From contig OY282606.1 of the NCBI GenBank assembly GCA_958298945.1, forward strand, positions 51,101,920 to 51,165,919: a DNA stretch of 64,000 bases, read 5' to 3'. A model generated the notes under the pieces. That model saw only the letters and a list, made by a program, of their open reading frames with translations. It did not search any database and was not told the origin of the DNA. This DNA comes from Atherix ibis (lineage: Eukaryota; Arthropoda; Insecta; Diptera; Athericidae). A program made the translations under genes and the position numbers. The first letter of the stretch is position 1; the number at the start of each line of letters is the position of its first letter. This document shows, piece after piece, positions 1 through 64,000 of this stretch.

Positions 1-969
1 AAAAAAAACTTAATCGCTTTATTTGTAGTTCCCCAACTTATAGAAATATGAAAATTAAAAATACATTCTGAGATTTTCTTTAAAGAAACTTACACTTTTT
101 AGTGCACCTAAAAAAAAAAAAGAAGCCAAACCCACTTTTCCCGTTGTATATTAAAGGGAAAATTCTTTATGGAATCTGATTTTCTATTCATTCCCTGTTG
201 TGGTGTAGTAGAATTCTATTGACATTCAAAATTTATTTGAGCAAGGGTGGAAAACAAATATTCACTTCCATTTATAGCGTTTAACTTAAAGTTTCAAAAC
301 CTTTTAAAATATTTTATTACGAGTTTTCGGAGGAAAGAGCGGGAATTTGTTTTCTTAAGATGTTTGTCCTTTAAATTTTCCACTCATTCTCCTAAGTTTT
401 GATTATGTGCCCTTTATCTTTTCATACTAATTTTATTCCCCTCTATTTTCTATGCATTTCTTCTCTTTTCAAACTTTCTTTTCTTAATGTACCATATAAA
501 TTAAGAAAATATTATGTAAAAAACCACAGTAATTCTAGTACTTACCATTAAAATTTATTTTTATTATGATTTTTTTTTCTCAGTTTAATAGTCGGGAATG
601 CACATTTCGATTATTTTGATGAGAAAAATTCTCATTTGGAGGAGGAGTAAATTTGCTAAGGGGTGTGATTAGTGTTAGAAGTAATCTTATCAGAGTGTTA
701 TTTTATTGATTTTAATGTACCACAACTCATTTTTGTAAGATTTACAGATAGAATGACACATTTAACAGCCTATTGAATAATATTATTATAAATTAACTAC
801 TAATATAGTTTTTTAGGTCTATTTTAAAGTAAATTACTGCTTTTATATATTTTTTTCTATTACAATATATATAATCAAATAGAATTTTTAATAAGAAATT
901 TAATACAAAATCTTTTGTTTGTATCAAAAATTACCAAATGTGAATTATTAGATATTTTCTGAAGGAAGT
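1..969. other. AT-rich intron, nothing recognised
   Basis: Mostly A/T with homopolymer runs and short chance frames. No repeat, splice pair or conserved-looking block was seen. Confidence 0.7.
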
Positions 970-2082
970 AAGTAAAGTATCGCGAATTTTGAATCACGAA
1001 TTTTGAATTTCCGCGGGCTACGTATATTCGATTTTCGATTTTTTTGTGCCGTTATATTGGTACTTATGTCTCGCACTTATGCCTCTAAATTCGGCCATTT
1101 TGAATGTTCAATTAATTTTTGACAGCTGCTTTGCTTGCACGTGTTTTGGCTCGTCCTCGATTTTTGCCCCTTTAGTCATAACTAGTGACGAATCATGGGT
1201 TTATGGTTATGACGTGGAAACCAAAGCTCAATAATCCCAATGGAAGCTGCCGCACGAGCCAAGACCGAAAAAAGCGCGCCAAGTTCGGTCGAATGTGAAT
1301 GTTTTGCTTACAGTTTTCTTGAGAATTAAAAGTCGAGGTGAGGTGAACGCCACAGAAATGTCATGAAGAACACTGTTGGTCACCAAAGAGTAAATCCTGG
1401 GTCAGTTCAGTATATTCCCAATTGGAATTCTGAGAAGTTTCCTTGAATTTTGGAAAAAAGGGTCCTCAAACCCTGATTTTAAGATGTTAGGCTATACGTG
1501 AAAAGCAAAAAGCGAAGCCGAGGCAAAACACGTGTAAGCAAAACAGCTGTCAAAAATTAACTGAAAATTCAAAATGGCCGAACTGTTTTGCTTACAGTTT
1601 TCTTCGATTGCAGGGGCGTAGTGCATCATGAGTTCTTACCACAGGGTAGAACGCTCAATGAGGAATATTACCTGCAAGTTATACGCAAGTTGCGAGAAGC
1701 AATCCGCCAGAAACGCCCGGATTTGTGGGAGAATAAAAATTGGCTTTTGCCATTTTTGGCCAAAAACAACACACTAATAATGCCGCAGCCGCAGTATTCC
1801 CCAGATCTGGCCCCCTGTGACTTTTTTTTGTTTCCGAAACTGAAGAGCCCCATGAAAAAACGACGCTACGATACGATTGAGGATATAAAAACGGCATCGA
1901 AGGAGGAGCAGAACAAGATCACAAAAAATGATTTTTTTAAAATGCTTCGAGGATTGAAAAAAATATTGGCACAAGTGTATAATATCTGGTGGGGATTACT
2001 TTGAAGGGAACAAAATAGATATTCATGAATAAATAAATAATTTTTTTAAAAAAACACAAAGATACTTTTTGAGCAGACCTCG
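970..2082 (+). mobile_element. DD34D mariner copy M1, rearranged and dead
   Basis: The right end matches the family terminal repeat (ends GAGCAGACCTCG followed by TA at 2083..2084). The left end keeps only the inner part of the repeat, with a local duplication of GAATTTTGAAT. Inside, the first-Asp region (SDESWVYGYD, about 1186..1215) is followed by a stop. Then come about 170 bp of unrelated sequence (1325..1495), an inverted piece of the element's own 5' leader (about 1508..1585), and re-entry into the transposase at GTTTTGCTTACAG. That motif therefore occurs twice, near 1301 and 1586. The segment carrying the second catalytic Asp is deleted. Confidence 0.9.
1588..2004 (+). pseudogene. mariner transposase remnant (M1), C-terminal half
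   Basis: The frame contains the family landmarks VFFDCRG, HHEFLPQGRT, EEYYLQVIRKLREAIRQKRP and YSPDLAPCDFFLFPKLK (third catalytic Asp). The HHDNAPAH block with the second Asp is missing: NKNWLLP runs straight into FLAKNN. The tail is frameshifted after KNDF compared with sister copies. It cannot encode an active DDD transposase. The initial Met is created by the rearrangement and is not the ancestral start. Confidence 0.9.
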
Positions 2083-4375
2083 TATATTTGTTGGCTCATT
2101 AAAAATATTTCTTATAGTATAAATTTTTAATGATTCAAATTTTTTTTCTAAATATTTACAAGTATTTAAAAAAAAATTGATGAGCAAAAATTTAAAGTTT
2201 CCAAAATTCAAAAGCATAAAATAAAGATATTATCCCGGCAATTATATGAAATTATATATTTTTATTATAGTCTTGAAATTTGAAGTTTTATGAATTTAAA
2301 ATTTGAGAATATCTAAAAAGCAATTTTTATACAAAAATTTGCGATATAATCTCCTATGAATTGTCTATAATTAGTGAGCATCAAATGTCTTGAACATAAT
2401 AAATATTATTTTACAAGATTCCAAAATATTTACAAAGCCATTTTTTAACTAACGATGAAGTAATATTATTTAATCAAATAAATCCAAATAAATTATTATT
2501 AATAATATATTGCACAAACAGAAAACAGCCATTTTTTTAAAGAAAAATTAACAACTTAATAATCAGTAACAGCCATTTTTTTTTTTTTTTGAAGCGAAAA
2601 TTTTCAATTTATTTATTTTTTTTCTATCAAAAGAGTGAACATATAAAATTGCTAGAAAATTACACTATTTTGCTATTAAATGCTCATATAAAGAGGCAAT
2701 TAAGATTAGGATCTAGTACAATTTTTTTATTACGATAATATTCTCCACCCTAAATTTTCGGTTTTACGAGGCAAACAAAATAAGTACAGTATTTATTATC
2801 TTCTATTTTTTATTACAATATTATTATTAACATTATCGGTTAGAATTTTTTTTTTGACATTTTAATTATACCTGATTAGTTTGAGACTGAAATAAAAAAA
2901 AATTATTTAAAAGAAGTTGAACAAATCATATTCAAAATCTATTATTTTAATTAAGTCCAAAAGGGTACGAAAAAGTCTATATCTAATTTGACTTGACCAT
3001 TTATGAAATTATTAAAAAAAACTTTGATTATAGGTAAGAGTAGAAATTTAAAAAAATGTGAATATTTACGAAATTGAGCGAATATGAAAACAATTTAATC
3101 ATGCGATTAGCCATAAACTACGGGGTTCGGATCGTGAATAATTTCCATGGTTCTGTTAGATAGTATAAGTAAATATTGTGCCCCAAGCAGAAGGCTTATG
3201 CTCGTACCTGAACTTTTTCAATCTTCACAAGAGGTGTACTAAAAGGCCCCGATTGGAGACTATTCGTTAAACGTTAAGACTGCCTATTATATACATTATA
3301 ATATACCAAAAGCCCTCCGGCTTGAACGATTCAATTCTGTACATATAGCAAATGTTTTGATTCTCTGTGATTATCAATATTGCCATTATTACAAAAGGGG
3401 GGGAATTTATATCGAAACGATATTTGCCCTTCGAACACGTTTAGGTTTCTTTAAATGTCGAACAAAAAAACGTAGCGGGCACGCAAAGCTACCGTCATTG
3501 TCGTCTAACATAATTTTTACACTTAACTAAATGACATTTGCCATCAAATATCCATTTAAGGTGAATACATCAAAAAAGTTTCCTCCGTCAAGTATGCTAA
3601 ATGTTTCTTTGAATAGCGTTTTTAAAGTATTTCTTCTTCCGGAATTGTTGTGGACGCAATACTGGGGGGGATGGATGATAATACTAATGGGATATGCCAT
3701 AGAGAGTTCCACCATTAAGGTGGTGTTCGTTCTACAAATTTTAAATGAAACTGAAACTGAACAATTATAATAAAAGAAAAACGTTCGTATTCCTTCTTCT
3801 CATATCCTATTTTCAGTTATTTCCATTTTACTTTTTATTATAAAAAATTTTCAATATTTACATATGTGAACGTGTTTTGATTTCCTTTTTAAAAATGTAG
3901 TTTTTTTTTCCACTCCTTTTTATTTTATGACATTTTTACCCTTACTGACACTGTTTCAAAAGAACGGTACTTAGTTAGAAGGGTTTAAATTTATGCTTAA
4001 AAAGAAAAAAGGATTTTGAACACAAGGAAAATAGTATAGAAAAAAAAATAATAACAAAGAAATAAGGTATGTAAGTACATGCCAGACACGATGGCAGCAG
4101 TAATAAATATTTAAGAAAAGTAAAATATCAACAACAAAAATTTACTTGAATTTTAATCAATATTAGAAAATGACGTGAAAAAAGGATCTTATAAAGTCAA
4201 AAGGAGAAAAAAAAGAGAAATTTCAGAAAAAAAGATAATTAAAATAAAAAACAAGAGAAACCAAGTTAAGAGGAAACATGAGAAACAATTTTTCAGCTGT
4301 AAGAGGAACAACAACGCACAACAAAAGAACAGAAACAAAGGGGAAAGAGATACATAAATGAGAGGAGAATGAACT
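2083..4375. other. AT-rich intron, nothing recognised
   Basis: Homopolymer-rich A/T sequence. A slightly less AT-rich stretch at about 3110..3720 has no recognisable coding or repeat match. The 60 to 79 residue frames here are low-complexity or lack recognisable motifs. Confidence 0.65.
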
Positions 4376-4620
4376 CGCTGAGTAAGACGATCGAAAATGG
4401 CCTACGATCTATTTGCACTGCAATTCGCCGGTTGATGCAGACTTTGCGTTGCGTTGGTCGCCGCCTATTTCTATGCCTAGTGAGTATTGCTACCATTTCG
4501 TTACCTGTATGGCTGTGCGTTTGATAGCACATTGGTGCTGGGGCAGTGTGCGTTAGCTTATTTTTCGGATGGTTTTAGCCGGCGCCATTTGCTTCCGTTG
4601 CAATTTTTCGGTTTGTAGAA
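4376..4620. promoter_or_regulatory. Less AT-rich island, possible Ubx intronic enhancer or PRE piece
   Basis: About 245 bp of mixed composition in A/T-rich surroundings, without long open frames or transposon similarity. It contains three GCCAT/ATGGC cores (AAATGGCC, GTATGGCTG, GGCGCCATTTG), the core of Pleiohomeotic sites. Position in the Ubx intron makes a regulatory role plausible; this is inference from composition and motif count. Confidence 0.3.
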
Positions 4621-4694
4621 CATTTTAAAATCAGACAGTTTATCTTTTTGACTTTTTATGTTACTGCCATGCTGCCCTTCTTTCATTTGCTATA

Positions 4695-4728
4695 CTCAAT
4701 GGCTGGACAAGCTTGTCAAGCCATTGAG
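4695..4728. repeat. 34-bp perfect-length palindrome (hairpin)
   Basis: CTCAATGGCT at the left pairs with AGCCATTGAG at the right around the centre ACAAGCTTGT. The 16-nt arms have one mismatch. It does not match the termini of the mobile elements in the window. Confidence 0.75.
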
Positions 4729-4729
4729 A

Positions 4730-5339
4730 TTATTTGACGGATGTTTGGTTTTTAAATGTTTTAAATCCGAGAAATTGTCTGTGTGAATGCGATTTTTTAC
4801 ATAACATTAAAAAAAGAAAGTACAACAGCGTCAAGTTGTATGATTTTGGAGGTCAATTGACATCAACAAAAGAAATACAAGCCAAACTTTAGAATAAAGT
4901 GCACACAGACAGTTATTTTTCGAAAATACAATAGCTTCTCAATAGTCACATGTGGATTTTTAGAGCCCCCATATATAGTGATTGTGGTTATTGATGTATT
5001 TATTGCAGAGATCTTCCAGTTTCTAACATAGCTTGTGCGTCCTTGATGATACCATCGGATGCATCGAAGACATCACCTAACTTTCTTCTCACCTAAAAAA
5101 TCTTTCTTCTCACATTTATATACTAATTTTTGTTTTATTATAAAATCTCTGAGACAAGCGCCAGAGCCCATTCTATAGCGCCACGGCCATGAGGCCAATT
5201 TGACAACTTTACGTTACGCGTAGTTTAGGAAAAATCAAATGTTGTTAAATTTTGTGGAGCAAATTAACATGTTTAAGAAGGTTAAAAATAGCGCTTAGAA
5301 ATGGAATTATAGGATCTAGATTTGATTGGCATTTTACAA
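4730..5339. other. Mixed-composition intron, nothing recognised
   Basis: Contains a short direct repeat of CTTTCTTCTCAC near 5080 and 5103. No gene or element recognised. Confidence 0.6.
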
Positions 5340-6115
5340 ACATAAAAGGGGACATCAACAATTTTATGGAGAATCTTGGATTATAAGGCCTGGACACGTT
5401 AGGAATTGGTATGTTTCGTTGAACCCCAAAGTAGCATTGATAGTATTGGGATCAGCTTGGATGTTATAGATATAAATATTATATAAAATGGGACCAAGAA
5501 TATTGCCTTGTGGGACTCCGGATAGAATAGGATATATTCCTGAGGATTCAATTTGGAAATGACGTTGGGAGAGATATGAATTATGATAAGGTAGTATGTT
5601 GAAGGAAGAAAGCTTTTGAGTTTCCAGACGAACTGGACAATACTCTTTCCTCTCAAGAGAGAATACAATATGATCAACAATGCGATGGCATTGATGGATA
5701 GTAGAGTGTTCAGATCGGAAGCTAAATTGGTGATCAGGAATAATTTTTTCATTAACTAGGATTGGGTAGAATCGTTTTAATAGCAGTTTTTCAAAAATCT
5801 TAGCAACGATTGGTAAGAGGCTAATAGGTCTATTAGAAGAAGGAGAATTAATAGGATTTTTTTTTTTTAGGAATCATTTTAATGACAGAAAATTTCCAGA
5901 ATAAAGAAAAATAGGTTGTCCACAGGATACTATTAAAAATTTATGTTATTAAAACTAAAGCTTTTCGGGAAATTTGCTTCAGAATATAAGCTATTATTAA
6001 ATCATAACCAGAAGCTTTTTTATTGGGAAGACGCAAAATAGTAACATTAATTTCTGAGGGCTTAAATTTTTTGGCAGAGATCAATAGGGAAATGGAAATT
6101 TTCGACCATTTTCAT
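5340..6115 (-). mobile_element. Jockey-clade LINE fragment L1 (reverse transcriptase, internally deleted)
   Basis: Read on the minus strand it matches the other Jockey copies from the fingers (NKKASGYDLI region near 6000) through the GPILYNIYI block near 5480, then the 3' end near 5345..5420. The part with the YADD box and the following thumb region is missing: the text jumps from the GPILYNIY block to the 3' untranslated part. Several frameshifts are present. It is 5'-truncated, as usual for LINEs, and lies in the same direction as Ubx. Confidence 0.8.
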
Positions 6116-7984
6116 TAAGGCCACAGTCCACCATAGAAAAATCCAATATGCTCCACTGGATAGTTTACTTCAACAATTGATCGCTGCTTGAATTAAAATC
6201 TAATTTTAAGTTTAAAACACGTTTAACAATTATTAATTTTTTTAAACAAATTTTTTTTACGAATTTTAAGTATTAATTTAAGTTAATTTATTATAGAAAA
6301 GTTTTTCTCACTAAATATATCTTATATTTGGCATTTACAATCAGTATTTCATTCCTTGTTCAAATCATTTGGCTCTATTAGACAAAATTAAGATAATTCA
6401 AAGAGAAAGTTTCACATATTGTTAATATACTTAAATTAAGATAAATATTACTTGTGCCAAATGTATCCTTTATTGATATTGGCCATACAGAAAATAACAT
6501 AAGCTAGAGTTCCAAATAATACTAATAATAAAAAAAAACTAATTTTAACTAAGAAACGCTTAGAGTGAGTCACAAAACCCAAGCACTTGTCTTCGGAGAA
6601 ACGAAGGTAAATAAAATTGAAATATCCGATAAGAATAGTATGGCCAGATACTGAGAGGAACGTAGAAGGGATAGTGTCACACAGGTGATTTCGAGATATG
6701 CATCATTATCGTGCAAAACGGACCGATTGTCCATGGACGCAGACCAAAAAACCAGCCAAGACGTACTACTATGAACTTTGTTGTTACTTTTCTTATGAGT
6801 ACTATTCTTGGCATTTCTGCTGGTAGATTTCCTTCCTTATGGCTGAATTTTAACCTAACCTATTAAGTGTTCAAATCCTTATTGCTTCGTTTAAATCTGT
6901 TTTGGTTTTTCTAAGTAACTGCGGGGCTTAAGTTTAGTGACTTGGAGCCAAGTGGTAGGTTGTAGGTATCCACTGAACATCAAACGATTTCTATTCATTT
7001 TCTTTAGACAGCAAATAAGCAAATGGAGTCAAAACAGAAAAATAGGTGCACGAAATCTTTCTGAGGAGATATCTATTTTATATTATAATCACCAGCAATA
7101 CCAGCATGCTTAAACAATTTGGTTCATGATCAGATTTACCTGCTACAAGCAGAACCTTTACATAGTATACCATAGGATTCATAGAATTAAACTAAGTTTC
7201 ATTGAAATGGGAGATTTTTGTTTTGATGCTAGACCCTTTCTACCTTTTGCATTTTCTGTTAGTTTAAATAGCCACAAAATAAACTGCAGATTCAAGCTGG
7301 AATACTACGAAAAAAAAGGGAAGAAAATGTATAATTTTTAGGAAGCGGGAGCAAGAAACGGTAGGAGTAAAAACCAAAGATATCGTATTGTATTTAGGAT
7401 TTGTCCTTATGGTTTGACTTTTTTGATGCAAAAGCTCAGCCAGCCATTAATTGGTTGGGTTAGGGTTATGTCTAAATCTAGACACCATTATTTTGTTAGA
7501 GTTAACGAATGTTACCATAAACGAATACGTTCCAAATAAACACATTCGTACACTTCCAAACAGAGGAATGGGCAAGAACCCATACTCTCTTCAAATGGTT
7601 ATTTTTTAACCCAGTCCACAAATGTTTCTAGTCAAATATTTCCGTTCTAAATGTATAAAAACTCGCATTTATTTTGTAATCATTTTTCTGCCACTTTTCG
7701 GAATTATCTTTTGTATCATGTTATGTTACGATAAAGTTTTTTGGGGGATTAACAATTGAAGAATGTTTATCTGAATTGTGGTTTTTTCCCCCAAAACATG
7801 AAATCGTATTATTTGTTAATTCAGAAGAAATTGTCTCTTTTAGTGGTGGTTGAGATAGTCTAAGATTCACAATTCATAGTTATTTTATGAAACTAAATAA
7901 ATAATAGTATTTTGCGCAATTCTAAACTAAAAAAAAACATTAATTTTTTTAATAAAGTATTTATTAAAAAAAAATTTCAAAATA
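6116..7984. other. Intron sequence, no gene recognised
   Basis: Left part (to about 6540) is A/T-rich; 6560..7620 is less so. A 71-residue frame at 7126..7341 (+) has no recognisable motif. No repeat ends or splice pairs supported. Confidence 0.6.
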
Positions 7985-9189
7985 AGAGGTCTGTTCAAAA
8001 AGTATCGCGAATTTTGAATTTCCGCGGTTTACGTATATTCGAATTTCGATACCATTTTGAATGTTCAGTTAATTTTTGACAAGTTCGGCCATTTTGAATG
8101 TTTAGTTAATTTTTGACAGCATGTGTTTTGGCTCGTCTTCGATTTTTGTCCATTTTCGACCAAATACAGCATCGCATTAAAATTGCTAAGGAGCTGTTGG
8201 ACTCTGTCCGCGACGATCCAAATTCGCTCCAGAGGGTCAAAACTGGTGACGAATCATCCCAATGGAAGCTGCCGCACGAGCCCAGACCGAAAAAAGCGCG
8301 CCAAGTTCGGCCGAATGTGACGGTTTTTCTTACAGTTTTCTTTGATTGCAGGAGCATTGTGCATCATAAGTTCTTGCCACAGGGTAGAACAGTTAATAGG
8401 GAGTATTACCTGCAAGTTATTCGCTAGTTGTAAGAAGCAATCCACCAGAAACGCGCGCATTTGTGGAAGAACAAAAATTGGCTTTTGCACCATGATAACG
8501 CCCCTGCTCACGGATCGTTGCTTGTGCGTGAATTTTTGGCCAAGAACAATACACTAATAATGCCGCAGCCACCGTATTCGCCAGATCTGGCACCCTGTGA
8601 CTTTTTCTTGTTTTCGAAACAGATTCTTTGATCCATTTTTTGGAATGGGCAAAAATCGAAGATGAGCTAAAACACGTGTAAGCAAAACAGCTGTCAAAAA
8701 TTAACTGAAAATTCAAAATGGCCGAACTGTTTTGCTTACAGTTTTTTTCGATTGCACGGGCGTCGTGCATTATGAGTTCTTGCCACAGGGTAGAACGGTC
8801 AATAAGGAATATTACCTGCAAATTACGCGCAACTTGCAAGCAAAACAGCTGTCAAAAATTAACTGAAAATTCAAAATGGCCGAACTGTTTTGCTTTAATC
8901 TAACTTTTCTCTAACTTTTTCTTTCTTGTTCCCGAAACTGAAAAACCCCATGAAAGGACGATTGAGGAGATAAAGACGGAATCGAAGAAGGAGCTGAACA
9001 AGATCACAAAAAATAATTTTTTGAAGTGCTTCAAGGATTGGAAAAAACGTTGGCAGAAGTGTGTGCCAAACGTTGGCCATATCTGATGGGAATTACTTTG
9101 AAGGAGACAGAATAGATATTCATGAATAAATAAATAATTTTTGAAAAAAGAAAACCACAAAATTCGTGATCCTTTTTGAACAGACCTTG
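7985..9189 (+). mobile_element. DD34D mariner copy M2, full-length ends with nested inverted pieces
   Basis: Both terminal inverted repeats are present (starts AGAGGTCTGTTCAAAAAG, ends CTTTTTGAACAGACCTTG), flanked by TA at 7983..7984 and 9190..9191. The leader motif TCGGCCATTTTGAATG occurs near the 5' end. The same leader piece recurs inverted inside the body twice, at about 8640..8728 and 8836..8895. The first inverted piece re-enters the transposase at the same junction seen in M1. The element is rearranged and dead. Confidence 0.92.
8113..9125 (+). pseudogene. mariner transposase pseudogene (M2), broken in several places
   Basis: 8160..8427 reads FDQ.QHRIKIAKELLDSVRDDPN, then TGDES (first Asp) with the following WVYGYDVETKAQ lost, then WKLPHEPRPKKARQV, VFFDCR and FLPQGRTV. 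Stops follow near 8426. The second Asp survives in another frame (WLLHHDNAPAHGSLL, about 8481..8525) and the third in YSPDLAPCDFFLF (about 8575..8613). The spacing from the second to the third Asp is 34 residues, the DD34D signature. From 8620 on the frame is replaced by the inverted leader pieces, and only the last part (KITKNNFLKCFKDW.K, about 9000..9050) is recognisable. Confidence 0.9.
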
Positions 9190-9191
9190 TA

Positions 9192-9399
9192 TTTATATAT
9201 TTTTATACAATTTTTAATAAGTTGTAAAAATATCGTTTTATGTACTTAGAAATTTGGCTAAAAAAATTTGTTCCTAAAATTGTACTCTAAAATGACATTT
9301 TATAACTTTAACAAAAAGAATTCCTGCTTTTTGTTCCCCTATCCCAACCATCATCATTAAATTTTCTATTTATTATTGATATTTTTATTGGAACCCTAA
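9192..9399. other. AT-rich intron spacer
   Basis: Nothing recognised between M2 and the less AT-rich block to its right. Confidence 0.6.
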
Positions 9400-10920
9400 C
9401 TGAATTGCACATATTGCATTTAGAAGCTTAGACATTTTGAATAGTGCATGTTCAGTGAAGATAGTCTCACCTAATACGTTCCCATATTTAAGATGTACAA
9501 CACTCATAATTTTAAAGTGGAGAAAGGGGTATAGATCTATAGAGTTAGACAAGTCGGTACTCGTATTAATGTAAAAGTTTATGTGGTAACATATTTAACC
9601 ATACCAACGCATACACATTTAGTTCGAGTAGATAGGGAAGTGCATGCAAATGCCTATAGTCAGAGCATAATTCTGTCTACAAGTTACACGACTCAGATAT
9701 ATTATAAGCTCACCGCTAATTTATTACAGTTATAAGTCGACTAAAACCTTAGCATGTTACATGTAGACTTGCATGCAGATCTGCACCCATTCGAGTTGAG
9801 CATTTTGAAGTTGAAAACTCTTAACTCTGAGCTCTCCTATTCCCCACGCAACCGTAATTGTTTCTTGTTGTTGGGTTTCAACTAAGCCGCCTTAGGTTGG
9901 CATAAAATGTTCCAGTTTCTACTTGTCCTTCTATCGGTGCGAAGGACACCAATTTCATATAGGAATATTTGCATTGCCTTACAGTGTACCCGTTATTGTC
10001 AAATACCAGAGCCAAGTTAGGTTCTAAAGAATCAGTTTCCAGCCCAGCATGAATATAGAGAAAGGTGGATACTTAAACGCCCATCAATATTATTATTCTC
10101 GGGTATATACAAATACAAGCGAACATAAAAATGCATGTACATCTAACTAAAGGGCAGATTCTTTCTTCCACTTAGTTAGAGGTTATTCAGTTTCTTCGAG
10201 GATTTTGGTTTTAAATTTCATAATTCCTAGTCATATTCAATCTATCTTTTCCACTTGCGCGCCTCCGCAAATTCTTGGAAAACACTTACATATACTCGGC
10301 AGATGGTCCTTCACTCGGCTAAATTTCATCATGGTCGTCAGCACATGAGGTTCAAAAACTTTACTTAATGCAATATATCGACAGACAACAAACTCTTACA
10401 CGTAAATGCACCAATATATCATTATGTGAACGCCCCTCTGCGTCTGTCCACCTCCTTAGACAGAAGCCATTAAATCAAAAATGCATTTCAAGAACCACAC
10501 CGGGAATATGATCAAAATTATTCCCCGGTGGATATCCTGAAATTGGATGATATCGTATTCGATATTGGATTGGCCCGTCCTTGCATGCGCATCAATATGT
10601 CCCATAATGCAGAGAACCATTGTAGCTCTTCCCATACCATAACTGGTTGGGATAATAGTGCCTTCTGTCAGTAATAAATCAAAACAAATGCGATCTCAAT
10701 ATCCAATTTCGATTAAATATTAAAGTCATGTCAAAGAATTTTCGTCCTTCCTTTATGCCAATGCCATCGATAGTATATCGATAGTATCATTCGTAATGGC
10801 CGCGCACAATAGCATGAGTAATATATAATAGTACCACCCCCGGATTGCCTTGTGTATTTTTATTCTACAATATATATACTCAGAGTATACCTGTACCATT
10901 GCATCATCTCACACTACTCA
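9400..10920. promoter_or_regulatory. Long island without transposons, candidate regulatory region
   Basis: About 1.5 kb of clearly less A/T-biased sequence, without long frames, transposon motifs or splice pairs. Near 10765..10790 the 11-mer ATCGATAGTAT occurs twice in tandem (one copy with an extra ATA), followed by AATGGCCGCGC. In the intron of a Hox gene such islands are likely cis-regulatory, but no specific factor map can be claimed. Confidence 0.3.
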
Positions 10921-12159
10921 TGTAGTGCCGAACAAATGCTTCCATTTATGTGGTTTTTAATCAACTGATCGGACCCTTTACATAATATGGGAAACTCCTA
11001 AAAACCACATTTTCTAATAGGGACGAAAAAAAAAATAAAGCTGATAACCAAAACGAAAACAAAACGGAAAAAAAAATAAAACCTGACTCAGTGACACAAC
11101 CCCAAGAATACATTTCACTTTTAACCAATTGTGAAATTAGATTTTTACGACCTCTTGTTCAAGTATTTTGGGATTAAGTGACGACTAAGGGTTGTAGTAA
11201 TAATCATTCAATTCCACTTCAATGAAGTACTTGTACGTGCACAAAAGTCTACAAGCAATTTAAGATTATGGTATGTTCTTCCATTTTTACCCTACAATCC
11301 ACAAAAGTAACCCATTAAATTTTTGGGCTTTCCCCCATTTTTTTTTTGTTCTCGCAAAAGTCTTTTACCCCATAAAAAATTAGATATTTTTAATGTATTT
11401 ATTAGAGTTTATAATTTTATAGACTTTGAATTTAATGAAGTATATTTTTTTTCTCAATATTTTTATAAAGTTCTTATTGTAATTGTGAATTTTTTGTATT
11501 GATATTGTGAAAAAGTAAAAATAAATTTGAATTCATTAATTATATTCTGAATTTCTCTAAAAAGAAACAGCTTAAAAATCCCTCTACCCATTTTTACGTT
11601 TGAATACATTTTTGTGTTGCTATTGTAAGGTTTAAAATAACACGAATAATCAATTACAAAATCACATATTAGAAGATATCCACGTAAACCAAATAAAGAG
11701 TATGAAAGGGACCCTAATACCTATAATATTGACTGCATAGTGGCTTCATCAGCAAGATTTTACCGCATGTCCATATTGTACGTACTCACACCATAAGAGA
11801 GATAATCTACGATCTGCCATTTTTATTTTTCCTTTTTTTTATGATAAATTATTTTATATAACTTTTAACCAAACAATAAATAAAAAAAGACCGTTTTTAT
11901 TATGATGGACATTAAAATTGACTAAATTACAATACAATTTCCCATCCATATGTCGTCATATATTAAGCTTTGGTGAAAAATCTCTTGTTTTATTTACGAT
12001 CAAATCCCAATAAAATTTGAGTAACAACCAATCCCGGTCGAATAATTATTATCGTAAAACATTCATAAAGTCGCTTTCATGCTTCAATTTAAACTTTAGC
12101 CAAAAAATAGGGTAAAAGCCAAAAATTTGCCTATAATTCTCAGGACCTTGTCCCCAATC
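10921..12159. other. AT-rich intron, nothing recognised
   Basis: A/T-rich with homopolymers; no element or gene supported. Confidence 0.6.
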
Positions 12160-12690
12160 ACCCACCGTCTCTTCAACTGACCGATAGGATGATAAATAAA
12201 TCATTGACTAATGACTGAACAGGTAATATTTTGTTGAATATCCTTTTTGGTAGAGTGGATGAATTTTCGCTGGTCAGAAGGGTATCTTTTGTAAATATTG
12301 TCAATTTTTGGTGGAGGAAAGCTACCGTATTACAAAAGTTGCAAAAGTTTTCACCGCATTCAGCCGACTGGGTGGGTGGGTACTCGTGCACAGCTAATAC
12401 GAATTGCGCTGCAGTCTGAAAGTCGTGCCGACCTAAACGGCGCATTGCAATCGGAACGACGCCAAAGCTACTGACTGCAAAATTTTACCAGGGTGTGTGT
12501 GCATACTGAACCATCGAGTCGAATTCAGTTTGGGAATACGTAAATGACTGCCGCCGTGCTATACGGTGGACGCGGACGAGCAATTCTTGTGCGGGCGCTT
12601 AATTCTAATAATCGCCGCACGTGTTTTTGTAATTGATTGTGCGTGCACCGCAAATATGTCTTTTTCGATATTACACCACTTTTGGAGGAC
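12160..12690. promoter_or_regulatory. GC-richer island, candidate Ubx intronic enhancer
   Basis: A sharp composition change marks this ~500-bp block, one of the most GC-rich of the window (for example GCCGCCGTGC, GCGGGCGC, CGCCGCACGTG). Frames of 62 and 90 residues cross it on the two strands but have no recognised domain. No transposon ends are visible. It could be an enhancer, a promoter of a noncoding transcript, or an unrecognised exon; the sequence alone does not decide. Confidence 0.33.
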
Positions 12691-13069
12691 TTAAAGCAAT
12701 AATACCACTGAAAAAAATTAATTTAGAGGCATAGAAAATTTATTTTCTTATAAAAAAATTATATACTTCTGAAAATATTACGAAAAATGACTAAAAAGTG
12801 CTTTATAAGTAATAATCTGACATGACCCGTAATTGTTCATTGTATTTTTTGATCTTAAGACATATAAGTATGAACGTCTTCGTTTGCAATTTGAGGTTTT
12901 TTTTGGCAAAACTTTTGAGATACCGTTTAAAAAAGAATAACTGTTTTCGTTTATAAAATTTAAAAACCACTTTCAAAATAAAAATATAAAATTACAAAGC
13001 TCCGAAATTAGAAAACCCTCAAAAAAGAAAACATTAATATTTAGAAAATATCCAAGTTAACTCTAGCTA
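12691..13069. other. AT-rich intron, nothing recognised
   Basis: Homopolymer-rich A/T sequence leading to the poly(A) end of Jockey copy L2. Confidence 0.6.
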
Positions 13070-14270
13070 ATATTTTTTATTTTTTTATTTTATTTGCAAC
13101 TACAATTTTATTGTAAGAAGCAGATTTTTATAACATTTTAATTTACAATCTTGTGCCATCATGAAGTGAGAGTAAACACCCATCGGCATTTCTCCTATTA
13201 ACGGAAGTTAGATTCCTCTAGAAAATCTCTAGGACATTGTCTGTTAAGTCTCCGATGAGTGTTTCCGGGGAGGGCAGTACATCCTATATGATGATAGGAT
13301 AAAAGGGAGTGAAATTCTATAGGATAAACGGTAGTGATGGGTAAAGTCCCAAATAACGCACTTTATCATATTGTGGAATCATGTTGCTATTATGGTATAA
13401 AGAGGTAGGCTGTCCTTGACAAAGTGTGCAAGTACTGTGAGCACTCTTCTGTTCATTTACCCTCATTCACTATCTCTTAAACCAAGATTGAAGGTTATGT
13501 ATATGGGATTGTTAATTGTTGGAAACTATGTCAGGATTTGTATTCTGATAAGGATCAGATGGGATGTCATGGATATAAATATTATATAAAATGGGACCAA
13601 CGATACTGCCTTATGGGACTCCGGCTAGAATAAGATATATTTTCGAGGATTCTGAGTTAATTGGAACTTGAAAATGTCGTTGGGAGAGATATGAATTTAT
13701 GATAAGGTTTTGAGATTCCAGAGGAGTCCAGAATGCGACACACGATCAAAAGCTTGGGAGATATCTAAAAATACTCCTGGGCAATACTCTTTCCTCTCAA
13801 GAGAGGATGCAATATGATCAACAATGCGATGGCATTACTGAATAGTGAAGTGTTCAGATCGGAAGCCAAATTGGTGATCAGGAATAATTTTTTCATTAAC
13901 TAGGATTGAGTAGAGTCGTTTTAATAGGAGTTTTTCAAATATCTTACCAAGAATTCGTAAGAGGCTAATAGGTCTATAGTAGGAAGGATAATAAATAGAT
14001 TTTTTTCGCTTAGGAATAATTTTAATGACAGTAAATTTCCAGAGTAATAAAAAAATTGGATACCATTAAAAATGTATTTAATAAAAACTAAAGCTTTTTG
14101 GGAAATTAACTTCATAACAGGAGCTGTTATTAGATCATAACCAGGAGCTTTTTTATTGGGAAGGCGCAGAATAGTCGATTTAATTTCGGAGGGCTCAAAA
14201 TTTTTGGAAGAAATACTTATAGGGACTGGAAACATTAGTTCTTTGACGATTTAGTTAGTATGAGTGTAAA
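13070..14270 (-). mobile_element. Jockey-clade LINE fragment L2
   Basis: On the minus strand the 3' end (about 13070..13155) matches the 3' end of L4: TGCAAC, TTTATTGTAA and TTTAATTTACAATCTTGT are shared in order, next to a T-rich run that is the old poly(A) tail. 13345..13540 matches the thumb region of L4 (GGTAAAGTCCCAAATAA..., CACTCTTCTGTTCATTTA). The YADD box is deleted near 13545. 13170..13335 differs from L4 and may be a later insertion or another 3' variant. The upstream end is truncated in the fingers domain. Confidence 0.85.
13921..14235 (-). pseudogene. Jockey reverse transcriptase remnant (fingers domain)
   Basis: The frame reads FEPSEIKSTILRLPNKKAPGYDLITAPVMK, the conserved start of the reverse transcriptase fingers in Jockey-type LINEs, where KKAPGYD and the following LIT are hallmark residues. 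It then goes out of frame. Downstream text in other frames continues with the primer-grip and QG..LGP blocks. It is a 5'-truncated, inactive copy. Confidence 0.85.
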
Positions 14271-14659
14271 TATTAAAGTAAGAATAACGTATTCTGCTCT
14301 GTAGATATAAGAAGTAACTAAAAATCCAGGAAATTACGACTGACAAGTCTAATTAGCCCAATATAATAACAAAAATATTTCTAAATACGATCTAAAAGAG
14401 AATCCTTTTAGTGTTCAAAGTTCATGTGACCAAATTTAAACATCTACAGAGAAAATTATCGATTTATCATATTGCCGAAGTACAGAACTCACTGATATTA
14501 TATAAGCTTATTTGTATGACAGAAAATTCGATGACGTAGGGAATAACTGAATATGTTCACATTAAAGTCGATTGAATACTCAACAATGAGTGCTTAAGTT
14601 GGACCTCCTTTCTCGGATTAAAATTCGATATAGACGAAAAGGCCTATAAAAAAAAAGAA
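14271..14659. other. Intron, nothing recognised
   Basis: Mixed sequence between Jockey copy L2 and the next island; may include a worn 5' end of L2 that I cannot resolve. Confidence 0.5.
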
Positions 14660-16200
14660 GAAAAATATTGTAGTTCCCTTAGTCACATTTGAATTTTATC
14701 AGTGCCAACCGGACAAATAATAATCGAAACGGATTCGTTGTGATTTCCATATTGAAATGAGGCATAGAGAAGGAAAGAAGAATTATGGAGACATCCTTTT
14801 GTTTTTATTGGTTGGTCTCATATATGACCAGCAGCGACTAAAACCAAACGTACTCTGCTACTAACACGAGCATACGCAAGGTTACTCTATCGTAAGTTGT
14901 GTCAGTTTAAGGCATACCAACAGATTTAAAACTGAATTTTCCAAGAAGGGGCAACATGCGGGGGAGGTACTGCGAGAGCTGAGGTGATTTTGTGCATATG
15001 GTATGACGGTAGTTGGCGGTATTTCTGGTATACTATCCTATCAAAGGTTGGTGTGGTACTATGCCTCTGCACAGGGTAATCACAAAAGGCGATGGTAATC
15101 TATGTGCGAAATAAACAAAAGCGGACATAATTATCGAGTTATCGCGCGCCATACCATATTTATGATCCTTTATGTTATATTTTGTATTGGACGCAATGCT
15201 ATAGCTGTACACGTGTACACAGTCGATTGCTGAAAATGGGAAAATTGCTACACGAATCGAAATGCTGCTGTACAAATGGAGCCAGCCAGTTCAAGGGTAA
15301 AAAGCTCCCCTTTGTAGGAGTACTAATTTTGACCGAGAGTTTTGAATTATTATACATTCTCTGTGTCTATTATGAATATCGATGCCAGAGCGGACCATAT
15401 TAACACATTGTATAAGCGAATGGCAATATGGCAGAAGAGAAGTCACCACGAGTCTGATGCGATTGTAAATACGTAATGGATTGGGTTGGAGAAGGTTGGA
15501 CCATATCTGAATATTTCCTTATCCTTTCGCTCATAAACAATATGTACACACAAGTGCATAATAAATATTCACGTAAACTTTCATACACCCAATGATCTAC
15601 GATTGCTCGTAGAGGATTTTCGTTCAAATCAGTTTTTGGTTCGATACACTATTCGGTTTTGAGTTTGTCATATTTATGGAATGCATTGGCTTCAATGACT
15701 ACAAAACAAAAGGACATATGATAATGTTTACAGGAAAAAAAAATCCCCCTGCTTTGATTTAAATTTTTTCCCATTTTCCAACTATTATATTTTTGCTCAT
15801 ATTTCTCAATTCTGCCATAACAGGCCAACTACGAGCAAAATAACTAGAAATGGTAAACAACGAAGCAATCAAAACAGGCACACTTTTTAACTAACTAGCT
15901 GACTAACTACTAACTATCTAGCTAACTAGGCATTCCGATCCATCCAGACGCAATCATGGTAAAGCTGTGCAGTGAGTAACAATCAGCAATTTTGAGATAT
16001 GAAAGCCCCACCGGGGATAATAGACATTGCGGTGCGTAAAGAATAAATGGCGAACGTTGCGTTATTTATTTAATTCCGAAACTTTCGCAATTAGCTAGTT
16101 GACTATGTGTGTGTGGCGACTGGTGTATCCAGTTTATGTCAAACAGATTCTCTAAATGATCCCTTGGATCATTGCCATAGAACTGAATAATAACGAGTAT
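14660..16200. promoter_or_regulatory. Long less AT-rich block, candidate regulatory region
   Basis: About 1.5 kb without transposon marks. Frames of 73 to 80 residues on both strands (15033..15627) carry no domain I recognise. An imperfect CTAACTAG-like simple repeat lies at about 15886..15929. By analogy with Drosophila, abx/bx-type enhancers would be expected somewhere in this intron. Confidence 0.27.
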
Positions 16201-16649
16201 CTTTATTACGATTCAATAAATGTTGGGGCTTCGATCTGAATTGAGACTTCATTTCAGGCAATAAATCTTATCCACTTTTTCGCTGACATACCACTTTTTT
16301 GTGCATTTATGTATTTTATTTCATTTAGCAAGAGAGACAGAAAAAAGATAGGACCGAGAGAACTGGAATTTTATGTTGCAATTTAAATGGAACTATTAAC
16401 TCCTAGTCCAGTCTAGTACTATTACCGCATATGAATTTTAATGATTAACAAGAGATTTATAGAAAAAATTCTTTTTTCCTATCAACTATTTTGAAGTTAT
16501 TGCAAATATTATAAAAACCTTGTTATGAGCTTATGTTTATGGAACATTACATATAATACTAAGAAAATTATTGAGAAAAAAAATGCCTGAAATAAATTAC
16601 ATTCGAAATAAATGTGGTTAAATTAAGAAATATTGAATTATCCTTAATA
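16201..16649. other. AT-rich intron, nothing recognised
   Basis: Spacer to the left end of rosa-like copy R1. Confidence 0.6.
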
Positions 16650-16756
16650 AACGGTTTTCGAATAAGAGTGATATGATATCTTTTCACACAAAAAACACAC
16701 TAATTGTTAATGAAATTCAAATGTTTTTTATTTAATGTAAAGTACAATCGATGCAA

Positions 16757-17741
16757 TTAAGTTCTGAATAAAATATCATTTAAATGGTCTTCACGACTTC
16801 TTTTGCAGGAACGAATTCGATGAACCCAATTTTCGAGCACTTTTTCCACTAAATCAAGTCGTAATAGCATGTTCAATATTGACTTCTAAAGCTTAAAGAA
16901 AGTCTGGTTTATTGCTAAAGATCAATGACTTCAAATAACCCCACAATAAATAGTCTAATGGTGTTAAATAATAACTTCTTGGAGGCCATTCAATGTCAAC
17001 ATTTCTTGAAATAATCGAATCTCTAAACTTTTCTCGCAATAATTCGGTTGTTGCACGTGCTGTGTGGCACGTAACCCCGTCTTGCTGGAACCAGATGTTG
17101 TCAAAATCAACTTCTTCCAATTTCGGCCATAAAAAGTTGGTTATCATCGATCTATACCGCTCTCCATTAACAGTAACGGTGTTACCAGCTTAATTTCGAA
17201 AGAAGTACGGACCGATGATTCCACCCCAGACCAAAAACTACACCAAACGTCAATTTAGGTGAATGTAATGGGTGTTCATGAATAATTTGTAGATTTTCTG
17301 TGCACCAGAATCGACAGTTTTGTTTATTTACCGCACCACTCAGATGAAAGTGAGCCTCATCGGAGAAGATGATTTTCTTAAAAAAATCGTTATCATTTTC
17401 AAGTTGTTCCAAGACAAAATCAGCAAATTCACGACGTTTACGGTGGTCCAAATTACGGTTTTCAGCAACACTTGCTGAACGGCAGCGATAAGATCGACAA
17501 ATTACGGTCTTCAGCAACACTTGCCTGAACGGCAGCAATATTTTCATTACTTCGAGCGATTCTTTGTAAAAAAAAATGTACGCTCAAAATTTTTAACAAT
17601 TCGACGAATAGCGAGCACAGTTGGACGATTATTACGACCATAAAATGGCAAAAGCGCACGAAAAGTTGCAATTGGAGAACGATTATTTTGATAATAAAAT
17701 TGAATAATTTATAAACGTTGTTCTTCCATATATCTCTCCAT
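16757..17741 (-). pseudogene. DD41D mariner transposase pseudogene (R1)
   Basis: The start Met is kept (MERYMEEQRL), followed by a stop at codon 11. The N-terminal DNA-binding part reads FYYQNNRSPIATFRALLPFYGRNNRPT. Then come DHRKRREFADFVLEQLENDNDFFKKIIFSDEAHFHL (first Asp), FQQDGVTCHTARATTELL (second Asp) and YYLTPLDYLLWGYLKS (third Asp). Spacing of the last two is 41 residues, the mark of the rosa/DD41D group first described in tephritid flies. The end RSCKRSREDHLNDILFRT is intact. A duplication between the N-terminal and catalytic parts and frameshifts near 17180..17300 inactivate it. Confidence 0.9.
17455..17545 (-). repeat. Tandem duplication inside R1 transposase
   Basis: AAATTACGGTTTTCAGCAAC and AAATTACGGTCTTCAGCAAC follow each other about 60 bp apart, each followed by ACTTGC(C)TGAACGGCAGC. 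The segment encodes the VAENRNL stretch of the transposase. R2 has one copy. Confidence 0.85.
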
Positions 17742-17854
17742 GATGAAATGGTTAACATTACTGAATACATTGGAAAAAAGGACAGATCATGACATATTAA
17801 AAATGGCCGAAACGTCACTTAGAAATCATATTACTCTTATTGGAAAAGTCTTTA

Positions 17855-19872
17855 TAATGACTTCTGGAGAGAAGAGAAAGGGGAGAAGAGAAAGAGAAAA
17901 AGGTGGTTTATTCTATTTTAGATGGTAAAACGCTATTCCCAATAGGAACAAAGTCAATCTCAACAAGTTAAGAAATCAGATCAATTCGCTGATCTCTAAT
18001 AATTATTAAAAGTTGTTCAAGTTGTTATTGTGAATTTATTACCAACCATTGAAAACAATTGCCACTCATTTAATAGCTGGAAATAATTTTCAGTTAACAA
18101 TTTGTGTAAATGCCTGCCGTTCGTATAAAAAGTGGAATGATTCCATTTTCCAATTTAATATTTATTCCGTGTACGGATTACTTGACTCCGGTTTACTTAA
18201 AAGCTAAAAGAATGTCAATTAAAGAATGATTTAAAAGAAAACAACAACAACAACAAAATATCAAATCTGCTTCGTTTTACTATATTCCGATTTCCATTTG
18301 TTCCATTCCATTATCACTAGTTTCATTTGTCTCGTGTTACTTTGTAATATGTCCGCCATTATTTACAATTTTCTTATATAATTAAAACGTGATATATTTT
18401 CTATTAACATTATTTCATTTTAATTTATTTCAATTAAATTCTGTTCGATTTGATTTGAATTTCTTTTCTTTATTTTTTTTTTGGATAATTTATTGATGAG
18501 TTTTAAATTGAGTAAAAATAATAGGAAAATGGCGGAAAAACTAAAGTATTTACAACTGAAAGGAGTATAGTTGGATTGGAAATAATTGTGAAATAATTAC
18601 TCCATTTATGGTATTGTAGCTGTTAAATTAAAAGTATTTATAGTCTCCTTTTTCTACTGAAACGAGAATTTTTGATAATAAAATTAAATGACATTCTTGA
18701 ATATTGCCCAGAAGATTTTACAATGACAAGAAGTAATGTGACAACAATATAAAAACAAAATGGCTACCTACCTGATATGGTCCTGTATACACTGACAAGT
18801 TGAATATTATTATAATTAACTGACTAACTGATTAACTGATATACTGATGGATTCGAATTGGTTTTATGAACAAGCATAATGGAAATTCTTCATTTTATTT
18901 TATTTTATATTTTTCAAAAGTTTTTCTTACAAAAAAAAAATCAACTACTTTTGCTAAGACAAAATTCTTTTTCATTATAACTTGTATAATTTCTTTTGCT
19001 AATAACTTAAAACCTGTTGCGTATTGAATATAGAAAATCTAGGAAATGTTGAGTTTTCACTAAAAACTTGTCAAGTTAAAAAGTTCAGACAGAAAAAATT
19101 CGAACCTAAACTTTGCCTGTGTGATTAGTTTTGTGCAGATGCTGGCAAGTCCTTTCGTTTATATATTATTAAAGCTGATCAATGAAAAAAAGTACCTGCA
19201 CTATTCCAACAATATTCAATGAATTATTCAACAACCATCAACCGGATTGGTTTATTCATTGAAGATGGTATCTGAATTTGATAGAAAAACTTGCAATATT
19301 AGTGAATATCAATTTGTGGTGATGTACAATGGAAGGAGTTGTACAATTCCATGTTAAGCATTTGAAGCTTATTCGCTTTGATCAAAAAATGGAAAAATAC
19401 AAAAAAAAGCCCATGAAACCAGAAAGAAATTACAGCAAACTAAAACTATAGTAAACCATCCGATCTATACCAAAAACCAGTTGCAATTCTTTCTCGAAAT
19501 GGTCATATTCACATTAAGAAATATAATAAAAAATTCACAATTCCTCTAGACTCGATTATTTACTGTAACTTACTTGAATTTTATTAATATTTATCATATT
19601 TTCTTGTTTATTTGGAATAAAAATTCAGTTATTTATATAAGGACTTATAGGTCTGCTCCTATACCCCATCTCCCGTAACATTGATCAGATATAAATAGAA
19701 GAAACCATAGAAAAAATTCTGCTTATTCAAAGATATTTAATTAATTCACAATTTACCTTATTGGAAATTGTGAAAATATCTTCGTGGTATATTTTTATAA
19801 GGAAACATTTTTAAAACAAGCTACAAATAAATGTTTCTATTTTAAATTTTTTCCTGGAGCTTCTAGTTCGTA
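17855..19872. other. AT-rich intron, nothing recognised
   Basis: Contains (ACA)n near 18240..18258 and a short CTAACTGATTAACTGAT repeat near 18822..18840. A 62-residue frame at 17740..17928 is partly rosa-element end and not a gene. Confidence 0.6.
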
Positions 19873-20590
19873 TAATATAAGCTTAAATCCGCTGTTTAGT
19901 CAAGGATGGCGTGGGTGAGCGTATTATGGGTACACCATACTTTTTTTTATGAGTTTTACAACATTAATCAGTACGCATTGTTAGCAATTTCGTACAACAA
20001 TATACATTTTTCCTTTGGTAATCACGTCTAGGTTTGTGCCAGCAAAAGAGCATATGCGGGAAGCTCTGCTTTTCTGCTTCAATTTGAAGAAATCGAATGC
20101 CGAATCGCACCGAAGGCTTATGGAGGCCTATGGTAATAGTACTTCATTGGAAACAATGTGCCGAGATTGGTTTCGTCGGTTCAAAGAGGGAAATTTTGAT
20201 TTGTGGGACAAGAAGCGTGAAAATCGGCCTAGGAAGGTTGAGGACCATCACTTGCAGGCTCTTTTTGATGAAGACGATACCCAATCACAAAAAAATGCTC
20301 ATTTCACCAGACCTGGCTCCTTCCGACTACCACCTGTTTTCATCGATGGGCCACGCGCTCGCCGAGCAGCACTTCGATTCTTACGAAGACGTCCGAAAAT
20401 GGCTTAATGAGTGGTTTACCTCGAAAGAGAAGGAATTTTTTTGGTGTGTATCCACAAATTGCCCGAAAAATGGGAAAAATATGTAGCTAGCAAGAACAGG
20501 TACTTTGAATAAATTTGTTTTTGCTTTCTATTAAAAAAAAATTGGTTTTTTTTTGACCAACAAAACAGCGGATTTAAGCTTATACACCTG
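19873..20590 (+). mobile_element. Mauritiana (Mos1-like) mariner copy C1, internally deleted
   Basis: Ends are inverted copies of GTATAAGCTTAAATCCGCTG; the right end read outward (CAGGTGTATAAGCTT) resembles the Mos1 terminal repeat start. The element keeps the N-terminal and C-terminal parts of the transposase but lost the middle, leaving about 720 bp instead of about 1.3 kb. Confidence 0.9.
20024..20512 (+). pseudogene. Mos1-like mariner transposase, deletion derivative (C1)
   Basis: The ancestral start is mutated to ACG (TSRFVPAKEHMREALLFCF). The N-terminal DNA-binding domain follows (NLKKSNAESHRRLMEAYG, CRDWFRRFKEGNFDLWDKK, LQALFDEDDTQSQK). The frame then joins directly to the third-Asp region (SPDLAPSDYHLFSSMGHALA in another frame) and the C-terminus (YVASKNRYFE). 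The region holding the first and second catalytic Asp is deleted, so it cannot transpose itself. Confidence 0.92.
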
Positions 20591-21250
20591 TTATTGAATT
20601 AATGAAAATTCTCCAAGTTAAATGGGAGGTCAATAATACTCTCCATTTCTCTAGGAAGTCTAGGATTCTTGCACTTCGTATTTCAAAAGCATTTGGCAGA
20701 GTTTGGCATCAGGTTCTTTTGGCGAAAATGTGTGCATATGATACCAATGATTGCCTGCTCAAATAGTTTTAAGCTACCTTTCGCACCGTTCAATACAAGT
20801 TCAAGTGTGCATTGCACCAAATAAAAGCTGATGTTCCAAAGGATTCTGTTCTCTTTCACAGATGAGAGTATTCTCAGTTTTTTATACTTGTTTCCTAATT
20901 TATTTCATTAATGTTTGGCCATGGCGTATATTAAACTCATTCAATTCCGACAATATATTATTATTGGGCTCGAAGAATAGAGGGGATTTAATACTTTTCA
21001 AACACAGAGCCATCTCTTGTGTCTAAATCGAAACCGAAATATCCAGTCATTATCCATGAATAATGAAACCGAAAAAGTTTCCATTCTTGGTATGACATCC
21101 TTCATCTCCCCAAGCTGGAATACAATTCCCATCCATATGACCGGATTTTTTTTTTACCATCCAAACCGAATTTGAAAAGCTCTGCTTCACTTAGTTTTCC
21201 TAATCATTACGATCAGCAGCTATTTACCATCAACAGTAACATCTGTCTTA
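20591..21250. other. Intron, nothing recognised
   Basis: Mixed sequence, no gene or repeat identified; 20620..20830 is less A/T-biased but shows no motif I can name. Confidence 0.55.
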
Positions 21251-22010
21251 TTGGGTTGTTCGGAAAGTAATTTCGTTTTTTTTTTATTAAAGACGATTTT
21301 CTTATAGTGAATTAATATTTTATTCATGACTCCACGCTCATAAAATTTTTGATCTCTGCTGGCAAAAAACTGATCCAAGTAATTTTTGACCTCCTCATTT
21401 GAATTAAACGTTTTACCATCTAAACAATTTTTTTAGAGACCGGAACAAATGATAATTAGAAGGTGCTAGGTCTGGAGAGTATGGTGGGTGTGGCAGTATA
21501 TCCCATCCAAGCTCTTAAAGCGTTTTTGCTTTAAGTGAATCATTTAATTTGCCCAACTGATGATAGTACACTTCAGAATTGATCACTTGTGTTGCTCTGT
21601 AGAAGCTCAAAATAAACGATTCCTTTGAAATCCCACCAAACAGATAGCATAACATTTTTTTTGGATGAATATCGGCTTTCGAAGTGCTTTGAGCCGGTTC
21701 ATCTTTTCTACTCCAGGGTCTTTTGTGCTTAACATTGTTGTAGACAACCCATTTCTCGTCCCTAATGATGATACGCTTCAAAAATGGATTATTTTCTTGG
21801 CGTTTGAGAAGCAAATCACAAAAAGTTAATGCGACGGCACAAATTTTTATCCGTTAGAAGGTGAGAAACCCATATGTCGAGCTTTGAGATAAAATGTTCG
21901 ATAAATTTAATCTCTCATGGATCTCACAAGTTGTTATTCGCCAGTTTTCATCAATTAATGCCTTTATTGTGGCTTCATCAGCAAACGAAACTACTTTCCG
22001 AACAACCCAC
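21251..22010 (-). mobile_element. Mellifera/cecropia-type mariner copy, internally deleted
   Basis: Inverted ends TTGGGTTGTTCGGAAAGTAA (left) and its counterpart GTGGGTTGTTCGGAAAGTAG (right, reverse complement), with TA on both sides (21249..21250 and 22011..22012). About 760 bp, with a damaged minus-strand transposase. Confidence 0.93.
21330..21985 (-). pseudogene. mariner transposase pseudogene (mellifera/cecropia type)
   Basis: Reads in order: DEATIKALIDENWRITTCEI (end of the N-terminal domain), LLKRQENNPFLKRIIIRDEKWVVYNN (first Asp in RDEKW), DEPAQSTSKADIHPKKML, INSEVYYHQLGKLNDSLKAK. After a stop it continues ELGWDILPHPPYSPDLAPSNYHLFRSL. The second-Asp block is deleted between SLKAK and ELGW, and the third Asp is Asn (APSN). 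Frameshifts follow. All three changes rule out activity. Confidence 0.9.
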
Positions 22011-25000
22011 TATATTCATAGTTAATATATTGTATATAAAAAAAATATTGGGTAAATGATATTTTTTCAAAAGAACGAAATAAGCGGACTAAATAAAATT
22101 AGGGTATTTTTATTCACAGCGCAAAAAAACACATTTTTTTTTAATTCTGACACTGATCGTATCAAAAGACATTTTTTCGCCATTTAAATCGACACTAAAA
22201 ATATGACACGATAACTGCCCTTTATGAGACATAATTAGGCGACAGATATAAGCTAAATCAAAATTTAAAAAACTATTAATTTTTATTTTAACTCCATTGG
22301 AAAAATTAGATAAAGAAATTATCCCAAAAGAGTAAATTTTTTCAAGGATATTTGACTTTCTCTAGAGGATCATATTCTAAAGCGATCAATCTGGTTAATT
22401 TTTGCACACGAAATTACAAACTTTTTCAAATAACATTTTTGTATTTTTGTAAGAAATTATTTTTTTTTTTTCAATTTAAAACTTTTGCATTTTCTTGTCC
22501 GCCATTGAGAATTTATCCTATTTACAATTTCTTCTTTATTAATTTGTAATTGATATATTATCTAATTCTCGATATTGTTAGACATTTTGAAATATTTTGA
22601 TTCGAAAAAGCCTATAAATTAAATTCACAATTTGTATATATTAAAAATTCACAATCCAAATGCAAAATTTTTCATTTTTTCTATTTTGAACTTTTAATTT
22701 TTCTAACTCACAAAAATAGTATTTTTCTTTTCGTAGTTTCGGCCCTTCTAGATGGAAACCTCATACTTTTGCCCCTTTCAAACTTTTATCCTTTAATAAA
22801 TTTTTGATTGTTATATAAATTCACAAATGTCCATTTTTAAATTCACATTATTCACATTTTTTTTAGGTTCATATTTACTGCTAATTTTTATTGTAGGTCA
22901 CAATTAAAATGTAAGCTTTTTAATTTTTTGAATAAAAAATTTCCATTTTGTTTTTTGTTTTTTGGATACCATTTTTGATTTTTGAATTTTATAATACAAT
23001 ATTGGAATTTTTAGACAAGCAAAATATTCCCGTCTTTTTAAATTAAATCAAACCCTTTTCGAAATTCCCAAATTTTTTTTTTAAAACAAAATTTCCATAC
23101 AGAAAATTAACTTCAGAATTCACAATAATTTTCCCATAATTAAATTTTTAAAAATATTTTTAGATAATTAAAAATCAAAAAGAATAAAAAATTTACTTAA
23201 TATTTATTTTCATCTAATTGGTATTATGACAATTTTCTGAGATGTTTTCTTATAAAATTTAAACGAACACACTAAATTTGATTCAAAAAATGAATATTAT
23301 TTTGCCTAAGCAATTTCTTTATTCTTTTCTCATTTTTTTCTTAGAAAGAATTTTTAGACTGTTTTATTTAATTTTACCGAAAACAAGAAAAATTTACCTG
23401 ACTAAAGAAACACCATCAAATATTTGAAAATTTTCTCAAAAACAAACTTTCTCCAAAAAATATTTTATGGTCACAACTTTCACAAGGAATTCCTTTTTTT
23501 ATGATAGAAGAAAATACTTCTTACATTTAGCAACCCTTAAACTTTCTTTTTTATGATCCTTTAAAACCAAAATTGCCTTTTTTTTTTGGTATTTCACATT
23601 TTTTCTATTTAAACAATTTTACAATAATTTTTGCATTGAAAAATTTTGCAATTATTTTGTATGTGCAGAAAATTTTCTTTTATGATTTTACGATCGTCGT
23701 CAACTTTCATTTTTATGATTTATTGCCGGTACATTTTTTCCGACGTTTATTGTACACATGTTGGACACTTTTTTTTGGTAATGGAAGGTAAGAGAAATTT
23801 TTCGACAAAAATATTTTCTTTTTAAAAAATATCACCGGAAACAGAATTCTAATAGAAAAAAGACAAAATAATTTTTTTGTTCGTTTGTTTTTGTTTTATT
23901 ATTTTATTTTTTAAAGAAAAAATACTTTTTGAATTTTTGACATTTTTCAATTTTCGATATTTTAGAAAATATTCACCTCTTAGGGTTTTCTTTACAATTT
24001 ATTTGTTAGTTTTTAATAAAAAAAAATTATAGAAATTTAAAAATTTATTATTTTTTATAAATATTTACAAAAATCTCATTAAAAATTATAAAAAAATTCA
24101 ATAAATTTCACTTTTTCTTTTCGGAAATTTCTTAAAAATAATATCGAAAAACTACCAATCCGAGGAGAAATTCTATTCGAACTAAATTCAAAAATTCTCC
24201 TAACATCAAAAAGGAGCTGAAATTCACTTTTTTTTTTAGTCCACATTTTCTAATTTTTTGTTCGTCTCTCTCTCTTTAAAGGTAACGCTTACCACCTATT
24301 TATACCCTAAATAAAGGTGTAAATATTGTAGTTGAATTTTGGCATCTAAATTATAGACCATACAGTCTATAGACCATACACAAAAAGTGGGTTTCCGTTT
24401 TCTTTCTTGCATCTGCAGTCAGCCAGGAGCAGTTCCTTACCAAATTGGATTTACAGACGTAAAACGTATAATTTAAAAAGGTTTTTATTTCTACTATTTT
24501 TCTTTCAAATCCAGGGGAGAGATAAAAAAAACATTTAATATTAAAAAAAAAGGTTATTAAAAAAGGGAACGATTATTGCAGAAATTTACATACACAAAAA
24601 TTTTTATCGAATATTTTCTAATAATTTCAATGGAATATTTATTTGAGAGTAAAATAATTTCTCTTCAATAAAATAACAAGAGAGCTTACATAAGAATTAG
24701 CCTGAATTTTCTACTCAACGCAAAGTATTACAGAGCACACAAGAGAATATTATCGCTAATAACTCAATTTGGCTCAAATTGAAAGGTGTTCATTATGGAC
24801 TATAGAAAATTTGTTTCTCTTTCCTTCTCAATTGTTTTTTTTTTTGGAGTTGTCTCGTTTATTTGTTAGCCCATTGAAACTGCCCGCCCTGTTATTGTTT
24901 TTGTTCTATTTCTCGTTCCATCTACGAGTGGAATTTGATTTTTCATTTCATTCTATCTCATTAAGAATAGATATTATTTTGATTTATTTACTTTTTTTGT

Positions 25001-25241
25001 CAAATATTTTGTATTCTCTCCAAAAAAAAAAAAATTTCTTTTCGGATGAAACGAAAGACTCGCTTTTCTTTTACTCAAAATCGAAGATAGAAATTAAGAA
25101 ATTTAAAGAATTTTTTAAAATAATTTTTTTTTTTAAAACTTTTGTGGAAAAAAAAACAGAAATAGTTTAAGATAAAAAAGAGATAAAGTCTTGATTATTA
25201 TTTAACCGTTAAACATATTCAATATCACAAAAATGTGGAGA

Positions 25242-25257
25242 GGGGGGGGGGGGGGGG
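25242..25257 (+). repeat. Homopolymer run of 16 G
   Basis: Sixteen consecutive G on the plus strand, so C16 in the Ubx transcript. Rare in such A/T-rich surroundings and prone to length change. Confidence 0.9.
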
Positions 25258-25639
25258 TGAAATATTTTCATGTTAATTTTTAGATTAAGAGAAGAATTTT
25301 TACACTACTTACTTTTCTTCAAATATTTTCTACGTTTTCTATCGGTATCGAGTTTGTCCAAAATTATTTAAATATTTTTTTTTTTTTTGGTTTCTTTTTC
25401 AATTGTCTTTGTAAATTTTTCTTACTAAATTCTAAATTCCGTCATTCTTTGAATAATAAGAAATTTTTGTACGTGAAATCATGAGAATTTCTAAGAATTT
25501 TTTTTTTTATAAAAACAAAATTATTGTTTTTTTTTCTGGCTAGTTTTTATTTTTTTTTTCTTGCGTTTTGTTTCTTCACAATTTTTCATTTGTTTTTGTA
25601 CTATTTTTTTTTATTAATTTTTTTTTTGACTACTTATTT

Positions 25640-25765
25640 AGTGACCATACACATATGATGTGATCATAAATTTGGGATGTGACTTTGTCTTCCGTGAAAA
25701 AATCGGGCTGGCTATGATTGCGACTGGGGGCGTCCGTAAACGTGATTATGGTATCAGAATAAAAA
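25640..25765. promoter_or_regulatory. Short GC-richer island in AT desert, function unknown
   Basis: About 125 bp of balanced composition (for example CGGGCTGGCTATGATTGCGACTG is in it, here cut to the key parts CGGGCTGG and GCGACTGGGGGCGTCC) surrounded by kilobases of A/T runs. It has an internal ATATGATGTGATCATA-like near-palindrome. No splice pair, domain or transposon match seen. Confidence 0.25.
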
Positions 25766-25930
25766 TTAAATAAAATCATACTAAATATTATTGTGTTTTT
25801 TTTCTTTTACTTACTTAGCAAAAATATTTCAGTTTATGTATGAAATATTTTCTCAGTTCTGGTATAAAAATATTTTTGATATTAAATTTTAAAAGAAAAA
25901 TCAATGAAAAAAATTATTGCAATAATTTTT

Positions 25931-26005
25931 TGTCCAGAATTATAAAATTTGTAGTAATTTAATTTTGTAAAATATGTTAGAAGAATTTTTTTTTAAAACA
26001 CAATC
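25931..26005. repeat. Direct repeat, left copy (partner at 26774)
   Basis: Begins TGTCCAGAATTATAAAATTT and continues GTAGTAATTTAATTTTG..., the same text as at 26774, about 843 bp away. The pair brackets the worn rosa-like element. Confidence 0.85.
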
Positions 26006-26116
26006 TTTTTCCCTATATAAAATGTTAAGTTTACTAAATTAACTAAGATTCGCTTTCAACTCTATACTAAAAAATATAATATTGAAGGAGAAAATTGTTT
26101 ATAAAGAGTTTTTTTT

Positions 26117-26710
26117 TAATAAGAGTGATATGTTTTTTTTTTATAATTGATTATTTAATTTCGAAGTATAATCGATGCAATTATGTTCTGAAAATAACGT
26201 CATACAAATGGCCGCCTCTGCTTCGTCTACAGAACTGAATACGTTTATTCCAATTTTCGACCTTTTTGTGCAATAAATCCGGTCTTATTTCACGTATTTA
26301 ATGTTAAATATTCAATTTTAATATTTCAAGGGTTTCTGCTTTATTGACATAGATATTAAGTGACTCTTGATATTAAGTGACTCGCCTAACTTTTCTCAAA
26401 ATAAATCGATTTTAACATATTCGTTAAATTAATATCTTCCAAATCAGGAAACAAAAGCATTTCTTATTATCGATCTAAGCCGCCCACCATTGCGTAATAG
26501 CAATCCCTTCATCATTTTGAAAAAAAAATTAGGACCGACGATAAACTACACCAAAATTTCACTTTGTTAATTCACCGATCCAGAGAGATGAAAATGCGCC
26601 TCATATGTGACAATAAATTAGAAAAATTGCACGATAAGTTGCAATAAAATAACGACTATTTTGACACTCCTTTTGCATTTGTTCGATGATTAATACGAAG
26701 AGAAATTATT
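26117..26710 (-). mobile_element. Old rosa-like DD41D mariner remnant R3
   Basis: Begins with AATAAGAGTGATATG, the terminal repeat of R1/R2, then CGAAGTATAATCGATGCAATTA as in R1 (GTACAATCGATGCAATTA). Scattered matches continue in order: ATCGATCTAAGCCGC, TTAGGACCGACGAT, CAGAGAGATGAAAATGCGCC, GCACGATAAGTTGCAAT. Many indels; no usable frame. Right boundary uncertain. It is clearly older than R1 and R2. Confidence 0.8.
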
Positions 26711-26773
26711 GCAAACAGAAAGGAAAATAATCACTTAAACTAGACGATTAAGCATTAATTTTTTTCATCTGAT

Positions 26774-26840
26774 TGTCCAGAATTATAAAATTTGTAGTAA
26801 TTTAATTTTGCAAAAAAATTGTGGAAGAATTTTTTTCCAT
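26774..26840. repeat. Direct repeat, right copy (partner at 25931)
   Basis: Matches 25931..26005 with a few changes, including GAAGAATTTTTTT at its end. Suggests a local duplication or a repeat family not otherwise recognised. Confidence 0.85.
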
Positions 26841-28479
26841 AAAAAGAAAAAACATAAACAAACTTTCTTGCTGCACATTTTTTAAAATGTGTATACAAAA
26901 ATTTACATACTTTTTAAAGAAATTGCGTTTTTTTTTATAAAAATTGCTGCTTTGCTTACGGTTTCATTTTTCCACTATTTATTAGTAATAATTTTGTGGT
27001 TTTTACTGAATACCTTTTTTCTAAAAAAAGCCACAAAATTGTAGCTTCTCCAAACATCTTATTTTATTTGTTTTCTGGCTTAATTATAATATCGTCTTTA
27101 GTTTTTGTATTTTCCTAGTTTAGTGTAGAAAATTTTTGTTATCTAACTTTTTCTAAATTTTGTTGTCTAATTTTTTTATTAAGATGTCACAGCGGTTAGT
27201 GATTTATGGAATTTATGATAATTTATGGAAATAAATCAAAATGAAGTAGAGAATACCCTAAACGAATTTTAAATAGAAATAAATTCAAAATTCATATCTA
27301 AATCTTGTAGGTTTTTTTGTAGTTTTTTTTTTCGTTTGGAATTTGGTTTATGTTTAGTGGCTTTCTCTCAGATGGACTTAGCTTATTTAAATTCAACAAT
27401 AATAGAGAAGACCTTCTGCTACAAATCGTAGTATTTTTCCATGAATTTTGGGTAATTTTTCCTTTTCAGTTGACCATAATTTTAGTTTGTTTTTAATTCG
27501 TTTTACAAAAATCAAATTTCCAAAATGAAGTTGTACCTCAAAAGCACGCAGGTTTTACTCCACAATTTTTTATTCTCCCCATTTCTAGGTAGGTTTTAAT
27601 TTTAGTTTTTTTTTGTCGGCTAAACTACAACACAGAACAAGTGTTATTTCTTATTTATTCTTGTCTAAAAACGAAATGATGTCATTTAAATGGAGTTCGC
27701 GTTTTCAACTGAGAAAAAAAATTGTATTTTTCTCACGTTTATATGTGATGACAAATTTTTGTTTCCATAAAAACAAACAATAACAAACCAACATAATTAC
27801 ATATATACATATATTATAAGAGTATTCAGATGTGAACATAAAAATTTTTGGTGTAAATAAACCTTTATTTAGGAAAATTTGTTTTTTAATATCAAAAATA
27901 AATTGTTTTTTTTGGGAGGGGGGAGGGGGTTTAAGTGGAAGGAACCCAATGCGTGTATATGAATTAATTTTTAATTTTCCTGTTAAAATTTCGTTCAGGT
28001 AAAAGAGAATAATTTAAATTTTATTTATTGTAATTTTTATAATTTCCAACTATGAATATTTTTCTTCTAACTAGATTAAGTAACACAATAAAATATTATA
28101 AATGTTCAAGCTTTAAATAGCTTATCAAAAGTTATTAGGGACTTTTTCCATTACCTTTAAGTAAAAATTTTATTGAAAATATTTTTAAAAAAATTAAATA
28201 TTCTGAACATGTTTAGTTGTGCTTATTATTTTATTTTAGGCGAAGAACAGGCGGTATTTTTTTAAAAATATTCTTATACTAATGGTAGAATTTTTTGTTT
28301 AGTTATTAAAATGTGGGAAAATGAAGAAATTCATAATATAAGCAGAAAAGAAAAGAATGTTTTCCGAAAATTTTCGATATTAACGAATAAATTCTCATCA
28401 AATGATTTAACCTCAAAATTTCATCAAATCCTTTCAGAAATACTTAACCTCAAAAATAATTTTCAATGTCATACAAATT
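26841..28479. other. AT-rich intron, nothing recognised
   Basis: Homopolymer-rich. Contains a G-rich tract at 27914..27929 (listed separately). Confidence 0.6.
27914..27929 (+). repeat. G-quadruplex-type G tract
   Basis: GGGAGGGGGGAGGGGG, four or more G triplets with one-base spacers on the plus strand. Confidence 0.6.
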
Positions 28480-30010
28480 GCGCATGACATCAATACATCA
28501 TCGTTCATCAGCTAAATAATAAACCAACAGTGCAGAAAAATAACTCTGTAATAAATCAACAACAAAAAAATGAAATTAAATTAAAATTGTTAAAACAACT
28601 CTAAAAATGAGTGGTTGTCATCGTGTCAAGTTAATTTCGATGCTGCGGTTTTGGATTAATTAATTTTGAAAATATATTTTTCATTTTGAAGAACGGAAAA
28701 CTTCATCATCGTCCGCCTAGCGCAATTGTCATTTATATGTCATCGACGACAACATTTTTCCAACCTCAAATATTCTATTTAATTGGCACCAACCCCGAAA
28801 AACAATTTGAAATGTTAAATCTGTTCGAGTTCAGAATAGAAGAAATTACCCCCAATACAGTGTGAACAGCAATAAAATTTGTTTCCGTAATTATTAGAAC
28901 AAAAATCTAAACGGATTACCCGATTTGAGAAACATTTTTAATATCCGAAACAAGAAATACGATCTCAAAAGTGAATTTTTGGCTGCAGCCATGCCGAAAT
29001 AGCTATAGTCTAACACACAGCCAATGGCCACACAACTACTACGGCAGCACAGCAACAATTTCACCGCATTTGTTGGCATAACTACGCTCAGTCGGCATTC
29101 ACCATGCATACAAATTCATGTACTCAGCCAGCCTCTAACTCACTCGGCACTGGCATTAATCAAAATGGCTATTCCCCATCTCGCTCACAGCTCAGAACGT
29201 GCTCAGCCAACTACTCATTTCTCTCTAAGCACATTCCACATTGGTTCGCTCCCAACAACAACAACACCACCTTTTCGTCCGACACACCATATATTAAGGC
29301 CTGCCCCTTTCATTAACGAACATCTCACAATCACTCGATCGTTATGTGTTCGGCTATTTTCGCTCAACTGAGACGACTCATTTGCTGCTGGCTTGCAAAA
29401 ACCCATCAACAACAAAAAAAAAAAAAACGCACTGCTCTCCAGCGAACGCCATGTTTATGGCGTCATCTTGAGTACAGCCAAAACACAATCAAGCCGCCGT
29501 CGCCGGTCTTCTGTTTATTTTTATTAGTTTTCGGTTACCGGTTGAGCTTTTTCAAGTCTCAATCAAATGTCAAAATAGTGATTGGACAACAGGTAAAACG
29601 GAAATAGTCGAGTGCAAGTATTTATCGTTAAAATTATTGTGGAAACTGTCGATTTCTTACAAAATTCACACAATCGCTTGAAAAATCCTTGTGTACAGGG
29701 AAAAGTTCGTGAGTATGGGATGTGGTTAGGTGGGAGAATTTTCTACTATTTGACGTCTGGAGACTATAGCCGATTCCTCGTTAAGTATTACGCGTGTAAA
29801 CAAAAACGATGTGTCGTGTATGTGCGCTCATAGCCAGCCGTAACGAAGAGAGCAAATGGCCATAGAGTTAAAAAGAGAAAAAATTCAATTTCGATGAGTG
29901 TGTAAGTAAGCGCGCGATTTCTTACCGCCATTATTCATCACGTGCGCTATACTTCGTTTGAATGCTGAAATCTAGATGGCGTTCACGTTCCTCTACGCGT
30001 TATGCTCGTC
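28480..30010. promoter_or_regulatory. Large less AT-rich island with Pleiohomeotic-type sites; candidate bx-like PRE/enhancer
   Basis: The largest clean composition island of the window, without transposon ends. Between 28988 and 29980 there are eight GCCAT/ATGGC cores: 28988, 29024, 29165, 29448, 29457, 29856, 29859 and 29927, plus ATGGC at 29976. Two face each other in CGCCATGTTTATGGCG at 29447..29462, and CCGCCATTA at 29926 fits the extended Pleiohomeotic consensus. GAGAG at 29848 lies next to ATGGCCAT at 29856. In Drosophila the Ubx intron contains the bx Polycomb response element and enhancer. Position and motif content fit, but this is inference. Frames of 60 to 115 residues here (for example 29024..29371) have no domain and overlap one another. 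Confidence 0.45.
29447..29462. promoter_or_regulatory. Paired inverted GCCAT cores (possible Pleiohomeotic site)
   Basis: CGCCATGTTTATGGCG: two GCCAT cores in inverted orientation four bases apart, within the candidate Polycomb response element. Confidence 0.4.
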
Positions 30011-32348
30011 GCGGGTTTCTTTTATTTTTGTTTTTTGTTTAAAACAAAGAAATAAAATGAAAAACTAAACGAAACGAATAGAAATTGGTTTTTTTTCTTC
30101 TTGGTATTTTATTCTCTTTCAAGTTTATGGGAGCAAAAATAAATGAATTTTGGTTTTTTTTCTGAAATAGAAAATTTTCCTTTTTGGTTCTATTTTATTA
30201 AATTTTTCTACACTCCAAGAAAAAAAAAACAAACTACTCTTAAATATCAAAAGAGTCGAAATAAATATGTCAGCGTAGAATAAATAAGAAAAGAAAAAAT
30301 GTTTACGAAAATTAATGAATTCGTCTTAGAGGGATTTCGGAAAAGATTAATGGGCCGAACAAAAGGTTTTTTTTTTACAATTTTTATATTTATTATTGCG
30401 CATGATTTTTATTTAGAACAAGTGCACAAAAGAGGAGAGAAAACATTCGCAATAAATTGACTACAATAATAGTCAGGAGAAGAGTAAGTTTTATTTAACT
30501 ATACAAACAAAATATGGTGATTGTGTTTCGTGTAGAGCAGTTTGTGTGAGTTCGTGAGCATATCTGTAGCTCAGTGTGCACTGGGATTTTCTCTGTTTGT
30601 GCATGTGTGTGTGGGGGGTGCGGGGGAGGGGGTCAGTAAGACTATTCTATTATTTAAAAGATTTTTTTTGTTTGATTGTCGAGAATTTTTATTTTTTTTT
30701 ATTTTTTTTTGGATACAGAAATTAATTTATTTTATTTAAGAAGACAATATTTTCATGTAAATAAATCTTTTTCTTAGATTTTTTTCACAATTAAATAAAA
30801 ATATGTCTTGTTTGTAGCCATTTTTACTTTTAGTTTTTTTATTTTTTAAAAAAAAAAGAATTTTTTGTGAATAAAAGTAACGCAACTGATTTTCATAAAA
30901 TATTCTTAGTATGTCAGGTATTTTTATAATTGTTTTTTTTTCTTCTTAAAAATGTTTTACTTTGACTTATAAAAAAAAAGAAGAAAGAAATTAAATCACT
31001 TCTTTGAAAAATCTGTACGCTTTGATTTGAGATTAAAATGAAATAAATCTGAATTGTTATTAGAGAAAAGATTACAAAATGACATATTGTCGCTGTCCTT
31101 CAAAATTTACTTAACAACTTTATTAGATATTAAATGAACATTTTTATTGGCGGTCTCTTTTTTCTTTCATTTGATATGTTTAGATTTTGTTATTTTTAAT
31201 TCGTATAGGGAAGATTTTCTATGTTCCAATAAAAATGTACTGTGGTCTTCTTTGGTGGTCCGGTCAATTGGTGAATGTTTTTATTTTATTTCAACTCAAA
31301 AGTATTTACAAGAAAAAAAAAGTTTTATATCTGAATTTTGAAAAAATTTTTTTTTTTTTTTAAAGTCACGAGTAATTTTTTTTTAAATTTTTAATAGATT
31401 GTAAATTTTGATTAAAAAAATAGTTATAATTTTTTGTAATAGATAATTAGTTTTTTTTGCTTAAGATTGATTGACTATGAACTATTTGTACAGAAATAAT
31501 AAAGACTACTTCAGTCCTTATTTTCAATTTTAGGTAAAAATAACTCTAAATTCTTATTAAAAAAATTTTTTAATTTTTTCTAAAACAGTCTTTTATATTT
31601 TAAAAACATTTTTAAAAAAAACGAATGCATAAAATTCCTTAAAAAAAACTATATGAATCCTTAAGTTAAGCATAAATTAGCACATACCTAGAAGTGCTAA
31701 TTAACAAACTATATGCCATAATAAAATGAATTTTAAAACTAAAGTGAATTATTTAGTACCAAAAAAAAAAACATAAATAATTTTATTCACTTTCATAAAA
31801 CAAATTACGTTCCACTGCCGTCGCAACATGTCACCGAATAAAGAATCACTTCCGGAGAATAGTCACAGTACAGAAAGGACATCACAACATTACCAAATAT
31901 CGAAAATAATGACAAAAAAATTTATAATAAACTAAATTAAAGGCAAATATTTATTTACTTCTATCAATTTAATTCCGGAAATGTTGTATGGAAAATTGCT
32001 GATATCCAAAAATTTTTAGAATATTAATTAAATTTTCAGATTTTTCTCGTCTCTTTTCACCCGCTTTCCAGATCAAAATTTTATCGGTCAGTTTAATTTT
32101 GAATTTGAATTTGACAAAAAGAGAGTGACCCGATTTGATTGGACGATAAGTAGTGACTCCGGGACAAAAAATAAGCTGCAATTAAAAACGCACGGGCAGA
32201 AATAATTGGCGTTCGTAATTGGATGTCAAATTACTTTTAAAATATTTATAATATATATTTAAAAAAATTTTAGTAGAATATTCCGAGTTTAAATGTTGGA
32301 ATTTTTTTCAAAATTTATTTTAATCTATGATACAACTACGAAAATATA
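30011..32348. other. AT-rich intron; no gene recognised
   Basis: Homopolymer-rich, with a G-rich tract at 30608..30632 (GGGGGGTGCGGGGGAGGGGG) and a somewhat less biased piece at 31800..32230. Frames are low-complexity. Confidence 0.6.
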
Positions 32349-33528
32349 GGGTTTTCCAATTAGAGTGATATGATTTCTAAGTGACGTTTCGGCCATTTGT
32401 AATATGTCATGGATCTGTCATTTTTTTTTTCATTGTATTCAGTAATGTTTACAATTTTATCAGGAAGAGATATATATAAGAATAACGTTTACAAATTATT
32501 CAATTTTATTATCAAAATTATCGTTCTCCAATTGCAACTTTTCGTGCGCTTTTGCCATTTTATGGTCGTAATAATCGTCCAACTGTGCTCGCTATTCGTC
32601 GAATTGTTAAAAATTTCGAGCGTATATTTTCTTTACATAATGTTCAAGTGCTAATAAGACAAATATGAAAATATTGCTGCCGTTCAGGCAAGTGTTGCTA
32701 AAGACCTCAATTTGTCGATTCCAAGACGTTCTCAAGAACTAAAGCCATTTGACCACCGTAAACATCGTGAATTTGCTGATTTTGCCTTGGAACAACTTGA
32801 AAACGATAACGATTTTTTTAAGAAAATCATCTTTTCCGATGAGGCTCACTTTCATCTGAGTGGTGCGGTAAATAAATAAAACTGTCGATTCTGGTGCGAA
32901 GAAAGTACACAAATTATTCATGAACACCTAAATTGACAGTTTGGTGTGGTTTTTAGTCTGTGGTGGAATCATCGGTCCATACTTCTTTCGAAATGAACCT
33001 GGTAATACCGTTACTGCCAATGGAGAGCGGTATAGATCGATGATAACCAACTTTCTATGGCCGAAATTGGACGAAGTTGATCTTGACAACATCTGGTTCC
33101 AACAAGACGGGGCTACGTGCCACACAGCACGTGCAACAACCGAATTATTGCGAGAAAAGTTTGGAGATTCGATTATTTCAAGAAATTGTGACATTGAATG
33201 GCCTCCAAGAAATTGTGATTTAACACCATTAGACTATTTCTTGTAGGGTTATTTGAAGTCATTGGTCTTTAGAAATCAACCAGACTCTCTTCAAGCTTTA
33301 GAAGTCAATATTAAACATGCTATTTATGACATACGACTTGATTTAGTGGAAAAAGTGCTCGAAAATCGGGTTCATCGAATTCGTGGAGGCTATTTGTTAA
33401 TAATGTTTTATTCAGAACTTAATTGCATCGATTGTACTTCACATTAAATAAAAAACATTTGAATTTCCTTAACAATTAGTGTGTTTTTTTTTTTAAAGAA
33501 AGCATATCACTCTTATTTGAAAACCTTT
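32349..33528 (+). mobile_element. Rosa-like DD41D mariner copy R2
   Basis: Left end GGGTTTTCCAATTAGAGTGA, right end (reverse complement) AGGTTTTCAAATAAGAGTGA, with TA on both sides (32347..32348 and 33529..33530). It is in the opposite direction to R1, about 14.5 kb away. Full-length but with stops and frameshifts. Confidence 0.92.
32465..33424 (+). pseudogene. DD41D mariner transposase pseudogene (R2)
   Basis: In changing frames it reads QFYYQNYRSPIATFRALLPF (N-terminal domain), NENIAAVQASVAKDLNLSI, HREFADFALEQLENDNDFFKK, IIFSDEAHFHLSGAVNK (first Asp, then a stop at about 32877), GGIIGPYFFRNEPGNT, NIWFQQDGATCHTARATTEL (second Asp) and WPPRNCDLTPLDYFL (third Asp), then another stop at 33244. 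The C-terminus is shortened by a small deletion after HRIR. All three Asp are still readable, so it is the best-preserved catalytic core of the window, but not expressible. Confidence 0.92.
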
Positions 33529-33539
33529 TATTAGGTTAT

Positions 33540-33915
33540 TACGATTATTAAAAGGGGGCGTCAACAATTTTACGAAGGATCTTGAATTGTAAAAGGCCTC
33601 GAATGGGATTGGAATTTAAACGATTCCATAAGTCCAAATGGGTTTTATAATTCCGTTTTATATTAAAAGTTCATTTTTTCATTGTTAGTTTTGAGCGTTC
33701 GTCCTTAGTAGTCTAAGAAGTTTCTATGTTAATGTCTTTTCTTAGTAAGTTGAAGATTGTGTGTATGGAATTGTAAATTATTGGAAGCTGTCATGATTTG
33801 TAAGGGTAGTAAGTATGACCGTATCAATTGCATAAGTTGCAATCATAGTATTCGGATCAGCTGGGTTGTTATTGGTATAAATATTATATAAAATGGGACC
33901 AAAGATACTACTAGT
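33540..33915 (-). mobile_element. Jockey-clade LINE fragment L3
   Basis: Lies directly beside R2. On the minus strand it matches L4: the GPILYNIYTNN block near 33880, a YADD-box position reading ATYAIDTVIL (about 33800..33835), then a thumb region with a deletion, and the 3' end (GGCCTCGAATGGGATTGGAA). Right end at about 33915 is an abrupt truncation. Confidence 0.82.
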
Positions 33916-34959
33916 ATTTAAAACAATGATCTTTAATATTAATTTTTGGAGCGAAATTGAAGAGGAAATATTTTTGGTTACTAAACGTTAAAATTAAATA
34001 TAAAAAAATTCAGAAGTGAATATTAGAAGTGTAAGAAGACCAAATACCGAATTACAGGTGAAAATATGCCCAAAAAAAAACCTACCCCTAATCTTATTCT
34101 AAGCATTTGATTTTGTCATCAAATATTTTTTTAAATTTTCTTTTTTTTTTGTCTCTTCTTTTAACAATATATCGAAACCTATCCACGTATGCCCATTGAA
34201 TATATAATTAATAATACAATAAATGTAACTGTCATCACAACATCGATCAAAATTAAATATTAAAAATGTCCAACATGGGCTTTAGGAGTCCGAATAAGAC
34301 ACAATAATTTGCGAAAAACGATTTCGTTGGCGTTGATCTTTTCACGGTCGATGTTTTTATGCAAATTTTCTCTTTTACAACAAATCAATTTTCAATCGAT
34401 TTTTATTATTCAAATCATGCGAATAGTGTGCATCATTATGATTACAACAAATTTAATCGTGCGATACTCTCTTGTGTTCCAAAAAATGTAAATGAAAGAA
34501 AAACGAACACTGAATGAATTGTGATATGACAAAACAATCAAAATCGAATAGTTTATAAATAAAAGTGATTTCAATCAACATAAAACGTACAAAAAGAAGA
34601 AGAAAAATAAAGAAGTATAAAAAAAACGAAAAGGAGTCGACGAGTTGTTCTTTTATCAATTGCAGTGAACAGAGTCATCAGAATTTTAATTTTTCATCTA
34701 AGGTTCTCTTTCTTGAAATTCTGTTATTCCTTTTTGATGTTAGAAATATTAAAGTGGTCAGTAGGTATCCGAAATATAAATATGCAAATAGCAAGCGAAC
34801 GAAAAACCAACCAAAACCACATTGGATATTCGTTGAAATCGAAACCAAAAAAGAAAAGAGAAAATATCAACAAACAAAAAAAAACTTAAACTCAACAATT
34901 TTGATATTCCTAAGAAGCAAAGAAGAGGAAATGAAATATTTTCAGACCTTCTACCGGCG
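33916..34959. other. AT-rich intron, no gene recognised
   Basis: A 133-residue Lys/Ser/Phe-rich frame at 34565..34966 and its opposite-strand counterpart look like composition effects; no domain was seen. Confidence 0.6.
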
Positions 34960-35090
34960 ACCATGATGATTTCATTAAATTTTGTTAGCTTTGCGGCGAC
35001 GATCGATCAGTTTCTGGGGGTTTTATCTATTCTCGAAGAGATGGCGCTAGACGTACGATGGCAAGTGATTTGCTAAATCTGCGGTAATTA
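34960..35090. promoter_or_regulatory. Short GC-richer block with ATGGC cores
   Basis: About 130 bp of mixed sequence (GCGGCGACGATCGATCAG; GAGATGGCGCTAGACG; ACGATGGCAAG) in A/T-rich DNA. Two ATGGC cores. Possible small enhancer element; weak evidence. Confidence 0.25.
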
Positions 35091-37738
35091 TTATTAAAAA
35101 CGAATTAAAAATGCTTTTTTTCTCCATTTAATTTAATAGACAATTAATTGACATTATTTTACATTAATAGAAAATTGATTTAATTCGGAAAAAAAATTAT
35201 TACAAATATTTTATATTTTATAACAAAATTTTAGTTTTTTAAGGAGTTTTTTTTATTTAAACAGAAAATTATATAAATTTATAATATAAAAATAAAAAAT
35301 GAATTTTCTATAATTTCAAGTTGAAAAATGTTATATTCTAATTCAGCATTAAATATGGTCGCTCGGCCACTTTTAAGGCATAATTTTGTAGATTTCTTAT
35401 GTAAAGTCAGCATTATTATTGGTATTGGTTTGATTTTGCTCAAAATCAAGGAGAAAATTTCCTTATCACTTTCACCATCAACCTTCCACATCCCATTTCC
35501 TATCGAGATCCTTACGACCACCCCTTTATAGATAATATTTTATATTTTTGTTGTTTATTTTTTGAATAGTTTTTTGCGTCTGTTTATTTGGCATTTTATT
35601 CTCTCTACTTTTCTTCCTTTAAAAGTACTCCAAATATTAACAAATAGTCAAACTCTCATAATTCCTTATTCACCTCTCTCTCTCTCTCATCTTGTTTATT
35701 TTTTTTCTGTTATTAATTCACCCTCGATTACCCACCCACACACAAACTCTCTTTTGATTTTCCCCATTCTTAACTTAGCACAAAAAAAAATCTCTCTTTC
35801 GGAATAATTCAACTAAAATAAAATCGAAAATAAATACGAATTGAGAAAAGCTTTGACCAAAAATAAAATAGGAAAAATGGAAAAAGGGAGACCATAACTA
35901 AACTGAAAAAGGCCAAACACAAACAAGGCCAAATGAGAATGAAATATTTTCTTTTTTTTTGTCCAAATAGTCAAGCTGGCCGCCAACTCGGCTAGAAATG
36001 AATTATTGCTGACACATTAATATCCCCCCATTCAGAATACGACCTACGTTCTCTTACGTACTCAGTGGGGATAAAAAAGAACTGGAGAAAATAATTACAG
36101 AACAAAACGAAATTAAAGCAAAAGAAAACTGCCCATGAGAAAAATGGAAGCCAAAGAATTTGTTTGCAGGATTTTATCGAACTTAACCTTGTAGGGTTGA
36201 ATGGATCGAATTGTATCCCCACCGTTTGTAGGTGGTACAAGAGATGTCAGGAAGGAAATTAGGAATATTATGGCTAGGAATGTGAGCTTATCAGTTTTGG
36301 AATTTTTCGCTCTAAGCACCTACAAGAAGACCATACAGAATAAATCGAAAATCAATAGATATGCCCTCCTTTGTACCCCCATCACCCTTATTTAGATCCT
36401 TCTATCTATAATCTATCGAAAATAAAATTTTCTACATTTGCACCTCAATTCGAGGGATAGTAAATCTTGAATTTTGAAATTTCCCAATTCACGTCTAGAA
36501 TACAACATTCGTCACACAAAAGGGTTTGTGCACTTTTTTTTTTAACTGTCAAGGCCGTTTTTTTCTTCTTTCCTCTTACAATTTTCATTTCTTGTAGTTT
36601 GGTTTTTGCTTCCGATTCGTTAAAATTATTTCTCTTCGCCACGAATTCTATGCCAGACTCCGGTTCAGAATTGCAAAAAGTTTTCCATTTAAATTCCAAT
36701 TACGTTCCCTTTCCATTCGTTCCTTGCAAAATATCAGTAAACCACGAATTTGGTTTTTCCTCTGCTTTCATTTGTATCAGTTTCAAGAATTCAATAACCC
36801 TTAAGAGAAACCGGAAATGATATTTTTATGTAATTTTCTACTTCTCCTCTTTTACACGTTTCTTTTGCCTATTTGCTTACACTTTTGATCAAAATTTTCG
36901 CAATCAACCTTTTTGTCGCAAACTGAATTTTCTGATGCAAATCCTTAATCGAAGTTTAATTGGTTTCTAAATGTTTTAATAGCCAAATTTGAATGTGCAT
37001 TAACCGTAATTGCTTAACCAAATTAGTTGATTAGAAATGTTGAAAAGTTGTGAACGTAATGCAAATGCAAGGTTGGAAATGTTATAAGCGATGGACACAG
37101 TGATTATTAGTGTGTGTGAAAAATTATTATTATTACGCTCAATTATATTTTTTTCTGGTTTTTGTTGAAATTTTAAAAAAATTTATTTTATATCAAAATT
37201 GTTTTTTTTTTTTTTAATATAAAGTTTTTATTAATTTATTTAAAGAGTTACTACTTTTAATTCTATAAGAATTATTAATTGGAAATATATTTTGCTTTTT
37301 TTGAAAGGATATTAATTATAAAAAGAAATTAATTAAAATTTCAGAATATCATAAATAAAATATTTAAAAATAACCGTCGGCATAGAAAAAAATTAGTTTA
37401 AATTTTTATTTATTTCTAATTATTTTTACTAATATTCAAAAATTAACTCTGTAAAAATTTAAAAGAAAAACAGAACCTTTTTTAATCGATTTATGGAAAA
37501 TATTAAATTTTCTAAGAACTTTTAAAGGTCTTAAGAATATAGGAACTTAAAAGGAAAAATCTATCAATCTTGTGTTCATCTGTAGTTATCCATTTTTGTT
37601 TGCAGTAAGTTTTTTTTTTTTTTTATTGAATCAAACTAATATATTTCAATATGAAAGCAAAAATAATACTCTAAAAAAAAGGTAGACATTTAAGTAGAAA
37701 ACTGAAAATATCCTCTTTCCAATTTGATCAAGAAAATA
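35091..37738. other. AT-rich intron; simple repeats
   Basis: (CT)8 at 35673..35688. 35950..36830 is somewhat less biased and crossed by overlapping frames on both strands (for example 36467..36820), without recognised domains. No gene supported. Confidence 0.55.
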
Positions 37739-38649
37739 TTGGTTTGGCAACTAAGTTATTGGGGCTTTTGTCAATAGATGGTAATAGTACATTCTTTTGT
37801 TATCTCAACGTTTTCAAAACACCTAGCCTATATTGTTTTCTGGTTGTTTGGACTTTCGCCTTTAATTTAGTATAGAATATTTTATTGTATTATTTCCCAA
37901 AAAGGCAAGAACGCATCGCAGGTACACAAGAAGTTATGTGCCGTATGTGGGAATGAAGGTATCAAAATTGGTTTGCTAAATTTCGTTCTGGTGATTTTTC
38001 ACTAAAAAGTTGATGAGACGCATATCAAGGGCATTATCGATTAAGATCGTTATAGCACAATACGTGAGATTGCAGAGAAGCATTGAAAAAAAATTAAAAC
38101 AGCTTGGCTATGTTAAGAAACTCGATTTATGGATTCCTCATCAGGTAAAGGAATTTGATGCAACGCATTAGCATCTGCGCGATTCGCTTCTGAAACGCAA
38201 CGAAAAATGGATAGTTTACAACAACATTAATCGGAAACGATCGTGGGTGATGCAAGATGAACCAGCTCAAACGATATCAAAAGCTAACATGCACCAAAAG
38301 AATATTATACTGTCAGTTTGATGGGATTATAAGGGAATTCTGCACTTTTACTAAGAAACCAAACTATTAATTCCACCGTGTACGTGAACAACAACTCGTC
38401 AAAATGAGCAATGCAGTTCAAGAAAAGCGGCCAGAATTAATGATGTAAAATCACATTTAATTCAGTTTTTTTCTAGCAAAAGTAATTAGTTTTACAAACA
38501 CGATCGAAATTATGACACTGCCTAAAAGATGGCAAAGGGTCATCAGACAAAAATGGACAATACCTAATTAAATGAAGTTATATTTTTTAGTAAAAATTTT
38601 GAATTTTTCTTCTTATTTAAAACCCGCAATCACTTACTTGCCAACCTAA
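37739..38649 (+). mobile_element. Mellifera-subfamily mariner copy, decayed
   Basis: Left end TTGGTTTGGCAACTAAGTTA and right end (reverse complement) TTAGGTTGGCAAGTAAGTGA match the typical mellifera-subfamily terminal repeat (GGTTGGCAACTAAGT). TA flanks at 37737..37738 and 38650..38651. Length about 0.9 kb against about 1.3 kb for intact relatives. Confidence 0.92.
37895..38575 (+). pseudogene. mellifera-type mariner transposase pseudogene, all three catalytic Asp lost
   Basis: Readable pieces in order: WFAKFRSGDFSLK; RYNTIREIAEK-like; LKQLGYVKKLDLWIPHQVKE; SLLKRNEKWIVYNNINRKRSW; QDEPAQTISKANMHQKN; then VKSHLIQFFSSKS. RNE joins directly to KWIVYNN, so the block with the first Asp (ITGDE) is gone. 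RPELM joins to DVKSHL, so the blocks with the second and third Asp are gone too. Several stops and frameshifts. Confidence 0.88.
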
Positions 38650-38651
38650 TA

Positions 38652-41348
38652 GATGAACTTAAAACGAATGAAGAGAGCCTAGTTCCACACCCTTTTTGTT
38701 GGTTGAAAAATCCCTCCCACTTTTGTTTATGCTAATAAAATTATAATCATTACGTGTGAACAGAACAGCAACAATGCCATACAAATTTATTATTGTTTTG
38801 TGCTATCTCGTTCAAGCCTATTCATAAATATATCTTATACGCATAGTTTGATTACACTCATTGCAATGACAAACAAATTAAGAGAACCGATTGAGAGAAA
38901 ATAGTGCACTTTTATCAAACTGGTAAGAAACGCCTAAAATAAGCCTAAAACGCATGTTAATTGGACAGAAAATTTATATAATTACATCTTTCGATAAAAA
39001 AAGGATTTAATTCTAGTATTTTTAATTAATTACTTTGAATAATTACATTTTATTATATTATATCTGATATTTTATATAAAATAAAACGTTTTGTATGTTC
39101 AATATCAAAAATATTTAATTTTTTTTGAGGAAACCTCTCATAAGAAAAATTTTAAGTAATCTGATTGGCTGAAATATACTATTTCCGTTTCATATTTATC
39201 CAATCAAATATAATCGAACTTAGTTAAAGGTAAAAAAAAATTAATAAAAATGTAGAAATTCTCCTTTTTTGATCAGTTTTTTTTAAAAAAAAAAAATATT
39301 TTTTTTCCAATACTAAAAATTGAAATCAATCGAAAATTATTGTAGTAAATAAACCAATTTTTCGTCGATTTTTTTTTTGTTCCTTTTACATTTTTACCAT
39401 CAATAACTTCAGACATCAAAGTTACAGACAAAATCTAGCTTTATTAATGAATATGCCTTTTAACATTTTAAGTCAAAAAAAAATAAAAGATTTTTAAAAA
39501 AAATGAATAGAAAACGATTGAAAAGTTGATCGTTCTCAAAGTGTTCCGACACATCGTGTTGATAAACTTAACGATCACCAAATCTCTTTAAGTATAAACA
39601 AACAAACATTCAATCAATTAATTAAATAAACAAATTCTGTAAAGGCCTAGAAAGAGAGTTATTTATCGAAATATGGTCTAGCCAAAATATTCGGAATTGA
39701 ACCTGGGATTCCGTTTTTAATCTTTCGAGAACTCTTTAAAATTTCTCAAATAATAACTGAGTGAATGAAAAATAAATTATAATCGATATAAACAATAATA
39801 ATCCAAACTATTCTTATTATTATGATTATTATTTTTATTTCCATTATTATTTGATTACTTACTAGGTGATGATATGAGAAGGCTTGAAGAAGTCGGAACG
39901 AAACATAAAATGTACTCGAAAATAAAGTATCTGATAATAAATTTGAAAAAAAGAAAAGAAAAATCGTAAACTGAAAGAAAAATGAAACACAAATAATCGT
40001 TTTTCGACATAGAAAAAGGTGCTTAACAATTAATTTGGATTTAAGACGCCACACTGATTACGTTTATTTCTATTCCAATTGAAGTTAATAGGCGCCATTC
40101 GTACTTTCCGTCTGAAGAGTTGATTAATTTGAATGGAAAAATTTAAAAAAAATCCTTCCTCTTCTCTCTTCCTAAAATACATACAGCAATAAATACCATT
40201 CATTTTAAAGTTTCATTGATGATGATAAGAATTACTGAGAACATTAAAAACATGCCTGAATTGGTAGAAATTATTCTTTTTGGAGAAAATTCTATAAACA
40301 AACAAGTTGGAATCATTGCTTTTGGTGGATACCCTTTCCCGTTTCCAATAGTTCAGTTCAGTGACTATGCACTAACTTCCTGCCTTCATTCAGACACACA
40401 TTTCTTCACCTGGTCTTCAAATATCTGGGAAACTTTTTTTTTTTTTTAATAAATAAATAATCAAATAAATGTCTTCATTTACATCAAAAGTTATTGATTT
40501 TTTAATCAATTAATTTATTTTTCTGTTTGATAAAAAAAATTGTAATATTGTTGTTGCCTTTGATTTGTTGTTTTTGGAAGTTTTTCGTTTTTATAATATA
40601 TCGAAACGTTAACAATTTAGTCGATATTCCAAATCGATTCAATCTAAAATTAAGATATTAAAATGATTTTGATCAAAGATATACCGTCGGCTATTGGTTG
40701 ACGACGGTCTTCATACTTTCGAACATCATAACTTAGTGCTAAATGGCCCAAGGCTTCATGGTTGGTTGTAATGTGGCCCAAAAAAGAATCACTCTTCCAG
40801 AACCTTATAGTTGGAAGGTCTTTTCCCTTTTTTTTCCCCATTTAAAAATACTTTCCAATCCAATTTACATAGAATTTATGGTGCTACTGGAATTATTTTT
40901 ATTTGGTGTTGAATGGATTAACATAAAGTCTATGCGCATTTATTATTTCATACAAATTCAGTTCTTTTGATGATTTTCGCCGTATTTTTTCATTACATTT
41001 TCGAATTTCAATCATCGATTGATATTTTTCTTAGAGAATTTACTTTTAAGAAACTTTTTTTTTTATAATTAATCGATATCAACTTAAAGGAATTTGGTTT
41101 CAAGTAAATATCGTTAAATTAAATCTTTTTGTTTTTTTTTCTATTTCTTGCAAAATACAATTATTTTTTGTAGTTTATTCTAAATTTTCATTTAGAATTT
41201 TATGATTAACGATGGATTTTTATCAATATTGTATTTTTCTATTGTGGGCTTATATAAAATCTGTTTAATGAAAATATTTGAAATTTCTATTTTGTTGGTA
41301 TTTTAGCAGCTTTTTCAAGAAGTTTTTTTTCGGTTAATTTCAATAATA
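38652..41348. other. AT-rich intron, no gene recognised
   Basis: 40640..40830 is less biased and contains a 63-residue minus-strand frame without recognised domain. The 102-residue frame at 39746..40054 (-) is Ile/Phe-rich and composition-driven. Confidence 0.6.
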
Positions 41349-41350
41349 TA

Positions 41351-41999
41351 CGAGGTCTGTTGTGGCGTTATGTTGGTACTCATATCTCTCACTTATGTTG
41401 AAAAGTTCGGCCATTTTGAATGTTCAGTTAATTTTTGACAGTTGCTTTGCTTGCACATGTTTTGGCTCGTCTTCGATTTTTGCTCAATTTCGACCAAAAA
41501 CAGAAAAAAGCGTGCCAAGTTCAGTCGAATGTGAAGGTTTTGCTTACAGTTTTCTTCGATTGCAGGGGCGTGGTGCACCGTGAGTTCTTGCCACAAGGTA
41601 CAACGGTCAATAAGGAATATTACCTGCAAGTTATGCGCAAGTTGCGCGAAGCAATCCGCCAGACACGCTCGGATTTAATGAAGAACAAAAATTGGCAACC
41701 AGCGTATTCCCCAGATCTGGCCCCCTGTGACTTTTTCTTGTTCCCGAAACTGAAGAGCCCCATGAAAGGACGACGCTACGCTACGATTGGGGAGTTAAAG
41801 ACGGCATCGAAGGAGGAGCTGAACAAGATAAAATAAAATGATTTTTTGAAGTGCTTCGAGGATTGGAAAAAATATTGCCACAAGTGCATAATATCTGGTG
41901 GGGATTACTTTGAAGGGAACAAAATAGATATTCATGAATGAATAAATAATTTTTGAAAAAAAAAACACAAAATTCGCGATAATTTTTGAACAGACCTCG
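41351..41999 (+). mobile_element. DD34D mariner copy M3, short deletion derivative
   Basis: CGAGGTCTGTT at the left end is the inverse of AACAGACCTCG at the right end; TA on both sides (41349..41350 and 42000..42001). At 649 bp it is about half the family length. The left terminal repeat is cut after 11 bp and joins the leader at TGTGGCGTTATG. Confidence 0.93.
41435..41940 (+). pseudogene. mariner transposase, three-deletion derivative (M3)
   Basis: From LLNFDQKQ the frame jumps to KKACQVQSNVKVLLTVFFD, losing the first Asp. It continues CRGVVHREFLPQGTTVNKEY, YLQVMRKLREAIRQTRSDL, then KNKNW joins QPAYSPDLAPCDFFLFPKLK, losing the second Asp. After NKIK a stop is followed by NDFLKCFEDWKKYCHKCIIS. 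The long frame hides that no DNA-binding domain and only one catalytic Asp remain. Confidence 0.92.
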
Positions 42000-42001
42000 T
42001 A

Positions 42002-42339
42002 AATCAAAAAAATTCATATAAAAATATGTACAATTTTTATTAATAAATTTTTTTAAAGAAATTATTAAAAGAACCACAAAATATTATCTAAAAATTTCAC
42101 TAAATAAATTAGAAAGATTTTGCAAGAATTTACAATTAATAGTCTTAATAAAAAAACAATTAAAAATGCTGAAATTTATTTCAAAAAAATCTACACAATT
42201 TCATATTTAAAATTATTTTAAAAATAACTGAATAATTGAAAGAAAAACTGTAAGAAATTGAAGTGGGTTTGTGTGGGGACGTTGTGAAAATAATTTTAGA
42301 AAGCAAAACTCATAATTAATATTTAGTAATTAATGGAGA
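42002..42339. other. AT-rich intron spacer
   Basis: Nothing recognised. Confidence 0.6.
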
Positions 42340-43450
42340 AATATTCGAATGCGTTGGGATTAAAATGTCCCGTATACGTATAAGAAAATAGATAACAAAG
42401 TCGATGTTGAACAAGATAATGAATATGAACACACTTAATTGATGATAGTGGTAGACGGAGCACTCCTCCCTGCACCTGATTCTATTCTGCCACCGATATG
42501 CTATCAGTATTTGTGTGGCACTTTAAGAGATGACACCGTAAATTGTTAGGGAAGAGAAAGCACATTCGTATTGGCGAAACTTGGTGTATACATAATCGTA
42601 AATATGCATAAGTCAGTTCAAGGGGAAGGGGAAAAATAGAATCAGGCAGGTACGAATATCTTTAATGATAAAAATTAATATATGCGATAGTATTTATGTG
42701 CATGCGTGCCAATTTATCTTTATTCGATAAGAAATTGTACAAATCCTACGAAAGAACACGTAAGCGGCGCAATCGACGCGACGGCGATAAGGGCGATTGG
42801 GCGACAAAATCGTTGGCAACGCGACGGTGACGACAATGGACGCGACGGTGATAACAATACTCTTCTTCTCGCTCCTTCTTAACTGATGATTACGCAAATA
42901 GTTGGTAACCGACGAAGAGAGAGGGACTCCTTTGCATCCCGAATCCTGTGCACGTTCAATTCCTGCAATCACACCTTATTTAATATTCGACTTGGCGATG
43001 CGGCACTAAATCAATAAAACAACATAATTTATTCAATTCCATTCGTTTCGATTCGATTCGGTCTGGTTCGGTTCGGTTTAGTTTCAGTTTTAGTTTAATT
43101 TTCCGTTCCAACTCTTTTGGGAATTTACTTGTGACTGGCCGTACCGTTTCAAACCGTTCCGCATACGTTTTCGTATCAGCATCGTTCACATAGCGTCTCT
43201 ATTCATACAATGCATAAACTGAAAGAGTAAGCGAGAAGGAGGAGCAAAAGTAAAATATCGAATAGTGAGTGTAAAAAAAAATGAGAGAGAAAATCAAGCA
43301 AAACGAAGACGAAGAAAACAATCAGATGGGATGCAGTAGCAACGGTCGGTATCCGTAAATCAGAGCACGTTGCGTTGAAAAGACCGTACGTTATATCACG
43401 GATCCGTTCAACGCGATTCGAAGCGATTTTTTCATATATAGTAGAATTGT
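42340..43450. promoter_or_regulatory. Less AT-rich island with GA and CGACGG motifs; candidate regulatory region
   Basis: About 1.1 kb of mixed composition without transposon ends. Contains GCGACGG repeats at about 42775..42850, GAGAGAGGG at 42917, GAGAGAGAAAA at 43284 and an (A/G)TTCG repeat. Opposite-strand frames (42694..42972, 42980..43189) follow the simple repeats and have no domain. GAGA-type sites and location suggest control DNA; unproven. Confidence 0.3.
43036..43097. repeat. Degenerate (TTCGA/TTCGG)n simple repeat
   Basis: ATTCGTTTCGATTCGATTCG followed by GGTTCGGTTCGGTTTAGTTT, grading into GTTTCAGTTTTAGTTT. Confidence 0.85.
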
Positions 43451-44322
43451 CACATTTGAACGTATTATAATAACTATTATTCCTTTCATATTTATCCTTT
43501 TCTTCACTTTCTCTATATAGTTTTTAAATAAAGAGATACGAATATCAGTATTTATGCTTGAATTGTTGCAATTTGTCTGTTTTTAAACTTCACGAACTGA
43601 TATTAAAAAAACAGGAGATAAATTTAAATGAACGAATGTAAATATATTATTTTGATTTTTTTCCTATTTCAGACGAGAGGTGGGGAGGGGGGTAGTGTGG
43701 AAGTTGAAGTTTTCATCAATTGTTGGTGCTACTCGTAATTAATTTGCATCTTAAGTGCAGAAATTTCAAGTGAACTCATTTTGGTTTTTCCTCCTATAAC
43801 CAAAATCCCTCTGCCACATCAGAAAATTTTTCTAATAAAGAAATTAAGAAATTTTAAGAAATTTAATTTTAAGGGAAGAAAGGGGGGGGGGTAAACAACA
43901 CACAATAAGAATGACTAGAGGATTTTTTGATGATATCTGAGAATGTTAATTGAAATCAGACAGAAGACAGATAAACGTACTTCACGTCTCTAGTTCTGGT
44001 TTTGTGTTCATATGCGCTTCTGGGTAAAATTCAAAGAACTTAATTGCCTCGTTGTACTATGTTGTGTGGTTTCTTCGGTTAAATGGAAATTTTCCTTAAT
44101 ATGCATCTTGTTTTCAAATAATTTATTACTATTTCTGTGATAAAATTTTAACAAGAAAATTTATGTAGAACTTTAAAAATTGACCAATTTTTTCCGTCTA
44201 TAAAATATAATACTTTTCAGCAATTTCATAATATTTCAAATAACAAAAAAAATATAAATAAACTTTCATTTCACATAAGAATAGAATTTTCCCTAAATTA
44301 TCATAGGAAATGAATTCACATA

Positions 44323-44339
44323 TCCCCTCCCCTCCCCCC
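44323..44339 (-). repeat. G-quadruplex-type tract on the Ubx transcript strand
   Basis: Plus strand CCCCTCCCCTCCCCCC; the minus (transcribed-sense) strand is GGGGGGAGGGGAGGGG, which can supply four G triplets in the pre-mRNA. Confidence 0.55.
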
Positions 44340-46661
44340 TAACAAATTAACCAAACAAAATTTGGTGAATTTTCCTTACCTTGTCCACCATTATTTGATA
44401 AAAAATAAAATAACACAAACTAATTGTTTATAAGAAAATGAATAAGAAATAAAAGAAAATATGTAATTTCCTCAAAATACCAAATTTTACATATAAAAAC
44501 GTTCTAAAATAATTAATTTTACTATAAAATAATAAAATAAGTGTCATTATTGGTAAGAGAATTATAAATAATTAATTGATGACAACAAAATAAACAAATG
44601 TTTTTAACTTGCTGATAGGAAATCGGTGGAAATAATAAATAAATTCGAAATTTATTAACGATGAGATGGGCTTTCCAAATATACAAAAAAAAATTGATTA
44701 CAATAAGTAATATTTTCTTGAATTTCCTTTTATGTAATTATTTTAATAAATTTTTATAATAAATGACATACTAAACTGATATTTCAAAAAGAATACTAAA
44801 AATAGTCATGAAATTATTGATAAAAAAGAAAATCAATAACAAAATAACGCTAGGAAAATATCCTAACGCAGTACGCGGATTCAATCAATTATTGGCAAAA
44901 TGCGTTTATTGGATGTCTTTTTCAACTTGTGTCACCCTGTTTATATTTTGTTCATTTTCTTATTGGATTTTTTTATTTTTTTTATTAGATTTATTGAATA
45001 ATTTCATAGATTGTTATCGTAATTTTGCTACCACTTTCGATATTGTTATTGTCATTACCATCGCCATCACCATCGCTATAAATGTCGCCGTTAACAAAGT
45101 AAACAACACTAAACAACATTTTTTTTTTTTTACATCATCCCCAATTGTTATCGCTTATAAACAATATGCATTACCTTTCCCACCATTTTCAATGAAACAT
45201 TTTACCTACAATTTTTTAGGGGAAAACGAACAGAAGAATAAACTTTTGGTATTAAAAAAAAAAAAATCCAGTTCTAAATTCGTACGTTTTTTTTTTCTTT
45301 GTTTGTTTATAATGCGAAGGGTAAGTTCTAGTGGTAAAAGTGCGTAATGCTAATAGTGAAGATGGGAATTCTTACCATACATAAAATTAGGGAACGAGAG
45401 GCGAATGAGATGAAAAACAAAACAGAAACGAATGCCAGGTAAACAGGTAATGAAAAATGTCCCCTTCCACAAGAAAATTGCCACTTTCTGATAAGAGGGC
45501 TGACAGTAGAAATGATAGAGGGAGAAACCGATGATTCCTATTACCCTTATTTTAGGCAATAAAAGAGAAAAACTACCATCCCCTAAAAGGCATATATATT
45601 TTGGACGTAAAAAACGAGAAAAATATGGACAGAAAAAAATAAACAAAAAATATCAAATTACGAAGACATGACAAGTTTACGCAGATAGAAATTAAGTTGC
45701 AAAAAAAAAAGTTTATTTAAAATTAAAAAAAAAAAAAATTATTAAAAAATTTAATAATAAATCAAAAAAGTAGAACAGCAACAAAAGGAAAACTGCCAGG
45801 CAAAGTTAAAAACAAGAAGAAAAGAATGCGTAACGAAGAAAACCGGAGAAAAGAGGAAAAAGTCTGTTTCCCCGCCTCTCTAGGGTGGTAACACACAAAA
45901 ACACTATCGCCAGTTAACGTACGAGTACATCTTTTTCTTTTCCTCTTCCTATACACATTGAGGGTGTTTCTTCACCATTTGATTTATTGCAGTTTATTCG
46001 TTCTGTATTTGTTTTCCTACTCTCTTTTGCCCATTTCTGTTTCCGCGTTCTTTAGAACTTGTTTTGCTGTTTTTTTCTCTCTTTTAACAGAACGCATTTT
46101 TCCTATTGTTTTAAAATATTTTTTTTTTTTTTACAATGGAACATATTGTTTATCGTGTCTAATCTTTTTACGTTCTTCCATTTTTACGTCTTCGCTTGCT
46201 TTGGTATGTCCAGTTTTTATTTTCGTTCCTGTTTCATATTTTTCGTTCCTATTTAAAGTACAATGTTGACATATAAGGAAAATTTTTGTTCTCTCCCGTT
46301 TCCTTTCAACAAAAAAAAAAAAAACGTTCACTTAAGAATTTTTTTTTTTTATTACTCCCCAATTTCGGCCTCATCATATTTTTTCTATTATGTTTCGTTT
46401 TTTTTTTATTTTACTTTTCAAACACTATTTTTTTTTTTTTTAAATTTATTGTTTGAATATAATTTGTTGTTTTTTTTTCTCGACTTATTTAAATTTATTG
46501 CACCCTAAAGGAATTATTGGGGAAGAAATTAAGGCAACACGAACAAAGACAAAACAAAATGTTCTGCTTAGAAAAATCGAAAGTTGTCGAAAAGAAAAGA
46601 AAAAAAGATGTAAAAAAAGAAAATAAATAATGTAGTCAAGAAGGAAGGGGCCGGCGGGGAA

Positions 46662-46673
46662 GGGGGGGGGGGG
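46662..46673 (+). repeat. Homopolymer run of 12 G
   Basis: Twelve G after GGCCGGCGGGGAA, unusual for the local composition. Confidence 0.85.
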
Positions 46674-48197
46674 AAGTGGCAAAGAGAAATAATGGCCTAA
46701 AAAAACTGGTAGAAATTTGCTTTCGTATATTTGCGAAAATTTATACGTTCAGAAAAGGAAGGAAAATCATCAAAATCAGGTGAGAGAGCAGTTGAGACAA
46801 AATTGTCATAGAAGAGTGTGAGTGATCATAGAACAAAAAGGCTGAAAAATGTTATATTTTGTTTTCGGGAGAAGAGCAGTAAGTACAGAGAAAGGGGGAG
46901 GTACTGAGAACTAAAATGGAGAGAAGGAGAGATAAATTATGAGTAAACGGAACAGGATATAAGATGATATAACGCAGTTTTATATACTATATACAGGTAG
47001 AGAGAGATATTAGAATTTTGTGAAATTCTTGAAGGTTGACTGGACAAGGGGTAAGAATGTGGTGGTGGCATGTTCCTCATTCCATATGAAAACAAATACA
47101 ATCGGAACAGAATTACGTCAAGAAAATAAGAAAGAAATTCAAGTCTTGAAGATTTATTACATTCGGCACGTTCCTGTTTTCGGGACAACAGAGAAGAAAA
47201 AAAAGTTAGAAAACAAGGCAAAAAAAAAGAGACAAACACAAGGAAAAGAGAAACCAAAAATAAATTAAACTCATCGAAAAGGTGGCTTACACCATCCATG
47301 CCCGAAAATGGTGATTTGAACGAGGTTTGATGCTAGAAAAGTGTTCGTGTTTATTTTTTTTTATTTTCTTATCAAGTTTTTTTCTTCTTTTTTCGTTTTT
47401 TTTTCTTTTTTGGCAGTAATTTTCCATATTTTTCTAATTTATTTTCATAAATTATTTTGAATAAATAATTTGTCATATGTCATTTTAATAAAATTTATTA
47501 CAAAACAACCCATATTCTCACATCTAATATTAATCTACGGGAAGTGTTTTTTTTCTTTTCTATTTTAATGCTTCTACAAATAAGAAAAAATTAACAGAAA
47601 TGAACATTAAAAAAAAAACGTTTCTTATTTTCTTCGATGATTTTTTAAGAATATTTTTAACTTCACTTTAAGGATCAACTAAAACTAAAATGGTGTCCGC
47701 ATCCACACCAAAACTAATGAAAATCTTCCATTTTTTGTCACAGCACAAAAGTAATCATTTTTTTGCAATAAATCTTATTTTAATAATCGATACTCTTTGA
47801 GGAAGGAAAAAAATATATTAAATAAAATGAATTACAAAAAATACTCACAATTCTCAATCTGAAAAAATCGATTGCCATAAAACCGAATCGACAGCAAAGA
47901 AGATGGAAATACAAAACCACCTTTAGAAAAAAAATAATCAAAAAAATGATGTCTCAAGAATGAAAGTTAGGAGAAAAAAGCAATAAAAATCGACGGGGGC
48001 TCTCTCTGCAAAAAAAGAAACAACAAAAAAAACAACAACAAATACCAGGCGTAGGCGGTTCTCAAACAGAAACCATTGAAATTCATTCGATTCGCGCGGA
48101 AATCTTGGAATCCATATTAGGACAAAAAAAAAAAATTGTTTCGTGAAGAGTGGTAGGTAGGCTTTGGTGGGTATTTTACCAGGTGTTTCTATGAGAA

Positions 48198-48221
48198 TGT
48201 ATGTGTGTGTATGTGTATGTG
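48198..48221. repeat. (TG)n/(TATG)n simple repeat
   Basis: GTATGTGTGTGTATGTGTAT, continuing GTGC. Confidence 0.8.
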
Positions 48222-48648
48222 CACTTCTGTGATGGAAAGTCTTAAGTGAGGATGTGTGACTGTGCTGTGGTGTGTGGGTGTACTTTTTCGCATGCATTAA
48301 TAATCCCACCTTCGCTATTGGAATTGTTATGTCAAAGCTGACAGACGACTAAGATTTATGGTCGCATGTAAATTATTTTTTTTATTTTTAGTGCCTTGCA
48401 ATATCTTTTTTTTTTAGGATAATATTGGGATTTATACAGTTTTTTGTGTGTTCTTTTTTTAAAAAATGTTTGGAAACAAAATTTTGCTTATTATTTTTTT
48501 TTTTAAATTTTAAAACGTTTTATTTATTTTTAATTTTTTGTAAACTATTTTTTTTACATATTTTTGTAAAATTTCAATACACTTTTTTGCTAGTGTTTGA
48601 AATTATTTGTAAATGAAATAATTTTTATTGTTTTTTTTTATAAAAATA

Positions 48649-49648
48649 GATGTATAAGCTTAAATCCGCTGTTTGGTCATAGATGGCGTGAGTGAGCGTA
48701 TTAAGCTACCATACTTTTTTTTAATGATTTTGACATCTGTCAACATTAATCAGTGCACATTGTCAGCAATTTCGTACAACAACATACATTTTTCCTTTGG
48801 TAATCATGTCTAGTTTTGTGCCAGAAAAAGAGCATATGCAGGAAACTCTGCTTTTCTACTTCAATTTGAAGAAATCGGCTGCCGGATCGCATCGAATGCT
48901 TATGGAGTCCTATGTTGACAGTGCTTTATCAGAAACAACGTACCGAGATTGGTTTCGTCGGTTCAAAGATGGCAATTTTGAGTCGGTTCAAAGATGGCAA
49001 TTTTGACTTGTGGGACAAGAAGCGTGAAAATCGACCTAGGAATGTTGAGCACCATTAATTGCAGGCTCTTTTGGACGAAGACGATACCCAATCGCAAAAA
49101 TTGCTCGCGGAGCAATTGGGTGTTATTCAACCAGCCATTTCCATGTGTCTGCGTGCCATGGGGAATATTGAAAAGATCGGAAAATGGGTGCCGTAGAAAT
49201 TAAACAATAGGCAGATGTAGCGACGCCAAAACACATGCGAAATCTTGCTCGCCAGACAAAAAAGAAAGTCGTTCCTGCATCGGATTGTGACAGGCGATGA
49301 AAAGTGGATATATTTCGAGAATCCTTGGAGATACTCATCTGGGAGATGCTACCCCACTCGGCTAATTCACCAGACCTGGCCCCTTCCGACTACCACCTGT
49401 TTTCGTTGATGGGCCGCGCGCTCGCTGAGCAGCACTTCGATTCTTACGAAGACGTCCGAAAATGGCTTGATGAGTGGTTTGCCTCGAAAGAGAAGGAATT
49501 TTTTTGGTGTGGTATCCACAAATTTCCGGAGAGATGGTAAAGTGTATAGATAGCAAGGGAAAGTACTTTGAATAAATTTGTTTTTGCTTTCTATGAAAAA
49601 AAAACATTTTTTGACTAAAAAACAGCGTATTTAAGCTTATACACCTTG
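48649..49648 (+). mobile_element. Mauritiana (Mos1-like) mariner copy C2
   Basis: Left GTATAAGCTTAAATCCGCTG and right (reverse complement) CAAGGTGTATAAGCTTAAAT; TA on both sides (48647..48648, 49649..49650). About 1.0 kb; same family and direction as C1 but with more of the middle kept. The left end lacks two bases compared with the right. Confidence 0.93.
48806..49575 (+). pseudogene. Mos1-like mariner transposase pseudogene (C2)
   Basis: Starts MSSFVPEKEHMQETLLFYFN, the proper family start. A 24-bp tandem duplication (TCGGTTCAAAGATGGCAATT... at 48958 and 48982) shifts the frame. Then LQALLDEDDTQSQK, LLAEQLGVIQPAISMCLRAM (helix-turn-helix), stops near 49196 and 49216, then LHRIVTGDEKWIYFENP (first Asp). 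A deletion joins this to EILIWEMLPHSANSPDLAPSDYHLF (third Asp), removing the second Asp. The C-terminal EEFF-like block (WLDEWFASKEKEFFWCGIHK) and ERW follow. Confidence 0.92.
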
Positions 49649-49650
49649 TA

Positions 49651-51846
49651 GGTCAGTTCTAATTGCAATTTTGAAGTTTTCGGTTCAAAAAAAATTGAAA
49701 AATATTAATAATGATAATTGTAATTTCTTCAAGAAAAAAAATAAAAATAAATTTATTATAAAAAACTACTGCAAAAAAAAATTTAAGATATACTTAAAAA
49801 GGTGACAACGAATCTTTGACAGCGGAAATCCAATTGGTAGCAAAAAAAAACAGTGAAATTGCAACAAAAAAACTAAAAATTTTGCTTTTTATTTTTAAAT
49901 TTTTTTAAATTAGTTTTTTTTTATTTTAAGAAAATTATAATTTAGAAAAATTGAAAAATACACAAACTGTAACAAAATAGATTACTTTTAATTCCATTAT
50001 TTAAAGTTAGTATCAAATATCGCCCAATATACTGTTTAATAAATAATAAAACTAAAAACTACTTATTTTTAATAAATATCATTTCTATTTTCATTCAATA
50101 CTTTTCGATTCATGCAAACATTGATTAAAAACATTTCCCAATTTTCAAAATTCTAAAAACATCTACAAAAATTAAAAAGAATTAAAACTAAAAAAAATTT
50201 CTAATTGACAAATGCAAATAATCCAATTAATTTATTATATTTTTTATAGGCCGATTAATTATAATTTGATATTAAAAAATTCTCAATTAAAAATCAATTA
50301 ATTAATTTTTTTTTTAGAGATAAACAAAAATTACCTTAATCCATTTTTCTTACTTCTTATTATTATTACTTTTACCCATCAGATCGTGCATTTTTATGAC
50401 TTGTAAAAATTGAAAATTAAAAAATTATTAATTTCAACAAAAAATTAATAAAAACCAAAAACAGAAAAGAAAATTATTATCAAAATAAAAACTGTAAAAA
50501 AATTATAAGAGAATTAATTAGAAAATAAATAAAACAATAAAAACTAAAAATAAAAGGGGAACAGTGGAAATGAATTGTACAAAATTAATTAAATCAAGAG
50601 AAACTATTTAAAAATGAAACAGAAACTATCAATTAAAAAATTTTTTTTGCGTGAGTATTTATTAAATTTGGAGTATTTTTAAATTTTATTTGTAATTTTA
50701 TAAATTATTTTGTGAGTATTTTTTGTTCTGTTTAATATTTTTGTGAGTGTGCGCAAAAATAAAAAATGTCCAAAAAAAAGTATTTTATTACCCGAAACAA
50801 AATAATATAAATTAGAATAAAAAATTTAAAGCTTAAAATTTGATTTTTAAAAGAATAAAAAGAAAAAATCTTGTAAAAAAAATATGAGAAAATGTGTGTG
50901 CATTTCTATTAAAAATGTTTTTTTTTTAATTTTTTTTTCTAAATTTTTATTAGTTTTGTTCTTATTTCGGAAATTTCGCTTTAAAATTTTCGAAGCGAAT
51001 ATAAAAAAAAATTTTAAAAAATGTCTCAACTAAATTATGTTAAATTCAGTTGAATTTAAAATTATTATAAAAAGAAAAACAACCTAAATTTTAATTTAAA
51101 TTATTAATTTTCTATTAATAAGTAAGTTCTTCAACTATATTATTCTACAATACAAAACAAGATTAAAAACCAAAAAAAAAAAAAAACAGAAAGAAAATCA
51201 AAATTCCGTAAACAAAACACAAAAGCTTAAAAATTCATCCTAAACTTACTTTTCTTTCTATAAAAAAAAAAAACCAAAAAAAAAATGTAAACACTCAAGA
51301 AATTCCTTCTATTTGCATAAATTTTCTTTGCCCTTAAAAGTGCAATTTTTTTTGTATGTGCTTGTGTGCAAATGTATTTACTTATGTTAGTGTGTGTATG
51401 GGTGAGTATTTATTTATGTTTTTAAAAAATTGTTTCCCTTATTTACGGATTTTCTTTGTCCAACAAAAAAAAATCCATAAATTTTAATGAAATATTGTCA
51501 AAAAAAATCAATAAGAAAATGTAAATTTCGATAAAATCAAAAAAAAATTAACTGTCAAATTTTCAGAAAATACCAAAATAATTTTGGGACAAACTTTCAA
51601 AAAAAAAAAAAAAAAAACGAGGACTGAATAAGGAGACGACATGAGATACAGAAATGAAACGAATGGAAATGAAATGAGAAATCGAAATTATAAAATTATA
51701 AAAATCATTAAATGTAATAATTCATATAAAAAAAAATGAAGGGAAAAAATGGTAATTGAAATTTTTGATTTCTTGAAAAAAATAAACTAAATTAAATTAT
51801 AACAAAATAAAACAAAAATTAACAAATAATAAATAAATAATTTTCG
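49651..51846. other. AT-rich intron just downstream of mII
   Basis: Over 2 kb of A/T homopolymers, including an A17-type run near 51600 and a TATG/GTGTG stretch at 51355..51420. No gene; frames are Lys/Asn/Phe-rich. Confidence 0.65.
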
Positions 51847-51856
51847 ACTTACCTAG
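51847..51856 (-). promoter_or_regulatory. 5' splice site of Ubx mII (TAG|GTAAGT)
   Basis: The minus strand reads CTAG|GTAAGTCG at the 3' end of the micro-exon, a near-perfect insect donor. It is stronger than the regenerated donor GTAAGA at the upstream edge. The two donors compete: use of this one keeps mII, use of the regenerated one removes it with the downstream intron. Confidence 0.88.
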
Positions 51857-51903
51857 CCAGTCTGGAAGTAATGAGCCCGCAAGAGATTCTGAATATCTCT
51901 TAC
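51853..51903 (-). CDS. Ubx: Ultrabithorax micro-exon mII (51 nt, internal alternative exon)
   Basis: Seen: on the minus strand a 51-nt block lies between a polypyrimidine tract ending in TTACAG and a donor TAG|GTAAGT. Read from its third base it is open and encodes KRYSESLAGSLLPDWL, with two bases of a codon at the start and one at the end; the other two frames hold stops. Known: in Drosophila Ubx this 17-residue segment, ending in a split Gly, is micro-exon mII. It lies between the Exd-binding YPWM motif and the homeodomain of this nuclear Hox transcription factor. Type I isoforms carry mI and mII, type II only mII, type IV neither, so the exon tunes the spacing between cofactor motif and DNA-binding domain. 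The length of 51 nt, a multiple of three, keeps the frame when skipped. Identity rests on recalled protein sequence, but 16 matching residues plus exact exon ends make chance unlikely. Confidence 0.95.
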   Translation of the reverse strand, partial: VRDIQNLLRAHYFQTG

Positions 51904-51930
51904 CTGTAAGAAAAAAAAATTAAATAAAAA
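51898..51930 (-). promoter_or_regulatory. Recursive 3' splice site (ratchet-type) of Ubx mII
   Basis: On the minus strand a run of about 20 mostly T residues leads into TTACAG, and the exon then starts with GTAAGA. The result is (Y)nCAG|GTAAGA, the consensus of a recursive splice site: the acceptor is used first, and the joined product then carries a fresh donor at the junction. This is how mI and mII of Drosophila Ubx are known to be removed. The sequence supports the arrangement directly; its use in this species is inferred. Confidence 0.85.
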
Positions 51931-52217
51931 AATGAGAAAAATTAAAAATTTACTAATAAAAGAAAATTTATAAAAACAAATTTAATTGATATTTTTTAAA
52001 AAAAAGCACAAAAAGAAAACCGAAAATTCTTAAGCGAATAAGAACAAAGTATCAGTAGGCAAATAGGATATGGGATAAGAAAAATGCAAAAATAACTGAG
52101 GAAAAATAAAAAAATAGCAAATATGAATTGCCAAAATGGGATAACGAACGGGTTATTATTAGTCAGAAAATCAGCTTATGTAAATTACAATGAAGAGACT
52201 CACTAAGGAGGCAAATA

Positions 52218-52304
52218 TCGGGTTTTTCAATAGCAACTTGACAATTTTGAGTATTTTCATATTGAAAATACTCAAAAGTGTCAAGTTGCTATTGAAAAAC
52301 CTGA
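52218..52304. mobile_element. 87-bp near-perfect palindrome flanked by TA (MITE-like)
   Basis: Arms of about 43 nt (left begins TCGGGTTTTTCAATAGCAAC, right ends GTTGCTATTGAAAAACCTGA) with only two mismatches and almost no loop, flanked by TA at 52216..52217 and 52305..52306. TA flanks and the GGTTTTTCAATAG-type start resemble Tc1/mariner termini, loosely those of the rosa-like family here. It looks like two terminal repeats fused with no interior. Confidence 0.75.
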
Positions 52305-52783
52305 TATTTAATAGAAAGAAGGTCTCTAATATCATATAAAAAGATTATTTTTTTAATATTAAAAAAAAAAAACAATAAAAGAGCTACCAAAGGGCCTTAT
52401 CATCGTGGCGCTGCATCGTGGCGGCCCCTGGCTCATGTCGTAGAGACCTTACATAAAAAAACAAATAAACAAATAATACATTAAAATTTTCAAATTATTT
52501 ATTTCATCATATTTTTCTTTTCGGTCTTTTTATACAATTTAACCATAGAAAATAGAAAATATATGATTTTAAATATTATGGTTTAATGTTAATTATTGCA
52601 AGCTTAAAAAATAATAATTTCAATAGAAATGAAATATTTTTTATCTGCTACCATTTTCCATATTTTCTCAGTAAGGAATTCTTTTGATGAATTTTCAATC
52701 TTGTTTTTATAAAAAAAAAAAAAATAATATTAAATTAAATAAAAAAAAGGAAATTAACAAAAAAAATTCTTATTAAATTTGCA

Positions 52784-52936
52784 AAAAGTCATTTTTTTTA
52801 ATAAATTTGATAAAGTATTTTTTGGCCCATCCCTTCTTTTTTGGCCCATCCCTTCTTCTTTAAAAGATCATTAAAATAGCAAAAAGTAATTTTTCTTAAT
52901 AAATTTGATATACTACAATATATTTTTTGGCCCAAA
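52784..52936. repeat. Tandem duplication, unit about 95 bp
   Basis: GCAAAAAGTCATTTTTTTTA and GCAAAAAGTAATTTTTCTTA, both followed by ATAAATTTGATA and later TTTTTTGGCCCA. Within the first unit TTTTTTGGCCCATCCCTTCT is itself repeated in tandem at 52818 and 52838. Confidence 0.85.
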
Positions 52937-53103
52937 TTTACGATGCAATTAAAAACCATTTTTTTCTATTTAATATTGATTTTTTCTTTTTTCTGGTTAC
53001 GTCATTTGAATTTGTCAGGTGATGAAAATCGACCAGACCCTATCTATCACGTACTATCTTTAAAGTCTCGTATCTTATCGTAGTAGCGCCTCTTATCATA
53101 TCA

Positions 53104-53135
53104 CCTCGCATCGCATCGTATCGTATCGCATCCCA
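53104..53135. repeat. (CATCG/TATCG)n simple repeat
   Basis: CCTCGCATCGCATCGTATCG followed by TATCGCATCCC. Confidence 0.85.
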
Positions 53136-54174
53136 TACACGTATACAAATGAAAATCATCCAAAGCTTGGTAAAGTCGTCGGTCATACCACTCTACGTCC
53201 ATTGATGATTTCTCATTGTCAGTGCTGTTGTTGTTGTTGTTATTGTTTGTTATGTCATAAAACGCATAAGTGGCATAAAATTGGTCATAAAAGTTCTTAA
53301 ACGATCATACGGAGACGCATTAGTGAATGTTTTTAGTGGGTCGTAATCTAAATAAATAGCATCATCTTTAATGATTTATTGAAAAACTTTTTTTTTGCGC
53401 GGCCATAAAAACTGTTTTTTTTTGTCATACTAAATTTAAGATGAACGGGAAAAAAGAGCAGCGGAAAGAGCAAGCAGAAAGGAAGAAAAATACTAGAGAA
53501 AGAGATGATAACAGAAGGCAATTATATTATGAGCTAAAAGTACACGTAACAGAATTTAGGCACTTTTTTTAAGAGAGAAAAAGAGGGAACGAATGATATC
53601 GAAATGAGAATAAGAGACGAATGTGCAAAAGAGAAGAATTTTTAGGAAGAGGAAAAGTAATCATCATCGCTTATGAGCAGAAATTATTTATTTACATAAG
53701 AGAAAATTATTGGCCTTTTTTTCGTATTGTACATTATCGCATTATGCTATTATTAACAAAGCCCCACATATAAAAAATTATATTATTTATTGTACGAAGG
53801 AAAAATTTAAGCCAAAAATAATATCAACAATAATAGTAATTAAAATAATTTTTGAAAAAAATAATAATAAAATAATTATGGAGGAAAAAGTTCTTGTCTA
53901 AATTTTTATTATCATTATTTGCTTAATTGAACAAAAAAAATTTTATTTTAAATTTTAATTTCTGCAAAAAATTTTGTAAAATTTAAGTTTATTGGAATTT
54001 TTTTTCAAATTCTTCAAATTCTTTATATAATCTTTTAAATTTTTTTGCTTAAAATTTCTTTGTCTTTTTTTTAAAATTTTTAAGTATTGTAGTTTTTCTA
54101 TTTTATACATATTTTTTTTTAGAATATTTTTATTTTCTTCTCGTAACACATGATATAAAAAAAAATTTTAAATA

Positions 54175-55252
54175 CAAGGTCTGTATTCAGAAAGTATTGC
54201 GAATTTTGAATTTCCGCGGGTTATGTTTTTTAGATTTTTCGTGGCTAACGCCACATAACTGTTGGTACTCATATTTCTCACTTATACTGACAAGATCGGC
54301 CATTTTGAATGTTCCGTTAATTTTTGACAGCTGCTTTTGGTTGCACGTGTTTTGGCTCGTCTTAGATTGTTTGCCCATTCCAAAAAAAAATTGATCAAAG
54401 AATCTGTGTCAAATTTTGTGTACAAAACAAAATTATTTGCGCGGACGCATTTCGAATGTTGACTGTGGCATATAGTGAAGCTCTTTTGGACCGAAGCAAC
54501 ATTTATCGGTGGTACAGAATGTTTTCAGAGGTCCGAGAAGATGTGAATGACAAAAAGCGTACCGGACGCCCGAGCACGTCAACAACAGATGAAAACATTG
54601 ATGAAGTGAGGAAAATAGTATTGGCCAATCGTCAAATCATCGTTAGAGAAGTTGCTCAGGACTTAAACATATCGATTGGCTCGTGCCATTCGATTTTTAC
54701 CAATGGTTTGGACGTGAGACGGGTCGCCGCGAAATTCGTACCAAAATTGCTCAATTTCGATCAAAAACATGTGAAGGTTTTGCTTACAGTTTTCTTCGAT
54801 TGCAGAGGCGCGGTGCATCATGAGTTCTTGCCACAGGGTAGAACGGTCCATAAGGAATATTACCTGCAAGTTATGCAGAAGTTGCGCGAAGCAATCCGCC
54901 AGAAACGACCGGATTTGTGGAAGAACAAAAATTGGCTTTTGCCATTTTTGGCCAAAAACAACATACTAATAATGCCGCAGCCACCGTATTCTCCAGATCT
55001 GTCCTCCTGTGACTTTTTCTTGTTCCCGAAACTGAAGAGCCCCATGAAAGAACGACGCTACGCTACGATTGATGAGATAAAGACGGCATCGAACGAGGAG
55101 CTGAACAAGATCACAAAAAATGGAAGAAACATTGGCAAAAGTATATAATATCTGGTGGGGATTACTTTGAAGGAGACAAAATAGATATTCATGAAAAAAT
55201 AAATAATTTTTGGAAAAACACAAAATTCGCAATACTTTTTGAACAGACCTCG
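54175..55252 (+). mobile_element. DD34D mariner copy M4
   Basis: Left end CAAGGTCTGTATTCAGAAAG and right end CTTTTTGAACAGACCTCG are inverted repeats; TA precedes the left end (54173..54174), and the right TA is mutated (ACATA follows). It has the most complete N-terminal region of the family in this window, but two internal deletions. Confidence 0.93.
54456..55148 (+). pseudogene. mariner transposase with intact N-terminus, two catalytic Asp deleted (M4)
   Basis: A continuous 230-residue frame. It has IYRWYRMFSEVREDVNDKKR, GRPSTSTTDENIDEVRKIVL and REVAQDLNISIGSCHSIF (paired helix-turn-helix DNA-binding domain), then AAKFVPKLLNFDQKH. A deletion jumps to VKVLLTVFFDCRGAVHHEFL, removing the first Asp. 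NKNWLLP joins FLAKNN, removing the second. YSPDLSSCDFFLF keeps the third. The end is cut (NGRNIGKSI). It could encode a DNA-binding but inactive protein if transcribed; no evidence of that. Related full-length proteins are about 340 residues. Confidence 0.92.
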
Positions 55253-55254
55253 AC

Positions 55255-55899
55255 ATAAAAAATATAATCCAGAAATATATTATTACAAATTAAATGCTTT
55301 CCAATTTTTAAAATATATAAAATATTTCAGTCAGTATGAAAAGAAAAACATTGGAGAATATTTTATAATAAAAAAAAATTATTAGTGATGAATTTTCCGA
55401 CTAAAAGACTCGCAAAGCTTAAAATAAAATGTGGTGGGTTAATCATCTTAAAATACAATCGGAAATCTAAACTTAGAAAAGCTCAATTGATTATTACAGT
55501 GTTAAGGTAGACAAAAAGTGGTACACTATAACAGTTTTTTCAATTTCTATAGTATTAAATTTAAACAACCAAACCTAAACTTCACGTTAGAAATTAGATA
55601 CAATTCGAATCCGTCTAACTATTGTACAATTGATAATTTATTAAATAACGTGTGTGCGTTAGTCCTGAACAGTTTCAATATTGATTAAAAAAATATTTAC
55701 GTTGTAAATAAATTTGGAAAATAAACTGTCTTTGCTGCTACTGGTAATATGAAAATTAATTTCAAAGACGAAAAAACAAAAAGACTCATCGTTTACTAAA
55801 TTTCATTAATAAAAAAACAAAAAAACTGCCTAATTAAAGGAAACTGGAGAAAAAAAATAGATTTTTTTAGAAAACACAATGGATTTTTAACCAACAAAC
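55255..55899. other. AT-rich intron, nothing recognised
   Basis: No gene or element identified. Confidence 0.6.
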
Positions 55900-56400
55900 T
55901 TTACATAATCTAAAGTGCTTTACATAATTCGGCTTCGAATAGCCGACAATGATCCATAAACTCCACACTATTTACCGCACATCACATATAAAAACCACTA
56001 TACCAGCGCGCCAACATATTTTCATATTATCATAAGGTAAATACACGCGTTTCCATGTAATCTTATCAATTTAAATGATGAAATTTCTAGCACAGGTGTA
56101 TGCGTATGTCGTTAGACATTACAAAATTAATGGCAGAATAACATAATTGCATAATTTACAATACATGAAATGTTTATGCTAGAATAAGTGGAGGAGCAAA
56201 GAGGATTGTTGCCCAAACACTTCTCTTGTATGAAATGTATGCTGGCAACGATTATACCGGCAAACGCAAAAGAGAGACGGGCAATGTGAACGACCAACGA
56301 GCGGGACTAGTGTACCCATAAGGCGCTTACCAAAAATGATTTCTTTTTTTTCGCCGGTTATTATTTATGTGCACAATCCCATTTCTCATCTGCTACTTTC

Positions 56401-56431
<31 letters not shown>

Positions 56432-56860
56432 GTTATCGCAATCAAAATTGTTGGACTTTATTTTTCTCGCTGGCATAAATTCCGATGCGCGAAAAATAGC
56501 TAAAAAAGAAAAACCCATTTTGGATCTTTCTAAACACAAACGCACATTTGCAAAGCAAAGAAAAACACAACTAACGGAGCACCACTAAAGCAAACCGACA
56601 AAAAAGAAACTTCTAAACAGCTTCTTTCGTATTAGTTGAAATGAGATAGAAGAATGAGGTATGGGCGAAAAACCGCTAATGCGAATAAAGCAGAAAGTTT
56701 TTGTTTTGTGAATGAGCGGAAAAGAGTCAGCGCCAGAAACTGAACGAGTAACAATAAGTGAGTGGAAGACTTATTACACGTACGAACATGATACTCGTAG
56801 ATAAACTACACTCGGCTGGCTGTAACTAATATTGTGCGAATATGCGTTAGGGCCGATCGA
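55900..56860. promoter_or_regulatory. Less AT-rich island with a GA/TC repeat; candidate regulatory region
   Basis: Mixed composition without transposon ends. A (TC)11 run at 56410..56431 gives (GA)11 on the Ubx strand, a possible GAGA-factor target. The 73-residue frame at 56367..56588 runs through the repeat and is not convincing as a gene. Confidence 0.3.
56410..56431. repeat. (TC)11 microsatellite
   Basis: Eleven TC units, continuous. Confidence 0.9.
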
Positions 56861-59689
56861 TCTTCTCAAATGTGTTCCTGTTCCAATCCGGCTGAATTTT
56901 TTCTGTGTTCTCTCATTTCATTTGTTTCTCTGTCGCACTTTCTAACTAAACTCATTCTGTTGTTTGTTTACTTTATAGGCTGCTGTTTTTTCTCTTTTAA
57001 TTCACTTGTATTTATGGCTATTATTATTATTATTATTGTTAGTTTTTCCCATTCTAGTTATTTTCCTCTTCTTTTTAGTTCTCTCTTTGATTGTTGTTTT
57101 CCTTCTATTGTTAAGAGTTTTCCTCTTATCGTTTATCTCTCCTTCTCGACTATTTTGAATTGGTTTATTATCAAAACTCTTGTTTTTGACGTCATTAAGC
57201 CATTTGTCTTTCTATTTTTTTATTATTTTTCCATCTTACACATTTTCTTTTATAATTTATTATGCTTTTTTTTTTTTAAAAAAAAATATTTTAGTCAAGT
57301 TAATAAATTCCATAAAGACAAAACAAAAAAAAATGAAACGAATAATTTTTGTTAAAATAATTTTTCTTAAGAAAAAAAATACGATTTTCATTTAAAGATA
57401 AAAATTAATATTTTTGTTTTATAAGCGATTTTTTCATTTAGGTAGATAAAAATAAATTTTGAAGTCCATAAAACCATAATTTAAAAAAAAAAATTGATCT
57501 TAATTATTTAAAGAACACTAATAATTTTATAAATTCTATTGTAAAACCAGCAAAATAATTGTTGCTGTCAACCATAAAGAAGAATTTTGGTTTTTCGCCA
57601 AAATTATCCAAGAATTTTTTTTTTCTAATAAAAGAAAATTTCAGATAAAAAAAAACACAAAAATTGTTAATTTTTTTTTGGTTATAAGAGGGGAAAAAAT
57701 CAAAATGGGAAATTAATTAAGCTCTATAAGACCTAAATGCATAAATGTTATTAAAACTTTTATAAAAGGTAAAATTATGTGAAATGTTAGTTGAAAATCT
57801 CTGTTTTTTATGTGAAAATTTCATTTTGTTTTTGAAAATTTTCTGTCAAATATTCTTTGTCTTATTTATTCTCATATTTTTAAAAAAAAAAAATGTATGC
57901 TCTCTTTTTCCTTTAAATAAAGCCAATTTTTTTCCCCCAAATTTATCATTTTTTCATTAAAATTTTTTACTAATTTTTTTCCAATTAAAAAAATTATTCC
58001 CTTACAAAGTAATGCCAAAAAAAAATATAATTTTTCTCTTAATTTTATTATAATTTATGTCGAGAAGAAAACGTAATAAAAAAAATTTAGAAAATGTATC
58101 AAAATCAGTTTTGTTTTGATGTCATTCAAAACTAGAAAAACTTGTAAATTATGCAACAACGTAAAACCAAATTTATGCTGTACCGAAAGAAAAAAGGCAA
58201 ATCAAAAAAAAAAAAAAACTTAATAAATAAAAAGATAAAAACCTAAAAATCTATTTGAGTATAAAGAAAAACAAAACTCACAAAACGACAAAATCCTTTC
58301 TGTTCGTGACCTAAAATAAAAATAAAAGAAATAAGAAAAGAAAAAAAAATGTCGGTGTTTTATTTTCCAAATAAAAGGTGATGAGTTTCATTAATAATGC
58401 TACTAATTTATGGGCTGATGAGTTTTTAGCATTTTGTTAATGGGCCCCCTAAAAATATTGTGTACGCGCACACTGAACCCTGTTTTTTGTTGATGTCGTT
58501 GATTGCGATGAAAATCAACAATGGCGGCCGGCCGAAGGTCAAAAACTAAAATTCTTTATTAACTAATAAGTGTGATACAGTCAGCCTCGAAACCAATGTT
58601 ACAAAAATTAAAAAAAAAAGAAGCTCCAAAAATGACCTATATTTCAGAGCTTTCAAAAATAGTCGAAAAGGAAAAAAAATGGTAAGGGAATGGGAGAGAA
58701 GAAAAATTTTTAGGTGTGTTTTTTGTGTAGTTTTAGTTATTTTTCGACGTTAATTGAATTCGAAGGCAACTGGCAACTGGAATTGCTATATAGACGAAAA
58801 AAAAAAACAAAACAGAAGCATGCCCAAAAATCCACCCTAACCACCACAAACAGTGCGTTTCAGAATGTGGAGCAGAAATGGGTGAACATAATCGACGCCC
58901 ATAGAGCCATAGGAACAGAAATCAATTACATTTAATCAATTCCTAAAGAAGCCATTAAGATCATAAATAATCCCACACCACAAAATATATTTCGTTATAG
59001 CGTCTAATAATTTCCCATATTCGCTAACCACCATTTTCTAATCACAGTTAAATTAGGACAATTGATAAATTGTCGAGTTTTTGGTCAGTTTTGATCCGAT
59101 TTTCTCTCTCTATGCTCTTAAATGTTGTTCTCTTATTGAATGGAACTATTAGTATTAGTAAAAGTAATTCTGATTTTTCTTTTAAAATTTATATTTATTA
59201 TAAAAAAAAGTTCAAATTTATTTTTCTTATATATGAAAATTTTTTTAATAGCTCATTTTGGGAACTTAAAGCTTTTAAATAAAAAATCTATGCCAATTTT
59301 TGGTACCAATGTCTTGAACAAAATTTATTTTGTTAGTAATTTACGATTATAAATATTATAAAATTCTAAGAAAATAATTTTGAAAGTTAAAAGAAAAATG
59401 CTACAAACTTTTGGAAATTACCATACACAATAAAATAATTACTGCTGATTTTACTTTTTACTTTTTTTCTAAGGGAGTTTAAGTGTCAAGACAGTTTTTT
59501 TTTGAATTTCTCTTCTCCTTTCGATTGCATTTTTCAAATTATTTTTGTTCTTTTAAAATTCATCTTCTTTCAATTTTATTATAATTTTCTTTGTTGTTTT
59601 TTCAAAATTGATTTGAACAAACAAAATCTTTTGCAGAATCTATTTATTCAGAAAATACAAATATTGACTCATTACCGAAATGTGCTTAA
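56861..59689. other. AT-rich intron, no gene recognised
   Basis: (ATT)n at 57019..57037. The 173-residue frame at 56834..57355 is Phe/Ser/Leu/Ile-rich over T-rich DNA and has no domain. A small mixed piece at 58440..58540 (GGGCCCCCTAAAA, AATGGCGGCCGGCCG) stands out. Confidence 0.6.
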
Positions 59690-60400
59690 GTGTCATAGCA
59701 TATAAATCTCGCAGCCGAACTAATTTAAATAAATTCGCGTAAAAGAGAATTCAAAAAGATCAGAGCTCAAAGTAAAGAGTACAGCGATTGCTTGACGTCG
59801 GTGTTTTCTCTTTCAGGCTCTTACAGTCATTAAAGACGACTGGTTGGAAAGTTTCACTGGTAAAGGCTTAGGCAACAGAGGAGGAGTAAAGGATTAGGTC
59901 AGATACTTTTCTTTCCCTCTCTTTATCAAATGATGATGTTATGACTCTGGAAAAATACATCTCATATTTTTGGTTGCGTTCGCATTCGTGTATGCTCTTT
60001 GCGGTCGGTGGCAGATTTTCAACCGCAAATTGAGTGCTATTGTAGCGAATAAAGTCAGATGTGTGCATTACTAGGAATTGGTTCGGTACGTCTTCTTATA
60101 CAAAAGAAAGTTCACAGTGCCTTGCATAAGAGAAAGACGTCCGCTGGGAAAAAGGAATGCAGCGAATTTTCCTTAATTATGAGCACTTTGGAAACGACAG
60201 GGCAATTCGTTTCGCGTACTTTGAATTAATATGCAAAGACGACCAAGAAAATTAGTTTACAACAGAAACAGTCTGTTACACGTACTCGTACGAGAAATTC
60301 TCCGCCTCATTTTACTATTTATACACCATCGCAACGCTTAGGCACTATTAATCATAACTATATATTGTAGTAATAGTGGTAATAGTATAAACAATAGAAA
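59690..60400. promoter_or_regulatory. Less AT-rich island, candidate regulatory region
   Basis: About 700 bp of mixed sequence without transposon ends or domain-bearing frames. Contains CTCTCTTTATC and GTCGGTGGCAG pieces. Regulatory role inferred only from composition and position. Confidence 0.27.
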
Positions 60401-60679
60401 AGGTAATACTAATCCTTAAGCAACAAGATAAAGAGTATCTGGCAAGAACTCTTGTGCAAAACAGTTAAAGCTTTTAAATATTGTAATTTGTTATTAACAA
60501 AATGTAATTTTTTTTATTTTTTTTATTTTTGTTCTCATAAACTAATTAAAAAAAAATTTTATATTTATATTTTTGAAAATCTCACAATTTTCTTTTACAT
60601 GACATCCTTAAAAGAAGATTTTTTTGGTAATGTTTTCGTAGGCAACAATAATGCTTGACACCATATAGAGACTATATTA

Positions 60680-62070
60680 GTTTTTTTTTTTTCATTTATC
60701 TGCAACAATAAATTTATTGTAACAAGCAAATTTCCATAAGATTTTAATTTACAATCTTGTATCTTGGATTGTAAGGGCTGGAATTTAGAATCGAGGGTCT
60801 TGGATTGTAAGGCCTCGACACGATAGGAATTGGAACGTTTCGTTGTACCCAAAAGTTTAATTCCATATGTCCAAATTGGTTTTTAGAAGCTTACTTTTGA
60901 TTGTTAGTTTCGACCGTTTGTCCAAAAGTCTAAGAAGTTGTAGGTAACGCCTGTTAGCTTCAATTCTGTTTAGTCTAGTATGTGGATTCCATGTTAATCT
61001 TTTGTCCAGGTAAAGTCCCAAATAATGCACTTTATCATATTGTGGAAACATGTTGCTATTAAGGTATAAAGGGGTAGGTTTTCCTTGACAAAGAGTGAAA
61101 GTAATGTGAGCACTCTTCTGTTCATTTATCTTCACTCACCATCTCTTAAGCCAGGAATAAAGGTTGTGTATATGAAATTGTAAATTGTTGGAAGCTATGT
61201 CAGGATTTGTAAGGGTAGGAAGTATAACCGCATCTTCTGCATAAGTAGCAATGATAGTATTAGGATCAGCTGGGATGTCATGGGTATAAATATTATATAA
61301 AATGGGACCAAGAATAGTGCCTTGTGGGACTCCTGCTAGAATAGGATATATTTCCGAGGATTCTGAGTTAATTGCAAATTGGAAATGTCATTGGGAGAGA
61401 TATGAATTTATGATAAGGTAGTACGTTGAAGGAAGAAAGCTCTTTAGTTTCCAGAGCAGTCCAGAATGCCACACACACGATCAAAAGCTTGGGAGATATC
61501 TAAAAATACTCCTGGGCAATACTCTTTCCTCTCAATACGATGACATTGCTAGATAGTGTGGTGTTCAGATCGGAAGTCAAATTAGTGATCAGGAATAACT
61601 TTTTCATTAACTAGGATTGGGTAGAGTCGTTTTAGTAGGAGTTTTTCAAATATCTTACCAAGAATTGGTATGAGGCTGATAGGTCTATAGGAGGAAGGAT
61701 AATTAATGGGTTTATTTGGTTTAGGAATCATTTTAATGACAGTAAATTTCCAGAGTAAAGGAAAATAGGTTGTGTGGAGGATACTATTAATTATGTATGT
61801 AATTAAAACTAAAGCTTATCTGGAAATTTGCTTTAGAATAAGAGCTGTTATTAGATCATAACCAGGAGGGTTTTTATTGGGAAAGCGCAGAATAGTAGAT
61901 TTAATTTTGAAATTTTGTTTTTTTTTTAAATTTTGCGAGGAAGACTCATTGGACTGGGAACATTAGTTATTCGATGATTTTGTTAATATACGATTTTTTG
62001 TCTTCTATATCGGTTTTTTCTTTGTCGGGGAGAACGTTGAGAATATATCTTGGGATAACAATGACGGAGG
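60680..62070 (-). mobile_element. Jockey-clade LINE fragment L4, with poly(A) 3' end
   Basis: Best-preserved LINE copy. On the minus strand, from right to left: DKEKTDIED (upstream linker, about 62030), LRFPNKNPPGYDLITALIL (fingers, about 61850), VPQGTILGPILYNIYTHDIP (about 61290), ATYAEDAVILPTLTNPD (active-site box, about 61220), then the thumb. The 3' end has AATAAA followed by GATAAATG and a 12-A tail (T run at 60681..60692). Endonuclease and gag parts are absent, so it is a 5'-truncated insertion. Confidence 0.9.
60857..61135 (-). pseudogene. Jockey reverse transcriptase remnant (thumb region)
   Basis: The frame reads KINEQKSAHITFTLCQGKPT, PLYLNSNMFPQYDKVHYLGL, YLDKRLTWNPHTRLNRIEAN and RSKLTIKSKLLKTNLDIWN. 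HITFTL, YLGLYLDKRLTW and KSKLT..SKLL are typical of Jockey-clade reverse transcriptases just after the active site. Upstream parts sit in other frames because of indels, and the active-site YADD reads YAED. Confidence 0.9.
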
Positions 62071-62594
62071 GGAGGTATATTAGTTAAATATAATTTTTAC
62101 CCCGCATAAGAACGCCTGAATATTCTCTTAAATTACTGGAGAATTTTCCAATTTTAAACCAAAATTATTGTCAACAATTAATAAATAATTCTACTTGTTT
62201 TTATTGTTAATAAAAAATTCCATTCTTAAAAATTTTACATGTTCTGTATTTCCTGATTAAAATTTTTTTCTAAAGATGTCATTTTTAGTGTTAATTCCTT
62301 TCAGTTTATTAGATATCTACAAGTAAAATATAGTAACAAGTAGGTTTAAATGATAGTAGTGATTAACGTAAAGGATTTCTTCTGCTGACATGTGCAGACA
62401 TAAATATAAGTTCAGATTCCTTATTTTAACGAATCACGCAACCAGTAACGATTAAGTCGTGGGCGAATGTTTCTAGGGAAAGAAGTAAAGGATAACTCTC
62501 GAACAAGGAATTTAATATGATTAAAAAAACACAATCATACACGTATTATGGATAAAAGTGATTTTAACATTACGATGAATAACATTATTGCGGA
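62071..62594. other. AT-rich intron, nothing recognised
   Basis: May include worn 5' sequence of L4; nothing can be claimed. Confidence 0.5.
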
Positions 62595-63010
62595 TATAAA
62601 ATGGATCATCGACAATTTTAAAAAATATTTTTGACTAAAGGGAATGGATTTGACGGGATTTGGAAGGCTTAATATAGCCCTAGATTTGTAGTCCATAAGT
62701 CCATATTGGTTTCAATAGGGCTTTGTATAAAATTACTTTTTTTTTTCTATTGTAAGTTTCAGGCCTAAGTACCGAACTTCAGAGCATTGTGATATTTCAC
62801 TGCCAGTAAGATAAATGGGTGAACATGACTCATGCCGAAGAGTAAAAGTTATGTGAATAGATTTAGGTTCATTTTCTTTTATTATTTACTTGCTTAACCA
62901 CTTCTGGAGGCATTAGATTAAAATTTAGAGAATTTCGAATGCATGTCGAGAATGTTTACTAGATTTCAGAATAGCCAAGATTAGTATATTCTAATCAAAG
63001 AAGGATTTTT
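62595..63010 (-). mobile_element. Second Jockey-clade LINE family fragment L5
   Basis: On the minus strand about 62768..62860 encodes IHITFTLRHESCSPIYLTGS followed by EISQCSEVRYLGL, the same thumb region as in L4 but clearly a different family. A 3' untranslated stretch to its left resembles the other copies only loosely (ATCGACAATTTTA). Short and inactive. Confidence 0.75.
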
Positions 63011-63469
63011 GGGGCAGAATAGAATATCGTATGTATAAATGTTGTAGAGACTCATTTTTGTACTAGAAGCGTTAAGATAAATTAATTTTATTTAAAAAAA
63101 AAAGAACGTCCTTGTATTATAATATAACAAAAAAAAAATTGCCAAAAAGCATATCTTTTTTTTAAATAATAAAATTAAATAATTAGAAAATTAATTTATG
63201 AATTAAAATAGTATATCTATTAAAATTCTCTACATTTGACAAAACCAAAATTTTCATTCGTTTTTTAACATAAAAAATAATTTTTTTTATTTTTTTTTTA
63301 TTTTACTAATTATTTTTTCTAAATAAATACTTTTTTTTAGATCTCAAAATTTATTCTTTTCTCAAAGACAAAAACCTACAATATAAGGTGGACAAAATTT
63401 AAAAATTGCATTTTAAAAAGTAAATTTAAAAAAAAACTAGTACACATTTTTTCAAATTTCTAGTTTTAT
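63011..63469. other. AT-rich intron, nothing recognised
   Basis: Homopolymer-rich spacer. Confidence 0.6.
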
Positions 63470-63730
63470 TAGAAAGATTGAACCTTAAAATTTAAGAATG
63501 ATAAAAATCGTTCGACCCAATTTTTCAGTACGTTTTCGATTGTCTGGGCCTATATGTCTTCAATGTCAACTTTGATTTCATGTTTCAAGGTCTCAATTGT
63601 CTCTGGATTAAAGGCTCCCCCCACAGAAAATAATCCAATTGACTCAAATTACAGCTCCGATTGCCATCAGAATTTCGGCTTATTATTCGGTTTTCGAAAG
63701 TTCTCAATATTTCCCAGTTTTATTATCAAA
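63470..63730 (-). mobile_element. Fragment of a DD41D-like mariner (C-terminal transposase, R4)
   Basis: On the minus strand RIISRNSDGNRSCNLSQLDY then FLWG lines up with the third-Asp region of R1/R2 (ISRN..., LTPLDYFLWGY). After a frame change ETIETLKHEIKVDIEDI and QTIENVLKNWVERF match the C-terminal helices typical of this transposase type. It is divergent from R1/R2, so a separate family. No terminal repeats found. Confidence 0.72.
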
Positions 63731-64000
63731 AATCAAAAGTTAACGTTTTTTGCTTTTAGCTTTTTGTCTGGTTGAAAATACAAATAAAAAGAACTGATTA
63801 CACTTAAACAAAAGAAAAAAAGAACACATAGAACTATGGAGAATTTAGTAAGAGGTGGTAACAGAAAGAAGTTGATAGAAGGGTTGAAAGTAAAATTGGA
63901 AATAAAGGGAAAATCAAGAATTCAATGAGACATGATAAAATTTATGCTCTGGAAAATACTTCCATATCGTTGTCACTATCCCTTTTATACCAGCGACAAT
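63731..64000. other. AT-rich intron at the window edge
   Basis: Nothing recognised. Confidence 0.5.

Follow-up and report, generated by a model that had tools for sequence, protein, structure and literature searches.

What can a single putative exon of 51 nt tell about an anonymous stretch of fly DNA, and how might so short an exon be spliced? The stretch analysed here (the window) comprises 64,000 nucleotides of Atherix ibis, C2:51101920-51165919, where contig C2 measures 121.9 Mb in an assembly of 669.8 Mb and 144 contigs. A sequence-only reading had described one minus-strand exon with strong splice sites in it, had identified this with the mII exon of Drosophila Ubx, and had placed the whole window inside a giant Hox-gene intron. 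The exon was positioned exactly: it occupies 51853..51903 (C2:51153822-51153772, minus strand), tblastn with fly Ubx proteins points to the same place, and both predicted splice sites are near consensus. On its upstream side lie the acceptor and pyrimidine tract, ATTTAATTTTTTTTTCTTACAG (51904..51925, minus strand; 79% pyrimidine across 19 nt), and on its downstream side the exon's own donor, TAG|GTAAGT (51847..51852, minus strand).

The minus-strand reading across 51903-51853 is TTTTTTTTTCTTACAG|GTAAGAGATATTCAGAATCTCTTGCGGGCTCATTACTTCCAGACTGGCTAG|GTAAGTCG. The exon is phase 1 at both ends and encodes (G)KRYSESLAGSLLPDWL plus split codons; with one base borrowed from the upstream exon, its translation is GKRYSESLAGSLLPDWL. 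The choice of phase matters because translation from exon base 1 ends in a stop. The peptide had been given as 17 residues long. The peptide itself is right, but it has 16 whole residues, and a count of 17 includes the split glycine. In six frames of the window, the next-best match to the 16 residues scores 26, compared with 84 for the exon. Additionally, a pyrimidine-tract acceptor followed by GTRAG and, 15-160 nt further on, by AG|GTRAGT is present at one place in the window, and none of 200 dinucleotide shuffles contains it. Two leads were dropped on the way: the AG|GT score alone as an exon test, by which a plus-strand site at 27589 scored above mII, and a second match of our first acceptor-donor pattern at 5088-5099, where a purine-rich stretch precedes the site.

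A peptide search of the window found no mI, YPWM, homeodomain or Ubx N-terminus. Orthology was therefore settled in the flanking genome, which we searched on both sides by tblastn with four fly Ubx proteins. The sequence-only reading had staked its case on a minus-strand homeodomain exon to the left of the window, and this exon is present from C2:51005102 downwards, about -96.8 kb relative to the window (TTTAG|GTACAAACGG; GTNGLRRRGRQTYT...ISDQN, stop). The YPWM exon expected to the right was also recovered by tblastn; it is Ubx exon 1, with its coding part at C2:51256013-51255440 on the minus strand (MNSYFEQSGFYGHPHQATG...YPWMAIAG) and ending at C2:51255440 in the donor CAG|GTGAGT. Thus, mII is separated from the YPWM exon by 101.6 kb upstream and from the homeodomain exon by 148.7 kb downstream, all three sharing strand and contig, and the window does sit inside a giant Hox-gene intron, which measures 250,337 nt between these two exons. 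The joined products are open: exon 1 plus the homeodomain exon gives 292 aa, and the product with mII gives 309 aa. In the PDB, the piece from YPWM to the end is matched best by the Ubx chain 4cyc. One exon of 51 nt can thus locate an anonymous window of 64 kb.

Ten homeodomain matches follow one another at C2:49.64-52.51 Mb, all on the minus strand, with the window at 51.10-51.17 Mb. We take them to be, in order, lab, pb, zen, Dfd, Scr, ftz, Antp, Ubx, abd-A and Abd-B; the identities of Antp, Ubx and Abd-B were checked against the PDB. The Hox cluster on C2 is apparently unsplit, with about 0.58 Mb separating the homeodomain of Antp from that of Ubx.

The A. ibis gene can be compared with that of Drosophila, for which we cite excerpts of three papers. 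According to these, the 16 residues, the length of 51 nt, the phase and the position between YPWM and homeodomain are all shared with Drosophila Ubx mII (PMC8605326, PMC6110457, PMC4989106), as are the acceptor abutting a donor GTAAGA and the second donor at the exon end. Unlike Drosophila Ubx, whose intron is 73 kb long (PMC6110457, PMC8605326), the gene described here has an intron of 250 kb, has neither a recognisable mI nor an open b element, and has its splicing predicted from sequence. A search of the intron over its full length, in the three sense frames, gave no mI peptide (best score 29, against a self score of 87). Past the exon 1 donor, translation yields GE before a stop, leaving no open b element; therefore, the Drosophila b element cannot come from that donor. 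In P0001, the b element reads GECPEDPTK. As both mI and an open b element are missing, two coding isoforms are predicted, compared with the larger Drosophila set. These absences, the 250-kb intron and the putative recursive donor at the exon start are additions to the sequence-only reading.

Ubx is the gene in which recursive splicing was first described in flies, and Hatton et al. are said to have reported in 1998 that the Drosophila microexon mII (m2) is involved in it. We propose that mII of A. ibis probably works as an expressed recursive-splicing exon, lying between the Ubx YPWM and homeodomain exons. Its acceptor, TTACAG|GTAAGA, abuts a donor, and the computed junction with exon 1 recreates CAG|GTAAGA, which is the layout of such an exon. 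The putative recursive donor GTAAGA is made up of exon bases 1-6 (51898..51903, minus strand), and its use is suggested by that of Drosophila mII. In our model, exon 1 would first join the mII acceptor, forming the donor CAG|GTAAGA at the exon-exon junction. If this recreated donor is chosen, mII would leave with the next stretch of intron and the 292-aa Ubx would result, whereas if mII's own donor TAG|GTAAGT is chosen, the 17-residue insert would be kept between YPWM and homeodomain, giving the 309-aa Ubx. The insert would change the spacer between YPWM and homeodomain, as between Drosophila Ubx isoforms. We infer each splicing step, the choice of isoform and the function by analogy. According to PMC8605326 (in excerpt), mI and mII of Drosophila act as recursive exons: a donor is recreated at the 5' end of each once the upstream exon has been spliced to it, and whether this donor or the exon's own is chosen decides between skipping and inclusion. 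The excerpt of PMC6110457 describes removal of the Drosophila Ubx intron in four steps.

On an approximate scale of donor strength, mII's own donor scores 7.49 and the recreated donor 6.95. The two donors are thus nearly equal, which fits inclusion of mII in at least part of the mRNA. In Drosophila, the recreated donor was stronger than the exon donor in 7 of 7 expressed-exon reporters (PMC8605326, in excerpt); here, by contrast, the own donor is slightly ahead on the approximate scale. This is the order that would suit mII as a conventional exon, cassette or constitutive, in which the starting GTAAGA is never a donor and any skipping is direct. It also suits such an exon that the start GT AAG encodes the conserved (G)K, as coding constraint alone could keep GTAAGA; the K after the split codon is present in 39 of 39 mII-bearing proteins. 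We nevertheless consider a conventional exon quite unlikely, because the recreated CAG|GTAAGA is near consensus and because its Drosophila counterpart, which starts in the same way, is described as recursive (PMC8605326, in excerpt). It is extremely improbable that Ubx mRNA of A. ibis has ceased to include the 51 nt and that these survive as a conserved relic: the very same peptide is found in flies whose Ubx records contain mII, frame and phase are intact, and the splice sites are near consensus. A recursive exon that is sometimes kept is the reading we prefer.

Protein records give some idea of the age of mII. A D. melanogaster Ubx sequence, scored on the stretch from YPWM to homeodomain, served as the query and returned 35 proteins, the named ones mostly ultrabithorax; three protein searches, the last contributing the best 120 of 4515 matches, yielded 127 proteins. 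The exact 16 residues occur in 29 of these 127. Among the named ones most are fly Ultrabithorax, and a few carriers are labelled hypothetical, uncharacterized or abdominal-A homolog (P0025, partial). This identity, together with the flanking Ubx exons on the same strand and contig, bears out the orthology to Drosophila mII that had been claimed. When S or T was allowed at two places and L or I at the end, the peptide was found in 39 of the 127 proteins. Among the carriers with a name are mosquitoes, midges and a sand fly, as well as a hoverfly, a long-legged fly, muscoid flies and drosophilids; no carrier among the 127 bears the name of an animal other than a fly. In lower flies, the peptide reads ...[ST]LLPDWI with GANG after it, and in higher flies and the window ...SLLPDWL with GTNG after it. 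In a partial set of literature, judged by titles and abstract openings, no report of mII outside higher flies was found, which we do not take to mean that none is in print.

The mI peptide occurs in 19 of the 127 proteins, and the 18 named ones come from Drosophila, Scaptodrosophila, Glossina, Cochliomyia, Stomoxys and Haematobia, six genera that we take to be all Schizophora. Similarly, the excerpt of PMC4989106 has mI recovered in Musca, Glossina and Ceratitis, and not in mosquitoes, beetle or bee. Because the named mI carriers are higher flies only and mII is also found in mosquitoes, midges and the sand fly, mII looks older than mI among the proteins fetched. The hoverfly protein P0024 carries a different insert in the mI interval, GKINTIQQELHNSYN; a search of the A. 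ibis intron for this hoverfly insert (KINTIQQELHNSYN) did not find it (best score 33, against 74).

A tree built from 24 Ubx rows without the linker leaves the A. ibis protein at a fork that it does not resolve, shared with Hermetia, Condylostylus and two unnamed rows. Two supported groups exclude the protein: Eupeodes plus Schizophora (support 94/97), and the one that unites mosquitoes, midges and sand fly (92/93). Among the best 120 of 4515 matches, the closest named full-length one is Hermetia illucens isoform X2 at 84% identity, and an unnamed partial protein, P0066, reaches 86% identity over 62%. This one gene would place the species outside the higher flies, in the lower Brachycera. The locus extends the sequence hallmarks of Ubx recursive splicing beyond the higher flies, to an intron over three times the length of the Drosophila one. 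The kind of exon and its mechanism were already known; what is new is this longer instance, along with an idea on the origin of mI that arises from the rest of the intron.

Across the whole intron, YAG|GTRAG after at least 70% pyrimidine occurs three times in sense (mII, C2:51195569 and C2:51068740) and once in antisense. Window positions 51904..64000 (minus strand) belong to the part of the intron from the ratchet-like site at C2:51195569 to mII, which sits between exon 1 and mII; positions 1..51852 (minus strand) belong to the part, bounded by the tblastn matches and the intron scan, from mII towards the ratchet-like site at C2:51068740 and the homeodomain exon. Together with mII, the two extra sites would cut the 250 kb of intron into pieces of roughly 60, 42, 85 and 64 kb. 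Intronic ratchet points need a cryptic exon (PMC8605326, in excerpt). Downstream donors are found 113 nt from C2:51195569 and 88 nt from C2:51068740, each weaker than the recreated donor; on the same approximate scale, the recreated donors score 6.95 and 8.95 and the downstream ones 2.51 and 2.25. As the recreated donors are far above these weak downstream donors, constant skipping is predicted, and the short cryptic exons at both sites would always be left out. The pyrimidine tract, YAG|GTAAG and the weaker downstream donor are features that the extra sites share with Drosophila intronic ratchet points (PMC8605326, in excerpt).

How often should such sites arise by chance? The null rate was taken from the antisense strand, the flanks and simulations. 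The flanks beyond the gene (102,362 bases when both strands are counted) contain no occurrence of the same pattern, and in order-5 simulations as many sites as in sense arose in 2 of 40 runs with the 70% threshold and in 1 of 40 with stricter ones. A composite pattern that adds GTRAGT 25-206 nt downstream keeps all three sense matches, including mII, and does not keep the antisense one; its mean in order-5 simulations is 0.033, with one site in 4 of 120 runs and two in 0 of 120. It is possible, although we think it less probable, that C2:51195569 and C2:51068740 are chance matches and that mII alone divides the intron. The looser pattern has its antisense match in 250 kb as well, and with equal rates both extra matches would be sense with a chance near 0.17 (arithmetic on lengths). 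Additionally, the real-sequence controls, antisense 250 kb and the 102,362 flank bases, are small and weak by themselves, and the composite criterion was tightened to its final form after the extra sites had been seen. Against chance stand the composite counts and simulations, and the fact that no further copy of either extra site turns up within the 303-kb region (close to the second site, a piece of 60 nt is repeated), whereas the antisense match adjoins a many-copy repeat. We retain both extra sites as candidate ratchet points.

One intronic Ubx ratchet site is described for Drosophila in the excerpts of PMC6110457 and PMC8605326, compared with two predicted from sequence here. One of these, between exon 1 and mII, falls in the interval that holds mI in Drosophila, and its frame soon meets a stop. 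This ratchet-like site in the mI interval, and the different insert of the hoverfly, suggest that mI may have grown from an older ratchet point. We put this forward as a speculation that we ourselves doubt: the ratchet frame of the Ubx intron would predate mI, the mI interval of A. ibis would hold a bare ratchet point whose cryptic exon is non-coding, and in higher flies mI would have arisen once the cryptic exon gained an open, frame-keeping reading frame. If true, new Hox protein modules would be born from sites of intron removal. It raises a testable question, namely whether such exons grow from pre-existing ratchet points.

Other Ubx records vary in the same region. Past the mII donor (51852 downwards, minus strand), the frame in the window runs for 18 more residues after DWL and then meets a stop. 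Similarly, P0037, P0038 and P0039 (Ubx of Culicoides, Condylostylus and Stomoxys isoform X5) read past the mII donor to a stop, without a homeodomain; these could be annotation artefacts or a homeodomain-less isoform. Ubx of other arthropods (P0040-P0050, P0108; beetle, sawfly, wasps, bee, ant, tick, shrimp, horseshoe crab, locust and bug) has unrelated short inserts between YPWM and homeodomain, several of them starting with GK or GE, which could derive from alternative donors or recursive-type exons.

It had been said that mII is the only true exon in the window. This may hold, as it fits the scan of open reading frames: among 17 frames spanning 110 aa or more, 15 were compared with Pfam (the other two being 20097-20486 and 56834-57355, both plus strand), with four matching transposase-type domains and 11 matching nothing, and shorter exons were sought by peptide only. 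ARAGORN found no tRNA in the window, and no Rfam family reached its gathering threshold there. Mariner-type transposase fragments lie within repeat families at 1505-1940, 8315-8894, 41435-41850 and 54456-55148, and also at 19959-20541 with 48741-49604; Pfam Transposase_1 is matched at 1588, 41435 and 54456, and a Mos1-type HTH at 20015. The Ubx intron therefore holds several related element copies. A three-copy repeat family is found at 5445-6053, 13340-14186 and 61009-61907, and the last copy, judged by eye, resembles a LINE reverse transcriptase on the minus strand. Finally, 16863-17779 and 32424-33324 form a long inverted pair, 93-94% complementary in three arms of 181-386 nt and about 15 kb apart, probably two oppositely oriented copies of a single element.
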